A DNA stretch of 64,000 bases from Pisaster brevispinus (taxonomy: Eukaryota; Echinodermata; Asteroidea; Forcipulatida; Asteriidae): assembly GCA_023634235.1 (NCBI GenBank), contig JAMKCF010000014.1, positions 8,712,001 to 8,776,000 on the forward strand, read 5' to 3'. Positions 1 to 64,000 of this stretch are shown one piece after another (the first letter of the stretch is position 1; each line of letters opens with the position of its first letter). The notes under the pieces were generated by a model. That model had not been told where the DNA came from. It worked only from the letters and a program-made list of their open reading frames with translations, and did not search any database. Made by a program: the position numbers and the translations under genes.

Positions 1-34
1 GATTCTATTTCACTTCTTGAATGAAGGCTAGCAG

Positions 35-110
35 AGCGGGGAGTGATTTGAAGCAATTATTCAGCAAGTTGGGAGAATGTCAGGCCAGGGTTACAACATT
101 AGAGAACAAG
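35..110 (+). CDS. INPPL1: INPPL1-like exon 1 of window (linker after SH2)
   Basis: Open frame ending at a gtgagac donor, phase 0. It encodes a charged helical stretch (SDLKQLFSKLGECQ, then TLENK). The acceptor is a gcag at 31-34; a stop lies in frame at 18-20, so the exon cannot extend far upstream. Confidence 0.7.
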
Positions 111-3100
111 GTGAGACACTAATTATCTTGTCTGATTGACCCCTTGACCTCCTGTTGAGCGCTGTTGAAACACACCTCAAAGGGGCAGTGCATCTTTTGT
201 GACATCACTCAGTCAGCGTGTCCCGATTAAAACACCCACGCATTGTCTCTTCTCTCTGCATTGCCCCTAATTCTCTCCGCACTTTTCTGTCTTCCACCAT
301 TTTCCTTCTCTCCATAACAAAAAATAACAGTAATAGTTTCACTCTTTTAAAGAAGATATATCTCGGTTCAGAAAGCGAACATCTTGGCACGTTCTGAGAT
401 TGGCATGCTCTTAGAATCCGGAAGGAGCTTCCACATACATTGCTCATCTGCACCCTTGTATGGTATATTTTGCTCTCTATGCTGAGCCTGCATGCTTCCT
501 TGCTCTTTTTTAAACCAACATAATGAACATAGCTACACACTTGCTAACTTTACCAGGATGTCCGTGTGAACACTAGGGCTGTTTCCTTTTCACAGAACAT
601 TTTCAGAATGTACTGGTTGATAAAGAAAGAAAGGAAAACGAAATCATGAGGCGCCATCTTTTGGGGGTGTTGAACAAGTGTTGGATTGAAGAAGAATTTG
701 TCTGACAGTGTATGAGCTCATCCGGGATATGAGCATAAATCCAGATGCACCAAGTTGCAATGAATTTGCATGCGCTTTGGGGGACTGCAAACACATTTAA
801 GACATTTGATTGGCTATTGCTGTGGCTGTTGAAGAATATTTGTAGTGATCTAGCCACAGCCAATGTTGGTCAATTCTGACAGCGCATCAATCGTTAAAAA
901 AAAGAGAAAGGGAATCTTACAATCTTTGAAAGTGCATTTATGAAAGGTATATATTTTGTTTAAAGACATTATAAAAGTACTGAAAAAATATTGTTTGAAC
1001 ATTTAGGTCCACTTTTTAATAGAGCTGCAAGCATTTATGTGCCGGTATTATTCCATCTCCTCAATTTTCTTGTGACAGAATCTGAAGAAGAAACAAATAG
1101 ATTTTTTTTCAAATGCAGATTTTTCATTTCTCCCCCAAGGCTGTAGCAACATTCCAAGAACTACTCAAGGCCGAGGTTCGAATCCCCATCCCATCATCCA
1201 GGCAAGAAGAGGAGCCCGATCTCACAGATGATTTTGAGCCTCCTGTATACATGGGAGGCAGTAATACTGATGGGAGCGACATGGCAAAGTCCCTGACGCT
1301 CCCAAATAACTCCAGTATGTCTGTTACTTCTTTTGAGGTGAGAGCCTTTTTTTCGTCCTTGATCGGAGCAATCTTGGTTTTTATTCAATCTGCTTTTTTT
1401 CCAGAAGGTCAGAGCATAGTGATTGAAAAGTTTGAGTTGTTACACCACTGGTTCCCCTCGGAAGCACCACAACTCATCAGAGAGATTGACTTACTTGGTC
1501 TTACCGCAAACCTTAAGCCTTTTTAACAACACAGAGCCAATTCCCAGCACAAAAAAAAACAACAACAAGGGAAATCCTGAGAACTTTCCAATGCCACTCC
1601 ATGTTCGTTTCACACTTGATGCAACTTTCCGGGGGGAGGGGGGAGGGGGGGGGGGGGTAATGGACACTCATTATGCCAACCCCTATGGTTAACTTTCTTA
1701 ACCCCACTCCTATAAGCAGGGGTATCTATTTATCGGTAGCTGCTGTTGCTGTTGCTCTTGCTGCTGTTGTTGATTTTTCTGCTTCTGCTGTTGTTTATTT
1801 TGCTGTTGCTGTTGTTACTTTTTCTGCTTCTGCTGTTGTTTATTTTGCTGTTGCTGTTGTTACTTTTTCTGTTGCTGTTGTTGATTTTGCTGTTGCTGGT
1901 GTTGATTTTGGTGTTGCTGCTGATTTGCTGTTGATTTTGCTGTTGCTGCTGATTTGCTGTCGATTTTGCTGTTGATAACATTGCTTTTGCTCTTGCTGCT
2001 ATTGTTGAATTTGCTGATGTTGCTCTTGCTGCGAATTCTGTTGCTGCTGCGGTTGATTTTGCTGTCACTGTTGTTGAATTTTGTTGTTGATGTTGCTGCT
2101 ATTGCTGTGTTTGATTTTGCCGTTGCTGTTGCTGTAAATTTTTGTGGCTGTTGCTGTTGCTGTATGCTGCTGCAGCTGTAGGTGTTGTTGCAGTTATTAA
2201 ATGTTCTTTTTTTTTTTCCTTTTTTTTTTTCCGGGCTGGGGTTGGGGTGGGGTAGTGAGGTCCTGGTTGGGAGGGGAAGAGAAACATCCTTGCTTGTAAG
2301 TTAAGGGTGTAACACTATGCCATTCAATCACCATTCTTATTGTTGCTGTTCACCAGGTCAAAGTTGAGGGAGCCTTGAAAAACACCAAGGTCAAGTTGAC
2401 AGTAGACGCTTCCCATGGTAGCATGTCCATAATGAAACACAGTGGGAAGGATATGAAGGAAGAAACAACGCCATACACACATGAAAACAGTGAGTTGCAT
2501 TCTAATCAGTTCCTTGTAGGGTTCTGCATGTATACATGTACATGAGCAGTGTTCAGTGAAATGTTTTAGTTGGCTTGTAAACATAATTGTGACGACAGCT
2601 AAAACAAATTTGATACAATGCCATTATCTGCCAGATGTGATGCTGATGGCGTTCTAAACAAAGAAAATATTACTGAGACAAATAATGAGCGACTACTCAA
2701 CAGATGAGTCTGCATGTACATGTAGCTGATATCATTTGAATGAAAATATGGATTGTATTTTGTGAAGTTCCAGTTGGGATATTGTACGAGCAGCTGTCAT
2801 TTTTAAAACAGAGAACAAAAAACTCTGAGGCCTGGTTCATACTTCATGGGAGTATGACGCAAATTTGACATCACAACTCTATATATCTGTGGCACATGTT
2901 TCTCAAGGAAACAGGAATGCCAACTACATGTTGCTCAAATTGAATATAATGTCTGTTGCTGATGTAATAAAATCTCCAGCTCTCCCTGGCATTAGACATG
3001 TTAGAGGTTCAGGTTCTACTGCTGTAAAATGCTTTATCTTCTCAGCTCTAAACAAACACAAAGTAGATATCTGTTTGAATTGTGACATTTACTACGTTAC

Positions 3101-6100
3101 TTTAAAATAAGGAAATACAGAATTTTGTTTACACATCTTATAAAGACGTCAGTCTTTGGTCCAGAACCTCTGGAAAATTGGTTCTGAGCCAGAGGTTCTG
3201 AGCCAAATTGATAATTGTGGTGCCAGAGCAGTGGGAGTCGCTTGGACTCATAAAATCCCGAGATGAAATCAATAAGATTTGACCTCACCGTGACCTTATG
3301 TTTCCTCAACAAAGTTTTAGTGTTTGTGTTGGTTTATTTCCATTTGTACAGCCTAAATATAATAAAGATTAAATAGTGACAATAATAGTAGAAATAAGCC
3401 AAAGTTATAAAGCACAACGAATAATGAAGGAAATCTCAATGCACTGTACAGAAATGGAAAAACAAAACAGGAACAAAAAAATAATAATAATTGTAGAGGA
3501 GGAACCTAGTTGTAGTGAGTTAAAACAAGTGAGATTTTGGTTTGGGTTTTGCTATTGACGGATATTAAGTGCAAACAGTCAAGTGCCAGGGTGTAAGGGT
3601 GTTCTGTAAGGCTCTTTTTTTCCAGTCACACAAAATGTTTTTGTCCCAGTAAGGCATGACATCCTTTTAGACCCGGTTCCCAAAGAAGCCCGGTGTTTGT
3701 CTGGTACAAAATTCCCCCGGTTGTGGCCTTAAGTTGCTTCGGTCACTGAAGCATATCGCTTACGGACCTGTGGTTTCTGGCTCTGGGGTCACACAAAAGA
3801 CAGCAACCCTTTTCAGAGAAAGGTCACTGTTTTTTACAGTAGGTTTTTGCAGTTTTTAAAATAATTCCGCCCAGGAATTTTTTTTAAATTTAGTTTTTTG
3901 GGTATACCCCTTTAACACGATGTAGAAACAGATGGAAGAAGTTATTGGCACTGGGAGAGTTCATTCACCTTGAAAATTCCACGTGACTTCTGTGGTCAAA
4001 AGGGCTTGCCATTACTTTGTACACGTAAATCTCAGCAAACCCTCAAAAGGTAGATTGCCTGCCTTGTTTGAAAATAATCATCAATAAAGTATTATGTAAC
4101 ACGCTGTATTGGGTTAAGCGGATTAAGGGCTTATAGGTTTACTGTTTTGAAGGTTAATGTTTTGGATTGAGAGCAACGTTATTTGTGTATTTATATTATT
4201 GTTAAACTGTATTTTCGAAAAATAAAGGCATATTTCCAACTATTCTTGGCGTTTCTGTGAAGCTCATAGGCCATTGCACCAGCCACGGGAGTTTAATGTC
4301 GCCGTCCACACTTGCTGTGCGTCACTCAGTGCACTGAGTGTACCACGCTAACTTCTCAGACTCATCCGTAAAGGATATGGGTATTTGGATATGGGCATAT
4401 CCATGGGTATTTGGTACTACCCTTGTGGTACAAAAGATATTTATCAACAACTAATCCCTTAACAATAGAGCGATCCAGCCAGCCAGCCAGAAGAAGAAAC
4501 CACAAGCCCAATCTCCACAGCAACTGTGGTAGCTTCCATGGATTAGCGCTATTCAATTGCTTCTTTTGTTGAGCTCAACTATAACTCTCAAGAGCCAGGG
4601 GTTCTCTGGACTTCTTAATCCCTACTCCTCCGGTACTGTTTGAATTTTTCTTCGGTTTAGAATACCGAGTAAAGACCGGGTAAGCAACAGGGCGTTAAAA
4701 AAAGGGTTTCTAAAAGGATGTCACGCCTTACAGAAGGACGTAATCAAGAAAAATGGCTCCTGACAAAAATATGTGGCATTACTGTTACATTTAGTTTTGC
4801 TAGAATTACCCCCAAAGACAAGTTTTCTCATTCCCATGCGGAATACATGTATAACTTCCTATAATGACTTATGAATGGTAGAAAACCGACCAAATTTTCA
4901 CAGTCAGTTAGTTGCCTTGGAACACAAATTTGCACATTAATTGCTTACGCCCTTTTACCGTTAAAACTTTGTGTTACATCCTTCTTCCGGACTCACATTG
5001 AAATGGGGGTTACATCCCAGAGGAGGTGAGACTTTCCTGTAATGGAGCACGGAAACTGCTGGTAAATTCTAGAGTAGGTTCAAAAAGAATAAATCACAAA
5101 GTCAGGAAGTAACTATGAGGTCGTTCAGACACAGTACTAAAGCCGGTTTTCAGGCAGTTTTAACTCATTCGGGTTTAACTTTGTGCGTCTGAACGCTCTT
5201 AAAAACTTAACCAAATCTGGTTAAACCCGAATGAGTTAAATCGGTCGGCGAGGGTGGTTTAACGCTAAACCACTTCGGGTTAATCTTTTAGCACGATGTG
5301 TGGACAGAATAAAAATGACAACATCCGGTTTAACTCACAACAGATGACCGCTGACCTGTGTAAGGTCGCTAAGTAAATATGCCTACAAACGCCTCAACGT
5401 GCGCCTCAACAGGGCCGTGTGCGTGCTTTTGTGAATAAACCGGATGTTGTTGTGTTGGGTCACTGTGCTGTTTGACCTCTTAAAACCAATGGTAAACCTT
5501 ATTGGGTTTAATTAACTTAGAGCTGTCTGAGCGCAAGGTACTGTAGTTTTATTTTTATGACCGCCCCCCGCTGCTCGTAAAATTAAACCGGTTCGGGTCT
5601 AACTTTAGTACGCTGTCTGAACATGGCCTACATGTATAACTAGTAAACTTGTAAGTACAGCCATGTGTACATTTTTTTTTGGATGAGTGTTGGGTCTAAA
5701 AGAACCGTTGATATGGTCTCGACGCTTCAAGCGGTATACTCTGTTCTAGAATGGCAAAGGTCAAGGGTTCGAATCCCACCCGAGTAATATGCCTGTGGGG
5801 TATATTTACCATGGGACTCAGGAAAGTACTGAGCTTTGCACGCATCGGTGTAAGGATAAAACCAAAATATTATTCAGTACACTCTCTGCTCGTGTTCTTC
5901 GATTATTACTTGGTTCAAGAGAACACAAATACATAATGAAAGTGATAATGCTATCTTTAGTACATCAGGAATAAGGAAATTGTAAAGGAAATTAATTAAA
6001 GCAATGCTGCAGTGATATTTTGGGGCATTAAGTTGTCTCAGTGGTTTCTTTCCCTTGCCTTTCACCTCTGTGGACCTTGGTTCGAATTCCACCTCAGACC

Positions 6101-9100
6101 AGGGCTTACCGCTGAATTCAGCACTTTCTGCGCTAGCGAAGAAATGCCCAGTAACATGGAGTACGCACGTGCACAAGCAAAATTCCCTGCTAAGCTGTGA
6201 AATACGCTTGGCGTAAGTGCGGAATTCGTAAGCAGCGATTCTCTGCTTATGACATGTATGAAGAGTAGACCCATGAAATTGGAACCTGGAGGCTTTCCAT
6301 GTGGATTGGGTTTCAGTCCCTGCCTGGGTTTTACCCCATTTGGGTTTTTCTTTTTCCCACGTCTTTAACTGAGCATTTCTTCTTATTTCCTATTTATCCT
6401 GTTATTAGTGCTTGCTCTGTTGGATGAGTAGTTAAAATAAATAAATAAGTAAACAAATTTATTAATTTATTGTACTTTTTAGTTGTACAGCTGATCAAGT
6501 CCAGGGTCAACAATCTGAAGCTCATGATTCGCTTCTCCAACGGGAAGAAAAAAGAGTTCAGCTTTGAAGATGCTAAGGTTTGTCATGGTGAAGGCGTGTG
6601 ATTTCTCAAGATTTTTCCCATTTTAAGTTTTTTTTTTCTCAAAATCTCCTTGAACCAAATTTTCTTGGAAAGAAGTAAAGCAGTCACCAAAGGGAGCTAA
6701 AGAAATAGTCCACTTCATGTCAAGACTGTAGTGTATGTTTTTAAATATATTTTGTTGTGGCAATAATACCTTTCGTCATTACTAAAAGTTTGCTAGTTTT
6801 AGAGGAGGCTGTAATTGTTCACCCAAAATTTTGAATCTGAGAAAGGCATGAAGCCTATCTCAGCATCCTAAAGCACACAATTCTGTATAACAACTGAACA
6901 AGGGTGGTTTTTGCAACTCCGATGACCAATTGAGCCCAACTTTTCACAGGTTTGTTATATTATGTATATGTTGTGTTACACCAAGTGAGGGTACTGGTCT
7001 TTGTCAATTCCCAAAAGTGTACCCTGCCTTTTGCCATTGGCTGCAATGACATTGAAGAAGAGGCTTTTTCTAGTGGTCCAGCCATAGCCACTGAGGAAGC
7101 CATTCATTCAAAACGGCTCCTACAAGCTGAATTCCCAAATGCTATTTTCCCACATGACTGAATCTGTGCAATCTAGTAGGGTTTGTGGTAACACCATGTA
7201 CATGTATACACCTTTACGTATGGCTGATACGGGGTACCTCCATTGTTGTTCTATTATTCCCTTTTTCTGAAGAAATTCTTTGTGGGTAGCACTAGAACAA
7301 AGAAAACCTTGTGGGGTGGCATTGTTCCATTGTTAAAAGTACCCTGTAAGTTGGCGTGTGTAAGGTCAACACTAACTCTCTCTATGGGTTGCTGGTGGTC
7401 CTGGAAAGAACCAGTGGTGTAACAGCTTGATGTTTCGATCCGTTTGCTCCGATCGTCCGCTCCTGCAGAGGCTCTGGTTCTTACACCACCGGTTCTTTTC
7501 GGAACCATCACAGCTCAAAGCGAGATCTCATGGACATAATGTTATAGCAAACCTTACTTAGGTTAGTAAGATTTGGAACATTGTTTAGATTTGATCTCCA
7601 CCACGCAAAGTTTCAAATCCTACTTCAATCTGTGCATGTTGTACTGGCGGAGAAGGGATTTTAATGCAGTGTTTATAACACTGCTAAGCAAAAACTGTTT
7701 TACTCTTGGCATTGATGCGTGCTTAGCAGGACTTTCAAGTTTGCCTTTGATCAGTGAGACAGGTTGTAATGTGATTGTTACACAGAAAAGAGAGACGTTT
7801 TGCCAACTAGTTCAGTACATGAAAGTGCTTCACTCCACCAGTAAAGAAGTGGATCAGATTTCTGTGTTTATCGGCACATGGAACATGGGTATGTATCCTG
7901 CATGAGCGTTCATGTTTTCACCAAAAATTTCAGGAACGTTCCATTTGAGAATTTCCGAGTCAAGCCACCAAAACTTGGAACATATACATGCTTGTCAGTG
8001 AGTGAGTGTGTTTATGGTTTAGGTTGTCATTACTTGATTCAACAAACTTGAGCAGTAATCCACTTGGGGCAGTCAGCAGCACTACTACCGGCTCGTTCAT
8101 GATCCAATTCAAAGATTAAACTCCACAGTTTGGAAAAGGAATTACATGGAGATAACAGGTGTCAGTTGGTAAAGACGAATTGTTCTGGCCTCTTTCTTGA
8201 ATGGACTTTTCCCGGTAATGAAATGGGGGTTGGTTAAAGATGGACTCCAAGGTCAAATTTGTGATGCAATTATTTTCCAGTAGATAGAGTCCTTATGACA
8301 ATGGGGAAAGAAGTTACTAAACTAGTGCTGTGTCCTGTCTTGGTTTGAAATACTTCTAGGAGCTGCGATGCCACCTGCTAGCATCAGCTCATGGTTGCTC
8401 TGCCAGGGGGACGGGAAGACAAAGGACCCCAGCCTCGCCGCTGTACCTCACGACATTTACGTCATCGGTACACAGGAGTTCAAGAGTGCCGCCATCAGTG
8501 ACAAAGACTGGATCAGTAGAGTCAAAGCGGAGATCGGAAGGCTCAGCGGGCTGAACAAGGAGTACGTCTCGGTAAGATGCCCACCATGTTTCAAGTGCTC
8601 GTTTTTGGTGTCAAGAGGGCGTGTCCCGCCCGAGCGGTCAAGCACGCTGCACACGTGCTCTGGTGCTTCTGATCAGCAGAGTGGGGGTTCAAAGTCCCGG
8701 TCTCGACACTCGGTCCTTAAGCAAGACACTTAACCCAGCCTCGTGTGTTGTGTAGTACACGTAAAAGAACCCAGTACACTTGTTGTTAAGAGAAGAAGTT
8801 TGACTGGTACTTTCTGGTATGGTTGGCTGCAGATTGCGCCACAGCACCTTGTAAACTGTTAAATGGTGCTATGTAAATAAATGGGATAATTCAAACATAG
8901 CTTTGTAGAATAATTAATGAGCTCATTGAATAGCCCTCAGGTGTGGTAAAGTGCTATAAGAACTGTATTATTGTTGTTGTTGTTATTATTATTGTCTAAC
9001 TACTGTGCCGTTTCATAGATCAATCTGCTTTCTCAACTTTTCACACATTACTCAACTCTGGGATTGTTTCACATGCATGCCATTCCTTATACCTCAATAT

Positions 9101-12100
9101 TGCTTCCAACCAATCAGGTGTCGCTGACCTCATTATGGGGTTTAAGACTCTCTGTACTTGTCAAACCAGACCATGTGCATCAGATCAGTCATGTCAGAGA
9201 ATCCATAGTCAGAACGGGAATTGCAAATACGCTAGGTAAGTCCATTACAGCTTTAACGTTACTTGAGCTCGAGAGCTTAGACCATGAAAATACGATTAGC
9301 GGTGAGACCGTGTCAATTTTTCTCTAATGACTTGTGTGGTGGTGTAACTGGATGTATGCTCTGATTGTCTTTACAACAAGGGGTAAGGTTGGCTAAGTGG
9401 TATTTTTCACTGCTTTTCAACTGGATCTTGGTTTGAATCCCACCTCTGACTAGAGGTTTGCAACGTGCATGATTTTACAAGCTTTTATTATTATATTGTT
9501 AGCTTGGGTGTGATCCTTGGCTGCATGGCAGCTTACGGTTGAATGGCTTTCCCCTAACAAAGATATTGACTAATAGGGAGACCGCCAACATAGGGCTGGA
9601 TAGCTCAGTTGGTAGAGCGCCGGTATGTTAATCCGGAGGTCGTTGGTTCAAGTCCCGCTCCAGTCAATTTGTTTAAACCCAAATTATATAAAATTTACCC
9701 AGTCAGTTTCCTTTGTGGTTTATTACTTGATATATATTATTATATCTGTCTGGTAATAAAACCAAGGGACCCTCAAAAGCGACAAGCACTGTGACCTGAA
9801 GATATCTGTCTAGAGAAGATGATGAAGAATGGCAGTTTTAGATGTGGGAGGAAAAAACCCTAACAGGAAAACCCATGCAATTAGGTGGGGACTGAAAACC
9901 CAATTCATATCCAAGGCTCCGGACCGGGATTCGAACCAGGGTCCCCATAGGTGAACACAGTGAAAGGCAGTGAAGAAACCACTGAGCAAACCTTCACTTG
10001 TCAAAGCAAATGTTGGAACTCAAGTTTACCTGAAATGTTTTCATTCGTGCAAGACTCGTGGACTATTACGTTGCCAAATGTCACTGAACAAGAAGGATGC
10101 TAGAGTTTTTTTCCAAACCTCGGCTTAGAGGCTCTGGCTCCAGCTCTGGGCTCTGTCTGATGTTGGAAACACCGTCCAAAATGAACATGTACATGTATAC
10201 TACTTCAAAATTGGGTACAGAGCCCAAACTAGAGCCACAGCCAGAGCCCCAGCCGAGGTTTGGCAAAGCCCCTAGGTACTCAAATAGCTAACAAATGCTA
10301 TTAAAACTATTAAGCAATATGTCAGTCAGACAGCTGCAAAGTCAATGACTCTATGACACCTACAATTATCAGGAACTGCATGTTTATTAATTGAACTACA
10401 AACAAAAACCAGCCTCAAATATACAATAAATGTGTGCAACATTGGTCTACAAAAGCCAACATACTTAAAAATAAAATTCAAGATACTATCAGTTGTAATG
10501 ATAATTTTCTTTTCATGACTGAAGTATTTGATGCAGGTCAAATTTAGTTAATTTAGCTTGAATTTTAGCTTCTACCAGTTTGAAGATTTCAACGCCATTT
10601 GTTTAAAAACCATTTTATGATCATATGCAAACTAGGTCTGATGTTTACTTAACGCTGTGTGTTGAATGATCTTTTGAACTTTGTGTTCAATTAATAAATG
10701 TGCAGTTCATGATCATTGTACATGGATCTATGAATATTGATGTACTCTCGTTGGTTTCCTAGGCAACAAAGGAGCAGTGGGAGTGTCTTTCCTCTTCAGC
10801 GGTACCTCATTTTGTTTCATTAATGCACATCTTACCTCAGGAACGGAGAAATGTACAAGGTGAGGTTTAAGCATTGTTTTTTTCTCAGTGAAAAGTACCA
10901 AATTTGTGTTTATTTTTTTAAAACGTATTAGCTACAATCTGAAAGGTCGCTGATTATAATGTTTGTACCAGAGCTTGTTCTTGCGACTTTATTATTATTA
11001 TTAATTTTATTATTACATATCTTTCTGGTAATGAAACCAAGGATGCCTCAGAAGTGAACTTAATCACAGTAGCTTGTAAGCTTGAGGAAACCTGTTAACA
11101 AGGGTTTCTTGCTATGTGAACCAGAAACACCGGGTTTTACCCCTACTCTTCCACGATAAGTGTTTTAGAATCCTTTACGTGCACTTCCAATCCTAGTACA
11201 CAAGTGCCCCGACCGGGACTCAAACCCACACTCTGCTGATCGGAAACACCAGAGCTTGATTCTGGTGCTCTTAACTGCTCGGCCACTACACGCCAGTACA
11301 GTATCAAGTTTCTGATGTAAAAATCACTGACCAGACCAATTTGTGCATAATATGTGAAAACTGATCAGTACCACAAACAGTTCTTGACGTGGATGCATCT
11401 TTGAAAAGTTACTGTTCTCAAAATATATTATCTTTATTTTATTTCCATAAAATTACTGTATGGAAATGAATGTAATCTTCCAAAAACCAATCATGTACCT
11501 TTCAGCTGTTTTCTGGGTTTTTTCTTTCAAATTTTGAGGATAATTGTTTTTGTTGATTTGTTTTGCCTTTCAGACGTAACAACAACTATCATGACATCTT
11601 ACGTGGTCTGTCTCTTAGCTCCAAGGCCATGAGCCTCTTCGACCTAACCAACCAGTTTCATCACATCTTCTTTCTTGGTGATCTCAACTATCGCATCGAG
11701 TGGAACGTTCCGGTCAGTAAACTGCGGTCCTTGTGATGTCACAGTTGTTGTGATGCCAAAGTCCTTGTGATGTCACAGTCTGTTAAGCGTGTCCCATGTT
11801 GACATAGAATCTACAGTTCTCAAACAAACCCATGTATTTGTGTTTCTCAACAAGTTTGCTTTACATTATTTCCTGAAAGTAAAGGAGTAAAAAAATCAAC
11901 AAGATTAGCAATATTGAGAGACACAACTGTCCGTAGCACCTTGGCACGACCCAACATTCAGTAGCTTTTTTGTGAATGGCATTCAAAAAAGAGTGTGGTT
12001 GGCCAATGCCTCTGTGTGCACATTTATTATTAAGTGAATATGGGCAAGCATTACATACCAAGTGTTGACCTGAGAATAACAGATGCTCACACAATGTAGT

Positions 12101-15100
12101 GACTTGACACACATCCACATAGTGTTTTCACCAATGTTGAAGAATATTTTGTTTTCTTAAATGGACAGAACAAAAGAATGTCCACAGAGTGTATGTATGC
12201 AACCAAACCTTTGTGTGTATCCTGAAGTCTCATGAATTTGCACATTTGTTTTAACCCCCAAAAAGCTTCCTCCTGAGATATTCTGCTCAAAATTCATAAA
12301 AACAATTTCGATACAGGCTTACATAAAGGTTTATACTGATGTGGTAGGAAGGTACTTTTTCTCATTGCGGGTAAAACTCCATTAAAGAAATTAAAAGTTT
12401 GGCCACAAAAACAAAAGTATACGTCCTTTTCACTGAGTTGGTGTGTTTACATTGAATTACACTTAATGGATGAGCAGTCAGTAGCACTACTTGTTTGTGC
12501 ATGATCCAATTAAGTCCACTGTTTGAAAAAGGAATTACATTGAGATAACAGGTGTGAGTTGCCAGATGAAAAGGATGTTTTATCTTAGCCTCATTCTTTA
12601 ATGGAGCTTTCGCATACTGCAAGTTTGGACAAATATAATCTTCATATGGCATAGGCTGGAATCGAACCATAAACCCTATGGATTCATAAAGAAAGACTTT
12701 TGAAAGGCTTCACTAACAAAAACAGTTTAAAGATTCCTGTGTTTAATCATGTAATTTATGGTTACTTCGTTTCAGGATATTCTGCGGCATATTACTCAAA
12801 AGAACTACACCGTTCTCTTCGAACATGATCAGCTGAAGAGAGAGAAGGCCAAGGGAAAGATCTTTGTGGATTTTGGTAAGAATCATGTCGGTGCTTTGTT
12901 GTGCATTGTAACTAACGATGAGATCAGTGCATTTAAAAGTGGCCCTGTCTGCCAATAGACTGTGCAAGTCTCACCGAAAAAAAGAACAAAAGTTGAACGA
13001 AGACTGTTTTTTTAATGAAATCCAACCTTCTTTTTAAATTCTTTATTTCAAAAAATCTTGAAAATAAAAATATCCATAGCAAGTTGTGATAAATACAATT
13101 TCAATTTTATATATAATACAAATAATTTGTTCATTTGTTACAACTAACATTAGAACTAAGGTTAATCTAGGGACATGATGCTTATTTTTTTAGAAACCCC
13201 ATTTGCCAATCACGCCCTTACTTGTGCAATCATTACATAGGTTTAATGATAAAGATAATTTACTTTACTTTTTATACGTTTAATCGCTAAGTTTTACTTT
13301 CTCAACTATATAATATAATTGTTTATATCCATAAACTCTGTTAAACTAAAGTGTTTGATGAAACAGAGTCGGGCTCATGTAAAACTCATTATGATTGGGA
13401 CTAAGTTGGTCCTTAAATTTTGAATACGTGCAAGACTTTCACAGTCTATTCTCATTCTGAAAAGTTAATTACCCCTAATTAAAGTTAGGGAGGAATGCAA
13501 AATTAAGCAGGTGGTAACTCCAGGTTAGCCTCAAAGTTTTAAAAGTTTTTTGGGGGGTTAGCTGGGATTTTACCTAGAGTTCCCTTTGTTTAATTCTGCA
13601 TTTCTCCCTTAACTCAGTCATGTTTTATTCCTTTGTTCTTAGATGAAGAAGACATCACCTTCCCGCCAACGTATCGTTACAGACTAGGAGACAGACTAGT
13701 CTACGACTACAAAAAGGTCAAGAAAACAATGGTGAGAAGAATATTGTCGTGTTTTATGAAGCATTGCAGGGCAAAAGATATGTCAGCGAGAAAAGGATGA
13801 TGGTAACCCGAACATCCGACCTCACACTGTGAGGCCTGTGAATAACGCCAGATACCGGCCTTGGAACCTGGCAGCATCCTGTCAGATTTACCTTTGACCT
13901 AGCTTGGCTTAACACTGTGTGTTTATACGAGCACTCACAAGTCATGTGTATACTATCAGCGTGATCACTCTGTAAGTTATTTTTCCTAGCATGTATAATT
14001 ATGTCTAATAAAACCATTAGGTTTGTAAAGACCAGCGCCAGTCTTTATATATCATTCAAAACCACAGTGGATGATATGGAATGGTCAGACAGTAGGAGGG
14101 TTGTCTATGTACTGTGTAGATGCATTCACCCATAAAATTATATTGCAGGTTGGCATAATTTATATATCATTCAAAAACATTGGATGAAAATTGAATGGTC
14201 AGACAGTAGGAGGGTTATTAGTGGTTTATTGAACATCAAAGCAGATAATTGAGTGTATGACAATTATGTTTCCATCCCTGTTGCCAGGTGAGAATCAATG
14301 AGCCATCGTGGTGTGATCGGGTCATATGGAGGTCGTACCCAGGGATGCATATTGTCAACACATCATACGGTAATTACAAAAATCAGTTATTCTAACCATT
14401 GGTCATTCTGACCCAATAACACTCCGCACTGGTGCTAAAAATGGAAGCCCAGTAACTGAATCTCAAATAGTGTGTCAAGTTTCACAAACGTACACACGCG
14501 TACACGTCTAAGCTTTATGTTTACTTTCATGTTCTGACTGAACTACTATTGTGGTCTGGCACACTGATGATGCGGTGATCAAGTCAGTGGTGGAATGTTT
14601 GTTTGACATCTGGGTATTTTGAGCAAAAGTCATTAGTGCAGAGTGCTATTCACTCTAATGTACTCACTTGCACAGTTCCGATGGTCTACCTCGTTAATAG
14701 CGGCCTATGCAGGAACCTACTACTACTGCTACTACTACAACATGGTTTAATGGCGCTTGTTCCCCAAAGTCGAGTGTTAGATGCATTCGTAGTCATGTCG
14801 ACCTGGCTTATTCAATTTTTGAAATCCAAAGACCTAGCTTGATACATCAAAGAGCAAAGGTCACACAATCGATGCTAGTTTTTTTTTTTTATTCTAGGAT
14901 GCTCAACAGATATAGTGACCAGCGATCACTCTCCGGTCTTTTCTACATTTGATGTTGGAATTGTTGCAACATCAGTCATACCAAAAGGTAAGTATCCACA
15001 TTTTCTATATCTATAAACCAGCCCCGTAAAGACCAGTTTCTCCTTCCAAACGGTTCCACAAAAAAGAACAAATATGTTGACTGGGACCGAACACTAACTC

Positions 15101-18100
15101 TTTATTCAAGATGCACAAAGCATTTTTAAGTCTTTTGGATGCAGACATTTTTTTGAGGCATAGTATGAGTGACTGAGGAACAATTTTAGAATACTTGCCA
15201 GCGAGTACTCAGCACACCTAGGCGTGCGTGTAAAAAAATGACATGTGTATATGGACCAAATTCACCTGACATCGCAAACGTCCCCCAAAATGTTGAACTT
15301 TGGGAGTCAGCCGATTTCTTGTGTGTTACTGTGCAGTGTGCATTTTAGGCGGTGCCTTAATGGTCAGGACCTGGACTCGAACCCACACTCTGCTGATTAG
15401 AAACACCAGAGCTTTATAGTCCGGTGCGCTTGACAGCTCGGTCATGACGCACCAAATTGCATGATATTGAAGGTTTAATCTTATCTTGATTGATTAATGA
15501 ACACTACAGAGAGTATGCAGGGTGGTCTTGCACAAGACGGTAAGCGAACTCAATGCATGCAGTATGCTCCATAGTGTCTGTGCATTATAAACACATGCAT
15601 GGGATAGCAGTCGTTGATTTTCATTGTTCAGAAAGTTGCTCTCATGCTTGACCACAAGAGGGCGCCCTTGTTTAAATTAGTTTCATTGGGAGATTTGGGC
15701 AGACATACCAGGTAAATTTCCATTGTTTACATAGTTCTGAGCATGCACATAATAATTCCCGAGAACAATGATTTTACCTGGTCAGTCTCCTCTTACCTAG
15801 CATCCTTGAAAGTCTTCCATTGGAGTTGTAGGAAAGGCATTTGAAGATGAGAATGTATAATTTCAATCTTTTGTTTCTTTCCTTTTTTTTTGGATTTGAA
15901 GCATGCCACGGAAATGTTTGATTGTCTTGGAAAAGGATTGTACCAGAAAAGTGCAAGAAGTGCATTTGTAATATTTGAAGTTTTGCATGTGGTTAGGAAG
16001 AAAACTAGTTTGCGGGTGTACATGGGTCGAATTTGGTGGGAAATCAACAAGACCACAGGGCTTGTATAACTCAAAACTTTTACTGTACCAGAATTATTTT
16101 AACAAGACCAGAATCATAATGATAAAAAAAATTCCACACAGTTTAATAATAGAATAAAATAAAAATGAATGAAATGAAAATGTGTATTTTAAAAAAAGGA
16201 TGCGGCTTCAAAAAAGGATGAGGGCAGGCACATTCAACTTGTATAATTTAAAACGGTTCATACACGTATTTGTGGATGGAGCAGTAAAGTTGTTGTTTGA
16301 ACACTTGTTTAAAAAAAATAATGTCCAGAACCGCAAATGGATAAATTCAGAGAACTCATGGATTTACACGGTTTATTTTGTTCTTACAGAGCGATTCCAA
16401 GGAGGTACTGTTCAGAATGTCAAGATAGTCTTCGTTTCAGCCGCCGCCACCATCAACACTAGCATGTGTGGCACTTTCTACCTGGAGTTTTACTCCAACT
16501 GCCTTGAAGGTAGCCTACTTGTGCTTGTGATTGCCAAACCAAAGTGACTAAAACTTTTTGGTAGATGTGGGCTTGCTTGGAGTTTTACTCCAACTGCCTT
16601 GAAGGTAGCCTACTTGTGCTTGTGATTGCCAAACCAAAGTGACTAAAGCTTTTTGGTAGATGTGGGCTTGCTTGGTAGATTCGTGAAAATGTCCGGCAGC
16701 ATCGTAAATGTCTTTTGAGTCGGGCTGTAAAAAAGAACCAGGCCTACATTCTAGCATCGAGTAAAGGTTGTGCACAGCATCAGGACTTTGTAAACTGGGT
16801 GGCATTCTGGACCCAAACTTTGGATGTTTGGCCCAAAGCACGCTGAATTAAAATGAGGTCCTCAGAATTTGTTTTACGTGATGTTCATTTAAAAGTCTTA
16901 CTGTGCATTCAAAACGGTTTTATCTTTATGAATTTTGTTAATTTGATCTAAATAAAAATAAATAAATAAATAAATGAATAAATAAACAATTAAGAAATAA
17001 AGAAATAAATCTATGGACTACGTAGGTGGGATTCGAAAATCATGACCCCACCACATTTTAGAGCAGATGTCTTAACCACCAGACCACCAAGTGTGCTAAT
17101 TCGAATCCTGTAACTAGTGGCAGGTACCACAACCAATTAAATGGATGTAATTGGTTTTACCCTTACACTTTTACACCCACTACCCTTTACGCTGATCCTT
17201 TTGTTTCAAAAATGGAACATTGCAAAAGGCAGATGACTTCTTTTTTTAGCAGCAAATTTTAGTCTTGCCAGTTTTTCAAACTGTTTACCTCTACCCACAG
17301 CTGGATCAGTAAAGAGTGGTTTGAATAGAACCTGCCTTCAGGAGATGCCTGCATCAGGTGTGCCTCAGATCAGGCCATCATGGTCTGTAGAGGAGTTCCC
17401 TAAGGTATGTCAAAATCAGTCCAGAAGTAGGCAGGGTTTTAAAATATATATATATATAAATAAATTTTCGGTTGAACAAAGAAAAATTTACTCATGAGGG
17501 GGACTTGAATATGTGACAGTCCTCCGGATGAACGGGCGGGTGCTGTTCCAACTGAGCTATCTAGCACTATGTTGGTGATCTCCCTATTTTGTCAATATCC
17601 TGGGGGTGCCAGTCAGAAGCGATTCAACAGTTAGCTGCCGTGTAGCTAGGGATCATACTTAAGTTTACACTACAACCTGGGAAGCAACACAGGGATCACT
17701 TTAAGGGGATGAGATTTTTTTAGCTCAAATATCAAGGTTTTAAATAACTTTCATAAAAGGCATGAAGTATACCACCAAGGAGACAAAGACATGCCTATGT
17801 TATGTCCAACCCTCTAGTTTTAAATTTCAGTTGATGAAGTGAATCTGTAAACCCTTTCAAAATGAACTAATGCCCTTGAAGTTCAATGGATTTTACCAGA
17901 TCAAGAAGATACTCATTGCCCCCATTTATCAACCCTAACCCTAAACCTAAACCTGTGGCTTTCGCTCCATCTTAAAGGACGAAGCAATATGCTCAAAAGT
18001 GTCTTGCCCAAGTGTCAAGACCAAGACTAGAACACACGCATTGCTGGTCAGAAACACCAGAGATTGAGTCCGGTGCGCTTGACCGCTCGGCCACAACACC

Positions 18101-21100
18101 TCTCAAGTGTTGATTCATTTCTTCATTTTGTCCATTGCAGTTGACGCCTCTCCTCTCGGACTACGACTACCTAGAAGAACAGCATATCCTGGTCGCGATT
18201 AAATCCAGCGAAAGTGAAGAGTCTTACGGTATTAGGAGTAATCTTTTTATTAAGTACCACAATGGAAACTGAGTGGGTAAATGTTAGAGGATTTGAGGTT
18301 GAACAAAGAAAAATTGACTAGAGCAGGACTTACACCTGTGACCTCCAGATTAGAGTGCTGGTGCTCCACCAACTGAGCTATCTAGCCCTATGTTGGTGGT
18401 CTCCCTAGTTTGTCAATATCTTTGTTTGGAGGTGCCAGTACGGAGCCATTCAACCATTAGCTGCCGTGTAGCCAGGAATCACACCCAAGTTTACGATACA
18501 ACCTGGGAAGCGGCAGGAGAGGATCACCTTAAGGAGATGAAACTGTTTAATTCAAATAATAAACCACAATGGATAATTTTTGGTTGAAAAATGAAAAATT
18601 TACTAAAGCAGGACTTGAACCTGCGACCTCCGGATTAACATGCTGGCGCTCTGCCAACTGAGCTACAAAATAGTCTTTTGTTTACAAAGTAGAACTGGAA
18701 ACTTTACATGGAGAAATAATATAAAAGATATAAAAAATGCGCCAGTACCGTTGAAATATTTCTTGAGTGTTCCAAAAAGAATCTGTGGTGAAACAACAAC
18801 TGGAGACAATTAGAGCATACTGATGGAAGCGTCAAGTCGCTCTACTTAGTCTTTTCGGATCCTGCATGACTGTATCAGATGAGCCTAAAATATACACAAA
18901 CCCATTTTTTCTCAGAATGATGTGATTGGGTGTTTTGGATGATGACATATTTTGCACTGGGAGGGTATCGAATGCAATGGCCATTTACACCATTTTAACA
19001 AGAGGTTAGAGACTTGTAATTTGTCCCCCACTCACATGAGGACTCTACCTATTGGAAAATGAGTACATCACAAAATGTAATTGCTCATTCCATTCCTCTT
19101 CAACAAAAATGTTTTGTGATATTACAGGAGAGTTTGCTGTGTCCTTGAGGGATAAGATTTCTTCCATTCCCATCACGTTCTGTGCTGTACTTACTCACCA
19201 GGGGCACAAGACAGGAGAGATAACGTAAGTGTGTTTTCAAATACAGCCGTGGAAAAAAAATGGTAGATTTTCGGGGACACTAGGTGGCGGCAGACTCGTC
19301 AAGTAAACCTGTTGTTATCGGAAATGTATACATGCTCAAAACAATCAGTGGAAATTTACCTGGGATGTCTGCTGCCAACTATTGACCGAGTTGACCTGGT
19401 GTCGTCATCACATAATCTTGGTCGGCGTCGGAGTCAATGTCCCTGTGTGTTATACAGTTTAGTGTGAATTTTTAGCGGACGCAACGTTTACACGCATCCC
19501 TGTTGACTCCTAAAAATTATGGTAAGCTTGGCACAGTCCCTGCTTGTGATGTGCAAGGGGTCATGTTTTTTACAAGTTCTGTCCATCCATGGTTAATTTT
19601 GTATTCATTTATTTAATTCTTTGTCATGGCCTATGTCTTAAACTGTATGAGTGGGTACTTGAGCCTGTGAATACAGTGTGTCTAAAATGTGCACTAAACT
19701 GTCTTACACACAGTGACTTTGACTCCCAAAATGGTGCAGCCAAGATTATTGTGATGATGAAGCCAGGTGAACTGTTCCAATATGTTTGTTATGATGTATT
19801 TGAGGATAATTTTTTGGCTTTCTGTTTCTGATCCGTTCAGAGGTGCCTTACACGTCAAATCAAGCGACGAAAGTCTGTACGGAGGATTGAGAAAGACCAA
19901 AACCTACGGTGAGAAATGTAGTCCAACTTCCGAGACCAAGTTGGTCCCAACTATTGGCACTGACTCAGTTGATTTAAAAAACGGCATCCTGGTCAAAATA
20001 TATTTCTGATCACTTGAGTTACAGATTCATTGGAAGATGTAAAGGGCCTAACAAGGCTCAGTTTAATCGATTTGTTTTTCATCCCTCGTTTACTGTCCCT
20101 GTTTCAACAGAGTTGGTTTCATTCGATGAGAAACAAGATAGCAGTCTTTGTCAAGAAGTCCCAGAGATGGACACCAAACTACAAACGAGAAGTGGTGAGT
20201 GGCGAATAAAGATTACGTAACATAGAGTCTAAGTGGTAGTTTTTGAGATGCTATCCGGCACCAGACATACCTGGGAATGACTTTGCCTTGTGCGTACTTC
20301 TGTGAGCAATGGATCACCCAAGCACAAAAACTTGCTAAGCAAAGAAAAATTGTGCTTTGAAGAAACAGGTTTCCAGCCAGCATTCTATTATGTTTTACAT
20401 AATGTCACTGGTACCCCCGCTCATTTCTTGCTAAGTAAAGAAATTTGGGGTACTTGAGAGGGTAGAGGTTGTTGCTGTGAATAATTAGCAACCAGGGCAC
20501 AATTTCATAAAGCCTGTAAGCACAAAAACTTGCTAAGCAAAGACAAATTGTGCTTAGAAGAAACAGGTTACCAGCCAACATTCTATTATGTTTTACATAA
20601 TGTCACTGGTACCCCGCTCATTTCTTGCTTAGTAAAGAAATTTGCTGAGCAGAATTTTCTGCTTAACAGCTTTATGAAATAGGGTCCTGTGTGCTGATTT
20701 GGCTGCCAGTGCTGCATACTCCTCAAGGTTAAAAAAAAAGAAAAAAAAAAGAGATATTTCCTAACATCACAAGGCCAAATGGCCAATTCAAGGTGAGGGC
20801 GACATTTAACTGATTCGGGCTGTTGAACCATCACCAGGGGTTCGTTTCCACCTACTCCTGGGGCTGAAACAGGGTTACCCCCTTCACAATTCGTAATGAT
20901 GTAGGCATGGGTATCATCCACTAGGAGCCTGGCTGGTAGAGAAGGAATGCACTGCCTTCCCAACTTTTTATGAAGCAATTATGGTTAAGTGCCTTGCTCA
21001 ATGGGCACAAGTGTCATGACTGGGATTCGAACCCACACTCTGCTGCTGTCAACACCAGAGCTTGGGTCCAGTGAACTAGACCGCTCGCCCACGACAAGCC

Positions 21101-23313
21101 ACAAAGTGTGATGGTTTCTCGAATGCTTTAGGGCCTGATGAACAGGGGTAATAATAAAACTGTAATTAGTGCTCTGAACATATTGTTGTTGGATTTATGC
21201 TCTTCAAAAAACTCTGACTATGACCAGAAGTTTCTGAAATAAAATTCACATACAAAAACAACTTCCGAGAGCTTCGCAAAAAAACAGATTAGTAACATTT
21301 CAGAATCACTTCTTGACATTGGTACATCTCTTGGCAGTTAATGTTCTCTAAATATGGCCTTATTTTCACAAAATGGAGCTTAGTCTTTATAGCTTTATTA
21401 ACATCATTGAATTGTATGCTTCAGCGTTTGTAATTTCTTAATAAATTCAGTTGATACTTTACATTAGCTTGTACCATTTTGAAACCTTGGAACCAAGCAT
21501 AAACCGAGCCAACAACTAGCCTATGGATTGGTCACCACAGGACAACAGAGCTTGCAAAACCAATGACCGATGTTCTAACAATTGTATACAACCTTTGGTA
21601 ATTTGGCGCTATATAAATCCAGTTATTATTATTATTATTAATTTAAAGTGCAAGGGTTTTAGAGCAGTTAACTGAAGCGATTCCTTTCTGGATTGTATTT
21701 TTTTAGGAAAAGGAAAAGTCAAGAGATTCTACAAGTCCAAAGTAGGTGCGATGGAGAATCCACCTACTGTTGACGAAGATGCACTGCTCAATCCAGTCAA
21801 CAGAAGGCGGCCAAATGGTGAGGTCACCCTCACCCTGGCAACCACACCAGAGGGGAATGCTCCAGGGGGTAAAGATGGTGACCTTGAAGAACCCCCTCCA
21901 CTTCCTCCTCCCAGGAAGGGGTCAAGCCCAGTCACTCCTGACGTAGTTCCTTTGAGCGATCTCACCACTGGCAAGCTCAAACCTTCAAAGGAACTCTCCC
22001 TTGAACTTGGACTCGCCTGCGAGACCCAGAAAAGAAAGCTTCACCAGACTTTTTCCAGTCCTGGCGAGGGCGACATTACTGTCAGAACCCCTGGGACACC
22101 ATGCCGAGACGAGTATTACCCTCATCAAGAGCGCCCTCTTCCGGTTCCTCCACCGGAGATCCGAGGTGACCTTCCCCTCACAGACCCCATGCCTCTCAGT
22201 CCGGTTGCTTTTACTGGCTACCCGGCGGGATTCGCTAAAAGCCCCAAGCGAGCGCAGCCTCCGGGAAAGGTCTTGAAGTTACGGGCCCAGTTTGAGCAGA
22301 AACAGAACGGCAGCGAGAAGGAGTCTCCAGAGTGTATCAATCAGTCTCTTGAGGAAATCTTCAAGCCCGTGCTGCCTGTCAGGGCCGGTGAGATGAAACC
22401 AGCGGAGGATGTACTCATCGAGGGGCTTCCCCCTCCCCTCCCGGCCAAATCCAAGACTCCGCCTAAGAACCAGCTGGCTGATATGGAGGTAGGGTGGCAT
22501 TGTCGAATGGACTTATCTTTGACCCCCCAAAAAAAGCAAAACAATTTGACTCTAAATTTGTCCATCCTTCACCTTCGTTGTCACGATTTACTGTTTATAC
22601 ACTATTACCCATGTTTATTGAGCTGAATCACTGTAGCTCACAATTGCCTGGAGAAACCTGTAAACAAGGGTTTCTTGCTATGTGAACCAGAAACATTGTG
22701 GTTAACCCCTACTCTTCCACGATAAGTGTTCTGAGTTCTTTTACGTGCACTACCAATCCTAGTACATGTGACCTACGGCTTAATGTCCCATCTGAAGATC
22801 AAAGCAATTATGGTAAAGAACCTTGCTGAAGGACACGAGTGCCTTGACCGGGACTGGAACCCACACTCTGCTGATCAGAAACACCAGCAGAGCCTGAGTC
22901 CCTTGCTCTTAACCACTCGACCACAACAGGCCACGCTGTGCAGCCAAAGGACCCAATTTTATTCATGAATGGGTAAAATAGCTTGCAGACACGCAAAAAT
23001 AACTACCGCGTAGTTTTGGCAAGAACCGGAAACCCTGGAATGAATCCACCTAAAACTTCTACTCATCAAAGTTGTTTTTTTATCTGTCTTTCTACAGGAG
23101 TATGAAATCTTACGTCGTCCATCCACCATAGTGGAGTGGCTGATGAATCTCGGTCTACCGCAGTACGGTTACCAGCTACTGAACAGCGGCTGGGACAATG
23201 TGACGTACCTGGACAGCATTACGGACAAAGACTTGATGGAGTGTCAGATTCGGGACAAGGACCACAGGCAGAGGATGCTGGAGAGTATCCAATCCATGCC
23301 ACGACTGAAATAA
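35..23313 (+). CDS. INPPL1: SHIP2-like inositol polyphosphate 5-phosphatase, 21 exons, 5' end outside window
   Basis: SHIP enzymes remove the 5-phosphate from PI(3,4,5)P3 at the plasma membrane and so damp PI3K signalling. Joined exons: 35-110, 1140-1337, 2357-2489, 6483-6577, 7759-7888, 8360-8571, 9118-9235, 10763-10859, 11574-11712, 12776-12875, 13643-13731, 14288-14369, 14898-14987, 16390-16509, 17301-17404, 18141-18228, 19128-19224, 19841-19908, 20111-20194, 21707-22488, 23098-23313. All phases agree and give 1038 residues plus stop. Order in the partial protein: PH-like region (about 92-165), catalytic domain (about 203-505) with FIGTWNMG, GTQE, NAHLTSG, GDLNYR, PSWCDR and TSDHSPV, C2 region (about 520-700), proline-rich tail (707-967), SAM (968-1038). 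SAM argues for SHIP2 rather than SHIP1. The SH2 exons would lie upstream. No NPXY motif is seen in the part present. Confidence 0.93.
1140..1337 (+). CDS. INPPL1: INPPL1-like exon 2 of window
   Basis: Encodes AVATFQELLKAEVRIPIP and then an acidic, serine-rich linker. Donor gtgaga. The acceptor after a pyrimidine tract ends at 1139 (phase 0); an in-frame alternative ends at 1118 and would add seven residues. Confidence 0.75.
1631..1657 (+). repeat. Poly-G tract in INPPL1-like intron
   Basis: A run of about 25 G broken by two A, directly inside the intron between window exons 2 and 3. Long enough to form G-quadruplexes on the coding strand. Confidence 0.8.
1739..2175 (+). repeat. Imperfect GTT/GCT triplet microsatellite, about 440 bp
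   Basis: Irregular GCTGTT units, with a near-exact tandem duplication of about 54 bp at 1780-1870. It makes leucine-rich and, in reverse, Gln/Asn/Ser-rich reading frames. It lies wholly inside an intron of the INPPL1-like gene. Confidence 0.9.
2357..2489 (+). CDS. INPPL1: INPPL1-like exon 3 of window (PH-like region)
   Basis: Acceptor caccag, donor gtgagt, phase 0 in and 1 out. It encodes a beta-strand-like stretch (VKVEGALKNTKVKLTVD) equivalent to the PH-related domain before the catalytic core of SHIP. Confidence 0.85.
3650..4730. mobile_element. 1.08-kb foldback DNA element, terminal inverted repeats about 26 bp
   Basis: The left end TAAGGCATGACATCCTTTTA and the right end TAAAAGGATGTCACGCCTTA are inverted copies. 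No transposase frame is seen inside, so it is non-autonomous. It sits in an intron of the INPPL1-like gene. Confidence 0.75.
5118..5629. mobile_element. 0.5-kb MITE with TIR containing TCAGACA and GTACTAAAG
   Basis: The left end (gttcagacacagtactaaag) is inverted at the right (ctttagtacgctgtctgaac). Internal inverted copies of taactcattcgggttta make further hairpins. Confidence 0.75.
5725..5900 (+). mobile_element. tRNA-derived SINE, GGTTCGAATCCCACC family
   Basis: B-box-like gggttcgaatcccacc followed by cgagtaatatgcctgtggg. Related copies lie at 17020-17092 (minus), 47895-48010 (plus) and 50244-50400 (plus). Confidence 0.6.
6020..6450 (+). mobile_element. tRNA-derived SINE, 'gtggtttcttt' family
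   Basis: Head ctcagtggtttctttccctt and ggttcgaattcc, body gtggattgggtttcagtccc. Relatives: 9800-10005 (minus), 52105-52275 and 59692-59895 (3' bodies, plus). Confidence 0.5.
6483..6577 (+). CDS. INPPL1: INPPL1-like exon 4 of window
   Basis: Encodes QLIKSRVNNLKLMIRF and KKKEFSFEDAK, which align with the QQLIKS...F region of vertebrate SHIP. Phase 1 in, 0 out; donor gtttgt. Confidence 0.88.
7759..7888 (+). CDS. INPPL1: INPPL1-like exon 5 of window, catalytic motif FIGTWNMG
   Basis: Contains QKRETFCQLVQYMK and then ISVFIGTWNMG, the first conserved block of the 5-phosphatase fold. Donor gtatgt, phase 1. The acceptor is the least certain of the gene: gtgag|ACA at 7758 keeps phase 0, while other nearby AGs do not. 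Confidence 0.85.
8031..8213. mobile_element. MITE, GCTCCATTAAAG family, diverged copy
   Basis: Shares ggaattacatggagataaca and cttgaatggacttttccc with the copies at 12369-12612 and 57663-57938. Confidence 0.5.
8360..8571 (+). CDS. INPPL1: INPPL1-like exon 6 of window, GTQE motif
   Basis: Encodes PHDIYVIGTQE, where the glutamate is a metal/catalytic residue of the family, and then the DKDW...LSGLNKEY helix. Acceptor ttctag, donor gtaaga. Confidence 0.92.
8625..8960 (+). mobile_element. tRNA-Leu-like SINE
   Basis: Head resembles a Leu/Ser-type tRNA (gcccgagcggtcaagcacgc, ctctggtgcttctgatcagc, gggttcaaagtcccggtctc), then the common body gcaagacacttaaccc and a tail ggtgctatgtaaataaatgg. Confidence 0.65.
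9118..9235 (+). CDS. INPPL1: INPPL1-like exon 7 of window
   Basis: Encodes LSVLVKPDHVHQISHV and TGIANTLG, matching the SHIP core. Acceptor atcag, donor gtaagt, phase 1 out. Confidence 0.92.
9497..9668 (+). mobile_element. tRNA-Asn-like SINE, copy 1
   Basis: A conserved leader (agcttgggtgtgatccttgg ... attgactaatagggagaccg) precedes a tRNA-like segment (9594-9666) with A box tagctcagttgg, anticodon-loop atgttaa (GTT) and B box ggttcaagtcc. The acceptor and anticodon stems have mismatches, so this is a repeat, not a tRNA gene. Confidence 0.7.
9800..10005 (-). mobile_element. tRNA-derived SINE, 'gtggtttcttt' family
   Basis: Reverse strand has gctcagtggtttcttcactg, then ggttcgaatcccggtcc and a body with gggttttcctg. 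In an INPPL1-like intron. Confidence 0.55.
10113..10263. mobile_element. 151-bp foldback element, TIR CCAAACCTCGGC
   Basis: Perfect 12-bp terminal inverted repeats, with further inverted copies of a GGCTCTGGCTC motif inward on both arms. Confidence 0.75.
10763..10859 (+). CDS. INPPL1: INPPL1-like exon 8 of window, NKGAV and NAHLTSG motifs
   Basis: Encodes NKGAVGVSFLFSGTSFCFI and NAHLTSG, a strongly conserved catalytic block. Acceptor cctag, donor gtgagg, phase 2 out. Confidence 0.93.
10990..11300 (-). mobile_element. tRNA-Leu-like SINE
   Basis: Reverse strand: gtggccgagcagttaagagc, caccagaatcaagctctggt, gggtttgagtcccggtcggg, then a long body. Confidence 0.65.
11574..11712 (+). CDS. INPPL1: INPPL1-like exon 9 of window, GDLNYR motif
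   Basis: Encodes FFLGDLNYRIEW; the Asp and Asn belong to the active site of the family. Acceptor tttcag, donor gtcagt, phase 0 out. Confidence 0.93.
12369..12612. mobile_element. MITE, GCTCCATTAAAG family
   Basis: Terminal inverted repeats actccattaaagaa and ttctttaatggagctttcg; internal ggaattacattgagataaca. Confidence 0.65.
12776..12875 (+). CDS. INPPL1: INPPL1-like exon 10 of window
   Basis: Encodes LFEHDQLKREKAKGKIFVDF, matching the DQL..E...KVF segment of SHIP. Acceptor ttcag, donor gtaaga. Confidence 0.9.
13643..13731 (+). CDS. INPPL1: INPPL1-like exon 11 of window
   Basis: Encodes EEDITFPPTYRYRLGD, the conserved FPPTYRY block. Acceptor cttag, donor gtgaga. Confidence 0.92.
14288..14369 (+). 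CDS. INPPL1: INPPL1-like exon 12 of window, PSWCDR motif
   Basis: Encodes EPSWCDRVIWRSYPGMHI, a substrate-binding block. Acceptor ccag, donor gtaatt. Confidence 0.93.
14898..14987 (+). CDS. INPPL1: INPPL1-like exon 13 of window, SDHSPV motif
   Basis: Encodes CSTDIVTSDHSPVFSTFDVG with the catalytic SDH, closing the phosphatase domain. Acceptor tctag, donor gtaagt. Confidence 0.93.
15340..15452 (-). mobile_element. tRNA-Leu-like SINE head
   Basis: Reverse strand gaccgagctgtcaagcgcac with gtgtttctaatcagcagag and gggttcgagtccaggtcc. Confidence 0.6.
16390..16509 (+). CDS. INPPL1: INPPL1-like exon 14 of window (start of C2 region)
   Basis: Encodes INTSMCGTFYLEFYSNCLE, matching the FFIEFYSTCLE segment of the SHIP C2 domain. 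Donor gtagcc. Its last 27 bp and donor are copied in a 95-bp tandem duplication just downstream. Confidence 0.9.
16483..16672 (+). repeat. 95-bp tandem duplication including a splice donor
   Basis: Units 16483-16577 and 16578-16672 differ at about one base. Each holds the last 27 bp of INPPL1-like window exon 14 plus its gtagcc donor and 68 bp of intron. Confidence 0.92.
17020..17092 (-). mobile_element. tRNA-like head of the GGTTCGAATCCCACC SINE family
   Basis: Reverse strand reads ggtggtctggtggttaagac, then catctgctcta, then an interrupted cgaatcccacc. Confidence 0.5.
17301..17404 (+). CDS. INPPL1: INPPL1-like exon 15 of window
   Basis: Encodes a linker within the C2 region ending PSWSVEEFPK. 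Acceptor ccacag, donor gtatgt. Confidence 0.85.
17466..17712 (-). mobile_element. tRNA-Asn-like SINE, copy 2
   Basis: Reverse strand carries the same leader (gggtgccag, attgacaaaatagggag...), gctagatagctcagttggaa and a tail caatttttctttgttcaac-like end. Confidence 0.65.
17975..18102 (-). mobile_element. tRNA-Leu-like SINE head
   Basis: Reverse strand gtggccgagcggtcaagcgc, then accggactcaatctctggtg; close to a functional-looking A box. Confidence 0.6.
18141..18228 (+). CDS. INPPL1: INPPL1-like exon 16 of window
   Basis: Encodes LSDYDYLEEQHILVAIKSS...ESYG, matching the EYLQDQHLL..KS segment of SHIP. Acceptor ttgcag, donor gtatta. Confidence 0.9.
18303..18545 (-). mobile_element. tRNA-Asn-like SINE, copy 3
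   Basis: Best-preserved copy: leader with gtaaacttgggtgtgattcc, then gggctagatagctcagttgg, ggaggtcacaggtgtaagtc, and tail caatttttctttgttcaacc on the reverse strand. Confidence 0.7.
18586..18668 (-). mobile_element. tRNA-Asn-like SINE, truncated copy 4
   Basis: Only the tRNA-like part and tail; reverse strand gtagctcagttggcagagcg, ccagcatgttaatccggagg, caggttcaagtcc. Its anticodon-arm region is the closest of the copies to tRNA-Asn(GTT). Confidence 0.65.
19128..19224 (+). CDS. INPPL1: INPPL1-like exon 17 of window
   Basis: Encodes EFAVSLRDKISS and LTHQGHKTGEIT, equivalent to the SHRGEETGNI strand of the C2 domain. Acceptor ttacag, donor gtaagt. Confidence 0.9.
19841..19908 (+). CDS. INPPL1: INPPL1-like exon 18 of window
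   Basis: Encodes GALHVKSSDESLYGGLRKTK, the end of the C2 region. Acceptor ttcag, donor gtgaga. Confidence 0.85.
20111..20194 (+). CDS. INPPL1: INPPL1-like exon 19 of window
   Basis: Encodes LVSFDEKQDSSLCQEVPEMD, an acidic linker. Acceptor aacag, donor gtgagt; the phases fit both neighbours. Confidence 0.8.
20496..20687. mobile_element. MITE, CAATTTCATAGAGCTGCTTAAGC family, copy 1
   Basis: Inverted ends (aatttcataaagcctgtaag / cttaacagctttatgaaat). A near-identical partial direct copy precedes it at about 20318-20445. Confidence 0.65.
20690..21105 (-). mobile_element. tRNA-Leu-like SINE with long body
   Basis: Reverse strand gcgagcggtctagttcactg, gggttcgaatcccagtcatg, then a body with gcaaggcacttaaccat. 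Confidence 0.55.
21707..22488 (+). CDS. INPPL1: INPPL1-like exon 20 of window, proline-rich tail
   Basis: The 260-residue tail holds SH3-ligand-like motifs (EEPPPLPPPRKG, RPLPVPPPE, GLPPPLPAKSK). The tyrosine pair in CRDEYYPHQ is a possible phosphosite. No NPXY is present; the nearest is LLNPVN. Acceptor tttag, donor gtaggg. Confidence 0.9.
22630..22935 (-). mobile_element. tRNA-Leu-like SINE
   Basis: Same body as 10990-11300 (ttcttgctatgtgaaccaga, ccctactcttccacgataag); reverse-strand head gtggtcgagtggttaagag. Confidence 0.65.
23098..23313 (+). CDS. INPPL1: INPPL1-like last exon, SAM domain and stop
   Basis: Encodes a complete SAM domain (IVEWLMNLGLPQYGYQLL, then DSITDKDLMEC, then RQRMLESI) and TAA. 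This domain separates SHIP2-type from SHIP1-type proteins; in vertebrate SHIP2 it binds partner SAM domains such as those of Eph receptors and Arap3. Confidence 0.93.
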   Translation, partial: EYEILRRPSTIVEWLMNLGLPQYGYQLLNSGWDNVTYLDSITDKDLMECQIRDKDHRQRMLESIQSMPRLK

Positions 23314-26300
23314 AGTCCACAATAATAATGGACATTTGTATAGTGCCGGTGTCCATCAAGAAGCCATTTGTGAGTTAAATTTTAATAATGCCTGGTACAA
23401 TGACTTCTTATGTCACAAGTGACTGCTTGAATTTGAATTCCTCAGACTTTAGAGACAAGTTGTTGTGCCATATGATTTGGGGCGGGCTTTTGCCGGCAAA
23501 CACCCATACTCAACTCTGAATGAACGTGTATGGCACAATGGTGCAAGGCTTTGCCCATCTTGAGCAAGTGACCTAGCAACTGTCTCTATAGTCAGAGGAA
23601 TTCAATTTCAGCTGTAGCTTGTGCCTAAGCAAGTCATTGTACTCAGACATTGTTCAAATCTAACTCACAAATGGCCTAAAGGGACACTCATGGGGGCGTC
23701 AACGTATTATTACCCCAGTCACTTGGCCATTTATTTAATTCCTGACAAACCATTTCAGCTTCCTAGGGAGCATGCAGCCTATGGTTGCCAAGTATGTAGC
23801 GCATCAAACTAAAATCAAGCACAAGAACCATCTCTGCCTTCACAGGTACCCATTTACTGGAGAAGTAGAGTGTCTTACCTGAGGACACCAGTGTAGTAGG
23901 TGGGATTCAAACACACACACCCCAATGATTTTGCAACCAGAAAATGTATTTGGTGCACTCGACAAGGGCCCAAGTTCATAGCGCTGCGTAAGCAGTTTTT
24001 CTGTTAAAAATAAGCAGGATACCAGTCACAAATGGCTCATTTGACATGGTATTTTGGCTGGTAACCTTATTCTGGTAAGCGTGTTTTTGTTGTGCTTAGC
24101 TATGAAATTGGGCTAATATCTCAGCCACAACATGCCACATTGTCCACCTTCGTCGTTACTGTTTAGTTTTTATACCCCATCTCTGGGTCGTCCTGGTTGA
24201 ACATAACATTATTGAGAAAAGATTAACCGATAAAAAATACTCTCAATGTAAAGTGTTAACATTTCTAAAAGTGTACAACTGTTTCTCTGTAAAAGACAAT
24301 CCAAATAATCCTCAAACTTATAACTCAGAAATTCAAAAGAGTTTATTGTTTATTTAATTTTATTTCAAACTCTGCACATGATAAACATTTGCAACGAAAT
24401 GTAAACTTTTAACGAACAGGGTTGATAAACTTTTTTTTTTTTTTTACAGCACAGGGATTTTCTCCAATATGGTTCTGTCACCAACAATGCCTGCAAGGCT
24501 CTGTTGTTTGGAAGCCTGATGAAATCTGAAGACCCTTTAATCCAAGGGTGAATTGGGTCAATGGTGGAGTATTTTGAAGGATATGGAAAGATCCATAACC
24601 AACAAACTAGTGGGATTAGGGTTGTTATTGTGCAATACACAAAACTGAAAAAAAATCTCACCTGTAATGTCAATCTTAGTATCTGTCTGAAGCACATTTA
24701 AGTACAATTTAAGAGGAAAATTTAGAAATGACTGAAAGTTGCTGGCAATTTTCTGTTGAATAAAATGTTTATGATACAATTAGTACCCAGTCCCCATATA
24801 TTTTTTCTTTTTTTTACATAATTGAGCTGATCAAGTTCTTACATTTTCCTCAGAAATTGGAAGAGTTTATTGATTTACATGTATTGGCAAAAACTTAATG
24901 TTGTATCGTTGGTGTTGATGTTAAACTGTGTGTAACATTTTTGTAAAAAGTAACATTACTTACATGTAAGTTTGAACTATTTTTTTAAAGAAAACTTCCT
25001 CAAGTGTCTTCTAAACTACAAAGTATCCATCTTAACCATTTTTGTACTGCTTGTAACAATTAAAATAAGCCATTTTTTTGTACAGAGAACTTTTGTAGCC
25101 TCAAAATTAGCCATGTTGTATTAACAAAATTCAAGTAAAGTTAACAGTTTGTGTACACACGTCTAATACAAAAATAATGAAAGTTTTTTTCTGTAACAGG
25201 TTTTTAAATATTTTTCTGTAACATCTGTAACTGGTAACAGGTTTCCTGCTAATTTTTGCACAGCAGAACATTGTCAGGCAAATTGTTCTGCTTCAGCAGC
25301 TCTGTAAATCAGACCTTATGCATCGGCATCCAGCTATTAGAGGTAAACCGATGAAACAATAGAAACACACAGATTTGCACTCCTTTTGGCCTCTAGGCAA
25401 TGGTGCTCTACATGTACATGTATTTGAATGGCATCATGTGCAAGGTCTTTTGGGTCCAGATTAGTAAGCCTAACACTTTGTGCCTTTACACTCAATGAAA
25501 ATTGTGTATGGCTGTTTGTCATCCCTGTGCAAAATCTTTCTATAAAACTATTTCAGCCAACTTTTCCGTAAACCAAGGGTTTCAAAACTGAGTTTGCATG
25601 TGATCACACCACAGAAATATGTAGGACCCGGAGAATGTTGTCAGCATAGCGATCTGTGCAATTCTGCTTGTACAATATGTGACAACCCCCCGGCCGTATG
25701 TATTGAGGGCAGCATACAGACAGACCCCACAGAATATTTCCAAAGTCGCCTGCAGGTGATTTTTGGAGGTTCAACTTTTTAAAAGTTTTTGTTATCGATT
25801 TCTAACCAACAGGGCACTTGAGACGAAATAATTCCACAAGGTTGTTGCCACCATTACCATCTTCAACAAGTACATGTAGGCTTTAGGATAAAAATTACAC
25901 ATTTTCTTTTCGGGGGCTTTACTGAAGTATGACCTCACTTTTAAACAGTTGTTTGAAATTGGGCCAGAAAGATGTGGTCAACAAATGCTGGACTCTTCAT
26001 TCTGTTTAAAGTTAACAAGCAAAACGGTTTTACTACTAATTATATATCATTTGATTCTTTTTTTTCATTTTGGGATGTACCCAAACCATGCAAACCCTTG
26101 TGGAAACGACAAGGTTGGGTGAGTTCCAGTACTTGTACAATACAATGTCACTTTTAAATTTACCAACAGTTAACTGTTGTTGTAAAAATATGTACAAAAA
26201 TGACCTAACACAGTAGGACCAACAACTTTAAGAAACGTAACGTAGGTCTCGAGAATAAAATGCACAGTGTACACAGTGTACATGTATTGTTAAAAAATTT

Positions 26301-26540
26301 CGCCTTGCAGCTTCTTCATCTGAATATATCAAGAGGGCAAACATTCGTGTTTCAATGTCAAATTTCCATGTATTTGTACAGTTTATATCCTTATTTTTCT
26401 ATCTTAAAACTAAGAGTTGTTTTTAAAGAGAACAGTATTTTTGTGATACAAACAGTGTACATATATAATTCAATATTCTATGCTTCTTGTATGAAATATT
26501 TGGCCTAATAACTCCCAAAAGAAATATTGAGAAAATGTTT
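23314..26540 (+). other. 3' UTR and intergenic DNA after the INPPL1-like gene
   Basis: No coding region is supported here. It contains foldback and SINE fragments (23830-24117) and long AT-rich stretches. Candidate AATAAA signals lie at 24759-24764 (followed by T-rich sequence) and 26254-26259; which one ends the transcript cannot be told from sequence. Confidence 0.4.
23968..24117. mobile_element. MITE, CAATTTCATAGAGCTGCTTAAGC family, copy 2
   Basis: Starts gggcccaagttcatagcgct and ends tagctatgaaattgggct; internal ggataccagtcacaaatgg. Confidence 0.6.
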
Positions 26541-26542
26541 GT

Positions 26543-27150
26543 ATTAAAGAGGGGCTCCAAGGTCAAACTCAGTTTTGCGATTCAAGAAAGAGTTCTTATG
26601 AAAGTGTCTGACCTCAGGTTAAAATGGTGTAAAATGCCACCGTGCTTGAGTGCAATTTTAAAGTGCAATTTTTGTCAACATTTGAAAATGTTCAATGAAG
26701 TTGCACCCTTCAAATATAACTATCTGTACATTTTTGTACAGAGAATTTTTAGTTCATGCCTAAATATTGGTATTCAAGCAAATGGCATTAAATTTGACCT
26801 TTTGACTGGTGCAAGAGCTCCTTGAAATATACAGACCCATTTGTTTTTTTATGATGTCCGATGACGTCATGTTTCAAATTTCCCTCTGAAAGAGTATCAA
26901 ACAAATTGGCAGGGGGCAGAGACTTGTAATTACCCCCAACTTTCATGAGGAATCTATAGACTGTGCGAGTCTCGCTAGTATTCCAATGTTGGGACCAGTT
27001 TAAGTGCACAAGTTTGTTTACTTCAGGCGTTATCGCAATCTACTTGGGACCAAAGTGGTCCCGAAAATGTTTGAATACTCACGAGACTTACACAGTCTGT
27101 TTGAAAATGAGTGCATCACAAAGCCGAGTTTGACCCTAGCCTAGAACCCT
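26543..27150. mobile_element. MITE, TTAAAGAGGGGCTC family
   Basis: Left ttaaagaggggctccaaggt with ggtcaaactcagttttg; right end carries its inverse (caaagccgagtttgacc). Between the INPPL1-like and gag-like genes. Confidence 0.55.
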
Positions 27151-27171
27151 TCTATAATTATGCAGCGCTGG

Positions 27172-27384
27172 GGCCATGTCACATGAGGCAATTTACAGGC
27201 AACCAGTTCCAGGCAATCTCCAAGAAGAACAGACATTCACATTTGAATGTTCAAACATTTTTCTTGGGGATCGTAAGTCATTGTTTGGAAAATGACTCAT
27301 GTGCTACCGAAGTGGTCCAGCAGCATGCACTGCAGTTGGTTGCCTCCAAGTTGCCTGTAAAAGTTGCCCTGTGTGATAAGGCAA
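27172..27384. mobile_element. 0.2-kb MITE, TIR GGCCATGTCACA...GGCAA
   Basis: Left arm ccatgtcacatgaggcaatt and tacaggcaacc; right arm ggttgcctccaagttgcctg and gccctgtgtgataaggc: long imperfect inverted repeats. Confidence 0.65.
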
Positions 27385-27429
27385 ATTAAATACTAACTTT
27401 TTTTATCAAATAAAATAATGTGGCATTTG

Positions 27430-27620
27430 TCACATGTACATGTAGTTTTTGTTGTCTTTTTGTTTCTTAAATAAAATGGAAGTAATAGTACGTACATGTA
27501 CATCATAGTAGAGTGCACACTGTACATACATTGTAGTAACAGTAGAAACATTTCAAAACTTGGGTTTACATACATGCAACATACATGTACATACATCATA
27601 CATGTACATGTACATGGTAT
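27430..27620 (+). repeat. Clustered ACATGTACATGT repeats
   Basis: Many palindromic acatgtacat and gtacatac units, interrupted; simple-sequence DNA. Confidence 0.7.
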
Positions 27621-27671
27621 TGTTTAAATTTTTTAAGTGTTTGCTTAGACCATGTAGACATACATGACATA

Positions 27672-27810
27672 GGCCATGTCCGAATTTGCAGCTACATCTA
27701 CGACTTGATTGCTGAGTCATCATGCGGTGAAGTAAAGGACGCCCTTAGCAACAACCTTAGCGACAGTCGTAGCCGTAGTCGTAGTCGTAGCCACCGATTC
27801 GGACATAGCC
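27672..27810. mobile_element. 139-bp MITE, TIR GGCYATGTCCGAAT
   Basis: Left ggccatgtccgaatttgcag, right attcggacatagcc; the interior right arm has four cgtagt/cgtagc hexamers. Confidence 0.7.
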
Positions 27811-28087
27811 ATACTGTTAGTGTAAATGTTTACCGTTGAGCCTTTTTGTAGTGGAAAGTTGGCCTTGCATTTTAACCTTGCTACTCTACATGCTTTTGGT
27901 AACATTTTCCAGCGAGTTTATCAACCAATTGTAACTGTTCATGTATGGTGGCACAACTGTGTACTAAGGGAATAAAAGAGTGGTGACGGGGTCTTAGACG
28001 GCCATTAAAATCCAGCAGGGTCATGGCCGTGTGTTAAAGACCGAGCCCAAGGTGTTAAACACCGAGTCACTACTCTGTTACTCCTCT

Positions 28088-30247
28088 TCATGAATGCCCT
28101 TTCTGGTTGAGACGCTCCCTTATCCGTTCCTGAGCATTCTTGTTCATACCTTCTTGCGTGATAGTATTCGTAAACTTTTTCTGTCCAGCGCCACCTTGTT
28201 GAGGAAAGCGACCACGCCCTGAACCAAAATGATACCTTTCGTTGTATTCACCATGCCCACGGGAGTATGGTGAGACAGGCTCATAGGGGTAGGATCCGAC
28301 GTGCTCAGGGGGGTACGGTGGGGCACGCTCATGGGGGTACGGTGGTACATGCTCATGGGGGTAATGTGGGACACGCCCATGGGGGTATGGTGGGGCGCGC
28401 TCATGGGGGTACGGTGGGACACGCTCACGGGGATATGGTGGAAATTGACCAGGGGGAGCATAGGTCCCACCGTAGGGGTCTCTGTCATCAAATGTTGGTC
28501 GTGGGTGATCAAAACGCGAGTCCACATAAGGCTGCCGATGTTTTTTGGCGCTGGCTTTCTTCTGGCGGTTGTCGAACGGTGGCTGATGATGACGTTTAAT
28601 TGCACTGGGTTCCTCATTGCTCTTGGGGCTGTTGTCCGACAGTTTACGTTTTTTTGCGTTAGGTTTCTTATCCAGCATTTTCGTAAACTCTCCATGAAAG
28701 AGATCCTTTGTGTCCATTGGGAGTGTGAGGATTTTTTTGATGGATTCGGGCTTGTTTTGGTGTATTTGAGACATACAGATAGTTCTTCGGGATATGGTTG
28801 ACCGAGCAATGACCCTAGCCGAGGTATTGGCGATACACTCCAATGCCCCCTGAACTCCTTCAATCATGAGAAGTGCATCACTCTGTAGATCACCGGGGGA
28901 AGTCTTTAGAATGTTCTCCACTGCATTCAGCATCAAGACAGCATGTGACGATGCCTGTATCATCATCCTCGCTGACTCGTCGCATTTCTTGAAGCTGTTT
29001 TCGCAAGTGTGCAGCAGTGGATCCTGGATTGCAAAGCTTTTCTTAATGAAACTTCCTCTGTACGACTGGCGTGCTCGAATTTCATATGCAACTTGGGTGC
29101 AATAATCGTCGTCAATCGATGAGGATTGACAATATTTCCTATGGTCGGTGTTATTGGTCCAGAAACGTTTCTCGTCCTCTCTCCGTACTGGAACAATTTT
29201 CGAGGTATCTTCTGTTAAATCTTTATTCACCTCTTCCCATTGCTGTTTGACACTGTCAGCTAGTGGCAGCATGGGGACAGGGTACAAGAACTTATGTGTT
29301 CTGTGTCCTACCTGGTGATCTTTTTCCTTCAACTCTAACTCAGGATCGGACTTCTCTGGAAGAAGTTGAATTAGTTCTACCCATTTAGGATCGAAAAACT
29401 CCTCCATCACGGGTTTTTCAGGTAGGTCTGCGAGAGACTCTTGGTCGATGGTGCAGGAAGTTTCTTCCTCTTGGTCACCTTTGTCAATATCTTCAGGAAT
29501 TGGAGCATCCTCCATCTCTGAGTCTGGCTTCTCCTGCAAGTGGACATTTTCCGCTTCTGCCTCAGACTTTCCACCAACTTCTTCTGCAAACGGTTTTACA
29601 GGTAGGTCTGCGGGAGACTCTTGGTTGACGGTGTTGGATGTTCCTTCCTCTTGGCCACCCCTGTCAGTATCTTCAGGAATGGGAGTATTCTCCATCTCTG
29701 AGTCTGGCTTCTCTTGTGTGTGGACAACAACCTGGTCCCCCTGAGGCTTCCCACTGTCTTCTTCAAGAGTGTTCTCCCTGGATTTATAAGGTAGGTTCAC
29801 AGGAGACTCTTGGTTGATGGTACAAGATGCGCCTTGTTCTTGGCCATCTCTGTCAGTATCATCAGGAACTGGAGTATTCTCCATCTCTGAATCCAGCTTC
29901 TCTTGTGAGTGGACAACCTCCTCGTCCACCTGAGACTTTGTCTTGTCTTGTTCCCCTGGAACCTCCTCTTTGGGCTTGTCAGGCATGTCTGGGGTAGACT
30001 CTTGGTTGATGGTGCAGGATGTTCCTTCCTCTTGACCACCTTTGTCAGTATCTTCAGGATACGAGGCACTTATGAACTCTACCATTGTGTCAGGGACAAG
30101 CAGCTCCTCCGCGTTCCCACCAGATATGTCCTCCTCAGCCTGCGCAGGATGACTCTCCGTCTCATTCTTCTCGACTTTTTCAATGTCCTCAGACTGAGAC
30201 ACAACTATACGCCTCCGTGCTCGTGTAACTCTTTCAGTGGCAGACAT
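28088..30247 (-). CDS. Intronless 719-residue protein with DIRS Gag-like (LAP2alpha-like) core
   Basis: This is one uninterrupted ORF; the ATG has A at -3. By residue: basic start RARRR (9-13); acidic array of about 62-residue repeats (65-287) sharing GQEEGTSCTINQES and SEMENTP; conserved-looking core (about 288-527); basic KKPNAKKRKL (527-536), a likely nuclear signal; tail with 8-residue PPYPHERA-type repeats (603-663) and SGRGRF. Within the core, EGVQGAL...ARVIARSTISRR...SQ...K..LTLP...LF...MLDKK follows the GLQG..ARR..WLSQ..LL..P..F..ML pattern of DIRS retrotransposon ORF1. I infer an orphan or domesticated gag; the biological role is unknown. No reverse transcriptase, RNase H or tyrosine recombinase ORF lies beside it. 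It starts 123 bp after the MED11 stop on the same strand. An unrelated low-complexity protein remains possible. Confidence 0.75.
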   Translation of the reverse strand: MSATERVTRARRRIVVSQSEDIEKVEKNETESHPAQAEEDISGGNAEELLVPDTMVEFISASYPEDTDKGGQEEGTSCTINQESTPDMPDKPKEEVPGEQDKTKSQVDEEVVHSQEKLDSEMENTPVPDDTDRDGQEQGASCTINQESPVNLPYKSRENTLEEDSGKPQGDQVVVHTQEKPDSEMENTPIPEDTDRGGQEEGTSNTVNQESPADLPVKPFAEEVGGKSEAEAENVHLQEKPDSEMEDAPIPEDIDKGDQEEETSCTIDQESLADLPEKPVMEEFFDPKWVELIQLLPEKSDPELELKEKDHQVGHRTHKFLYPVPMLPLADSVKQQWEEVNKDLTEDTSKIVPVRREDEKRFWTNNTDHRKYCQSSSIDDDYCTQVAYEIRARQSYRGSFIKKSFAIQDPLLHTCENSFKKCDESARMMIQASSHAVLMLNAVENILKTSPGDLQSDALLMIEGVQGALECIANTSARVIARSTISRRTICMSQIHQNKPESIKKILTLPMDTKDLFHGEFTKMLDKKPNAKKRKLSDNSPKSNEEPSAIKRHHQPPFDNRQKKASAKKHRQPYVDSRFDHPRPTFDDRDPYGGTYAPPGQFPPYPRERVPPYPHERAPPYPHGRVPHYPHEHVPPYPHERAPPYPPEHVGSYPYEPVSPYSRGHGEYNERYHFGSGRGRFPQQGGAGQKKFTNTITQEGMNKNAQERIRERLNQKGHS
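28259..28441 (-). repeat. Coding 24-bp tandem repeat (PPYPHERx)
   Basis: On the plus strand it reads as repeated tcatgggggtacggtgg motifs at 24-bp spacing. It encodes about seven copies of an 8-residue P-P-Y-P-H-E-(R/H)-(A/V) unit in the protein tail. Confidence 0.85.
28667..29050 (-). mobile_element. DIRS Gag-like domain region
   Basis: Residues 400-527 of the intronless ORF. The pattern of small, aromatic and arginine residues around GVQGAL, ARSTISRRTICMSQ and LFHGEFTKMLDKK resembles DIRS ORF1 and the LAP2alpha C-terminal domain derived from it. The family resemblance is recalled, not computed. Confidence 0.5.
29387..30055 (-). repeat. Coding tandem repeat, 3.5 units of about 62 residues
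   Basis: Units cover residues 65-128, 129-191, 192-251 and a partial 252-287 of the intronless protein. Shared elements are an E/D-D-(T/I)-D start, GQEEGTSCTINQES and QEKPDSEMENTPIP. At DNA level the units are about 190 bp and diverged, so the amplification is not recent. Confidence 0.85.
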
Positions 30248-30370
30248 TTTGAATTGACAACTCCTTCTACAGCTTTCAGCAGAAATGTATGCTTCAGTTA
30301 GTGAGTATTTTAGTCAGAGTCAAACTATCGTTGCTAGCTTTCCTGTTTTGTCCATTACTGAACGTTTTTT

Positions 30371-30507
30371 TCAAGATAACTGCTGCCCTTCGCCAGCTCC
30401 ACATATTTTGCCAAGTTCATTCAGTTCACTCTTGAGATGCTCCTGACGATGAATTGCCATCTGGGCATCCTTCTGGGCTGAGTAACTGGAGCCCTCATGT
30501 GGCTGAC
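30371..30507 (-). CDS. MED11: MED11 exon 3 with stop
   Basis: Encodes QPHEGSSYSAQKDAQMA and ends GAGEGQQLS-TGA. The QPHEGSSYS motif is the MED11 signature. Acceptor ctctcag on the minus strand. Confidence 0.95.
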
Positions 30508-33500
30508 CTGAGAGCGAAAAAATCAAACAAAACTTAAAATACAATTTTGCAGTTTCCATCTGCTGAGATTTAATGTTGGTCAGTTGGTGTGTGAGCAAAC
30601 TTAAGTTTCATAGACAAATGTGACACTCTTCGCCAAAATCGGGCACTTCTCAGAAAACCTTCTGAAGTAGATGTCTTGGTAGGAAGTACCTGTTTCTATG
30701 GAGCGAAACTTTCACAGAAACAGAAAGGAAGGCCTGATAAATGTATTTTTAAAATGTCCCTGGGATGCCATCGGCAGTTATGTATATATGCCTGGACATT
30801 CCATTGGGTAGCATGTTACGCTTTAATTTCCCCTTACAAAATACTCAAAATCTCCCCTTAACTGGTTATTGTTATGTAATCAAAGGGCACTTCCATTGGA
30901 CAATTTTTGTAAGTCTATGGCGAACTTTTGAAGGAGCACCAAGGCCAAGACCAGGGGCAACAGAGGCCATGGCCTCTGTGGCTTTCATGTACGTAATTTC
31001 AGGTCTAGGGTTATATAATAATCCCTTGATGGGAAAGTGGGGTTTTGAATTTAGTTTCCAGCGCCTTTTGTCCCTGTCTGTTACGGGCCAATGAAACATG
31101 ACACCATGAGTGCATGCATGGTGCACACTACACATTGAGCTCTCGTAGCAGGTCTACACGTCAACCACTGTTGAACGAGTACCACATTGACCTACATAGA
31201 ATGTTCAGGGCGTGCAATTACATCAACCGCCGCACGCAATTTACAAAGAATCTTAATATTGCTTATCACGCATCATTGCAATAACGATAACAGATAATTG
31301 CAAACTACAGGCATCAGTGCCTGTGTCCATGACTTTACGTGCAATATCCTCGGATCAGTGCTATAAAGTATGAGATTGTTATTTGCAATTTATCTGTAAT
31401 AATGGAAAGGTTATTAAGTGAAAAAGGGTAAGTAAATCAAAATCCACAAGTAAATGTTTTTCTTGGACAGGTTGGAAACTGAATGTTTCTTTTTGACAAA
31501 CTAATTATTTGGAGACCACACTTGATCAATAAACTCCAATTACCTGGAGCTCCAAAATATACAAAACCCATTTTATGAAACCCATACAAATTGCCTTTAA
31601 AAACCTTAGTTTTACTTATGCACCTATCAATTATCATGATTGTAATCTCGGCCCAAGGGACCCGGGACTAGCTAGGACTTGGCCAGGGATATAAAATTTA
31701 CCCAGTGTGGTAGTCCCGGCTATGCCCTGCTACTGCCCCAGCGGGGGCAGGGGAATTGTTGTAATACACTGGCCCTGGCATGTGTGCAAGAATTAGTTTA
31801 CAACCTCCGCACGATCCCAGCCCAGGCATGTGGGGCATCTGTCACAACATCCGTCACAACCCTGGCCTGCATGCCTCTGCCGGTCGAGCAGGATCATTCA
31901 TTTATTAATATTTCATAAATTAATAAATAAATTAAAAACTACATCGCACTGCCCACGAAGTCTTCGAAACTGAAAGTGTGCATGCGCCAGGACTGATTCT
32001 GGATCGTGGCCATCAGAAATAATTTTTTTAAATAAACTATATCTCTCAATGAAGAAGCTTAATTCAAAGAGAATATTAACATATTTCACTATGCAGGAAT
32101 TACAAAGTTTAATTTCTTAGCAGATGCATAAATTTGGATCTTTTAGGCATTTTAATATCGACAAATTTTAGTACCAACAAATTCCCTTAAACACCACTGC
32201 GCAAAATTTTTGACTTATCCAATGGCGTAGGATTTAAGCATGAAGTAGTAATCTGCGCAATTTAAAAAATAACTGCGCAAGTTTGGAAATTGCGTCCATT
32301 CGCTTTCTTCAAGTTTTACACTTGTGCAAGCAAGTCTGTAATTTGCACAAGTTTACTTTGTGTCAAACATATTGAAGGTGCCCTTTTTTAAATGCTTGTC
32401 CCTTTTTTACATTTTTTAGGTGAAAATATGTAACTTCGATGTCCATCTTTTTCAAAATGTGAAACAGGATCTGGACACTGATTTTTCAATGGATAGAACA
32501 ATAATTGAAGGTAAAAATTTGAATGATATAATTGCACTTTTGACAGGCATGGTCAGCGAAAAATTTGTCCGGTCGGGAAAATAACATTTTTCAAAAATTA
32601 ATTAAGTCCCCGCGATTGTCCCGGTAGGCCGGGGAAACAGATTGTACAACCCTGGCAAAGTCCCCGCTATTGTCCCGGCTAGCGGGGCACGGTTTTTTGC
32701 ATATCCCCGTCTATGTTCTTGCTACCTCTTCCAAGGCCCCAGGTTCCCCCAGGGTCGGGACTACAACAATTGATAGGTGCATTTTTAGTCCTGAGCCCAC
32801 GATATACAAGTGTTTCGGCATTAAGTGGTTAAACAACACAAATTACTTACCAGTTGCAACTTGTGACAAGTAGTTGATTTGCTCTGATAGCGATTTTTCC
32901 ACCTTCTCCAAGGTCTTGAGGAACTGTCTGGTATAATGCTCCGTCAAATGTTCATTCGGTTTGTCCTCACTGAGTTCACCGACTGCACGACCTGAAAATG
33001 TTTTACAAAAGATGATCAAATTGAAGTTTTCAAAGTTAGCCTAGATTATCATCATCAGAGTGCGTAAACTCTCTGAGGTATTTATTAATTCATAATGAAT
33101 GAAAAAGTGGTGTCCGGATAATGATATTTTTCCCAGTTTTTATTTTCAATAAAAAATGACACGTATAATTGCACCACTAGTTTGCTATGCAATACTTAAC
33201 AATGAATACCTTTCCTACTCAGTCTGTTCAAGCAATTAGCATTCACTCAGTCAGTGTGCAAGAGACATCCATGATCCAGTCTAAATATTTTTCTATGCAA
33301 AATTGCAGAATCAAACAAGGAAATCATTCTCCAGCCTGCTGATGCATAGTGTAATTCTACCTCCATGGTGTAACTGAGTGTAGTAATATATGCAAACCCG
33401 AACACCATCTATCTGTTCACTCATTTCAATGAATGCTGGTCAACTCGTACGCACGCAAACTCGTACGCACCAACTCGTACACACACAAACTCGTACACGC

Positions 33501-35234
33501 ACAAACTTGTACAGACACCAAGTCGTACGCACACCATCTCGTACGCAAACTAACTCGTACACCCACCAACTCGTACGCAAGCATAATTCACTACGTGTTG
33601 ACTCAGGGAAAAGGTTTCGCCGTTTTGATGCAAAGTTATTATTATAACTTATAATATTGTGATAATTCACTACGTGTTGACTTAATAATGAATTGCGTTT
33701 TAGTTTTGTTTTTGTTTTCCCTCAAGTAATTAAACTTTGATTTGACGGATGGCATTCCCGCTAAAATCCGAAAGGTAGGGTTTATTTCAATTTGATATTT
33801 TTCTGAAATTTTGATAGTAAATAATTTTTGGAAAATAAAACAGATGTTTTGGAAAAACAAACTGATTTTTGGGGAGTTTCGTTCCTTTCTGAAATGATTG
33901 TTTAGCCCGTCAGATAAATTATGAAATTAAATAAATTGAGAAAATAAAACATATTTTGGGGGAGTTTTGTTCATTTCCGTCAGTTAAATTTTGATAGTAA
34001 ATAAATTTAGTAAATAAAACAGATTCTTTGGGAGTTTTGTTCCTTTCCGAAATGATTGTTTCTGAAATTGATTATTTCTGAAATTGATAGTAAATAACTT
34101 TTGGAAAATAAAACAGATTTTTTGTTCAACTATAGTGAAAGTTTTGGCTGGAAATTTCACAAATATTGTTGAAACAGGTAATTGCATACTCTAGACTCGT
34201 TCAGCTTTTGTAATCTCTTTTGTAAATGTGTGGCCCTGAAAAGGGACGGTGGTTTTCATGGGTCCTGAAAGGATCGTTTGGTTTGGGGCTTGAAGTTGCT
34301 CACATCGCAGGACCATGGAGGTGGCTGCACGCTGACAACAGGCTAGAGGTTTTCAGAGTCCCGGCTTGGTAGGCGTCCCATAGCTTGAAGATCCTGCCTT
34401 GGACTTGTAATCATAATTTTACGGTTTTATGTTTTACAAGTCAACTACTTGTCTTGGAGTGTCACTGAATTGGACAGCGCCACCATTTTATCAATCAAGT
34501 ATCAATCATTAATTTCGAATTCATAATTCCCGCTTTCGAATTAATAATTCCCGCCTAGTTAAGTAGCACGATATTAGTGCTTTCGTTGTTTCCAATGTAC
34601 AAGTGTCCCGTAATAAATACACCTGCGTACGAGTTTGTTTGTGTACGAGTTTGCGTGTGTACGAGTTTGTGGGTGTACGAGTTTGTGTGTGTACGAGTTG
34701 GTTGGCGCACGAGTTGACCAATTGGCGTACGGGTTTGCGTGCGTACGAGTTTGCGTGCGTACGAGTTGACCCGTTTCCGTTATTGTTACAAAAAATACAA
34801 ATTGTAAAAAAAAAACACACATTTTTGGTAAGTACAGAAGCAGAGGACACTGTAAAACTATGTTACATTTAATTTATGATTTAGAATGGCGATCCGATGG
34901 TTGTCAAACATGCAACTGCATCCCGGCTTCGATTTGGTCCGGACGGTAGGTAGTAAACGAAATAACATTATTATCAAGGTCATGTGAGCATCCATCATGG
35001 CGAACGTTCTTCACATTCATATTCATTATTTTATGACTACGATTACATTTCTTCCAAAAACACCTTTTTTACGTGGAACGAACCGCATCAAACACTTACC
35101 AGTGTTTGACAAAATTATCCCACTTTCATAACGTGTACAACGAATTTCAATTCACCTGCGTTTAAGACCACATTAGCAATGTCGTTTTCGATGATTTCGA
35201 GTTGTTTCAGACGGTTTTCTGTGGGAGAAGTCAT
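30371..35234 (-). CDS. MED11: Mediator complex subunit 11 (MED11), three exons
   Basis: MED11 is a small helical subunit of the Mediator head module. It pairs with MED22 and helps recruit TFIIH to RNA polymerase II promoters in the nucleus. Exons on the minus strand are 35156-35234, 32851-32991 and 30371-30507; phases 1 and 1 join cleanly into 118 residues plus stop, matching the family length of about 117. Diagnostic stretches are NRLKQLEIIENDIANVVLNA, GELSEDKPNEHLTEHY, INYLSQVATGQPHEGSSYS and QKDAQMA. The start is the first ATG of exon 1 (A at -3). The promoter faces SAP130. No canonical poly(A) signal occurs in the 123 bp between its stop and the next ORF; the first AATAAA downstream lies inside that ORF at 29222-29227. 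Confidence 0.95.
30508..32850 (-). other. MED11: MED11 intron 2, no gene seen
   Basis: AT-rich, with repeat fragments (30870-31130 and 31640-31910) whose GC-rich pieces such as caaggccaagaccaggggc look repetitive. No coding exon is supported. Confidence 0.6.
32851..32991 (-). CDS. MED11: MED11 exon 2
   Basis: Encodes RAVGELSEDKPNEHLTEH through SEQINYLSQVATG. Acceptor tttcag, donor gtaagt on the minus strand. Confidence 0.95.
33440..33593 (+). repeat. Tandem array of ACTCGTACGCACGCAA-type units, arm A
   Basis: About ten 13-16-bp units with CGTAC cores in MED11 intron 1. An inverted copy lies at 34623-34770. Confidence 0.85.
33775..34130 (+). repeat. Diverged tandem repeat, about 100-120 bp unit
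   Basis: Three to four copies of a unit with ttgatagtaaataa, aaaataaaacagat and gggagttttgttcctttc, between the two inverted arrays. Confidence 0.75.
34623..34770 (-). repeat. Tandem array of CGTACGAGTTTG-type units, arm B
   Basis: The inverse of arm A: gcgtgcgtacgagttgac here is the reverse complement of gtcaactcgtacgcacgc in arm A. Confidence 0.85.
35156..35234 (-). CDS. MED11: MED11 exon 1
   Basis: Begins MTSPTENRLKQLEIIENDIA. Donor GCAG|gtgaat on the minus strand, phase 1 out. Confidence 0.93.
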
Positions 35235-36126
35235 AATTCACAAAACAGCACGCTGTTTGTCTGTGTACAGTACGATCTGAACGGGCTGGCTGCCTGGCTG
35301 GCTGGCTGAGAGTTTTTTACGGGCCGGGGCAGTTGATGCGACGTGCGACTCCGAGATACAAAAACCCCACACGGTGCATGTATTACAGTCCTACAATCCA
35401 CGGCTGCTGCTAGCAGAGCGTACACACGCTACTTTTCTCTACATACACAACACAGAGAAACAATCAGTCGGGGGTCGCCATCGTCTGCAAATAGAGGATG
35501 GTTAAACTAAATATTGGAGGGTGGTAGTTTTTATTTATTTATTTGTGTGGACTATTTACAATAAATACACACTTGATGTATTGATTGGTATATAAAATAC
35601 GCTTGCCGTAATTATATATGTATTTATAGTGTACATTTAAGCATCGAAAGTAATGTCCTAAAATGTTGCTTTTACTTAACCACCCCTTTATGAAATAGTC
35701 GAAACCGCGGGAAAATTGATTGCACTCTGGAAGAGACTATTTTAAAATTGGGGGCTTATTTTTAAAGTGTGAAAATGTATCGTCATATATATTTTTATTC
35801 AGTAATGATTTGTACTCGTAGTAACAAAATAATTATTCATAGTTACTAATTTAAGTTTATAAAATGCATTTTGTAGTACTCGAGTATTTATACATAATTA
35901 CTTTAACAAGATATTCACGTAAACTGGAACTAGTTACCCTACTTAATATGTACCATTCCATAAAAATTGAACAGTAAAACCAATTGCAGAGAACGTTTCA
36001 TAAGCAGTTCGGCAGTATTAATTTGCATATGAAATAAACCAATCAGCCTTGCTGTTTCTGAGAGCTGTGGAACTGAGAAACATCGTTCAAAAAAATCGGA
36101 AGTGTAGTACGCCTTCGTGAGAAAGA
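35235..36126. promoter_or_regulatory. Shared divergent promoter region of MED11 and SAP130
   Basis: The interval between the two head-to-head genes has no supported ORF. It holds a CCAAT box (aaccaatcagc near 36038-36048) and an Ets/GABP-type CGGAAGTG (36099-36106), both close to the proposed SAP130 first exon, and a YY1-like cgccatcgtc near 35476-35485 on the MED11 side. No TATA box is placed with confidence. The middle is AT-rich. Confidence 0.5.
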
Positions 36127-36183
36127 ATGCCGAAAATCAACCCAAAATTTCAGCATCGACCGAATACTGCAAGCTTGAAATAA
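36127..36183 (+). other. Candidate uORF at the end of SAP130 non-coding exon 1
   Basis: ATG plus 17 further codons, with TAA as the last three bases before a consensus gtaagt donor at 36184. The exon is inferred from the CCAAT and Ets motifs upstream and from this donor. It would splice to the acceptor at 37987, 15 bp before the SAP130 ATG. Confidence 0.35.
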
Positions 36184-37425
36184 GTAAGTAATGTGAAAGC
36201 TTGTTTACGATAATTTAATATACCGGAAGTATGGTAAAAATTCCTCCAGTGGATTTTTCTGTACAGAAGTGCAAAAATAGCTGGTGCTGGTGTTTCCAAA
36301 AACCAACATTCGGAACGCTCGGTGTGTGTGTGTCACATCATTGGCAATGGCACTTGGCAGTATTCTCTGTGCAGATAGAACGACCGAGCCGAGAAAGAAA
36401 TTATTTCATTTATTTCCTACCCATTTGGTTTCTCCGCAGTACAATTTACAAGTTATCCCTTTATATGTGTTTGACTCGTGTACCGTATAAGGGACTATCT
36501 GCTACGTGATAGTTAGTAGTAGTTGGTGAAGCTCGTGGTACACGAATTTAATTGTTGAAATAATGGAGTCGGCCGGGTAAATCATGGGTAAATTGGTGTG
36601 TTCCGCTCTTGTTAGGGTCGGCAGGGCCGGTCATTTGTTGGGCACAAATAATTTCAGCCAGATTGATCACCAAGAAACACGGCGTGTTTATCACCAGGGT
36701 AGGCCATGCATGTAGGGCACCGCCGAGGTAACATTGGCAACAAAAATTACTTACACAGAGAGCTAACTCGGGTACAATACATACACCACATGCTACTTCT
36801 TTCTTTTTAAAACAAAATAAGCAGATAAGGATTATATTGCCTCACCATGCTCACTGCCCTCAGTTTTATAAATATTTGTGGAAAATTTTCCGTATCCAGC
36901 CACCACTTTTTCACTCGTTATGAAATAAAATAGTATCTAGTTTACTCAAATGAGATATTCCTTTGGGTAAAAATTAGTGAAAAAATGGTGGCAGGATACG
37001 GACAATTTTCCATATTTTTTATTTGACGAGGGGGGGGCAGCTGTAGTTTTATGAACATTTTAAACATATTGAATATTTAATTTCAACCTTTTAAACTTGT
37101 ACTTCGTTGAATGTTGAATGCTGGACTGTTTAGGTTTGTTATTTCGTTCCGCAAATCTTGCAGCAATTGTGTTAAGGATATGCAAACTATTAAACTTGTT
37201 TTGGGTATCCTACACTAAGTTTAGCGATATCAAAATTTAGAGCAAAGTTAAATCGTTGTTCTTTTATCCCTGAACGTGGTATTTTTCAGTACGTCAGTTT
37301 TAGGTAAACATTGCTCCAGCTGGTAGTCCATCTACACACAGACAAAACTGACATTAAAGATGTCACACTAACTAAAAAATAATTTCTATTTGAATAATTA
37401 CTCTTAAATTTTGTGTATAGTGTTG

Positions 37426-37427
<2 letters not shown>

Positions 37428-37457
<30 letters not shown>
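37428..37457 (+). repeat. Poly-T tract
   Basis: About 28 T in a row in the first SAP130 intron. Confidence 0.9.
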
Positions 37458-37462
<5 letters not shown>

Positions 37463-37489
37463 AACCCCCATTAGTGTCTCTCTAGAAAG

Positions 37490-37930
37490 CCTGCCAAATA
37501 CAACAGAATGCAACACAGTTGAAATGAGAACCATGCCAAATGCAACAAAATGCAACAAGGGATATTGTTGCATTGTGCAGGCATGCTGTTTGGGAAAGGA
37601 CTGAGCAATGGTGTTTGCCCTGCTAAATGCAACAGTATGCACATAAGTGTAATGTTTAACTGTTGTTATACAGTCTTTTGAACATGATTTGAATTATGAT
37701 TCTTACCTAATATTACATCATACTTCTCAATACTTTTCCCATAAAAAAATATTTTGAAATGCCCATTATAAGTTGTTCAGATACAATAGAAGCACCCAAA
37801 CCTATATGAAGTCACTTCACTGCTGAATGCAACAAATTCAGTCCAAAAATGACATCTGAGTTGACTGCCAAATGCAACAGATCACAACAACTATTGCCAT
37901 TTGGTGCATATTGTTGCATTTAGCATGGTT
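37490..37930. repeat. AAATGCAACA-motif cluster
   Basis: Seven or eight copies of a(a/g)atgcaaca, some inverted (tgttgcattt), in about 440 bp just before the first SAP130 coding exon. Probably the remains of a repeat; no clean terminal repeats found. Confidence 0.55.
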
Positions 37931-38002
37931 AGGGTTAATGGAGATTGAACAATTAGATTTATTTATTTATTTTTGTTTTCCCTACAGAATTTCTGTACTG
38001 AC

Positions 38003-38290
38003 ATGAGTAGTCAGTCAACACCTCTCCCAGCTAGTGGGAGTTCAAATCCTGGCCAAGCCAGTATCCCAACCACACCAGTCAACAGCGCTGAGGGCAAGCC
38101 CAACAGCAAAAGCCCAGCTGCCCGATCGGCAGAGAAGCCCAGTAACCCAAAGGTCGTAGTTCAGCCAGTCAATCCCCCTATGAGTATTTCTCTGCCTGTG
38201 GATGCACCGCAATCAATGTTCACTATTACCCAACAAAAGCACGTGCTGGAGACAGCCAAGGTCCCTGCGGCAGCCTCTGTTACTCCAATT
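38003..38290 (+). CDS. SAP130: SAP130 first coding exon
   Basis: Starts MSSQSTPLPASG (G at -3). The exon begins at 37988 after a ttgttttccctacag acceptor. Donor gtaagt, phase 0. Confidence 0.88.
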
Positions 38291-41200
38291 GTAAGTTTAA
38301 AAATACATTTTAAAGAGAGGGTGTACCTTTGGTGGTCACTTTTAAAATTAGTGGCAATAAAAAACTTATTGGTTAGAAGCCTAAAGCAGCTTTCGGTAGT
38401 ATAAAGCATTTTGAGAAACATTTCACTTCAAAGTAATGTTATGTAAAAGATCTAAGTTTTTATGCCCTAAAATTTGAATCTGAGAAGTGTTACTGTCAGA
38501 TTCATTTCTCAGATTGTGTATTCCTATAGTAAGGGATTTTTCTTCCTGCCCGGACTATTTGCTCCGGATTTTTTGGTTATATTTCAAAATAGCTACCACC
38601 TTTTGAAATTAAATTTCAAAAAAACAAAGGTATACTTTGCCTTTAAGAGGGTCTGCACTTAGGTCATATTAAGTTTTGTAATGCACTCATTTTCCTATAG
38701 ATAAAGTCTGTATGAAAGTGGGAAACAATTTACAAGTCAAAACCTCAGGTAAAAATGGTGTAAAATAACATTAGCTGTTTCGTAGCGCAGCGCTGCGAAA
38801 CAGCTCTTGTTTTCGTTAAAGTTTTTTTTTATTAGCTGTTTCGCAGCAAAGCGCAGCGAAACAGCTCTTGTTTTTGTTAAAGTTTTTTTTATTATTATTT
38901 TTTTTATTTGTATGTTTCAGCCAAAAACATTTGTATGCGTTATTTTGCAATGTTCCCAATGAGCGATTGCAATGAAACTTTCAGTGATGAAAGGTATTGG
39001 TGCAATAATGATCCTAAAACAGTGATGTCATGATGACGTCATCACCTGTCACGTGACGTCATCTTAAAGTTTCCTTTTTTTTTATATTTTAAAATCTATA
39101 TCAAATCAACCACAAAAGACCGTAGGTTTTTGTTTGCGGGATTGGGTGGGGATAAACTAGGTCTTCATTTTATTCAGTGTGCGTGACCTTACATGACCTC
39201 TACTTCCGGTCGAAACAGGAAGTGCCTTGTAATTCAACAGTGGAAATTTTTATGAAGTTGCTTTCAACGATGTTATTGTTTGGCAAGGGTGGGCAATTAC
39301 AAAAAAAATACCGATGACGTCACAATACACAAGATTGCCCTCTAGCGGCAGGTTGAAAACTGATCAAAATGGACTTTTTGAAGATGTGTGTGGTAAAGTT
39401 TTGTGTAATCACTTCAAAATTTACACACATGTTGATCGTCAAGCAGCCATCATATGTGTGAAATTTCAGATCGATGACGTCATCGGGGGTCACGTGACGC
39501 GGCATTAAAGGTGCCTTTTTTAACGTCGTATATCTCCCTAAGTGTTAGTGCGATCATGTTGAAACTTGGTAGGTTGTTGGATATTGGCAAGTTCTTGTAA
39601 ATTCTGAAATGATGTCATGATGACGTCATCACATGATTTTTTATGATTTTTTGAAAAAGTTATGGCGAAACAGCTTGGCATTTGTGCACAAATGCAATAT
39701 GTCTAGTTATTATTATTTTTTTTATTTGTATGTTTCAGCCAAAAACATTTGTATGCGTTATTTTGCAATGTTCCCAATGAGCGATTGCAATGAAACTTTC
39801 AGTGATGAAAGGTATTGGTGCAATAATGATCCTAAAACAATGATGTCATGATGACGTCATCACCTGTCACGTGACGTCATATTAAAGTTTCCTTTTTTTT
39901 AATATTTTAAAAATCTATATCAAATCAACCACAAGAGACCGTAGGTTTCTGTTTGCGGTATTGGGTGGGGATAAATTAGGTCTTCATTTTATTCAGTGTG
40001 CGTGACCTTACATGACCTCTACTTCCGGTCGAAACAGGAAGTGCCTTGTAATTCAAAAGTGGAAACACTTATGAAGTTTCTTTCAACGATGTAATTGTCT
40101 GGCAAGGGTGGGCAATTAAAAAAAAAAATACCGATGACGTCACAACACACACGAGCGCCCTCTAGCGGCAGGTTGAAAATTGTTCAAAATGGACTTTTGA
40201 AGATGTGTGTGGAGAAGTTTTGTGTAATCACTTCAAAATTTCCACACATGTTGACCGTCAGGCAGCCATCATATGTGTGAAGTTTCAGATCGATGACGTC
40301 ATCGGGGTCACGTGACGCGGCATTAAAGGTGCCTTTTTTGAAGTCGTATAAGTCCCGAAGTATTAGTGCGATCATGTTGAAACTTGGTAGGCTGTTAGAT
40401 ATTGGCAAGTTCTTGTAAATTTTGAAATGACGTCATGATGACGTCATCACATGATTTTTTATGATTTTTTTCATTTTTTGCACCTTTTTGTCATAAATTG
40501 CTAATAACACGTGATATAATCCAAATTCTTTTTTAAACAGGCTTGATACATCATAACTGCTTTGAATACAAAAAAACTTTCATATTCAATTAAGTAATTT
40601 GAAAAAGTTATGGCGAAACAGCTCGGCATTTGTGCACAAATGCAATTATGTCTAGTTATTATTATTTTTGGGGGGTTTCGGCCATCAGCCGAAACCACCT
40701 TTGTTTTCGTCGAGATTTTTATTTTATTTCACTATTATTATACTTCTTTCCGAAAAAGTCTCATAGCATTTACACGTGAAATTTGTTACCGTTCGATCTC
40801 AGGAACTACAGTCTTAAAAGACACAAACAATACATCAAATGAAAGCCTGTGCTCTAACTTAGATCAAGCAGCAGTTCGATCAAGGGTTTTTAATCATCTG
40901 TTGACGATATTAACGATTTAAAAACACATATCGTCAACAAAGCACGATCGTCTTGTGTGTGTACATTGCACGTAATTCACGCTGTACATCGCATACGGCC
41001 ATACCCACACAGAGCCCATTGTCCACGCGCGTGGCATCGTTCGACCTTTGTACCTTTCATTTTGGTTCACTACTTCGCTTCTACAGTTAATGGTGAACCT
41101 GTATAGCACCCTCTTAATCGTTTGTGGAGAGTCCTCGAACTATTAAAATACGGAAGCGTTTGGGGATATTAGTAGCGGTTTGTTCTCCCGCAATTTCAAT

Positions 41201-44200
41201 GCATTCTCCCACCACAATTTATTTCAAGGTCTGTGCAGTATAGCTTATTAATAACTTTAGCATTGGCATGGTTGTTTATTGTTTACAATTATTTATTATT
41301 TAAAACTTTATATCGTCTGAACCATAACGTAAAAGAGTTATAATTTTTGTACTGTCTTGTAGCTTATCACAACGTTCGTACGAAAAACGTGTTTTCATCA
41401 TCGTGATGTCATCAGGTGTCAAATTATTTATTACATTAATTCAACATTGACAACAAAGCCGAAACCCCAGTGTTTGTTCATTACAAACTCGTTTCTAGTT
41501 TTATTTATTTATTTTTTTTTTTGGTCTGTTTCAGTAATAAAAGCCATTGAGATAAAAAGTCACATGTGAAAGTTTCAGCTGAGTACAATGTCTGCTTGCT
41601 GAGAAAACATTTAAAAAAAACTGATGTCAGGACACTTGTGCGGTGATACTGATAGCGGGTACCAACCGCATCTCTGGACACTGCATCCGCGAACAGACAC
41701 CAACTCTCAGAAATCTGAGAAACGATTCGAGCATGAATCATTTCTCAGACTCAAATGTTTTGTAGGGTGAAAAATTATCCAAACCATGTTAATGTACTTC
41801 GATGGGGAATCCTTTCTCGAAATAGTTTATCAACAGCTGCAGTGCTTCTCACCAATTAAGTTTGTATGGTCATTAATTTTTGGAAGGTATACCAATCTGT
41901 GACCCTAAGTTTAAAAAGCCCATTGCTTTTAGATTTTCTTCAGACATCCCCTGTACATGCAGTTTCTTAATGTACTTGCACTATTCAATAAAATTTTCTA
42001 AAATGTTTGTTTTACATTAAATTTTTGAGGCATTGCATGGTGAGGTACATGTATCAATGTATATTCAGTTTGCGGTAACACTACAAGCCGAATATGCATT
42101 GATTTACATTTGTTAACTATTAAGTAAAGTAACGTAAAGCTGAAAATCCAATGTTATAATGTCTGAATGTATGTTGCCATTTCTTTCTTTTTTTTCTTTT
42201 ACACAGGTTGTTTCCAAACCATCTCCAACAATCCCTAGACCTGCCATCTCAAAGACGGTGTCTGTAACCCACCCACAGCCCACTACCCAATTGGTTCCCA
42301 GCACCCAAGCTACCCTTGCTGGCTACTCAGTACCAGGCACCCAGTCCATTGCCAGCACACACCCAGCACCGGGAACTTATGTTGTACAAAGTACCCCCAC
42401 AGTAGTACCTAGTACCCACCTATTACCCTCCTCGTATCCCGTACCCAGTGCCCAACTAGTACCCAGTTCACAGGTGCGTATGCCTAGCTCTGCACCCAGT
42501 GGTACCCTTGCCGGGGAGAGCCAAAAGCTTAAGGTGACTGGTTCACCCATGCAGATAGCAACTAGTGGTTCCCAACCAGGTGCAGTAGGAGGGCAGGCAG
42601 GGCACCCGATGCCACAGTATGTCGGGACATTACCCTTGCCACATGGAATGATCCCAGGTACCCATGTTGCTCAGGGGCAGGTGCAACAGCATGTGTTTCC
42701 GTCACACTTGCCACGAGGTAAGAAGATTTTATAACAAAATACTGTTGTAAAATTCTTTCATAAGATAACGACATTTATTACAGATGCTTGGTCCAATTTT
42801 TTGGCTGATTTGACCCAAAAATCTAAACTTAATAAATAGCTAATGGTTATAGATTTGAGAAAGTTACAAGCTTTCATTTAATGTATTGCACACAAAACAA
42901 CTGCAAATGATCAGTGGTAGTTTAAGTTGCATGCCCCAAATTTTATTTTTTTCAGAATGTTTTCTCTAAACGAATTTTGACAGAAACTTTCTGGATATGC
43001 CACAGAGATGCACAAAATACATGTAAAATAATGCGAACTTGTTTGTACATGGCTAATGGATATGAGATTATGTTGGGATCCCAACAATAATTCTTTGTTA
43101 GGTTCAAAGGAATCTGTGCAGGTCAGCAGAGTCACACACTTGATATAGCAAGTGCGCCCTCTAGCTCTTGCATGTATATTTTAGTTCATGTTGATATCGT
43201 GTTGGTTCTCCATTCCAGGAGCAGTTGCTGCAGCTGCCATGTCAGCACCCAAAAGCGGCTTGACGACCGCCATCCTAAGGACCACCAGTCCTGTCAGCCA
43301 GAGTCAGTTTCCAGGCACGACCACATCACTGGCTTCCTCTGCCATCCAGTCACCGATGCTAGCTGGCCAACAATTGCAGGTAAGTAGACCATTTCATTGC
43401 ATATTTTGTTCATAATATGGAAAGAGTTTTGTGGTAGCACCATGCAAATGTCTTCTGGGTAAAAAAAAAATAGACTCCTTGCGTAAAAGATCACAGTGCC
43501 CTCACTGAGATCAAAGGAAGAACTATCATTGGCTGAGAGTGTACACATGTATGATTTCAACTGCTTAACCACAAGCGATAGTGTGAGTCTGTTCCAAGTC
43601 GCCCACTTGATAACCCAATCGCCAACCGTTGATTTCTTGTAATGTTGCAGCGCTACCATCACCCTTCTTCCCAGGTGCACCTCCCAGCCCAGCTGCACAT
43701 GTCCGGTAAAGTTCACTCCCCTGTGGGTCTGGCAGGGGTAGGGACTGGTCTGCCGGGGGTAGGAACATCACCCACAGGCCCCCCGGGTATCACCAGGGCA
43801 AGCTCACCTGCAGCTGCAACCAGTCTGCCCTCTCACCTTGTCAGCAGTACAGAGGCTCACAGGTAAGAAAGTGTCCATGTGTAGGACTTTTAGGCTTGAA
43901 TTGCAAAGATAAGTTGGACCCTTTCATCTTTCATCTATGTCATCTAGGCTTGACCACCAGGGCTTGAAATTTACAGTGGACCAGAGACCAGTGATTTTGG
44001 CCTTGGGCCAGTAAACTCATGAATGGACAAGTCTGGCGGTTTTGTTTTTCAACTGAACAATGATACCCCACTGAGTAACAACATTAACTCAAAACAAAAT
44101 GTGTTAAATTGTTGACTTTGAGTCTGCTAAATGTATCTTTCAGTTCTGTTGAGTATCAACAAAGTGTAAACTGCCCAAAAGACATTGATAAATCTTCTTT

Positions 44201-47200
44201 AAAAAAATGCTTCTTTTGATTAAAACAGTTTGTATGTTAGTCTGTTTAGAAAGTTTCTTTCTCGTGTTGATTCTGGTCTTGTAACAATGTTTTAGCCACA
44301 AGTCCTGCAGTCTTTTGGATTGTGTCTCAAAAAAAATCGAGCCCGGACAACTGGCCAAACTTGTGTTACCTTTCAGTGGCCTGTCTTAATTATGTCTAAA
44401 TTACTAAACAAAAACATTTAAATTGCCAATAAATATTCTGGAAACAATTACTACAGTCTAGGCATACACCAGTTCAAAGCTGACTTCCCCAACTTAATTG
44501 TGGTCACAATTTGAACTTTCACAAAGGTCAGTTTATGTTCACATGGTTTGTTGTGAAGAATACAAATGTGTTACTAATAGGGATAATCAAATCAACTCTG
44601 CCAATACACAATCCCTAAAGTGCATGCATCAAAGTCCAACCAATCCGTTACGGTTTGTTCCCGTTTGGATTGCTTCGTTGTGCAATTAGGAGTGTAGCAG
44701 AGTGTGCTGCTTTTCTGTGAGCCACAGCAAGACGTGCAGTTGCTGTGGTGGGCGGAGCTTGATGATCAATAACCTTTTGACTCTTTCTTCCATTTCTTCA
44801 GGGTAATTCCTCATTCATCCCTGCCCCAGTCTCACCCTCAAAGTGCTGCGCATCCCTTCCGACCGGACATCAAACAGCTATCCAAAACCGACAAGAAATC
44901 AGACGGCAAAGCCGACCCCAAATCGTCGGAACCCATCAAACGAATGGAGACCAAGATCGAAGTGAGGTCAGAGGTGAAACTAGACACTCGGGCTGAGGTC
45001 AAGATGATAGATCCCAGGTCGAACTATAGCTGGGTACCGGTGACACAGCACAGTAATCAGAAGTTGCAGCTGGGTGGAGCGAAGCACACGTACATCTCGC
45101 AGGGGATGGGGTTGCAGAGAATGAGCCACCCCCAAGTGCAAGTGTGCCATAGCGGTGGGCATAACGTCTCCAGTAGTCTAGTCACTGCCACTACGTTATC
45201 GCATCACACTGTACCCTCACAGAGTAAGACATTTTTACCATTGATTGTTTAATCAGTGTACTTGTGCAGTTCTCTCAAGTTCAACAGAATCAAACAAAAC
45301 TTGCTGTTGGATTTTGATGGGTTGGGTGATGACTAGGGTTAGCATCTTGTCCCTATGGACTGGCGACTTATAACGCATCATTTTTTGGTATTGAATTTTG
45401 ATGGACATTCATATACTTTTCGGAACAGTTCAGAATGTCCTCTGTTTTTGCAGTCGGTTGACATATCGGTGCCCAGACTTTCTTTGTTTTTTGTACGCTG
45501 TGCATGCACTGAAGGTGTTTCGTTTCATTTGACCCATTCAGATAGGGAGAACGGGTACTGAAATCCATGCTCAAAATCTCCCTTTTACTGGGGCGTATTG
45601 TGTGATCCCATTGCATTTTATGAGAATGTTTAATGTCTCTACTTGGTTCAGTCATGGGTTTAGACTACGATATTCTCCAATAAATCATTTTGCTCCGGGT
45701 GTTCTGAAAACATTTCAAAAATAAGCTCGCGCAGATGTACGGAAATGGTTTTTTTTTTAATCCCACGGTGAAATGGCTAAAAGTTAATTTTTTTGTCATC
45801 TGACAGGCATTATTCACAGCAGTATCCGCACTTCTGCAATCACAGTAACGACTCTGAGCACCCAATCCCAGTCTGTAACTACAACTTCAATTCCAGTTGG
45901 TAAGCAAAAATAATATTCATTACACTTAACCACTGTGTACTAACAGGACTTGAAATGCCCACTGGACCACTGGCCTGAGTGTAGCCTTTTTAGCATACGG
46001 CCAGTAATATCACAACTAAACAATACTTTTAACTTTCTCCACGTCAAATGATGTGTATATCCCCCCCCCCCTCCAACATTTCAAACTGGCCTTCAGCAGC
46101 TTATTCAGCCCAAAACAATTTCGGAGCACCCTTAAGTTTTTTGCAGTCAGTCAGACGACTGACTTGTATATCCACCTGGACATTTCATTGTGCAGCATTT
46201 ACAGGCATGCACCTACTGTGCTGCGCTTCGTTTTTCTTTTACAGAGTAGGTCAGAAGGTACTGGAACGATGCTTGTAATTTTCCTTTTTTGGGGGGGTTA
46301 TTGTGTAATCACCGATTCCATCTCTTGTTCTTTTGTTATGTGGCATACAAGAATGGACAGGCTGCCACCATTGTTTATCATTGTATTCGGCTCAATGAGT
46401 CAGAGCGTTCGTAGATTCAAGCACACCGTAGCAGATTATTGGCCTTGGCTTACTGCCAAGGTTTTGCAGTTTCCGGTAAATGCATACTCATATTTTCCAC
46501 TTTCATTGGGCCAGTAACATCACAACCGAACATTCTCTAAGCTCTTCAACTTCAAACTCCTCTTTAGCATTTAACAAAAAGTTTTAAAAAGGACACAATA
46601 ACCTGCCTAGTCTTTTTTCCTACACCATGCACAGAGTCAAATGTTACTTATTTTAAAATCACTCTTTGGAGATACTTACAGAATATTCATCACACCCTAT
46701 TTTGGATTTCTTCATCAGCCAAAGTGTACCCCCAACAGCAGATGACTCACTCTGCCAGACCCAGCGCTGCCTACGTTTCTGAGTCCTACATGACGACTCA
46801 CAGAAACTCTCCCAATGCCTCTGTAGCTACGACAGTGAATGCGTTACCTCCGGCAGCGTCAATGAGCGACAGACGGGGCGAGAGACCCCCTCATCCGGGT
46901 ACGGTCGCGCATAGTGGCCACTATCCATCTACAATGCCTGCGTTCTACTTTGATCCTATGACAAGTAAGTCCTTGCTATCCTGCCCAATAGACTGCCCTA
47001 ACAAGTTCTATGCCTTAACTTTTTGGGGCAAAACTTTTTTGACTTTATCGTAAGGCGGATAAAACCTGCTTTTGTACACACCAAAAATATTTAATGCCCA
47101 GAATGTTAACACACCCGGGCATGCACTTTGTAATGCTTATTGTTTCCCCCACACGGAGAGGTATAAAATGTACTTTTAAAAAACTCACAAGGCAGGACGG

Positions 47201-50200
47201 CCACGTCAAGGTGAGGGCTACATGCTACACTAAGTTGATTTGGGTTGTCAACCCAGATCAACAGTCACCAGGGGCACGTTGCCACCTACTCCTGGGGCTG
47301 AAACAGGGTTACCCCATTGACAGTCCATAATGCTGAGGAATTAATACTCAGAATGTACTGGAATTAATATTCAAAATCACCCTCTTTCTGGGGGTTATTG
47401 TGTAATCCCTGATTCAAGTCCTTCATCCAAATTACGAGAAATTGATAGGCTGCCAACATTGTTGATCATTGTATTCGGTATATGAGACCTAAGTCTGCGA
47501 TTCCAGCATACCATGGCGGATTATTGGCCTTGGCTTACGGCCAAGGGTCGGCCGGTTCGTGGTGAAGGCCTTCCATATTTTCTAGAAAGAGAAAAAAAAC
47601 AACTTGTGGTTTATATAAGAATGTTTGTTGTCTTTACGTGGTTTCATTGTGACAACAATATTATCAACAACAATGAAATCTGACAAATTGATTTTGTTCG
47701 CGAGCACAGACATATTTCGGAAATTAACCTTAACTCCCATGAATAATTTAGGGTCGAAGGGGTGTGTGTTACGCACTGTATACTTGGTTCTTTTCGAGTT
47801 CAGCAGAAAAACCCCCAGAGGTATTCTACTTTGGTGGGATTGGAACCCACTACCCCTCTCATTTTAAAGCACATAAGCACCCAAAAGAACTGCGTCTAAG
47901 AGGTCTGGGTTCGAATCCCACTCGAGTAATATGCGGATTTTGTTTCTGCAGGTATCAGGTTGAGCACCCAGTATACAGTGCTTAACACACATAAGAGTAT
48001 GTAAAAACCACAAATTCTTTATCACCGATTCATTCTATTAAATGTAATTATTTGTTTGGTAGTTGAAGCTGAGCTCATTACGAAATAGCATTTCTGAAAA
48101 TGCACTCACTCTTTGAAGTTACAAACTGACTGTGTTCTTTATTTTCTTTGATGATCACAGATTATAGAATGTACAATAATCCGTCACATAGTTTTCCAAT
48201 GTCAGCAGCTGGTGTTCGCTCAACATTGGGTAAGTTCATAAGGATGGTGTGAGGACTGGGGTCGGTGGGCTTGCAATCAAACTTTAAATTTGTTATCTTC
48301 AGCAAGACAATTAGTAACCATAATTAGTCTGGCAGTGTTTTTTGTGACGATCTTAAAAGAACCCAGTACATTTATCGTTCAGTGAGGGCCCCTCCCCCCC
48401 CCCCAGTGTTTCTAGCATGGTTGGCTGCAGCTTGCACCAATCACTTTGTAAACCCTTGACAAGGTGCTGTATAAAGGGGTCTCATAACTCAGTCATAGCT
48501 CTGCAAAGATACCTGTCTTTAAAACCATTATAGTAATGAGTGCTTTGACGTGCAATGGGTATAATAAAGCAAATTGTGCTCAGGGAAAAACGCTTCTCCC
48601 AAACACAATTCTAGCAGGTAACCCGCTAAAGAGCTTTGTATGGTACATAGCATTCTGGCTAAAAAGTAGCTAAGCACAACAAAAAATTGCTGATCAGAAT
48701 AAGGTTACCAGCCAAAATACCATGTCACATGTATCCTGACTAGTATCCTGCTTTTGTTTGCGTAGCAGAAACTTTTAAGCAACATTTTCTGCTTAACCAG
48801 CTCTATGACATTGGGCGCTGTTTCTGGTTAGCAGATTGAATGATCTGCATACTATGTTTATTCATATACTTATTCCTTCCTATATTCCTTCCTATATCAA
48901 GTCTGTTGAACAGTTTTTACTACCCTTATCAGCAGGCACCAACTTGTTCCACCTACCTCATGTTTATTCGTACCAGAATTAACATAATCCCTGTCTTTGA
49001 TACATTTTTGTTCTTAGCCGACCCCCACATAAGGCATCAGCTGCATCCATCACCGCAGCAGAATAATTCAGTCGCAGCAGCCGTCGTGGCTGCAGCAGCA
49101 CATGCCGCCACCGGAGGAGCGCCAGTTCGTATGAACCCTGTCAGTATAATGATGGACTCCAGACGACCTGTGTCGCTGCACAACCCCATGGGTATGGGGC
49201 CCGCGTTGGAAGGTAAGTTTCTAGTCTAGCTTGGACATCTGACAGTGCACTTTGGGGTGAGTGTAGTACCCAGATATTGGTTGTTTCTTCACCAAGAACG
49301 GTGATGAACCCGTGACCTCTCTTTTGGTATACATCATCATTAGGGCCCAATTTCATAGAGCTGCTTGAGCACAGAAAGTAGCTACGCACAACAAAATTAT
49401 GCTTACCAGAATAGGGTTACCAGCCAAACTACTGTGTCACATGTGCAATATGTGACTGGTATCCTGTTCACTTTTGCTTAGAAAACATTTGTTAAGCAAT
49501 ATTTTCTGCTTAAGCAGCTCTATGAAATTGGGTTTGGAAAGCTCGGGGAGAGCGTAGTGCCTCGACAACTTGGTTTCCAGTTCAGCCGGTTCTGGGCAAG
49601 TCTCCAAAATTAGCTTACAGGTTCAGTCTCATCGCCCTTGGGTCTTCATTGAAGTTGTCTGCCCATCCCAAACGGGGGGCGACACCCCCTTAGTCGGGGC
49701 CAGTTGGGGGTGGCCTCCTGTTGGTATTGCGCAATTGAATTAAATTGATGTTTATATGCTAATATCCGTGACCTGGGCCCAATTTCATAGAGCTGCTTAG
49801 CAAAAATAAGCAGGATACCAGTCACAGATTGTAAATCTGACAAGGTATTTTGGCTGGTTGTCTTTATCCGGTAAGAACAAATTTTGTTGTGCTTAGCTAC
49901 TTTTTATGCTTAAGCTGCTCTATGAAATTAGGCCCTGGATTGATCCTTTTCAATGATGCCAAGTGTGCATGCATCATTGACTTGTTTTGACAACTTTGGA
50001 GAAAAGTTCTATCATTTACATTTGAAAGCATGCATTTTGCCCCCATATATTTCACTAAATGGTTTTTTACATTCTTCCGGGAACAAAGATAGGACCAGTG
50101 TATAATTGGTTTGTGCTAACACCATGTGCTAATATTGCCTGTCGATGCAAAAAACGTTTGAAGTTGTTGAAATGTTGTATCACTAATAGATGTGGTACCC

Positions 50201-53200
50201 GCTGCTATAATGTAGGATTTGAACTGCCTCTAGCTACTGGGCAATCTTGGTAGTCTAGTGGTAAGACATCTGCTCTAGAATGGCTAAGGCCATGGGTTCG
50301 AATCCCACCCGAGTAATATGCATATATGGGATTTTTTTCACAGGGCTCGGGAAAGCATTCAGTGTACAGTGCTTTACACACATAAATGTATGAGTAAAAC
50401 CAAACTTACATCTGTACATTGTACTTGCCTTAAATAGCCCTGATGTACACACAAACAAGTACACACCAAGATAAAACGTTTTTGCATACATCATTTTTGT
50501 GTGATGTTTTAGCAAAATCAAGATACAACGTTTTTGCAAAATCAAGATGCAACATTTTTGCACTGACGAGACAATAGGTATTTTGCTGTCTTGCTGTTGT
50601 AGTACTACCATGGTGTAGATTTTAGAATTTGGTGGGGAGGGGGGGACTTCTTGGTTCTGTAAAGAATTGTCTTACTAATTAGGTACTAGCAGGGGATAGG
50701 AAATCAGCCTAGACTACTAATCGGCCTTAGTGCATCAATCTGGACTTCTTGTGATTTACTTCATTGCCGCATAGTTTAGTAGTAAGTGGTCTCAACGTTT
50801 TGTCTAGCCTGCTATATTCATCGTGAAGATAAGACCTTGTTGCAGTTTGGAGAAACAGCAATTGAAATCGTGACTAATTGCATGACCCCGTTGCACTGAC
50901 CCCAAAACAATGCTCCTATTGTGCTGACAACTTTTCTTTTCTTTTTAAGGAGGGAATGTACACACCAGCTCGGCTGCCTCCATGAATCTGCCACAGTCAT
51001 CCAGCAGTTCACCAAACCCAAGTGCTTCGCCAAGACCCAGTATTTTGAAGAGGAGAATCAACGATAGGTGAGGGTTGTTTCTTTTTTTCCAAATCTCAAG
51101 GAATAGTACATCATTGGGGTTTTGGAGTTCATTTTCATACATTCTGTCATACGCTAGTTTGTCACTTTGTAACCGTATCATCAGTCGGTGAAAAGTTCCT
51201 CAAATTATGGGTGTGTTTTGGCAAACCTGCCCAAAAGCAAGTTTCTGAGGTAAAATTCACTTGTAGAACGATTTCTGAGAGCTACGCGTAAACGGTTCGG
51301 TAACCAGAAACCATTTGTGACATACATGTATGTACATCTCTGTAAAATAAACCCTTACAGTCTCAATTCCTTCTATATCTTATTTCCAAAACAGGCCCTA
51401 GGTGAACACAGTGAAAAACAGTTTACATTTTCAGGGTTTTTGTCTTCCTATATGTGCTTAATTTGATTGCTGCAATTAAAATAAGCACGGGTTAATACTC
51501 AGGGTCTTCAAATGCTATTCCTCGATGTAATAGTATTTCAGACGGAAATGTTTCTCTTCAGGCTTGGCACTAGCACTTAATAGAAACTTTATAATCGGTC
51601 AGCTTCCATACTGAAACAAATTGTTTTATTTTGAAGATTACCAATGTTTATTTGTGCTTCTAATCCTTGCAGTGCCCTGTGTTCAACACGTAATGCTGTG
51701 CATTTTAAGCTGAAAGTTATAACTTTTTTAGAAATTGCAAATACAAGTTCTAGAAACGATGACTGCAGTCAAGTCATACACAAGTTCAAAGCTGACTTTC
51801 CAAACTTTATTTGGTCTCAAATTGAACTTTTAACAAAGATTATTTTGAACATAATGTGTGTTGTAACCATTACCAAATGCATTAGAAATAATGCCATTTT
51901 AATTGGCCCTGCCAAAGTAACGTCCAGAGGATGTATGTATTTGTTTGACATTGTGGTGATGCTTTTTTTTGTACAGTGGTTCTATAAGGAAGCCGGTATC
52001 AGCAGCTCAGTCTGGCAGTCAACCCAGCAGTCCGAGCCCCAAGACTGAACTAACCAGGTCTACATCAAGCTCACCAAAGCACAGGTCAGACATCTTGGTT
52101 TCAGTCCCTACTTGATGGTGTGGGTTTTCCCCGGAATAATTCTATGGGGTTTTCCTTCCACATCCAAATCTGAAACTTCCTTCCTCGTCTTCTCTCCATG
52201 GGGTTCTTGGCTAGTACAGTGATTAAGTTCACTTTTCTTAGAGTCCTTGGCTTCACAACCAGAAAAATAATAAATAAAGTGAAATAAACAAAATGAAAAT
52301 TCTGCAGCCATTTCGTCTGGTGCACCAACTCAAATTTATATTCCCTATTAATTGATGAAATTGAATGTGTGACCAGCCTCTTGCTGTTGGCTTGAATGAA
52401 GTTTTGTTAAAATTGGCTGGGAAAATTGTTTTGTTTTGCTAGACCACCTCGTCTAGTTCCATGTATGCAATAACAGTCCAGAATGCTGCTTGTCATTATG
52501 CAGAGAAGGGGGATCAGACTATTTGTCCTACCTGCCTCGGTTTGGTTCTAGGGATCTGAAGAGAGAAACTAAAGATATTTGTGTTTGTCTCTTCTAGTGA
52601 TTCATTAGCGAGTAGTCAACACTCCATGGACAGCAACACCTCCGAGGCTAGCCTGGACGTCTTGCCCTCATCAGTCAAAGTCAAGCAAGAGCATGAAATC
52701 CTCCATTCTGAGACCATTTCCCAGGCTAGCCTGGCCAGAGATTTGAGTATGACCAACTCGGCGTCTAACGTGGAGTGTAGTCCGTCGCCGAGAAAGAAAC
52801 CTCGCAAACAGCAACATGTGTGAGTTGCCCTGAACTTTCTGTTCTCTTATGAGAAGAATTTACATTATTGTGGGTTGAACAAAGAAAAATTGACTGGAAG
52901 AGGACTTGAACCTGCGACCTCCGGATTAGCTTGCTGGCACTCTAGCAACTGAGCTATATAGCCGCAATGTTGGAGGTCTCCCAATTTTGTCAGTATCTTT
53001 GTTAAGGGTTGACAGTCAGAAGCCATTCAACTTTTAACTGCTGTATAGCCAGAGATCACACCTAAGCTTATAACAATCAGGAAAGCAGCTGCCAAAAATA
53101 AATACAAATGATTACTGGCTATTTTTTGTGCACAAGTACATATTGTTGTGTCAGTGCAACGAGTTAGTATCTCCTAAATTAGTGTCGTACAGTGTATGTC

Positions 53201-56136
53201 GCTTAAAATAACCTGGATGTACTCACAAAGTCAATGGATGCCTCAATACAATGTTGTTGTTTTTTTGGGGGGGTCACAAAAACCATCTTTGTTTTTGTCA
53301 AGGTTTTTTATTATTATACTTCTGTCCGAAAAAAACCTCTTGGCTTCAACTTAAATTTCATTTATTTATTTTTTTGTGATAACAAGTTTGACTGTTTCTA
53401 AGTCTGGCATGTGATGTCATTTTGTGAACATTTCTCCTCTCCTTAATGATGCAGGGTTGCCACGGAGCATCATGACATCTTGGACGATCAGTCCACTGAC
53501 GAGGAGACGGAGACCAAACACAAACACTTCCGCATCAAGAAAGAGAAGAAAGAAAAGAAGGCAGCTGGTGAGTAACAGCCACTCATTATCTTGACAATAA
53601 CCCTCAATCTAAGAAATTTGCCAAAACTCACAGGCTGAGTACGTGCAGCTCCTCCTTTTTTAATCAACCATTTTACATGTTAACAACTTTTAAAACATGA
53701 CCAGGGCCCAATATCTTTGAGCTGCTTAAGCACAGAAAAAAGCTAAAGCAACAACATTATGCTTACAAAAAAAAGATTACCGGCTGAAACATCATGTCAC
53801 TTGCACCATTTGTGACTAGTATTCTGCTCGATTCTGCTAAGCAGAAAATTGTTAAGCAATATTTTCTGCTTAAGCATCTCTTTGAAATTGGGCCCAGACC
53901 CCAGTTGCCTCAAGGGTTTGTCCCTTTAAACCCATAAGTGCAGAATTTTTAGTAAACAGCGCCATGAAATTAGCCTTTCCCATTATAATATGTAAATTGC
54001 ACATCGCGCATCACTCACACTACTGGATGGCGAAATGAAGGAACATCGTGCCCTTCCGTAATGGTGGTATAATGCATACGTGTTTGTACGTCTACCCAGT
54101 GCGAAACTCTATGGTGTTTGCCAACCAATACGTATGCATGAATGTAATTAGCATATTTCATGGGCAAGGCTAGTTGGGCCCAGGTCACCAGTCTACCTAA
54201 GAAACAAGTTTGACTAGTCCACAGCTCTCTTGTTGCATGCTTGGTTAGTGACTAAACCAAGCCCTGCCAACTGCCCAGACAACTTTGATGTTCCTCATTT
54301 TATCAGACATTTTGTTCTACCTACTCCAGTCTGATTTCTGATTTTTGTTGCCCTTGGGAAAAATCAACCCCAATACAACCGAGAAGAGCCTGACAAGTCT
54401 ATTAAAGCCTATACCACTTGTACCTTACATGTAGCTCAGCCGTTGTACTAAGTACTAAGGACCAACAATGTCTGTTTTAAGAAATGCCTCTTTTTCAACA
54501 AGACCTTGTGCCATATTTGTAGTCTCTTAAACTTCTTGATAAGAACTTCATGTTTTGGAAATAATCAGTTGTTATCCTGACTTTGGTTGTACAGTCCCTG
54601 ACATGGACCATCTGAACATAGTGCATTACTTCAGAAGACCATGTTTGAGGTTAATCGACGCTTACAGGCAGTCATGGAAACCAACCCATAACCATTTTGA
54701 GAGGTACACGGATGTCAGACCAAAGGGTAAGAAATAATTAATGAAAATATTGTGTCAGTGCAATTGTTGTACCGCCGAAAATAGCCTTAGCATAGCAAGC
54801 ACGTTTGAAACTGTAGTTATTATTCGCTGAAAACGAGATATGATTGCACCGTGATACAATTATACATGGAGCCTTTCCTTTGTTAAGATTACAATGCTAT
54901 TATAATTTTGAATTTTAAGTTTCTTGAAAAATTTACTACCTTACTTGATGTGTCATTTGAAAACTGGATTATGAGAATATATTGACATGTACTCTTCCAA
55001 AAGCCAACAGCCATCAAATAAAGAATAAAATGACACTGCCTTTAGAATTGTTGTTATGTATGGATTTCTGATTTGCGACTTCTTTTTGGGGGGACTATAG
55101 AAGAGAAGAAGTCCAACATTCATGAGATTGCAAACCAACGAGGAATCGTCAAGAAGACGGACGGCTGGAAGGTCAGACATATCACCTACCAGTTTCAAGA
55201 CTTGGTGAGTGGCTCGCATTTAAGGTGCTGTTCAGACTAATTAATGTTTCAAAATGTCTACCTTTTTTCGAAATTGTGGGCGGGTGATTGGAACGAAATA
55301 ACTGAAAGTTGAAACTCGTTTGACAATTTAAATAGAAAAATAAATTGTTTAAGGAGAAACGTACTCATGTCTGAGCTATCTATTTTTGTCGGTCAACCGT
55401 ATTTTGATAGCCAACCTTGGTGCCTGATGGGGAGATGGCAAAAAGTTCCTCGACTACAGAGTTGCGTGCTGGAAGCCAGGAAAAGCCATTGGAAACTCCT
55501 GAGCATTGATCTAAAATACTTGCTTCAAGTATGATACTATGTAGAGACTGGGGGGAAAAATACCATTGGACTTATTCTATAGTGCGTTTACATTGCCTGG
55601 TGGTTAAGTCACCAGACTCGGACCCTATGGCTTGTAGGTTATTTTAGTTTTGTTTTTAAACCTCACCCTTTGCGTTCTTCAACAGAGCGGTTTAGAATTG
55701 GACGTGTTTAACCAAATGAAGGATATCAAGGAAGGAATGGCAGACTGGCAGACCCCTGGGAAGGAGAGCGACACATCAAAGATTTATGAGCTCATTCAGG
55801 TAAGCACAGAAAAAGCATGCTTAAAGGCAAAGTATACATTTGGTTTCTGGAACCGTTGGATTGTCTTAATCCTATATTAATTGTATACAATAAAACTAAC
55901 CTGAGAAATTTTTATTTTGTAGCATTTTTGAGATATCGCCAGATATCTGGAGCGGTTATGTCCACGCAGGAAGAATAGTCCGTAAATGGAATACACAATC
56001 TGAGAAACGTTTCATGCAGAAACGTTTCTCAGATTGAAATTTGTTGTAATACCTTTCACTAAAATCATATTCCTTACAAGGGTTTCTCAAAATGTTATGC
56101 AATAGCTGCAGTGCTTCTTACCAAGTAAGTTTTTAG

Positions 56137-56173
<37 letters not shown>

Positions 56174-56748
56174 AAAGGTATACCCTGCCTTTTACAGTGA
56201 CAGGTTACCAGCCAAAACGCCATAAAGGGTACAGTTTTTCGACTGGTGCACCACTCATTTTTGATGTATGAAGAACTTAGTAGTAGTATTTTCTGCTAAA
56301 CATCTGTATGAAATTGGGCCCTGAGCTCCAAGTAGTGCCATATCACAGATAACAAGATAGATTATCTAGCTGTTAGTTGACTCACTGTAATAATTTATCT
56401 CGTCAAGAGATGTTTTTCTGGTGATGCACAGTTGTCTGTAAACCTCCTGAACTGTAACATCTGGGAAGTTCTGGGTCTAAAATATGAGGGAACCAAGACT
56501 CACAGACCATTCTCAAGAATTCTCACATTTGGCAAATCTCGTCCCTACCTAAAGAAGGCCACATCTAGCATATTTTTCTCTTGCTGTCTCTTCCGTAGGG
56601 CAACATCCAGAGGAGTCAGTACGTGATGGAGCATCTCGAAGAAGCCAAGACCACCATGCTGAAACTCCTTGAGCATAAACCCAAAGTGATGGCAATAATC
56701 AAGACGCATGCCAACAAGCGCCACGCTAAGAAGAAGCATAGCCCTTAA
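38003..56748 (+). CDS. SAP130: SAP130, Sin3A-associated co-repressor subunit, 17 coding exons
   Basis: SAP130 is a nuclear subunit of the Sin3/HDAC deacetylase complex; its C-terminus binds the complex. Exons: 38003-38290 (exon begins 37988), 42207-42717, 43219-43379, 43651-43862, 44802-45223, 45807-45899, 46719-46964, 48161-48229, 49018-49212, 50950-51067, 51977-52084, 52598-52819, 53455-53567, 54595-54726, 55101-55204, 55686-55799, 56599-56748. They join in one frame into 1085 residues; human SAP130 has about 1048. The body is low-complexity S/T/P/Q/A. Anchors are SHLPRGAVAAAAMSAPKS, RMNPVSIMM, SPRPSILKRR, KVKQEHE, SPRKKPRKQQHV (about 870-882) and the C-terminal domain (about 919-1085) with HYFRRPCLRLIDAYRQSWKP, HFERYTDVRPKEEKK, IHEIANQRG and LIQGNIQRSQYVM. 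The start is the first ATG of the exon after the 37987 acceptor, within NFCTD-MSSQ, like the human MSSQ. Confidence 0.95.
38773..38865 (+). repeat. Two hairpins AGCTGTTTCG...CGAAACAGCT
   Basis: 33-bp palindromes at 38773-38805 and 38833-38865, each followed by cttgtttt(c/t)gttaaag: a tandem duplication of an element's end. Confidence 0.85.
38888..39706 (+). mobile_element. Possible rolling-circle element, tandem unit 1
   Basis: An 818-bp unit that ends with palindrome gcatttgtgcacaaatgc, 7 bp and CTAG, immediately followed by a second copy. No coding capacity seen. Confidence 0.6.
39707..40655 (+). mobile_element. Possible rolling-circle element, tandem unit 2
   Basis: Second copy with about 130 bp extra before the 3' end. 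It ends with the same 18-bp palindrome (40626-40643), 8 bp and CTAG (40652-40655). Confidence 0.6.
40674..41498 (+). mobile_element. Related element with 5' hairpin and 3' hairpin-CTAG end
   Basis: 5' hairpin ggtttcggc/gccgaaacc (40674-40696) then ctttgttttcgt; 3' hairpin gtttgt/acaaac (41472-41488), 6 bp, CTAG (41495-41498). Same architecture, different sequence from the units to its left. A truncated relative starts near 53270. Confidence 0.5.
42207..42717 (+). CDS. SAP130: SAP130 coding exon 2
   Basis: Encodes a 170-residue Val-Pro-Ser-Thr-rich stretch with repeated VPST/VPSx motifs, ending QQHVFPSHLPRG. Donor gtaaga, phase 1. Confidence 0.92.
43219..43379 (+). CDS. SAP130: SAP130 coding exon 3
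   Basis: Encodes AVAAAAMSAPKSGLTTAILR, equal in layout to human AAAAAVMSSSKVTTVLR. Phase 1 in, 0 out. Confidence 0.92.
43651..43862 (+). CDS. SAP130: SAP130 coding exon 4
   Basis: Encodes RYHHPSSQVHLPAQLHMSG, then Gly/Pro-rich sequence. Acceptor ttgcag at 43650; an in-frame second acceptor (cttcccag before GTGCAC) is possible. Donor gtaaga. Confidence 0.85.
44802..45223 (+). CDS. SAP130: SAP130 coding exon 5
   Basis: Encodes VIPHSSLPQSHPQ, then a Lys/Glu-rich block with repeated EVR/EVK motifs, then HTYISQGMGLQRMSHPQVQ. Acceptor ttcttcag, donor gtaaga. Confidence 0.9.
45807..45899 (+). CDS. SAP130: SAP130 coding exon 6
   Basis: Encodes IIHSSIRTSAITVTTLSTQS, Ser/Thr-rich. Acceptor ctgacag, donor gtaagc, phases 1 and 1. 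Confidence 0.85.
46719..46964 (+). CDS. SAP130: SAP130 coding exon 7
   Basis: Encodes KVYPQQQMTHSARPSAAYVS to TMPAFYFDPMT; the FYFDP may match the FQYFLP region of human SAP130. Acceptor catcag, donor gtaagt. Confidence 0.88.
47895..48010 (+). mobile_element. tRNA-derived SINE, GGTTCGAATCCCACC family
   Basis: Carries gggttcgaatcccactcgag and the 3' body cagtgcttaacacacataag, in a SAP130 intron. Confidence 0.55.
48161..48229 (+). CDS. SAP130: SAP130 coding exon 8
   Basis: Encodes YRMYNNPSHSFPMSAAGVRS. Short exon with good acceptor (atcacag) and donor (gtaagt); the phases fit both neighbours. Confidence 0.82.
48575..48820. mobile_element. MITE, CAATTTCATAGAGCTGCTTAAGC family, copy 3
   Basis: Ends ttctgcttaaccagctctat, gacattgggc; internal ggttaccagccaaaatacca. 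Confidence 0.6.
49018..49212 (+). CDS. SAP130: SAP130 coding exon 9
   Basis: Encodes an Ala-rich stretch and VRMNPVSIMMDSRRP, like human VHLNPMQLMTVDASH. Acceptor cttag, donor gtaagt. Confidence 0.9.
49341..49534. mobile_element. MITE, CAATTTCATAGAGCTGCTTAAGC family, copy 4
   Basis: Left gggcccaatttcatagagct, right ttaagcagctctatgaaatt: near-perfect inverted ends. Confidence 0.75.
49774..49935. mobile_element. MITE, CAATTTCATAGAGCTGCTTAAGC family, copy 5
   Basis: Left gggcccaatttcatagagct, right aagctgctctatgaaattag; inverse internal order relative to copy 4. Confidence 0.75.
50244..50400 (+). mobile_element. tRNA-derived SINE, GGTTCGAATCCCACC family, best copy
   Basis: A-box-like tagtctagtggtaagaca at the head, then gggttcgaatccca, and a 3' body ending cagtgctttacacacataaa. 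Confidence 0.65.
50950..51067 (+). CDS. SAP130: SAP130 coding exon 10
   Basis: Encodes SSSPNPSASPRPSILKRRI, matching human SSPRPSILRKK. Acceptor ttaag, donor gtgagg, phase 2. Confidence 0.92.
51977..52084 (+). CDS. SAP130: SAP130 coding exon 11
   Basis: Encodes RKPVSAAQSGSQPSSPSPK and a Ser-rich end. Acceptor gtacag, donor gtcaga, phases 2 and 2; it could be skipped without a frameshift. Confidence 0.85.
52105..52275 (+). mobile_element. SINE 3' body
   Basis: gtgggttttccccggaataa through gtccttggcttcacaaccag; nearly the same body occurs at 59692-59895. Confidence 0.55.
52598..52819 (+). CDS. SAP130: SAP130 coding exon 12
   Basis: Encodes SSVKVKQEHEILHSE (an IKVKEE-like sumoylation-type motif) and SPSPRKKPRKQQHV, nearly identical to human SPRKKPRKQQHV. 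Donor gtgagt. Confidence 0.95.
52873..53092 (-). mobile_element. tRNA-Asn-like SINE, copy 5
   Basis: Full copy in a SAP130 intron with the same leader, tRNA-like segment and tail, reverse strand. Confidence 0.7.
53455..53567 (+). CDS. SAP130: SAP130 coding exon 13
   Basis: Encodes VATEHHDILDDQSTDEETE and a very Lys-rich end. Acceptor gatgcag, donor gtgagt. Confidence 0.93.
53703..53895. mobile_element. MITE, CAATTTCATAGAGCTGCTTAAGC family, copy 6
   Basis: Left gggcccaatatctttgagct, right ttaagcatctctttgaaatt. More fragments at 25190-25315, 56200-56323 and 60010-60122. Confidence 0.7.
54595..54726 (+). CDS. SAP130: SAP130 coding exon 14
   Basis: Encodes VHYFRRPCLRLIDAYRQSWK and HFERYTDVRPK, core of the conserved C-terminal domain. 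Acceptor gtacag, donor gtaaga. Confidence 0.95.
55101..55204 (+). CDS. SAP130: SAP130 coding exon 15
   Basis: Encodes EKKSNIHEIANQRGIVKK, DGWKVRHI. Acceptor actatag, donor gtgagt. Confidence 0.95.
55686..55799 (+). CDS. SAP130: SAP130 coding exon 16
   Basis: Encodes LELDVFNQMKDIKEGM to KIYELIQ. Acceptor aacag, donor gtaagc, phases 0 and 0. Confidence 0.95.
56142..56170 (+). repeat. Poly-T tract
   Basis: About 30 T in a row within the last SAP130 intron. Confidence 0.85.
56599..56748 (+). CDS. SAP130: SAP130 last coding exon
   Basis: Encodes GNIQRSQYVMEHLEEAKTTM and a Lys/His-rich end with TAA. Acceptor ccgtag. Confidence 0.95.
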   Translation, partial: GNIQRSQYVMEHLEEAKTTMLKLLEHKPKVMAIIKTHANKRHAKKKHSP

Positions 56749-57546
56749 GAGGTCCAAGACCCTGTTCTGCTTTCGGAAAAGCAAAGTCACTAACGGACTC
56801 CTTCCGTGTTTGATGGAAAGTTGTCAAAAGGACCAACACTGTGTTACATTAGAAGAAACCAAGTCACCTGCAAACAGCAACTTCGGGCCAGTCTTCGAGA
56901 AGTATATTCTACGGGGCCAATCTTACACTGCGTCTTGGGTGGCTGGTGCGTAAAGCACTCGCCCCTCACCACTGGTTCGATTCCTGGCTTGGGCCATATG
57001 TGAGTACAGTTGTGCGTTGGTTCTCTCCTATGCCACGAGGGTTATTCTCTGGTTTTCCTCTGGAAAGTGAAACACTTTCCACCATCTCTGGCTGTGCTCC
57101 GCTGACTGCCAAAGGTCCCGTTGAATGCCTGCGGCTTGAACACGTTGTAGCCGCGTCCTTCGCAATGCAGTTTCTCAGCTGCCAGTAAGGATGATTAGCC
57201 TCCCAAAATATAAATACAGTTTTCATGCAAGGCTAAGTCACTCCACAGCAACCCCCATTTATGTTTAAACAACACACGCTCCATGTAATCACTCATCCTT
57301 TTTTTCTTTTTTTTAACCGGTCAACAAAATTCAACAATTGGTAAGACATTCATCTGCTTGTCAGAGAAGTATTTAAAGATATTTATTTCCTGCGACTTGA
57401 TTTTTAGCTAAACATAAACTGAACAAAATTGTATACTACTGTAAATATCAACTGTACATAATACTGACAAAAAATCAAGCCAAAAAATCTCAGGATTTTA
57501 AACGTTGTGTCCTAAAGTATGCATGGTGTAAAGGCTCTTGTCTAAC

Positions 57547-57615
57547 CACTGCTTCAGCTTAGGCTCTGGCTTAGGCTCTGGCTTAGGCTCTGGCTTAGGC
57601 TCTGGCTTAGGGTCT
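57547..57615 (+). repeat. 12-bp tandem repeat TTAGGCTCTGGC
   Basis: About five units, followed by an inverted cctaagcc; likely part of a foldback element ending gctgaag near 57645. Confidence 0.8.
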
Positions 57616-57662
57616 CCCAAGCCTAAGCCGTCAGTCCAAGCTGAAGTAGTTGTTTACATTAC

Positions 57663-57938
57663 GGGAAAGCTCCATTAAAGAAAGAGGCTCAAATGAAACA
57701 TCCTTTTTATCTGGCAACTCACAGCTGTTATCTCCCTGTATTTCCTTTTCCAAACAGTGGACATAATTGGATCATGCACAAACCAGTAGGGCTGCTGACT
57801 ACCCCAGGCAGATTAACTGCTCATCCATTAAGTTTAATGACGCGAGTAATTCAAAGTAAACACACCTAATTGGTGAAAAAGATTAATAGTTTACGAGTTC
57901 TGTGACCAAAACTCGTAAATTCTTTAATGGAGCTTTCC
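57663..57938. mobile_element. MITE, GCTCCATTAAAG family, best copy
   Basis: Ends GGAAAGCTCCATTAAAGAA and TTCTTTAATGGAGCTTTCC are exact inverted repeats. Confidence 0.75.
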
Positions 57939-58384
57939 ATGAGAAAAGGGCCGTACATGTAAAAGTATTTTATTAAGTTTGTTTTTTCTCCTACCTTGTG
58001 TTTCAAATGTCAAACTCCATGGGAAAGCTTTGCGGTTAAGTTTAGAGAAATTTCACCACTACTTGCGTTACGCTGATCCTATATCAGAAATCTGTTTTAT
58101 TGATTGGTTTTCGTGATTCAATTACGTTTAAGTTTGTTGCCGATAGTACAAAAACTGCAACATATGTGACGCCCCACGGCAAAATTAGGTACTTCTCGAA
58201 AAACTTAAGGCAACGGAAAATGTTGTGATATCAATGTGATGTGATGTTTTAAACATTCTGTACATTGGGAAGTACTAATTAGGTGTTATCTGAAAGCTCT
58301 TATTCTGATCTGTTCAATGAGCGAGATAAACACAGTTTTGAGTTCTGGAAGGAAGTGTCTGGTTTTGGCATGGAGCGTCACATA

Positions 58385-59234
58385 TTAAAGAGGGCTACAC
58401 GGTCAAATTCAGTTTTTGCGATGCACTCATTTTCCAGTAGATATGAAAGTTGGGGGAAAAGTTTCAAGTGTCTATCCTCACGTTAAAATGGTCAAATAAA
58501 CTCTTTCAGAACGAAATTTGAAACATGACGTCATTGGATTTCAACTATAAATGGTCTGTACATTCTAAAGAGAATTTTTTGCGGCAGTCAGACAGTCTTT
58601 TTCAATGTCATTTTGATTGAACAGCATCGAAATTCAGGAATATACTATACCAGGCATGCAACTCTTCCGCGTTTCCGCGGATTTCCGCGTTTTTTAAAAA
58701 TGATCAGCGCTAAAAAAAATAAAAATCGGAGAAAAAAAAAATTAATAATAATTTTTTTTTTTGGCGATTTCTTTTTTTTAAAGCCTTATATATGCTTGGC
58801 AACAACAATGTACAACCACAATAATGTGAAATAAGCCTAGTACTCGCTAAGAATGCACCTAAGAGCATAATAAACCTCACAATTTTCTAGGGTACCATTG
58901 TGGGTCTCATGTCCCTTGGCGTTTTGGCTGCCTCGCTCCGCGCTTGCGTTGTGCCATTGAAAATTTCCTCTTTTTTTTTCATCGGGCAGTTGCATGCCTG
59001 CTATACAAAAATACTGTGCAAGCCTTTACAGACACATATTTGAAATTTGACATCAATGAATGTTTTGGGATTTTGACAAAATTTGTACTGGAAGGGTATC
59101 AAATACAATGTTATTTTACACCATTTTAATTCCAGATTAGGGACTTGATATATGTTTTTTAATTGATAGGGACTGTATCTAGCAGAAAAGGAGTTTATCA
59201 CAAAACTGAATTCGACCTCCGAGCCCCTCTTTAA
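58385..59234. mobile_element. MITE, TTAAAGAGGGGCTC family, with nested insertion
   Basis: Left ttaaagagggctacacggtc, right ccgagcccctctttaa, inverted. Interrupted by the element at 58646-59005. Confidence 0.65.
58646..59005. mobile_element. Nested foldback element, TIR TATACCAGGCATGCAACT
   Basis: Left tataccaggcatgcaact, right agttgcatgcctgctata. It sits within the MITE at 58385-59234 and so arrived later. The interior holds short palindromes around ccgcggatttccgcg. Confidence 0.65.
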
Positions 59235-59691
59235 GTCACAAAAATGTCATGGGAACCAGTCCTGTTGATGTCTGATGTCATTGTAATGCATGTAACTAAC
59301 CTACATGTAACCGTTGAAATCCCATTGTAGAGTGTCTGGTCATGAAAGTTGCACCATTCTACATCATCACGCAAAACCATTCTCGTGTGCCTGTCTCCAT
59401 GTTTTCAGACTGAAATAACCTTTCATATTTTCACCGTCGGCACACACCAACTGTTTCCACACAGAATGGTATATTATCATTGTCCCTGAAGTCCAGATTC
59501 TTTTTGCAATAGCATTTGCGCTTATCGAGGTATCCCTGTTTGGCATTCTATTTGTAGATATGCAGAAAAATAATGTGATGCGGACATTAACATGTAATCA
59601 ACATAGGTCATTTAAAATCCTTGCGGTATGCTTGAGTTTGATGGATGTGGTGCTGAAACCCCAAATAGCCCACTCTTACGGCCTTTCCCGT

Positions 59692-59895
59692 CACACATGG
59701 CAATGTTTACAAGCACTATGTGGATTGGGTTTTCAGTCCCTACATTGCGTGGGTTTTTCCCTGGAATAATGCTCTGGGGTTTTCCTCCCACATCTAAAAC
59801 TGAAACTTCCTTCCTTGTCTTCTCTCCGTTTGGGTTCTTGGCTAGTAATTGATTAAGTTCGCTTTTCTGAGAGTCCTTGGCTTCACAACCAGAAT
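59692..59895 (+). mobile_element. SINE 3' body
   Basis: Shares ggaataatgctctggggttt and agagtccttggcttcacaac with the copy at 52105-52275. Confidence 0.55.
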
Positions 59896-60656
59896 AAATA
59901 AATTAAATGAACAAAATACACTGCATGCAAAATTAAGACTTCCAGCACATGAGACTTTTCTTTTGACACTGCCCCACTACCCTGAAGAAAATAAGGTCAA
60001 CTCGGTCATTAAGCAGCTCTATGAAGTTGGGCCCTGTCTGTGGCTGGTGTACTGTTTATTTTTGCTAAGCAAAACAAGTGTTCAGCAATATTTTCTGCTT
60101 TAGGAACTCTATGAAATTGGGGCCAGGATTTTGAAGCAAGAAGGAACAGAAGTATCAACTTTGGAATAATGTCCAACTGAGTTGTGTGGAGCTCATTTCG
60201 TATTTGTATTCTGTGTGTTTTTTTGTTTGTTTGGGTTTTTTTTTTTGTGGCATTGCATCTGTTTTTCCAGTGTATTCAGACAAATGAAGTTGCCTTGGAA
60301 AGAAAAAACATATATATTATTATTATTATTTTTTTATTTGCTTGATTTAAAAAAACTTGGCTGTGTCAACATACACAAAGTTTGGCAAATTTTATCTTTT
60401 TATAGGCAGACGAAGAAAAAAAATCAGTGAGCTTTACAAATTACTAATGGCACATGTTGTTTTCTTTCCAAGCCAAACACATTTGTTTGGACAAACACGA
60501 GGATTGAACTTTTAAAGTGACTTTGTGGGGAGAAAGATGTGTATTTTGTACACCGACAAATAAAAAAGCAAATTGTATTTATAGTGTTATATAAACTGAA
60601 TGCCATTATGTGCATGTATCTATTATGTGGACGTGTAATTTTATTACTGAATACAA

Positions 60657-60662
60657 AATAAA
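60657..60662 (+). terminator. Candidate poly(A) signal of SAP130
   Basis: AATAAA followed 20-50 bp later by GT-rich and T-rich sequence (gatgtatgtttattttattt). Confidence 0.45.
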
Positions 60663-60719
60663 ACATGTACAGAGCTTTAAAGATGGTGAGGATGTATGTT
60701 TATTTTATTTTATAACACT

Positions 60720-63700
60720 CATTTTATGCTACTCCAGTAGTACCATAGGTTGCTGATGATTTCTTGCAGGATGCAGAATGACCTCCGCAAAATGCGCGTC
60801 CACCATTTCAACTATTTTGGGAGTCTATTCGTTTGTGTACATTTTGACACCCAAATAAGATAGGCAGTTTAAGTGCACTGCGCGTCATGCTAGGTTCAGT
60901 TGGAGGGTACTTTTGCAAGAGTACCATGTCTTCGTCTTCGTCTGCTGGATCTAGGGTGTGGGTAAGTCTAGGTACATCACTCCCTTGATCATGTCTTGAT
61001 CATTCCCTTTGACATATACAAAATGTGCGTTACTCGAGCAGTACCATAGGTTGCTATTGGATGTTACTTTCGCAAGAGCACCATGTAGGGTTTGCTCTTT
61101 AATTTCAGCTTCTTCTTCAGCAGCTTGTATCTAGGTTAGGGTAAGTTGTATACGTGTGTATTGTCCCTTGATCATGTAATTTCGGGTTGTGTTCTTGGTT
61201 TTATTTTCATTTTATTAACATCACATTCATAATGTTTAACGACTTGTGATAAGACTGCAAGAATGTGGGCCCGGTTTGATCGACTTCACATTTTTTGAAA
61301 TGGCATTATTTAATCTCACTATCATTATCCTACTGAATGATAATCCACCTTTCCTGCTGATCCTCGATAAATTCTTGGAGGGGTACAGCGTTGCATCTTT
61401 CAAGTATTTGTTGGTTCGAATAGATATACCTAAAAGACACCTCGGGGAGTGGTTTCGGAGGCACCCTGTTTCGTACGTTGAAAACGGCCTTTGATAAAAT
61501 GCCAAAGGTATTTGACATAAGCAGAGCTCGTTCTGTGCATCTGAGCAGTCGTCAACGTCCAAGTCAATACGCTGTATGGTGGGCGAAAGCAGACATGTGC
61601 ATTGTAGAATTTCTGCGACAGAGGTTTGTTGTCTGCTTGATTGTAATACAAACGTGTACAATGTATTTAAAAGTGCTCTTTAAGCATGTAGTGCTGTTGG
61701 TTGCCTGAAAAAATTGCATTGTGTGACATGGCCTTAATAACACCATAGTGATTTGTATTGTGACATCATACTTTGCTTAGCAATTAAGATTTGATGCACA
61801 GTTAAGATCGATCCTAGCTTTTTGTGAATTGGCTGGAATCTTTATCTTGCACATTGGGTCTCATGACCATTTGACCAATGTCAACTAGTATAACAGTCTT
61901 GTTCTCTGTATCCGTTTAGGCTGTTAGAGCATCAAGACTTTACCTACAACACTGTTCATTTATACACCCTCACTCTGTCACCATCTTTGTAATGTTCCCT
62001 ACGTGCTGTGGCAATAATCGATACTAATTCTCATCATGCCCAATGGAGACCAGACTATTCAGCTCTTCCAGCTTGAGGCCATGTCTAAACTTCAGCAGTG
62101 GCTATGGCTGGATTGCCAAAAAGTCCAATTCTTCAACGTTGTTGCAGCCAACGGCCATATCCAGAGCCGAAGTCGCTTGAAGCAGACACAGCCTCAGTTT
62201 TGAATGGAAGGAAAACAAGATGGAGGCCGGATCAAGTTTGGCGGCTACGACTGCTGCTAAATGTGTTATTAATTTATGCCCTATACTTCAATGCATGATG
62301 ACAGCCGTAGCCGTAGCCGTAGCTGTACGTGCTAATTTGGACTTGGCCAGAGCAAGTTCTGGTGCTGACTTTTCATCAATTTGCTATTTAATTCATGCAC
62401 GCATGGTCAGTTATTCACTCAAACACATGTTTTAGTTGATGTATTTTGTTGAGAGACGACAGGATAACCAAGTGTTGGTACATCATTTTAATTTTCTATT
62501 ATTTTCAACTATTTTCTCTACTTTGGTGCAGCAATTAACTAATTATCTCACTGCAAAGAATGTTCTTTTCACATTGCATAAAACCTACAGTTTCATTAAA
62601 GTACTCATTAATTGTGACGTAACTTTGCGAGTTGGCTAGAAAAACAGTGCTCCGGGGCTAGATTGGTCCAGATGAACTAGCTATACAAACCATGCAGCCT
62701 TCGAGTGACATCTAGATCCACTGTGGTTAAGTCTAGTCGATTCTAGTCAGTCACCAGAACTTGCTCATTGCTGTTTAACGATAAAGGTCAAGAGTCACAC
62801 AATATGGTGTTGACCTCAGTAATTACACGGAAATATAAAAACAAAGTACAGACACAACCATAGTTCTCCATCAACATGTATATATTTACCTTAATGGACA
62901 TATATATCCACAACAATAAACATATAATAATATGAATGATGCAATAAAGCACAGCTCCATATAAGCTACGTATATATTGATTTACAGTCATTACTTTCCA
63001 ATGGCAAGCCAGCACGGATGAAGGTCAAAGGTCATGACTTAATATCATGGCGGTGCTTACCGCAACATTCTGTTTAGAATGGAGATTTTCTGCTTTAAGA
63101 CAAGCAGTACTTTCTACACCCAGCTGAGTAAACGCTGAATTGCAATGCAGTTAACTCGCTGCTAACCCATCAAATACGCAGAATATTTTTGGCTATGGTA
63201 AGCACAATCCCTTGTTTGTGATAAGCACGATCCCTCTTTTACGGTAAGCACCATTATGCAATTTATAGCCCAGTAGCGTTTTTTTTTGGGGGGGGGTAGA
63301 ATTTGAAACCATGTGTGTGGTGGAAATACAATCGAGAGAATTTGCTGTAGCACCACAGAAGTTGTGATGTAGCAAGAAAGGACAAGTATGTAGAGCAACA
63401 CAACATTTCGATCAGCATGCTGTCTGGACAATCAGAAAACAGTCAGATCAAAGTTGTTGTACAATTGTAGTTGATACATCACATGTTCTTTGTACAAAAG
63501 TGACATATAGCTAATGCTTCGACAAACTTCTTTCGATTGAGCTTCAAATCAGTCGATCAAATGAATCCCCTGACCTTATCCAACAAAAATGGAACGAGGA
63601 AGCTACCATCTTCAATTTCAACCCATATTACGTAGATTGTGTCAAAACTCATATTGTGTGCAGACAAGCTGAAGTTCATTGACACCATCTACAAGTTGGC

Positions 63701-64000
63701 AATAAGCAAATCCCAGTTCTGCCTAAACAAAAAGGGGAAAATTGGGGCATGGTGAAAAAAAACGTTGAAATGTTCAACAGTTGTCAATATTTTACACCTC
63801 ACAATTGGTCCGTTGTTTGATGCAAAAGAGCATGTCACGGACCAATAAATTCACAGATGCCACCTGACCACGACCATCCACAGATTGTTTTCCCCATTGC
63901 ATTTTTCATGACGTCATCCTTTCCTCACATAAACTGGCCTTGCCACCAAACAAAAGAGAATTTCAAAACCGTTTCTTTTCTTTCCAAAGAGCAAACATGG
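60720..64000. other. Intergenic DNA at the right end
   Basis: No gene is supported. It holds two diverged direct copies of a segment (about 60727-60995 and 61030-61175, both containing agtaccataggttgct and cccttgatcatgt), an inverted-repeat element at 62077-62348, and AT-rich sequence. A short coding-like stretch near 63664-63755 is listed among the findings. Confidence 0.5.
62077..62348. mobile_element. MITE related to the GGCCATGTCC element
   Basis: Left ggccatgtctaaacttcagc, right gtgctaatttggacttggcc, with gccgtagccgtagccgtag inside. Confidence 0.55.

What the first reader, a model, noticed from the sequence alone, without database searches (positions are those of the whole stretch)
28088..30247. 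Intact intronless ORF with a DIRS Gag-like core but no partner pol or recombinase genes
Seen: a 719-residue ORF without stops or introns in a region where every other gene is split. Established: DIRS retrotransposons encode a Gag-like ORF1 beside reverse transcriptase/RNase H and tyrosine recombinase; the vertebrate LAP2alpha C-terminal domain is considered to be of DIRS origin. Inference: the core (residues about 400-527) follows that ORF1 pattern, while the flanks have no pol or recombinase frame, so this may be a gag exapted as a host gene. The acidic repeat head, the basic nuclear-type signal and the PPYPHE/GRGRF tail would be host-specific additions.
Basis: partly seen in the sequence, partly recalled or inferred. 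Interest (0 to 1): 0.75.

Follow-up and report, generated by a model that had tools for sequence, protein, structure and literature searches.

The report
Sea-star gene made from retrotransposon gag
A single-copy sea-star gene, also found in other and distantly related sea stars, was built from the structural (gag) gene of a DIRS jumping element, and its core is predicted to fold like the dimerising part of LAP2alpha, a mammalian nuclear protein with the same kind of origin.

Summary
The ORF is real: 719 codons, one coding exon, minus strand (30247→28088), far beyond chance. The genome is evidently a sea star's. Relatives: Asterias amurensis, Patiria miniata, and one unnamed protein lacking the head. 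In its 550-Mb genome it is single copy, but its core weakly matches 24 other places. Of eight scanned, six carry reverse transcriptase; the two examined for repeats are textbook DIRS1 elements with terminal inverted repeats. Profile comparison of four gene copies with 31 DIRS gags covers 228 columns (prob 96.9 %, score 77.7; best of 200 shuffles 21.6). An AlphaFold model made with those gags has LAP2alpha's dimerisation domain (2v0x) as its only PDB entry near significance. No pol or recombinase was found around the ORF.

Corrections: homology spans ~312-526; Pfam LAP2alpha does not match; the fold link depends on including gags; the RG-containing tail is gag-like, not a host addition. Five cysteines are invariant in the gene and absent from gags. 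The ORF starts 123 bp after MED11. Most likely function (inferred): a nuclear, dimerising scaffold working like LAP2alpha.

The parts
28088..30247 (-). Domesticated DIRS-gag gene, 719-aa ORF, one coding exon
   Evidence: single copy in the genome; relatives P0002, P0003, P0004
29412..30059 (-). Acidic head with four tandem ~60-residue units; the tandem expansion is absent from the Patiria relative
28670..29314 (-). Gag-homologous core, residues ~312-526
   Evidence: hhalign 198 columns, prob 96.3, against 7 gags; 228 columns, prob 96.9, against 31 gags; tblastn of a DIRS gag of this genome 1e-10
28664..29026 (-). Best matched part, residues ~408-528, with the K-x-D-x3-R, RR and LPxxxxxLF signatures shared with DIRS gags
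   Evidence: D423 in 28 of 28 and R427 in 28 of 28 of the gags that have a letter there, out of 31
28643..28669 (-). Basic cluster KKPNAKKRK (residues 527-535), candidate nuclear localisation signal
   Evidence: its working as a signal is inference
28466..28501 (-). Tail motif RPTFDDRDPYGG (residues 583-594), kept with changes in the relatives
28261..28441 (-). 24-nt tandem repeats coding PPYPHE-type units, lineage-specific
   Evidence: absent from P0003 and P0004
28205..28219 (-). GRGRF (residues 677-681) of the RG-containing tail; kept in P0004 as GRGRF and in P0003 as GRGRG, lost in P0002
30371..30507 (-). Last coding exon of MED11; its stop codon lies 123 bp before the ATG of the gag-like gene, same strand
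   Evidence: sequence; Pfam Med11 match in the same strand

Best explanation
A DIRS1-type retrotransposon ORF1 (gag) was captured as a host gene in an ancestor of sea stars, lost the element's other genes and terminal repeats, and has been kept as a single-copy gene with one coding exon just downstream of MED11. Shown: the homology, single copy and conservation. Inferred: the gag core makes a long antiparallel helical hairpin that dimerises like the LAP2alpha C-terminal domain; the basic cluster takes the protein to the nucleus; the basic RG-containing tail binds RNA or DNA, so the protein acts as a dimeric nuclear scaffold with an acidic head as a flexible interaction surface. Five cysteines fixed since capture, three of them expected near the open end of the predicted hairpin, may add a metal or disulphide site. 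My confidence is about 0.93 for the DIRS-gag origin as a host gene and about 0.45 for the nuclear-scaffold function.
Confidence: 0.78

Rival explanations
1. The captured gag is a trans-dominant restriction factor: it co-assembles with gags of the present DIRS elements and poisons them, as gag-derived restriction factors such as Fv1 or Ty1 p22 do (names recalled).
For: Near-identical DIRS1 copies with long open frames are present in the same genome (L003-L006 against L002: 98.8-99.97 % over ~3.36 kb; 100 % complementary ITRs in L016 and L017), so there is a present-day target, and the gene keeps the gag core.
Against: Only ~26 % identity to the present gags, which makes co-assembly doubtful; the core is well conserved between species (88, 52 and 62 %), unlike typical arms-race genes.
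Confidence: 0.17
2. The gene still forms capsid-like RNA-carrying particles, like the gag-derived Arc or PEG10 genes (Arc recalled).
For: The protein keeps a gag core and, in three of four copies, an RG-containing tail.
Against: The predicted LAP2alpha-type helical fold is not a retroviral capsid fold (recalled); Abascal et al. state that no clear homology between DIRS ORF1 and retroviral GAG has been found (PMC4495291, parts 1-2 of 3 read). Nothing here tests particles.
Confidence: 0.15
3. It is not an autonomous gene but an alternative last exon of, or second cistron on, the MED11 transcript, as LAP2alpha is an alternative last exon of TMPO.
For: Same strand, ATG 123 bp after the MED11 stop; of 12 poly(A) hexamers looked for, only ACTAAA occurs between them. 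Abascal et al. describe such exon capture for TMPO and ZNF451 (PMC4495291).
Against: The frame has its own ATG with an in-frame stop upstream; the named relatives are annotated as proteins of their own, starting at the matching ATG (P0002) or with a short N-terminus (P0003). By eye, a splice from MED11 exon 2 to the two nearest acceptor-like AGs would be out of frame.
Confidence: 0.2
4. It is a non-autonomous or decayed DIRS copy that is intact only because it inserted recently.
For: Near-identical DIRS elements exist in the genome.
Against: Of the 25 inverted-repeat pairs shown (27 found) in 24000-36000, only one straddles the ORF, 22 nt of poly-T/poly-A type; no pol or recombinase remnants; no close copy; relatives in other sea stars.
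Confidence: 0.02

Closest known systems
LAP2alpha (alternative last exon of mammalian TMPO; Pfam PF11560; structure 2v0x)
   Same: Derived from a DIRS1 ORF1/gag (PMC4495291); long single exon; the predicted core matches 2v0x over 181 residues; both have a long N-terminal part before the gag-derived core.
   Different: Free-standing ORF with its own ATG rather than a known fusion; no LEM domain by Pfam; no match to the LAP2alpha profile; sea stars, not mammals; acidic repeat head, five gene-specific cysteines.
ZNF451 LAP2alpha-domain isoform
   Same: A second, separate capture of a DIRS gag as a long 3' exon (PMC4495291, parts 1-2 of 3 read).
   Different: Joined to a zinc-finger gene and eutherian only.
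DIRS1-like retrotransposon ORF1 in the same genome (L016, L017, L018)
   Same: Homologous over ~200-228 columns; basic RG-containing tail.
   Different: The elements have RT, RNase H and recombinase, and L016 and L017 have ITRs (L018 was not tested for them); several copies; the N-termini of the gags read look basic and Ser/Arg-rich by eye, here acidic; no Cys at the five positions.
LTR-type domesticated gags (Arc, PEG10/RTL, PNMA; recalled, some titles and abstracts seen)
   Same: Gag turned into a host gene.
   Different: From other retroelements, with a capsid fold (recalled); DIRS ORF1 has no clear homology to retroviral gags.

Membership tests
Host gene domesticated from a DIRS ORF1/gag | Homology to DIRS ORF1 beyond chance | tested here: met
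Host gene domesticated from a DIRS ORF1/gag | No pol, recombinase or ITRs around it | tested here: met
   Pfam on six frames, 6 kb each side; tblastn of DIRS pol/recombinase proteins on the 64-kb window, best E 0.64; one 22-nt low-complexity pair only straddles the ORF in 24000-36000 among the 25 of 27 pairs shown
Host gene domesticated from a DIRS ORF1/gag | Single copy, with relatives in distant species | tested here: met
   (P0004 lacks the head in its model)
Host gene domesticated from a DIRS ORF1/gag | Orthologous position in other species | not testable with these tools
   No sea-star genome other than the window's own was reachable
Host gene domesticated from a DIRS ORF1/gag | Purifying selection by dN/dS | not testable with these tools
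   No DNA of the relatives; only the conservation pattern
Host gene domesticated from a DIRS ORF1/gag | Transcribed and translated | not testable with these tools
   No RNA data held
Live DIRS1 element | ITRs, RT/RNase H and tyrosine recombinase with the gag | tested here: not met
   seen in L016 and L017, there with RNase H and recombinase matches partly below cut-off
LAP2alpha (PF11560) | Match to the family profile | tested here: not met
   0 of 35 family members at E<=1
LAP2alpha (PF11560) | Fold of the dimerisation domain | tested here: met
   Foldseek and VIA with the gag-informed model; the poor model from three gene copies alone does not list it
LAP2alpha (PF11560) | N-terminal LEM and LEM-like domains | tested here: not met
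   0 Pfam families at E<=1 on the full protein

The most novel reading that the evidence does not exclude
Sea stars independently evolved their own LAP2alpha: the same kind of retrotransposon gene was captured in a third case, outside vertebrates and probably much earlier, as a free-standing nuclear dimeric scaffold, and then gained a cysteine-based metal or redox site seen in no DIRS gag examined.
Probability: 0.35. Interest if true: 0.8.

Novelty: new member of a known kind. Interest (0 to 1): 0.6.

Why it matters
The only DIRS-gag host genes named in the texts that I saw are mammalian (LAP2alpha and the ZNF451 isoform; PMC4495291; other papers were seen mostly as listings with abstract starts). 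A sea-star case would show that this gag has been captured more than once and probably far earlier, that it can live as a gene of its own, and it gives a natural comparison with LAP2alpha: what did the gag fold bring with it (dimerisation, nucleic-acid binding), and what did each host add? The presence of near-identical DIRS elements in the same genome also makes a restriction-factor role directly testable.

Tried and rejected
Pfam scans of the protein, its core and its relatives gave nothing or chance matches. PDB sequence searches with the protein, the gene profile, the gag profile and the joint profile found no LAP2alpha. A search of the own genome with the LAP2alpha family gave 0 matches, and its 14 control genomes gave none either, so it shows nothing; the same search at E<=10 met a busy machine and was not repeated. 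Protein searches with the core and with the gene profile found only the sea-star relatives, no DIRS gags or LAP2alpha. The gag-profile search returned 24 gags, none with an organism name, from the 7992 candidates that were scored. BFVD gave 0 fold matches at E<=0.001. dN and dS between the four head units were noisy (dN 0.15-0.26, dS 0.12-0.93, one pair with dN above dS) and were not used. The first AlphaFold model (three gene copies) was poor and its matches are not interpreted. Whether MED11 and the gene share transcripts could not be settled. The N-terminal similarity to Patiria is borderline (1 of 2000 shuffles for P0001, 52 of 2000 for P0002); the tail similarity is firm (0 of 2000 against P0003 and against P0004). 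The tree left out 4 of 35 rows with under 120 residues (P0023, P0024, P0026, P0028), 14 of its 28 inner branches were open, and its bootstrap had not settled. A line meant to locate the MED11 stop printed a wrong position; the position used here was read from the printed sequence.

Full report
What is there. The ORF sits exactly at 28088-30247 but reads on the minus strand. It has 719 codons in an open frame of 741; the longest open run in 60 simulated windows (second-order Markov) was 234 codons. It has an acidic head with four tandem units, a helical core, a basic cluster and a Pro/Tyr/Gly/Arg tail. On the same strand MED11 has coding exons at about 35234-35154, 32991-32851 and 30507-30371 (limits read by me, with the human protein recalled; Pfam Med11, slightly under its cut-off). 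The ATG follows the MED11 stop by 123 bp; of 12 poly(A) hexamers looked for, only ACTAAA lies between.

It is a conserved sea-star gene. The first protein search found a 713-residue protein of Asterias amurensis and a 469-residue protein of Patiria miniata (LOC119723754), both named only as uncharacterised. The profile search added a 353-residue protein without a name and nothing else at E<=10 among 4767 candidates. The core is 88, 52 and 62 % identical to P0002, P0003 and P0004, the head 71 and 32 % (P0002, P0003; P0004 has none) and the tail 68, 38 and 47 %. Gap columns in the core are 1, 10 and 23 (11 of the 23 are P0004's later start), against 127, 274 and 385 in head plus tail. A mitogenome study dates the diversification of the forcipulate lineage at 270 Ma (95 % HPD 208-347) and all sea stars at 351 Ma (PMC8933410, section 9 read). 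If, as I recall, Asterias is a forcipulate and Patiria a valvatid, the gene is at least about that old, provided that the copies are orthologous, which synteny could not test.

It is single copy, but DIRS gags match it. In the 549.7-Mb assembly the core has one full match, itself, and 24 weak ones with E from 3e-4 to 8.5; the DNA of head and core has no second match. 23 of the 24 weak matches lie within residues ~354-530; the other (L014) lies elsewhere, has a stop and looks like chance. I scanned frames of 8 of the 24 loci with Pfam (L003, L007, L008, L009, L010, L011, L012, L015): six show a reverse transcriptase in or just after the matched frame, two (L010, L011) show none in the stretch held. 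Wider stretches of three (L016 around L003, L017 around L015, L018 around L012) were scanned. L016 has inverted repeats of 147 bp and L017 of 145 bp, both 100 % complementary, plus the further pairs that correspond to the internal complementary regions of DIRS1 (structure as described in PMC3266345, passages); L018 was not tested for repeats. Their long frames match RVT_1 clearly; the RNase H matches are at or under the cut-off (best 2.1e-5), and the phage-integrase-type matches are under it (best 7.7e-5). L003 to L006 are 98.8-99.97 % identical in DNA to L002 over about 3.36 kb; four of the five lie on large contigs, so this family probably moved recently.

The homology is not chance. hhalign of four gene cores with seven gags from this genome gives probability 96.3 and E 1.6e-9 over 198 columns. 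With 31 gags it is 96.9, E 1.5e-10, score 77.7 over 228 columns; 200 column-shuffled profiles reach at most 21.6 and the reversed one 14.5; each of the four sequences alone reaches 55 to 72. The gag of L016 used as a tblastn query on the whole window hits this ORF alone, E 1e-10 (low-complexity filter off); the pol and recombinase proteins of L016-L018 have one hit, E 0.64. Shared residues include D423 and R427 (28 of 28 gags with a letter), R488 (26 of 27), L516 (23 of 24), D368 (26 of 28) and P328 (20 of 22). In a tree the four gene copies form one group (100/100) on a long branch (3.06 changes per column) away from 27 gags; the bootstrap had not settled.

What changed after capture. The longer gags printed have N-terminal parts that look basic and Ser/Arg-rich by eye; the gene's head is acidic. 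C373, C383, C415, C422 and C491, with H435, H518, W289, W337 and W363, are invariant in the four gene copies and occur in none of the 20-29 gags (of 31) with a letter at each. From helix limits, C415 and C422 lie seven residues apart at the start of the first long helix and C491 near the end of the second, so they should come close in an antiparallel hairpin; this is inference without coordinates. The tail keeps RPxFDDRDxYGG-like motifs, and GRGR in three of four copies (P0002 has lost it and has 0 RG/GR in its last 75 residues); the eight gag tails shown hold 3 to 9 RG/GR, so the tail is probably inherited.

How it most likely works. LAP2alpha needs its C-terminal dimerisation for efficient chromatin association (PMC11417337, passages). 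By analogy the sea-star protein would be a nuclear dimer with nucleic-acid-binding tails. Function was not tested; restriction of the present DIRS elements is a rival, made less likely by low identity and a conserved core. I know of no report of this gene: the searches listed none by title or abstract start (0 papers hold LOC119723754), in an open-access library only.

Noticed in passing
window 33437-34771: In MED11 intron 1, a ~1.3-kb stretch ends in inverted tandem arrays of a 16-bp unit (AACTCGTACGCACACA); arms 33438-33470 and 34739-34771 are 100 % complementary. It looks like a foldback-type element.
   Followed up: no
L002-L006 (C3, C6, C7, C79, C12): A DIRS1 family with near-identical copies (L003-L006 98.8-99.97 % identical to L002 over ~3.36 kb) and long open frames, so probably recently mobile in this sea star.
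   Followed up: partly
L012 / L018 (C27:2713500-2723400), P0022, P0027: A divergent DIRS gag subfamily (L012 is 35-43 % identical to the other gags of this genome; grouped with P0022 and P0027); P0027 has a Cys-rich N-terminus.
   Followed up: no
window 30371-30247: Only 123 bp and no canonical poly(A) hexamer between the MED11 stop and the next gene's ATG, which raises the question of how MED11 transcripts end.
   Followed up: partly
window 21676-23310 (+): A gene with a SAM domain (SAM_1 1.5e-8), not identified further; that the long frame at 21676-22623 belongs to the same gene is a guess.
   Followed up: no
window 16483-16675: A 95-bp unit in two tandem copies, 98 % matching.
   Followed up: no
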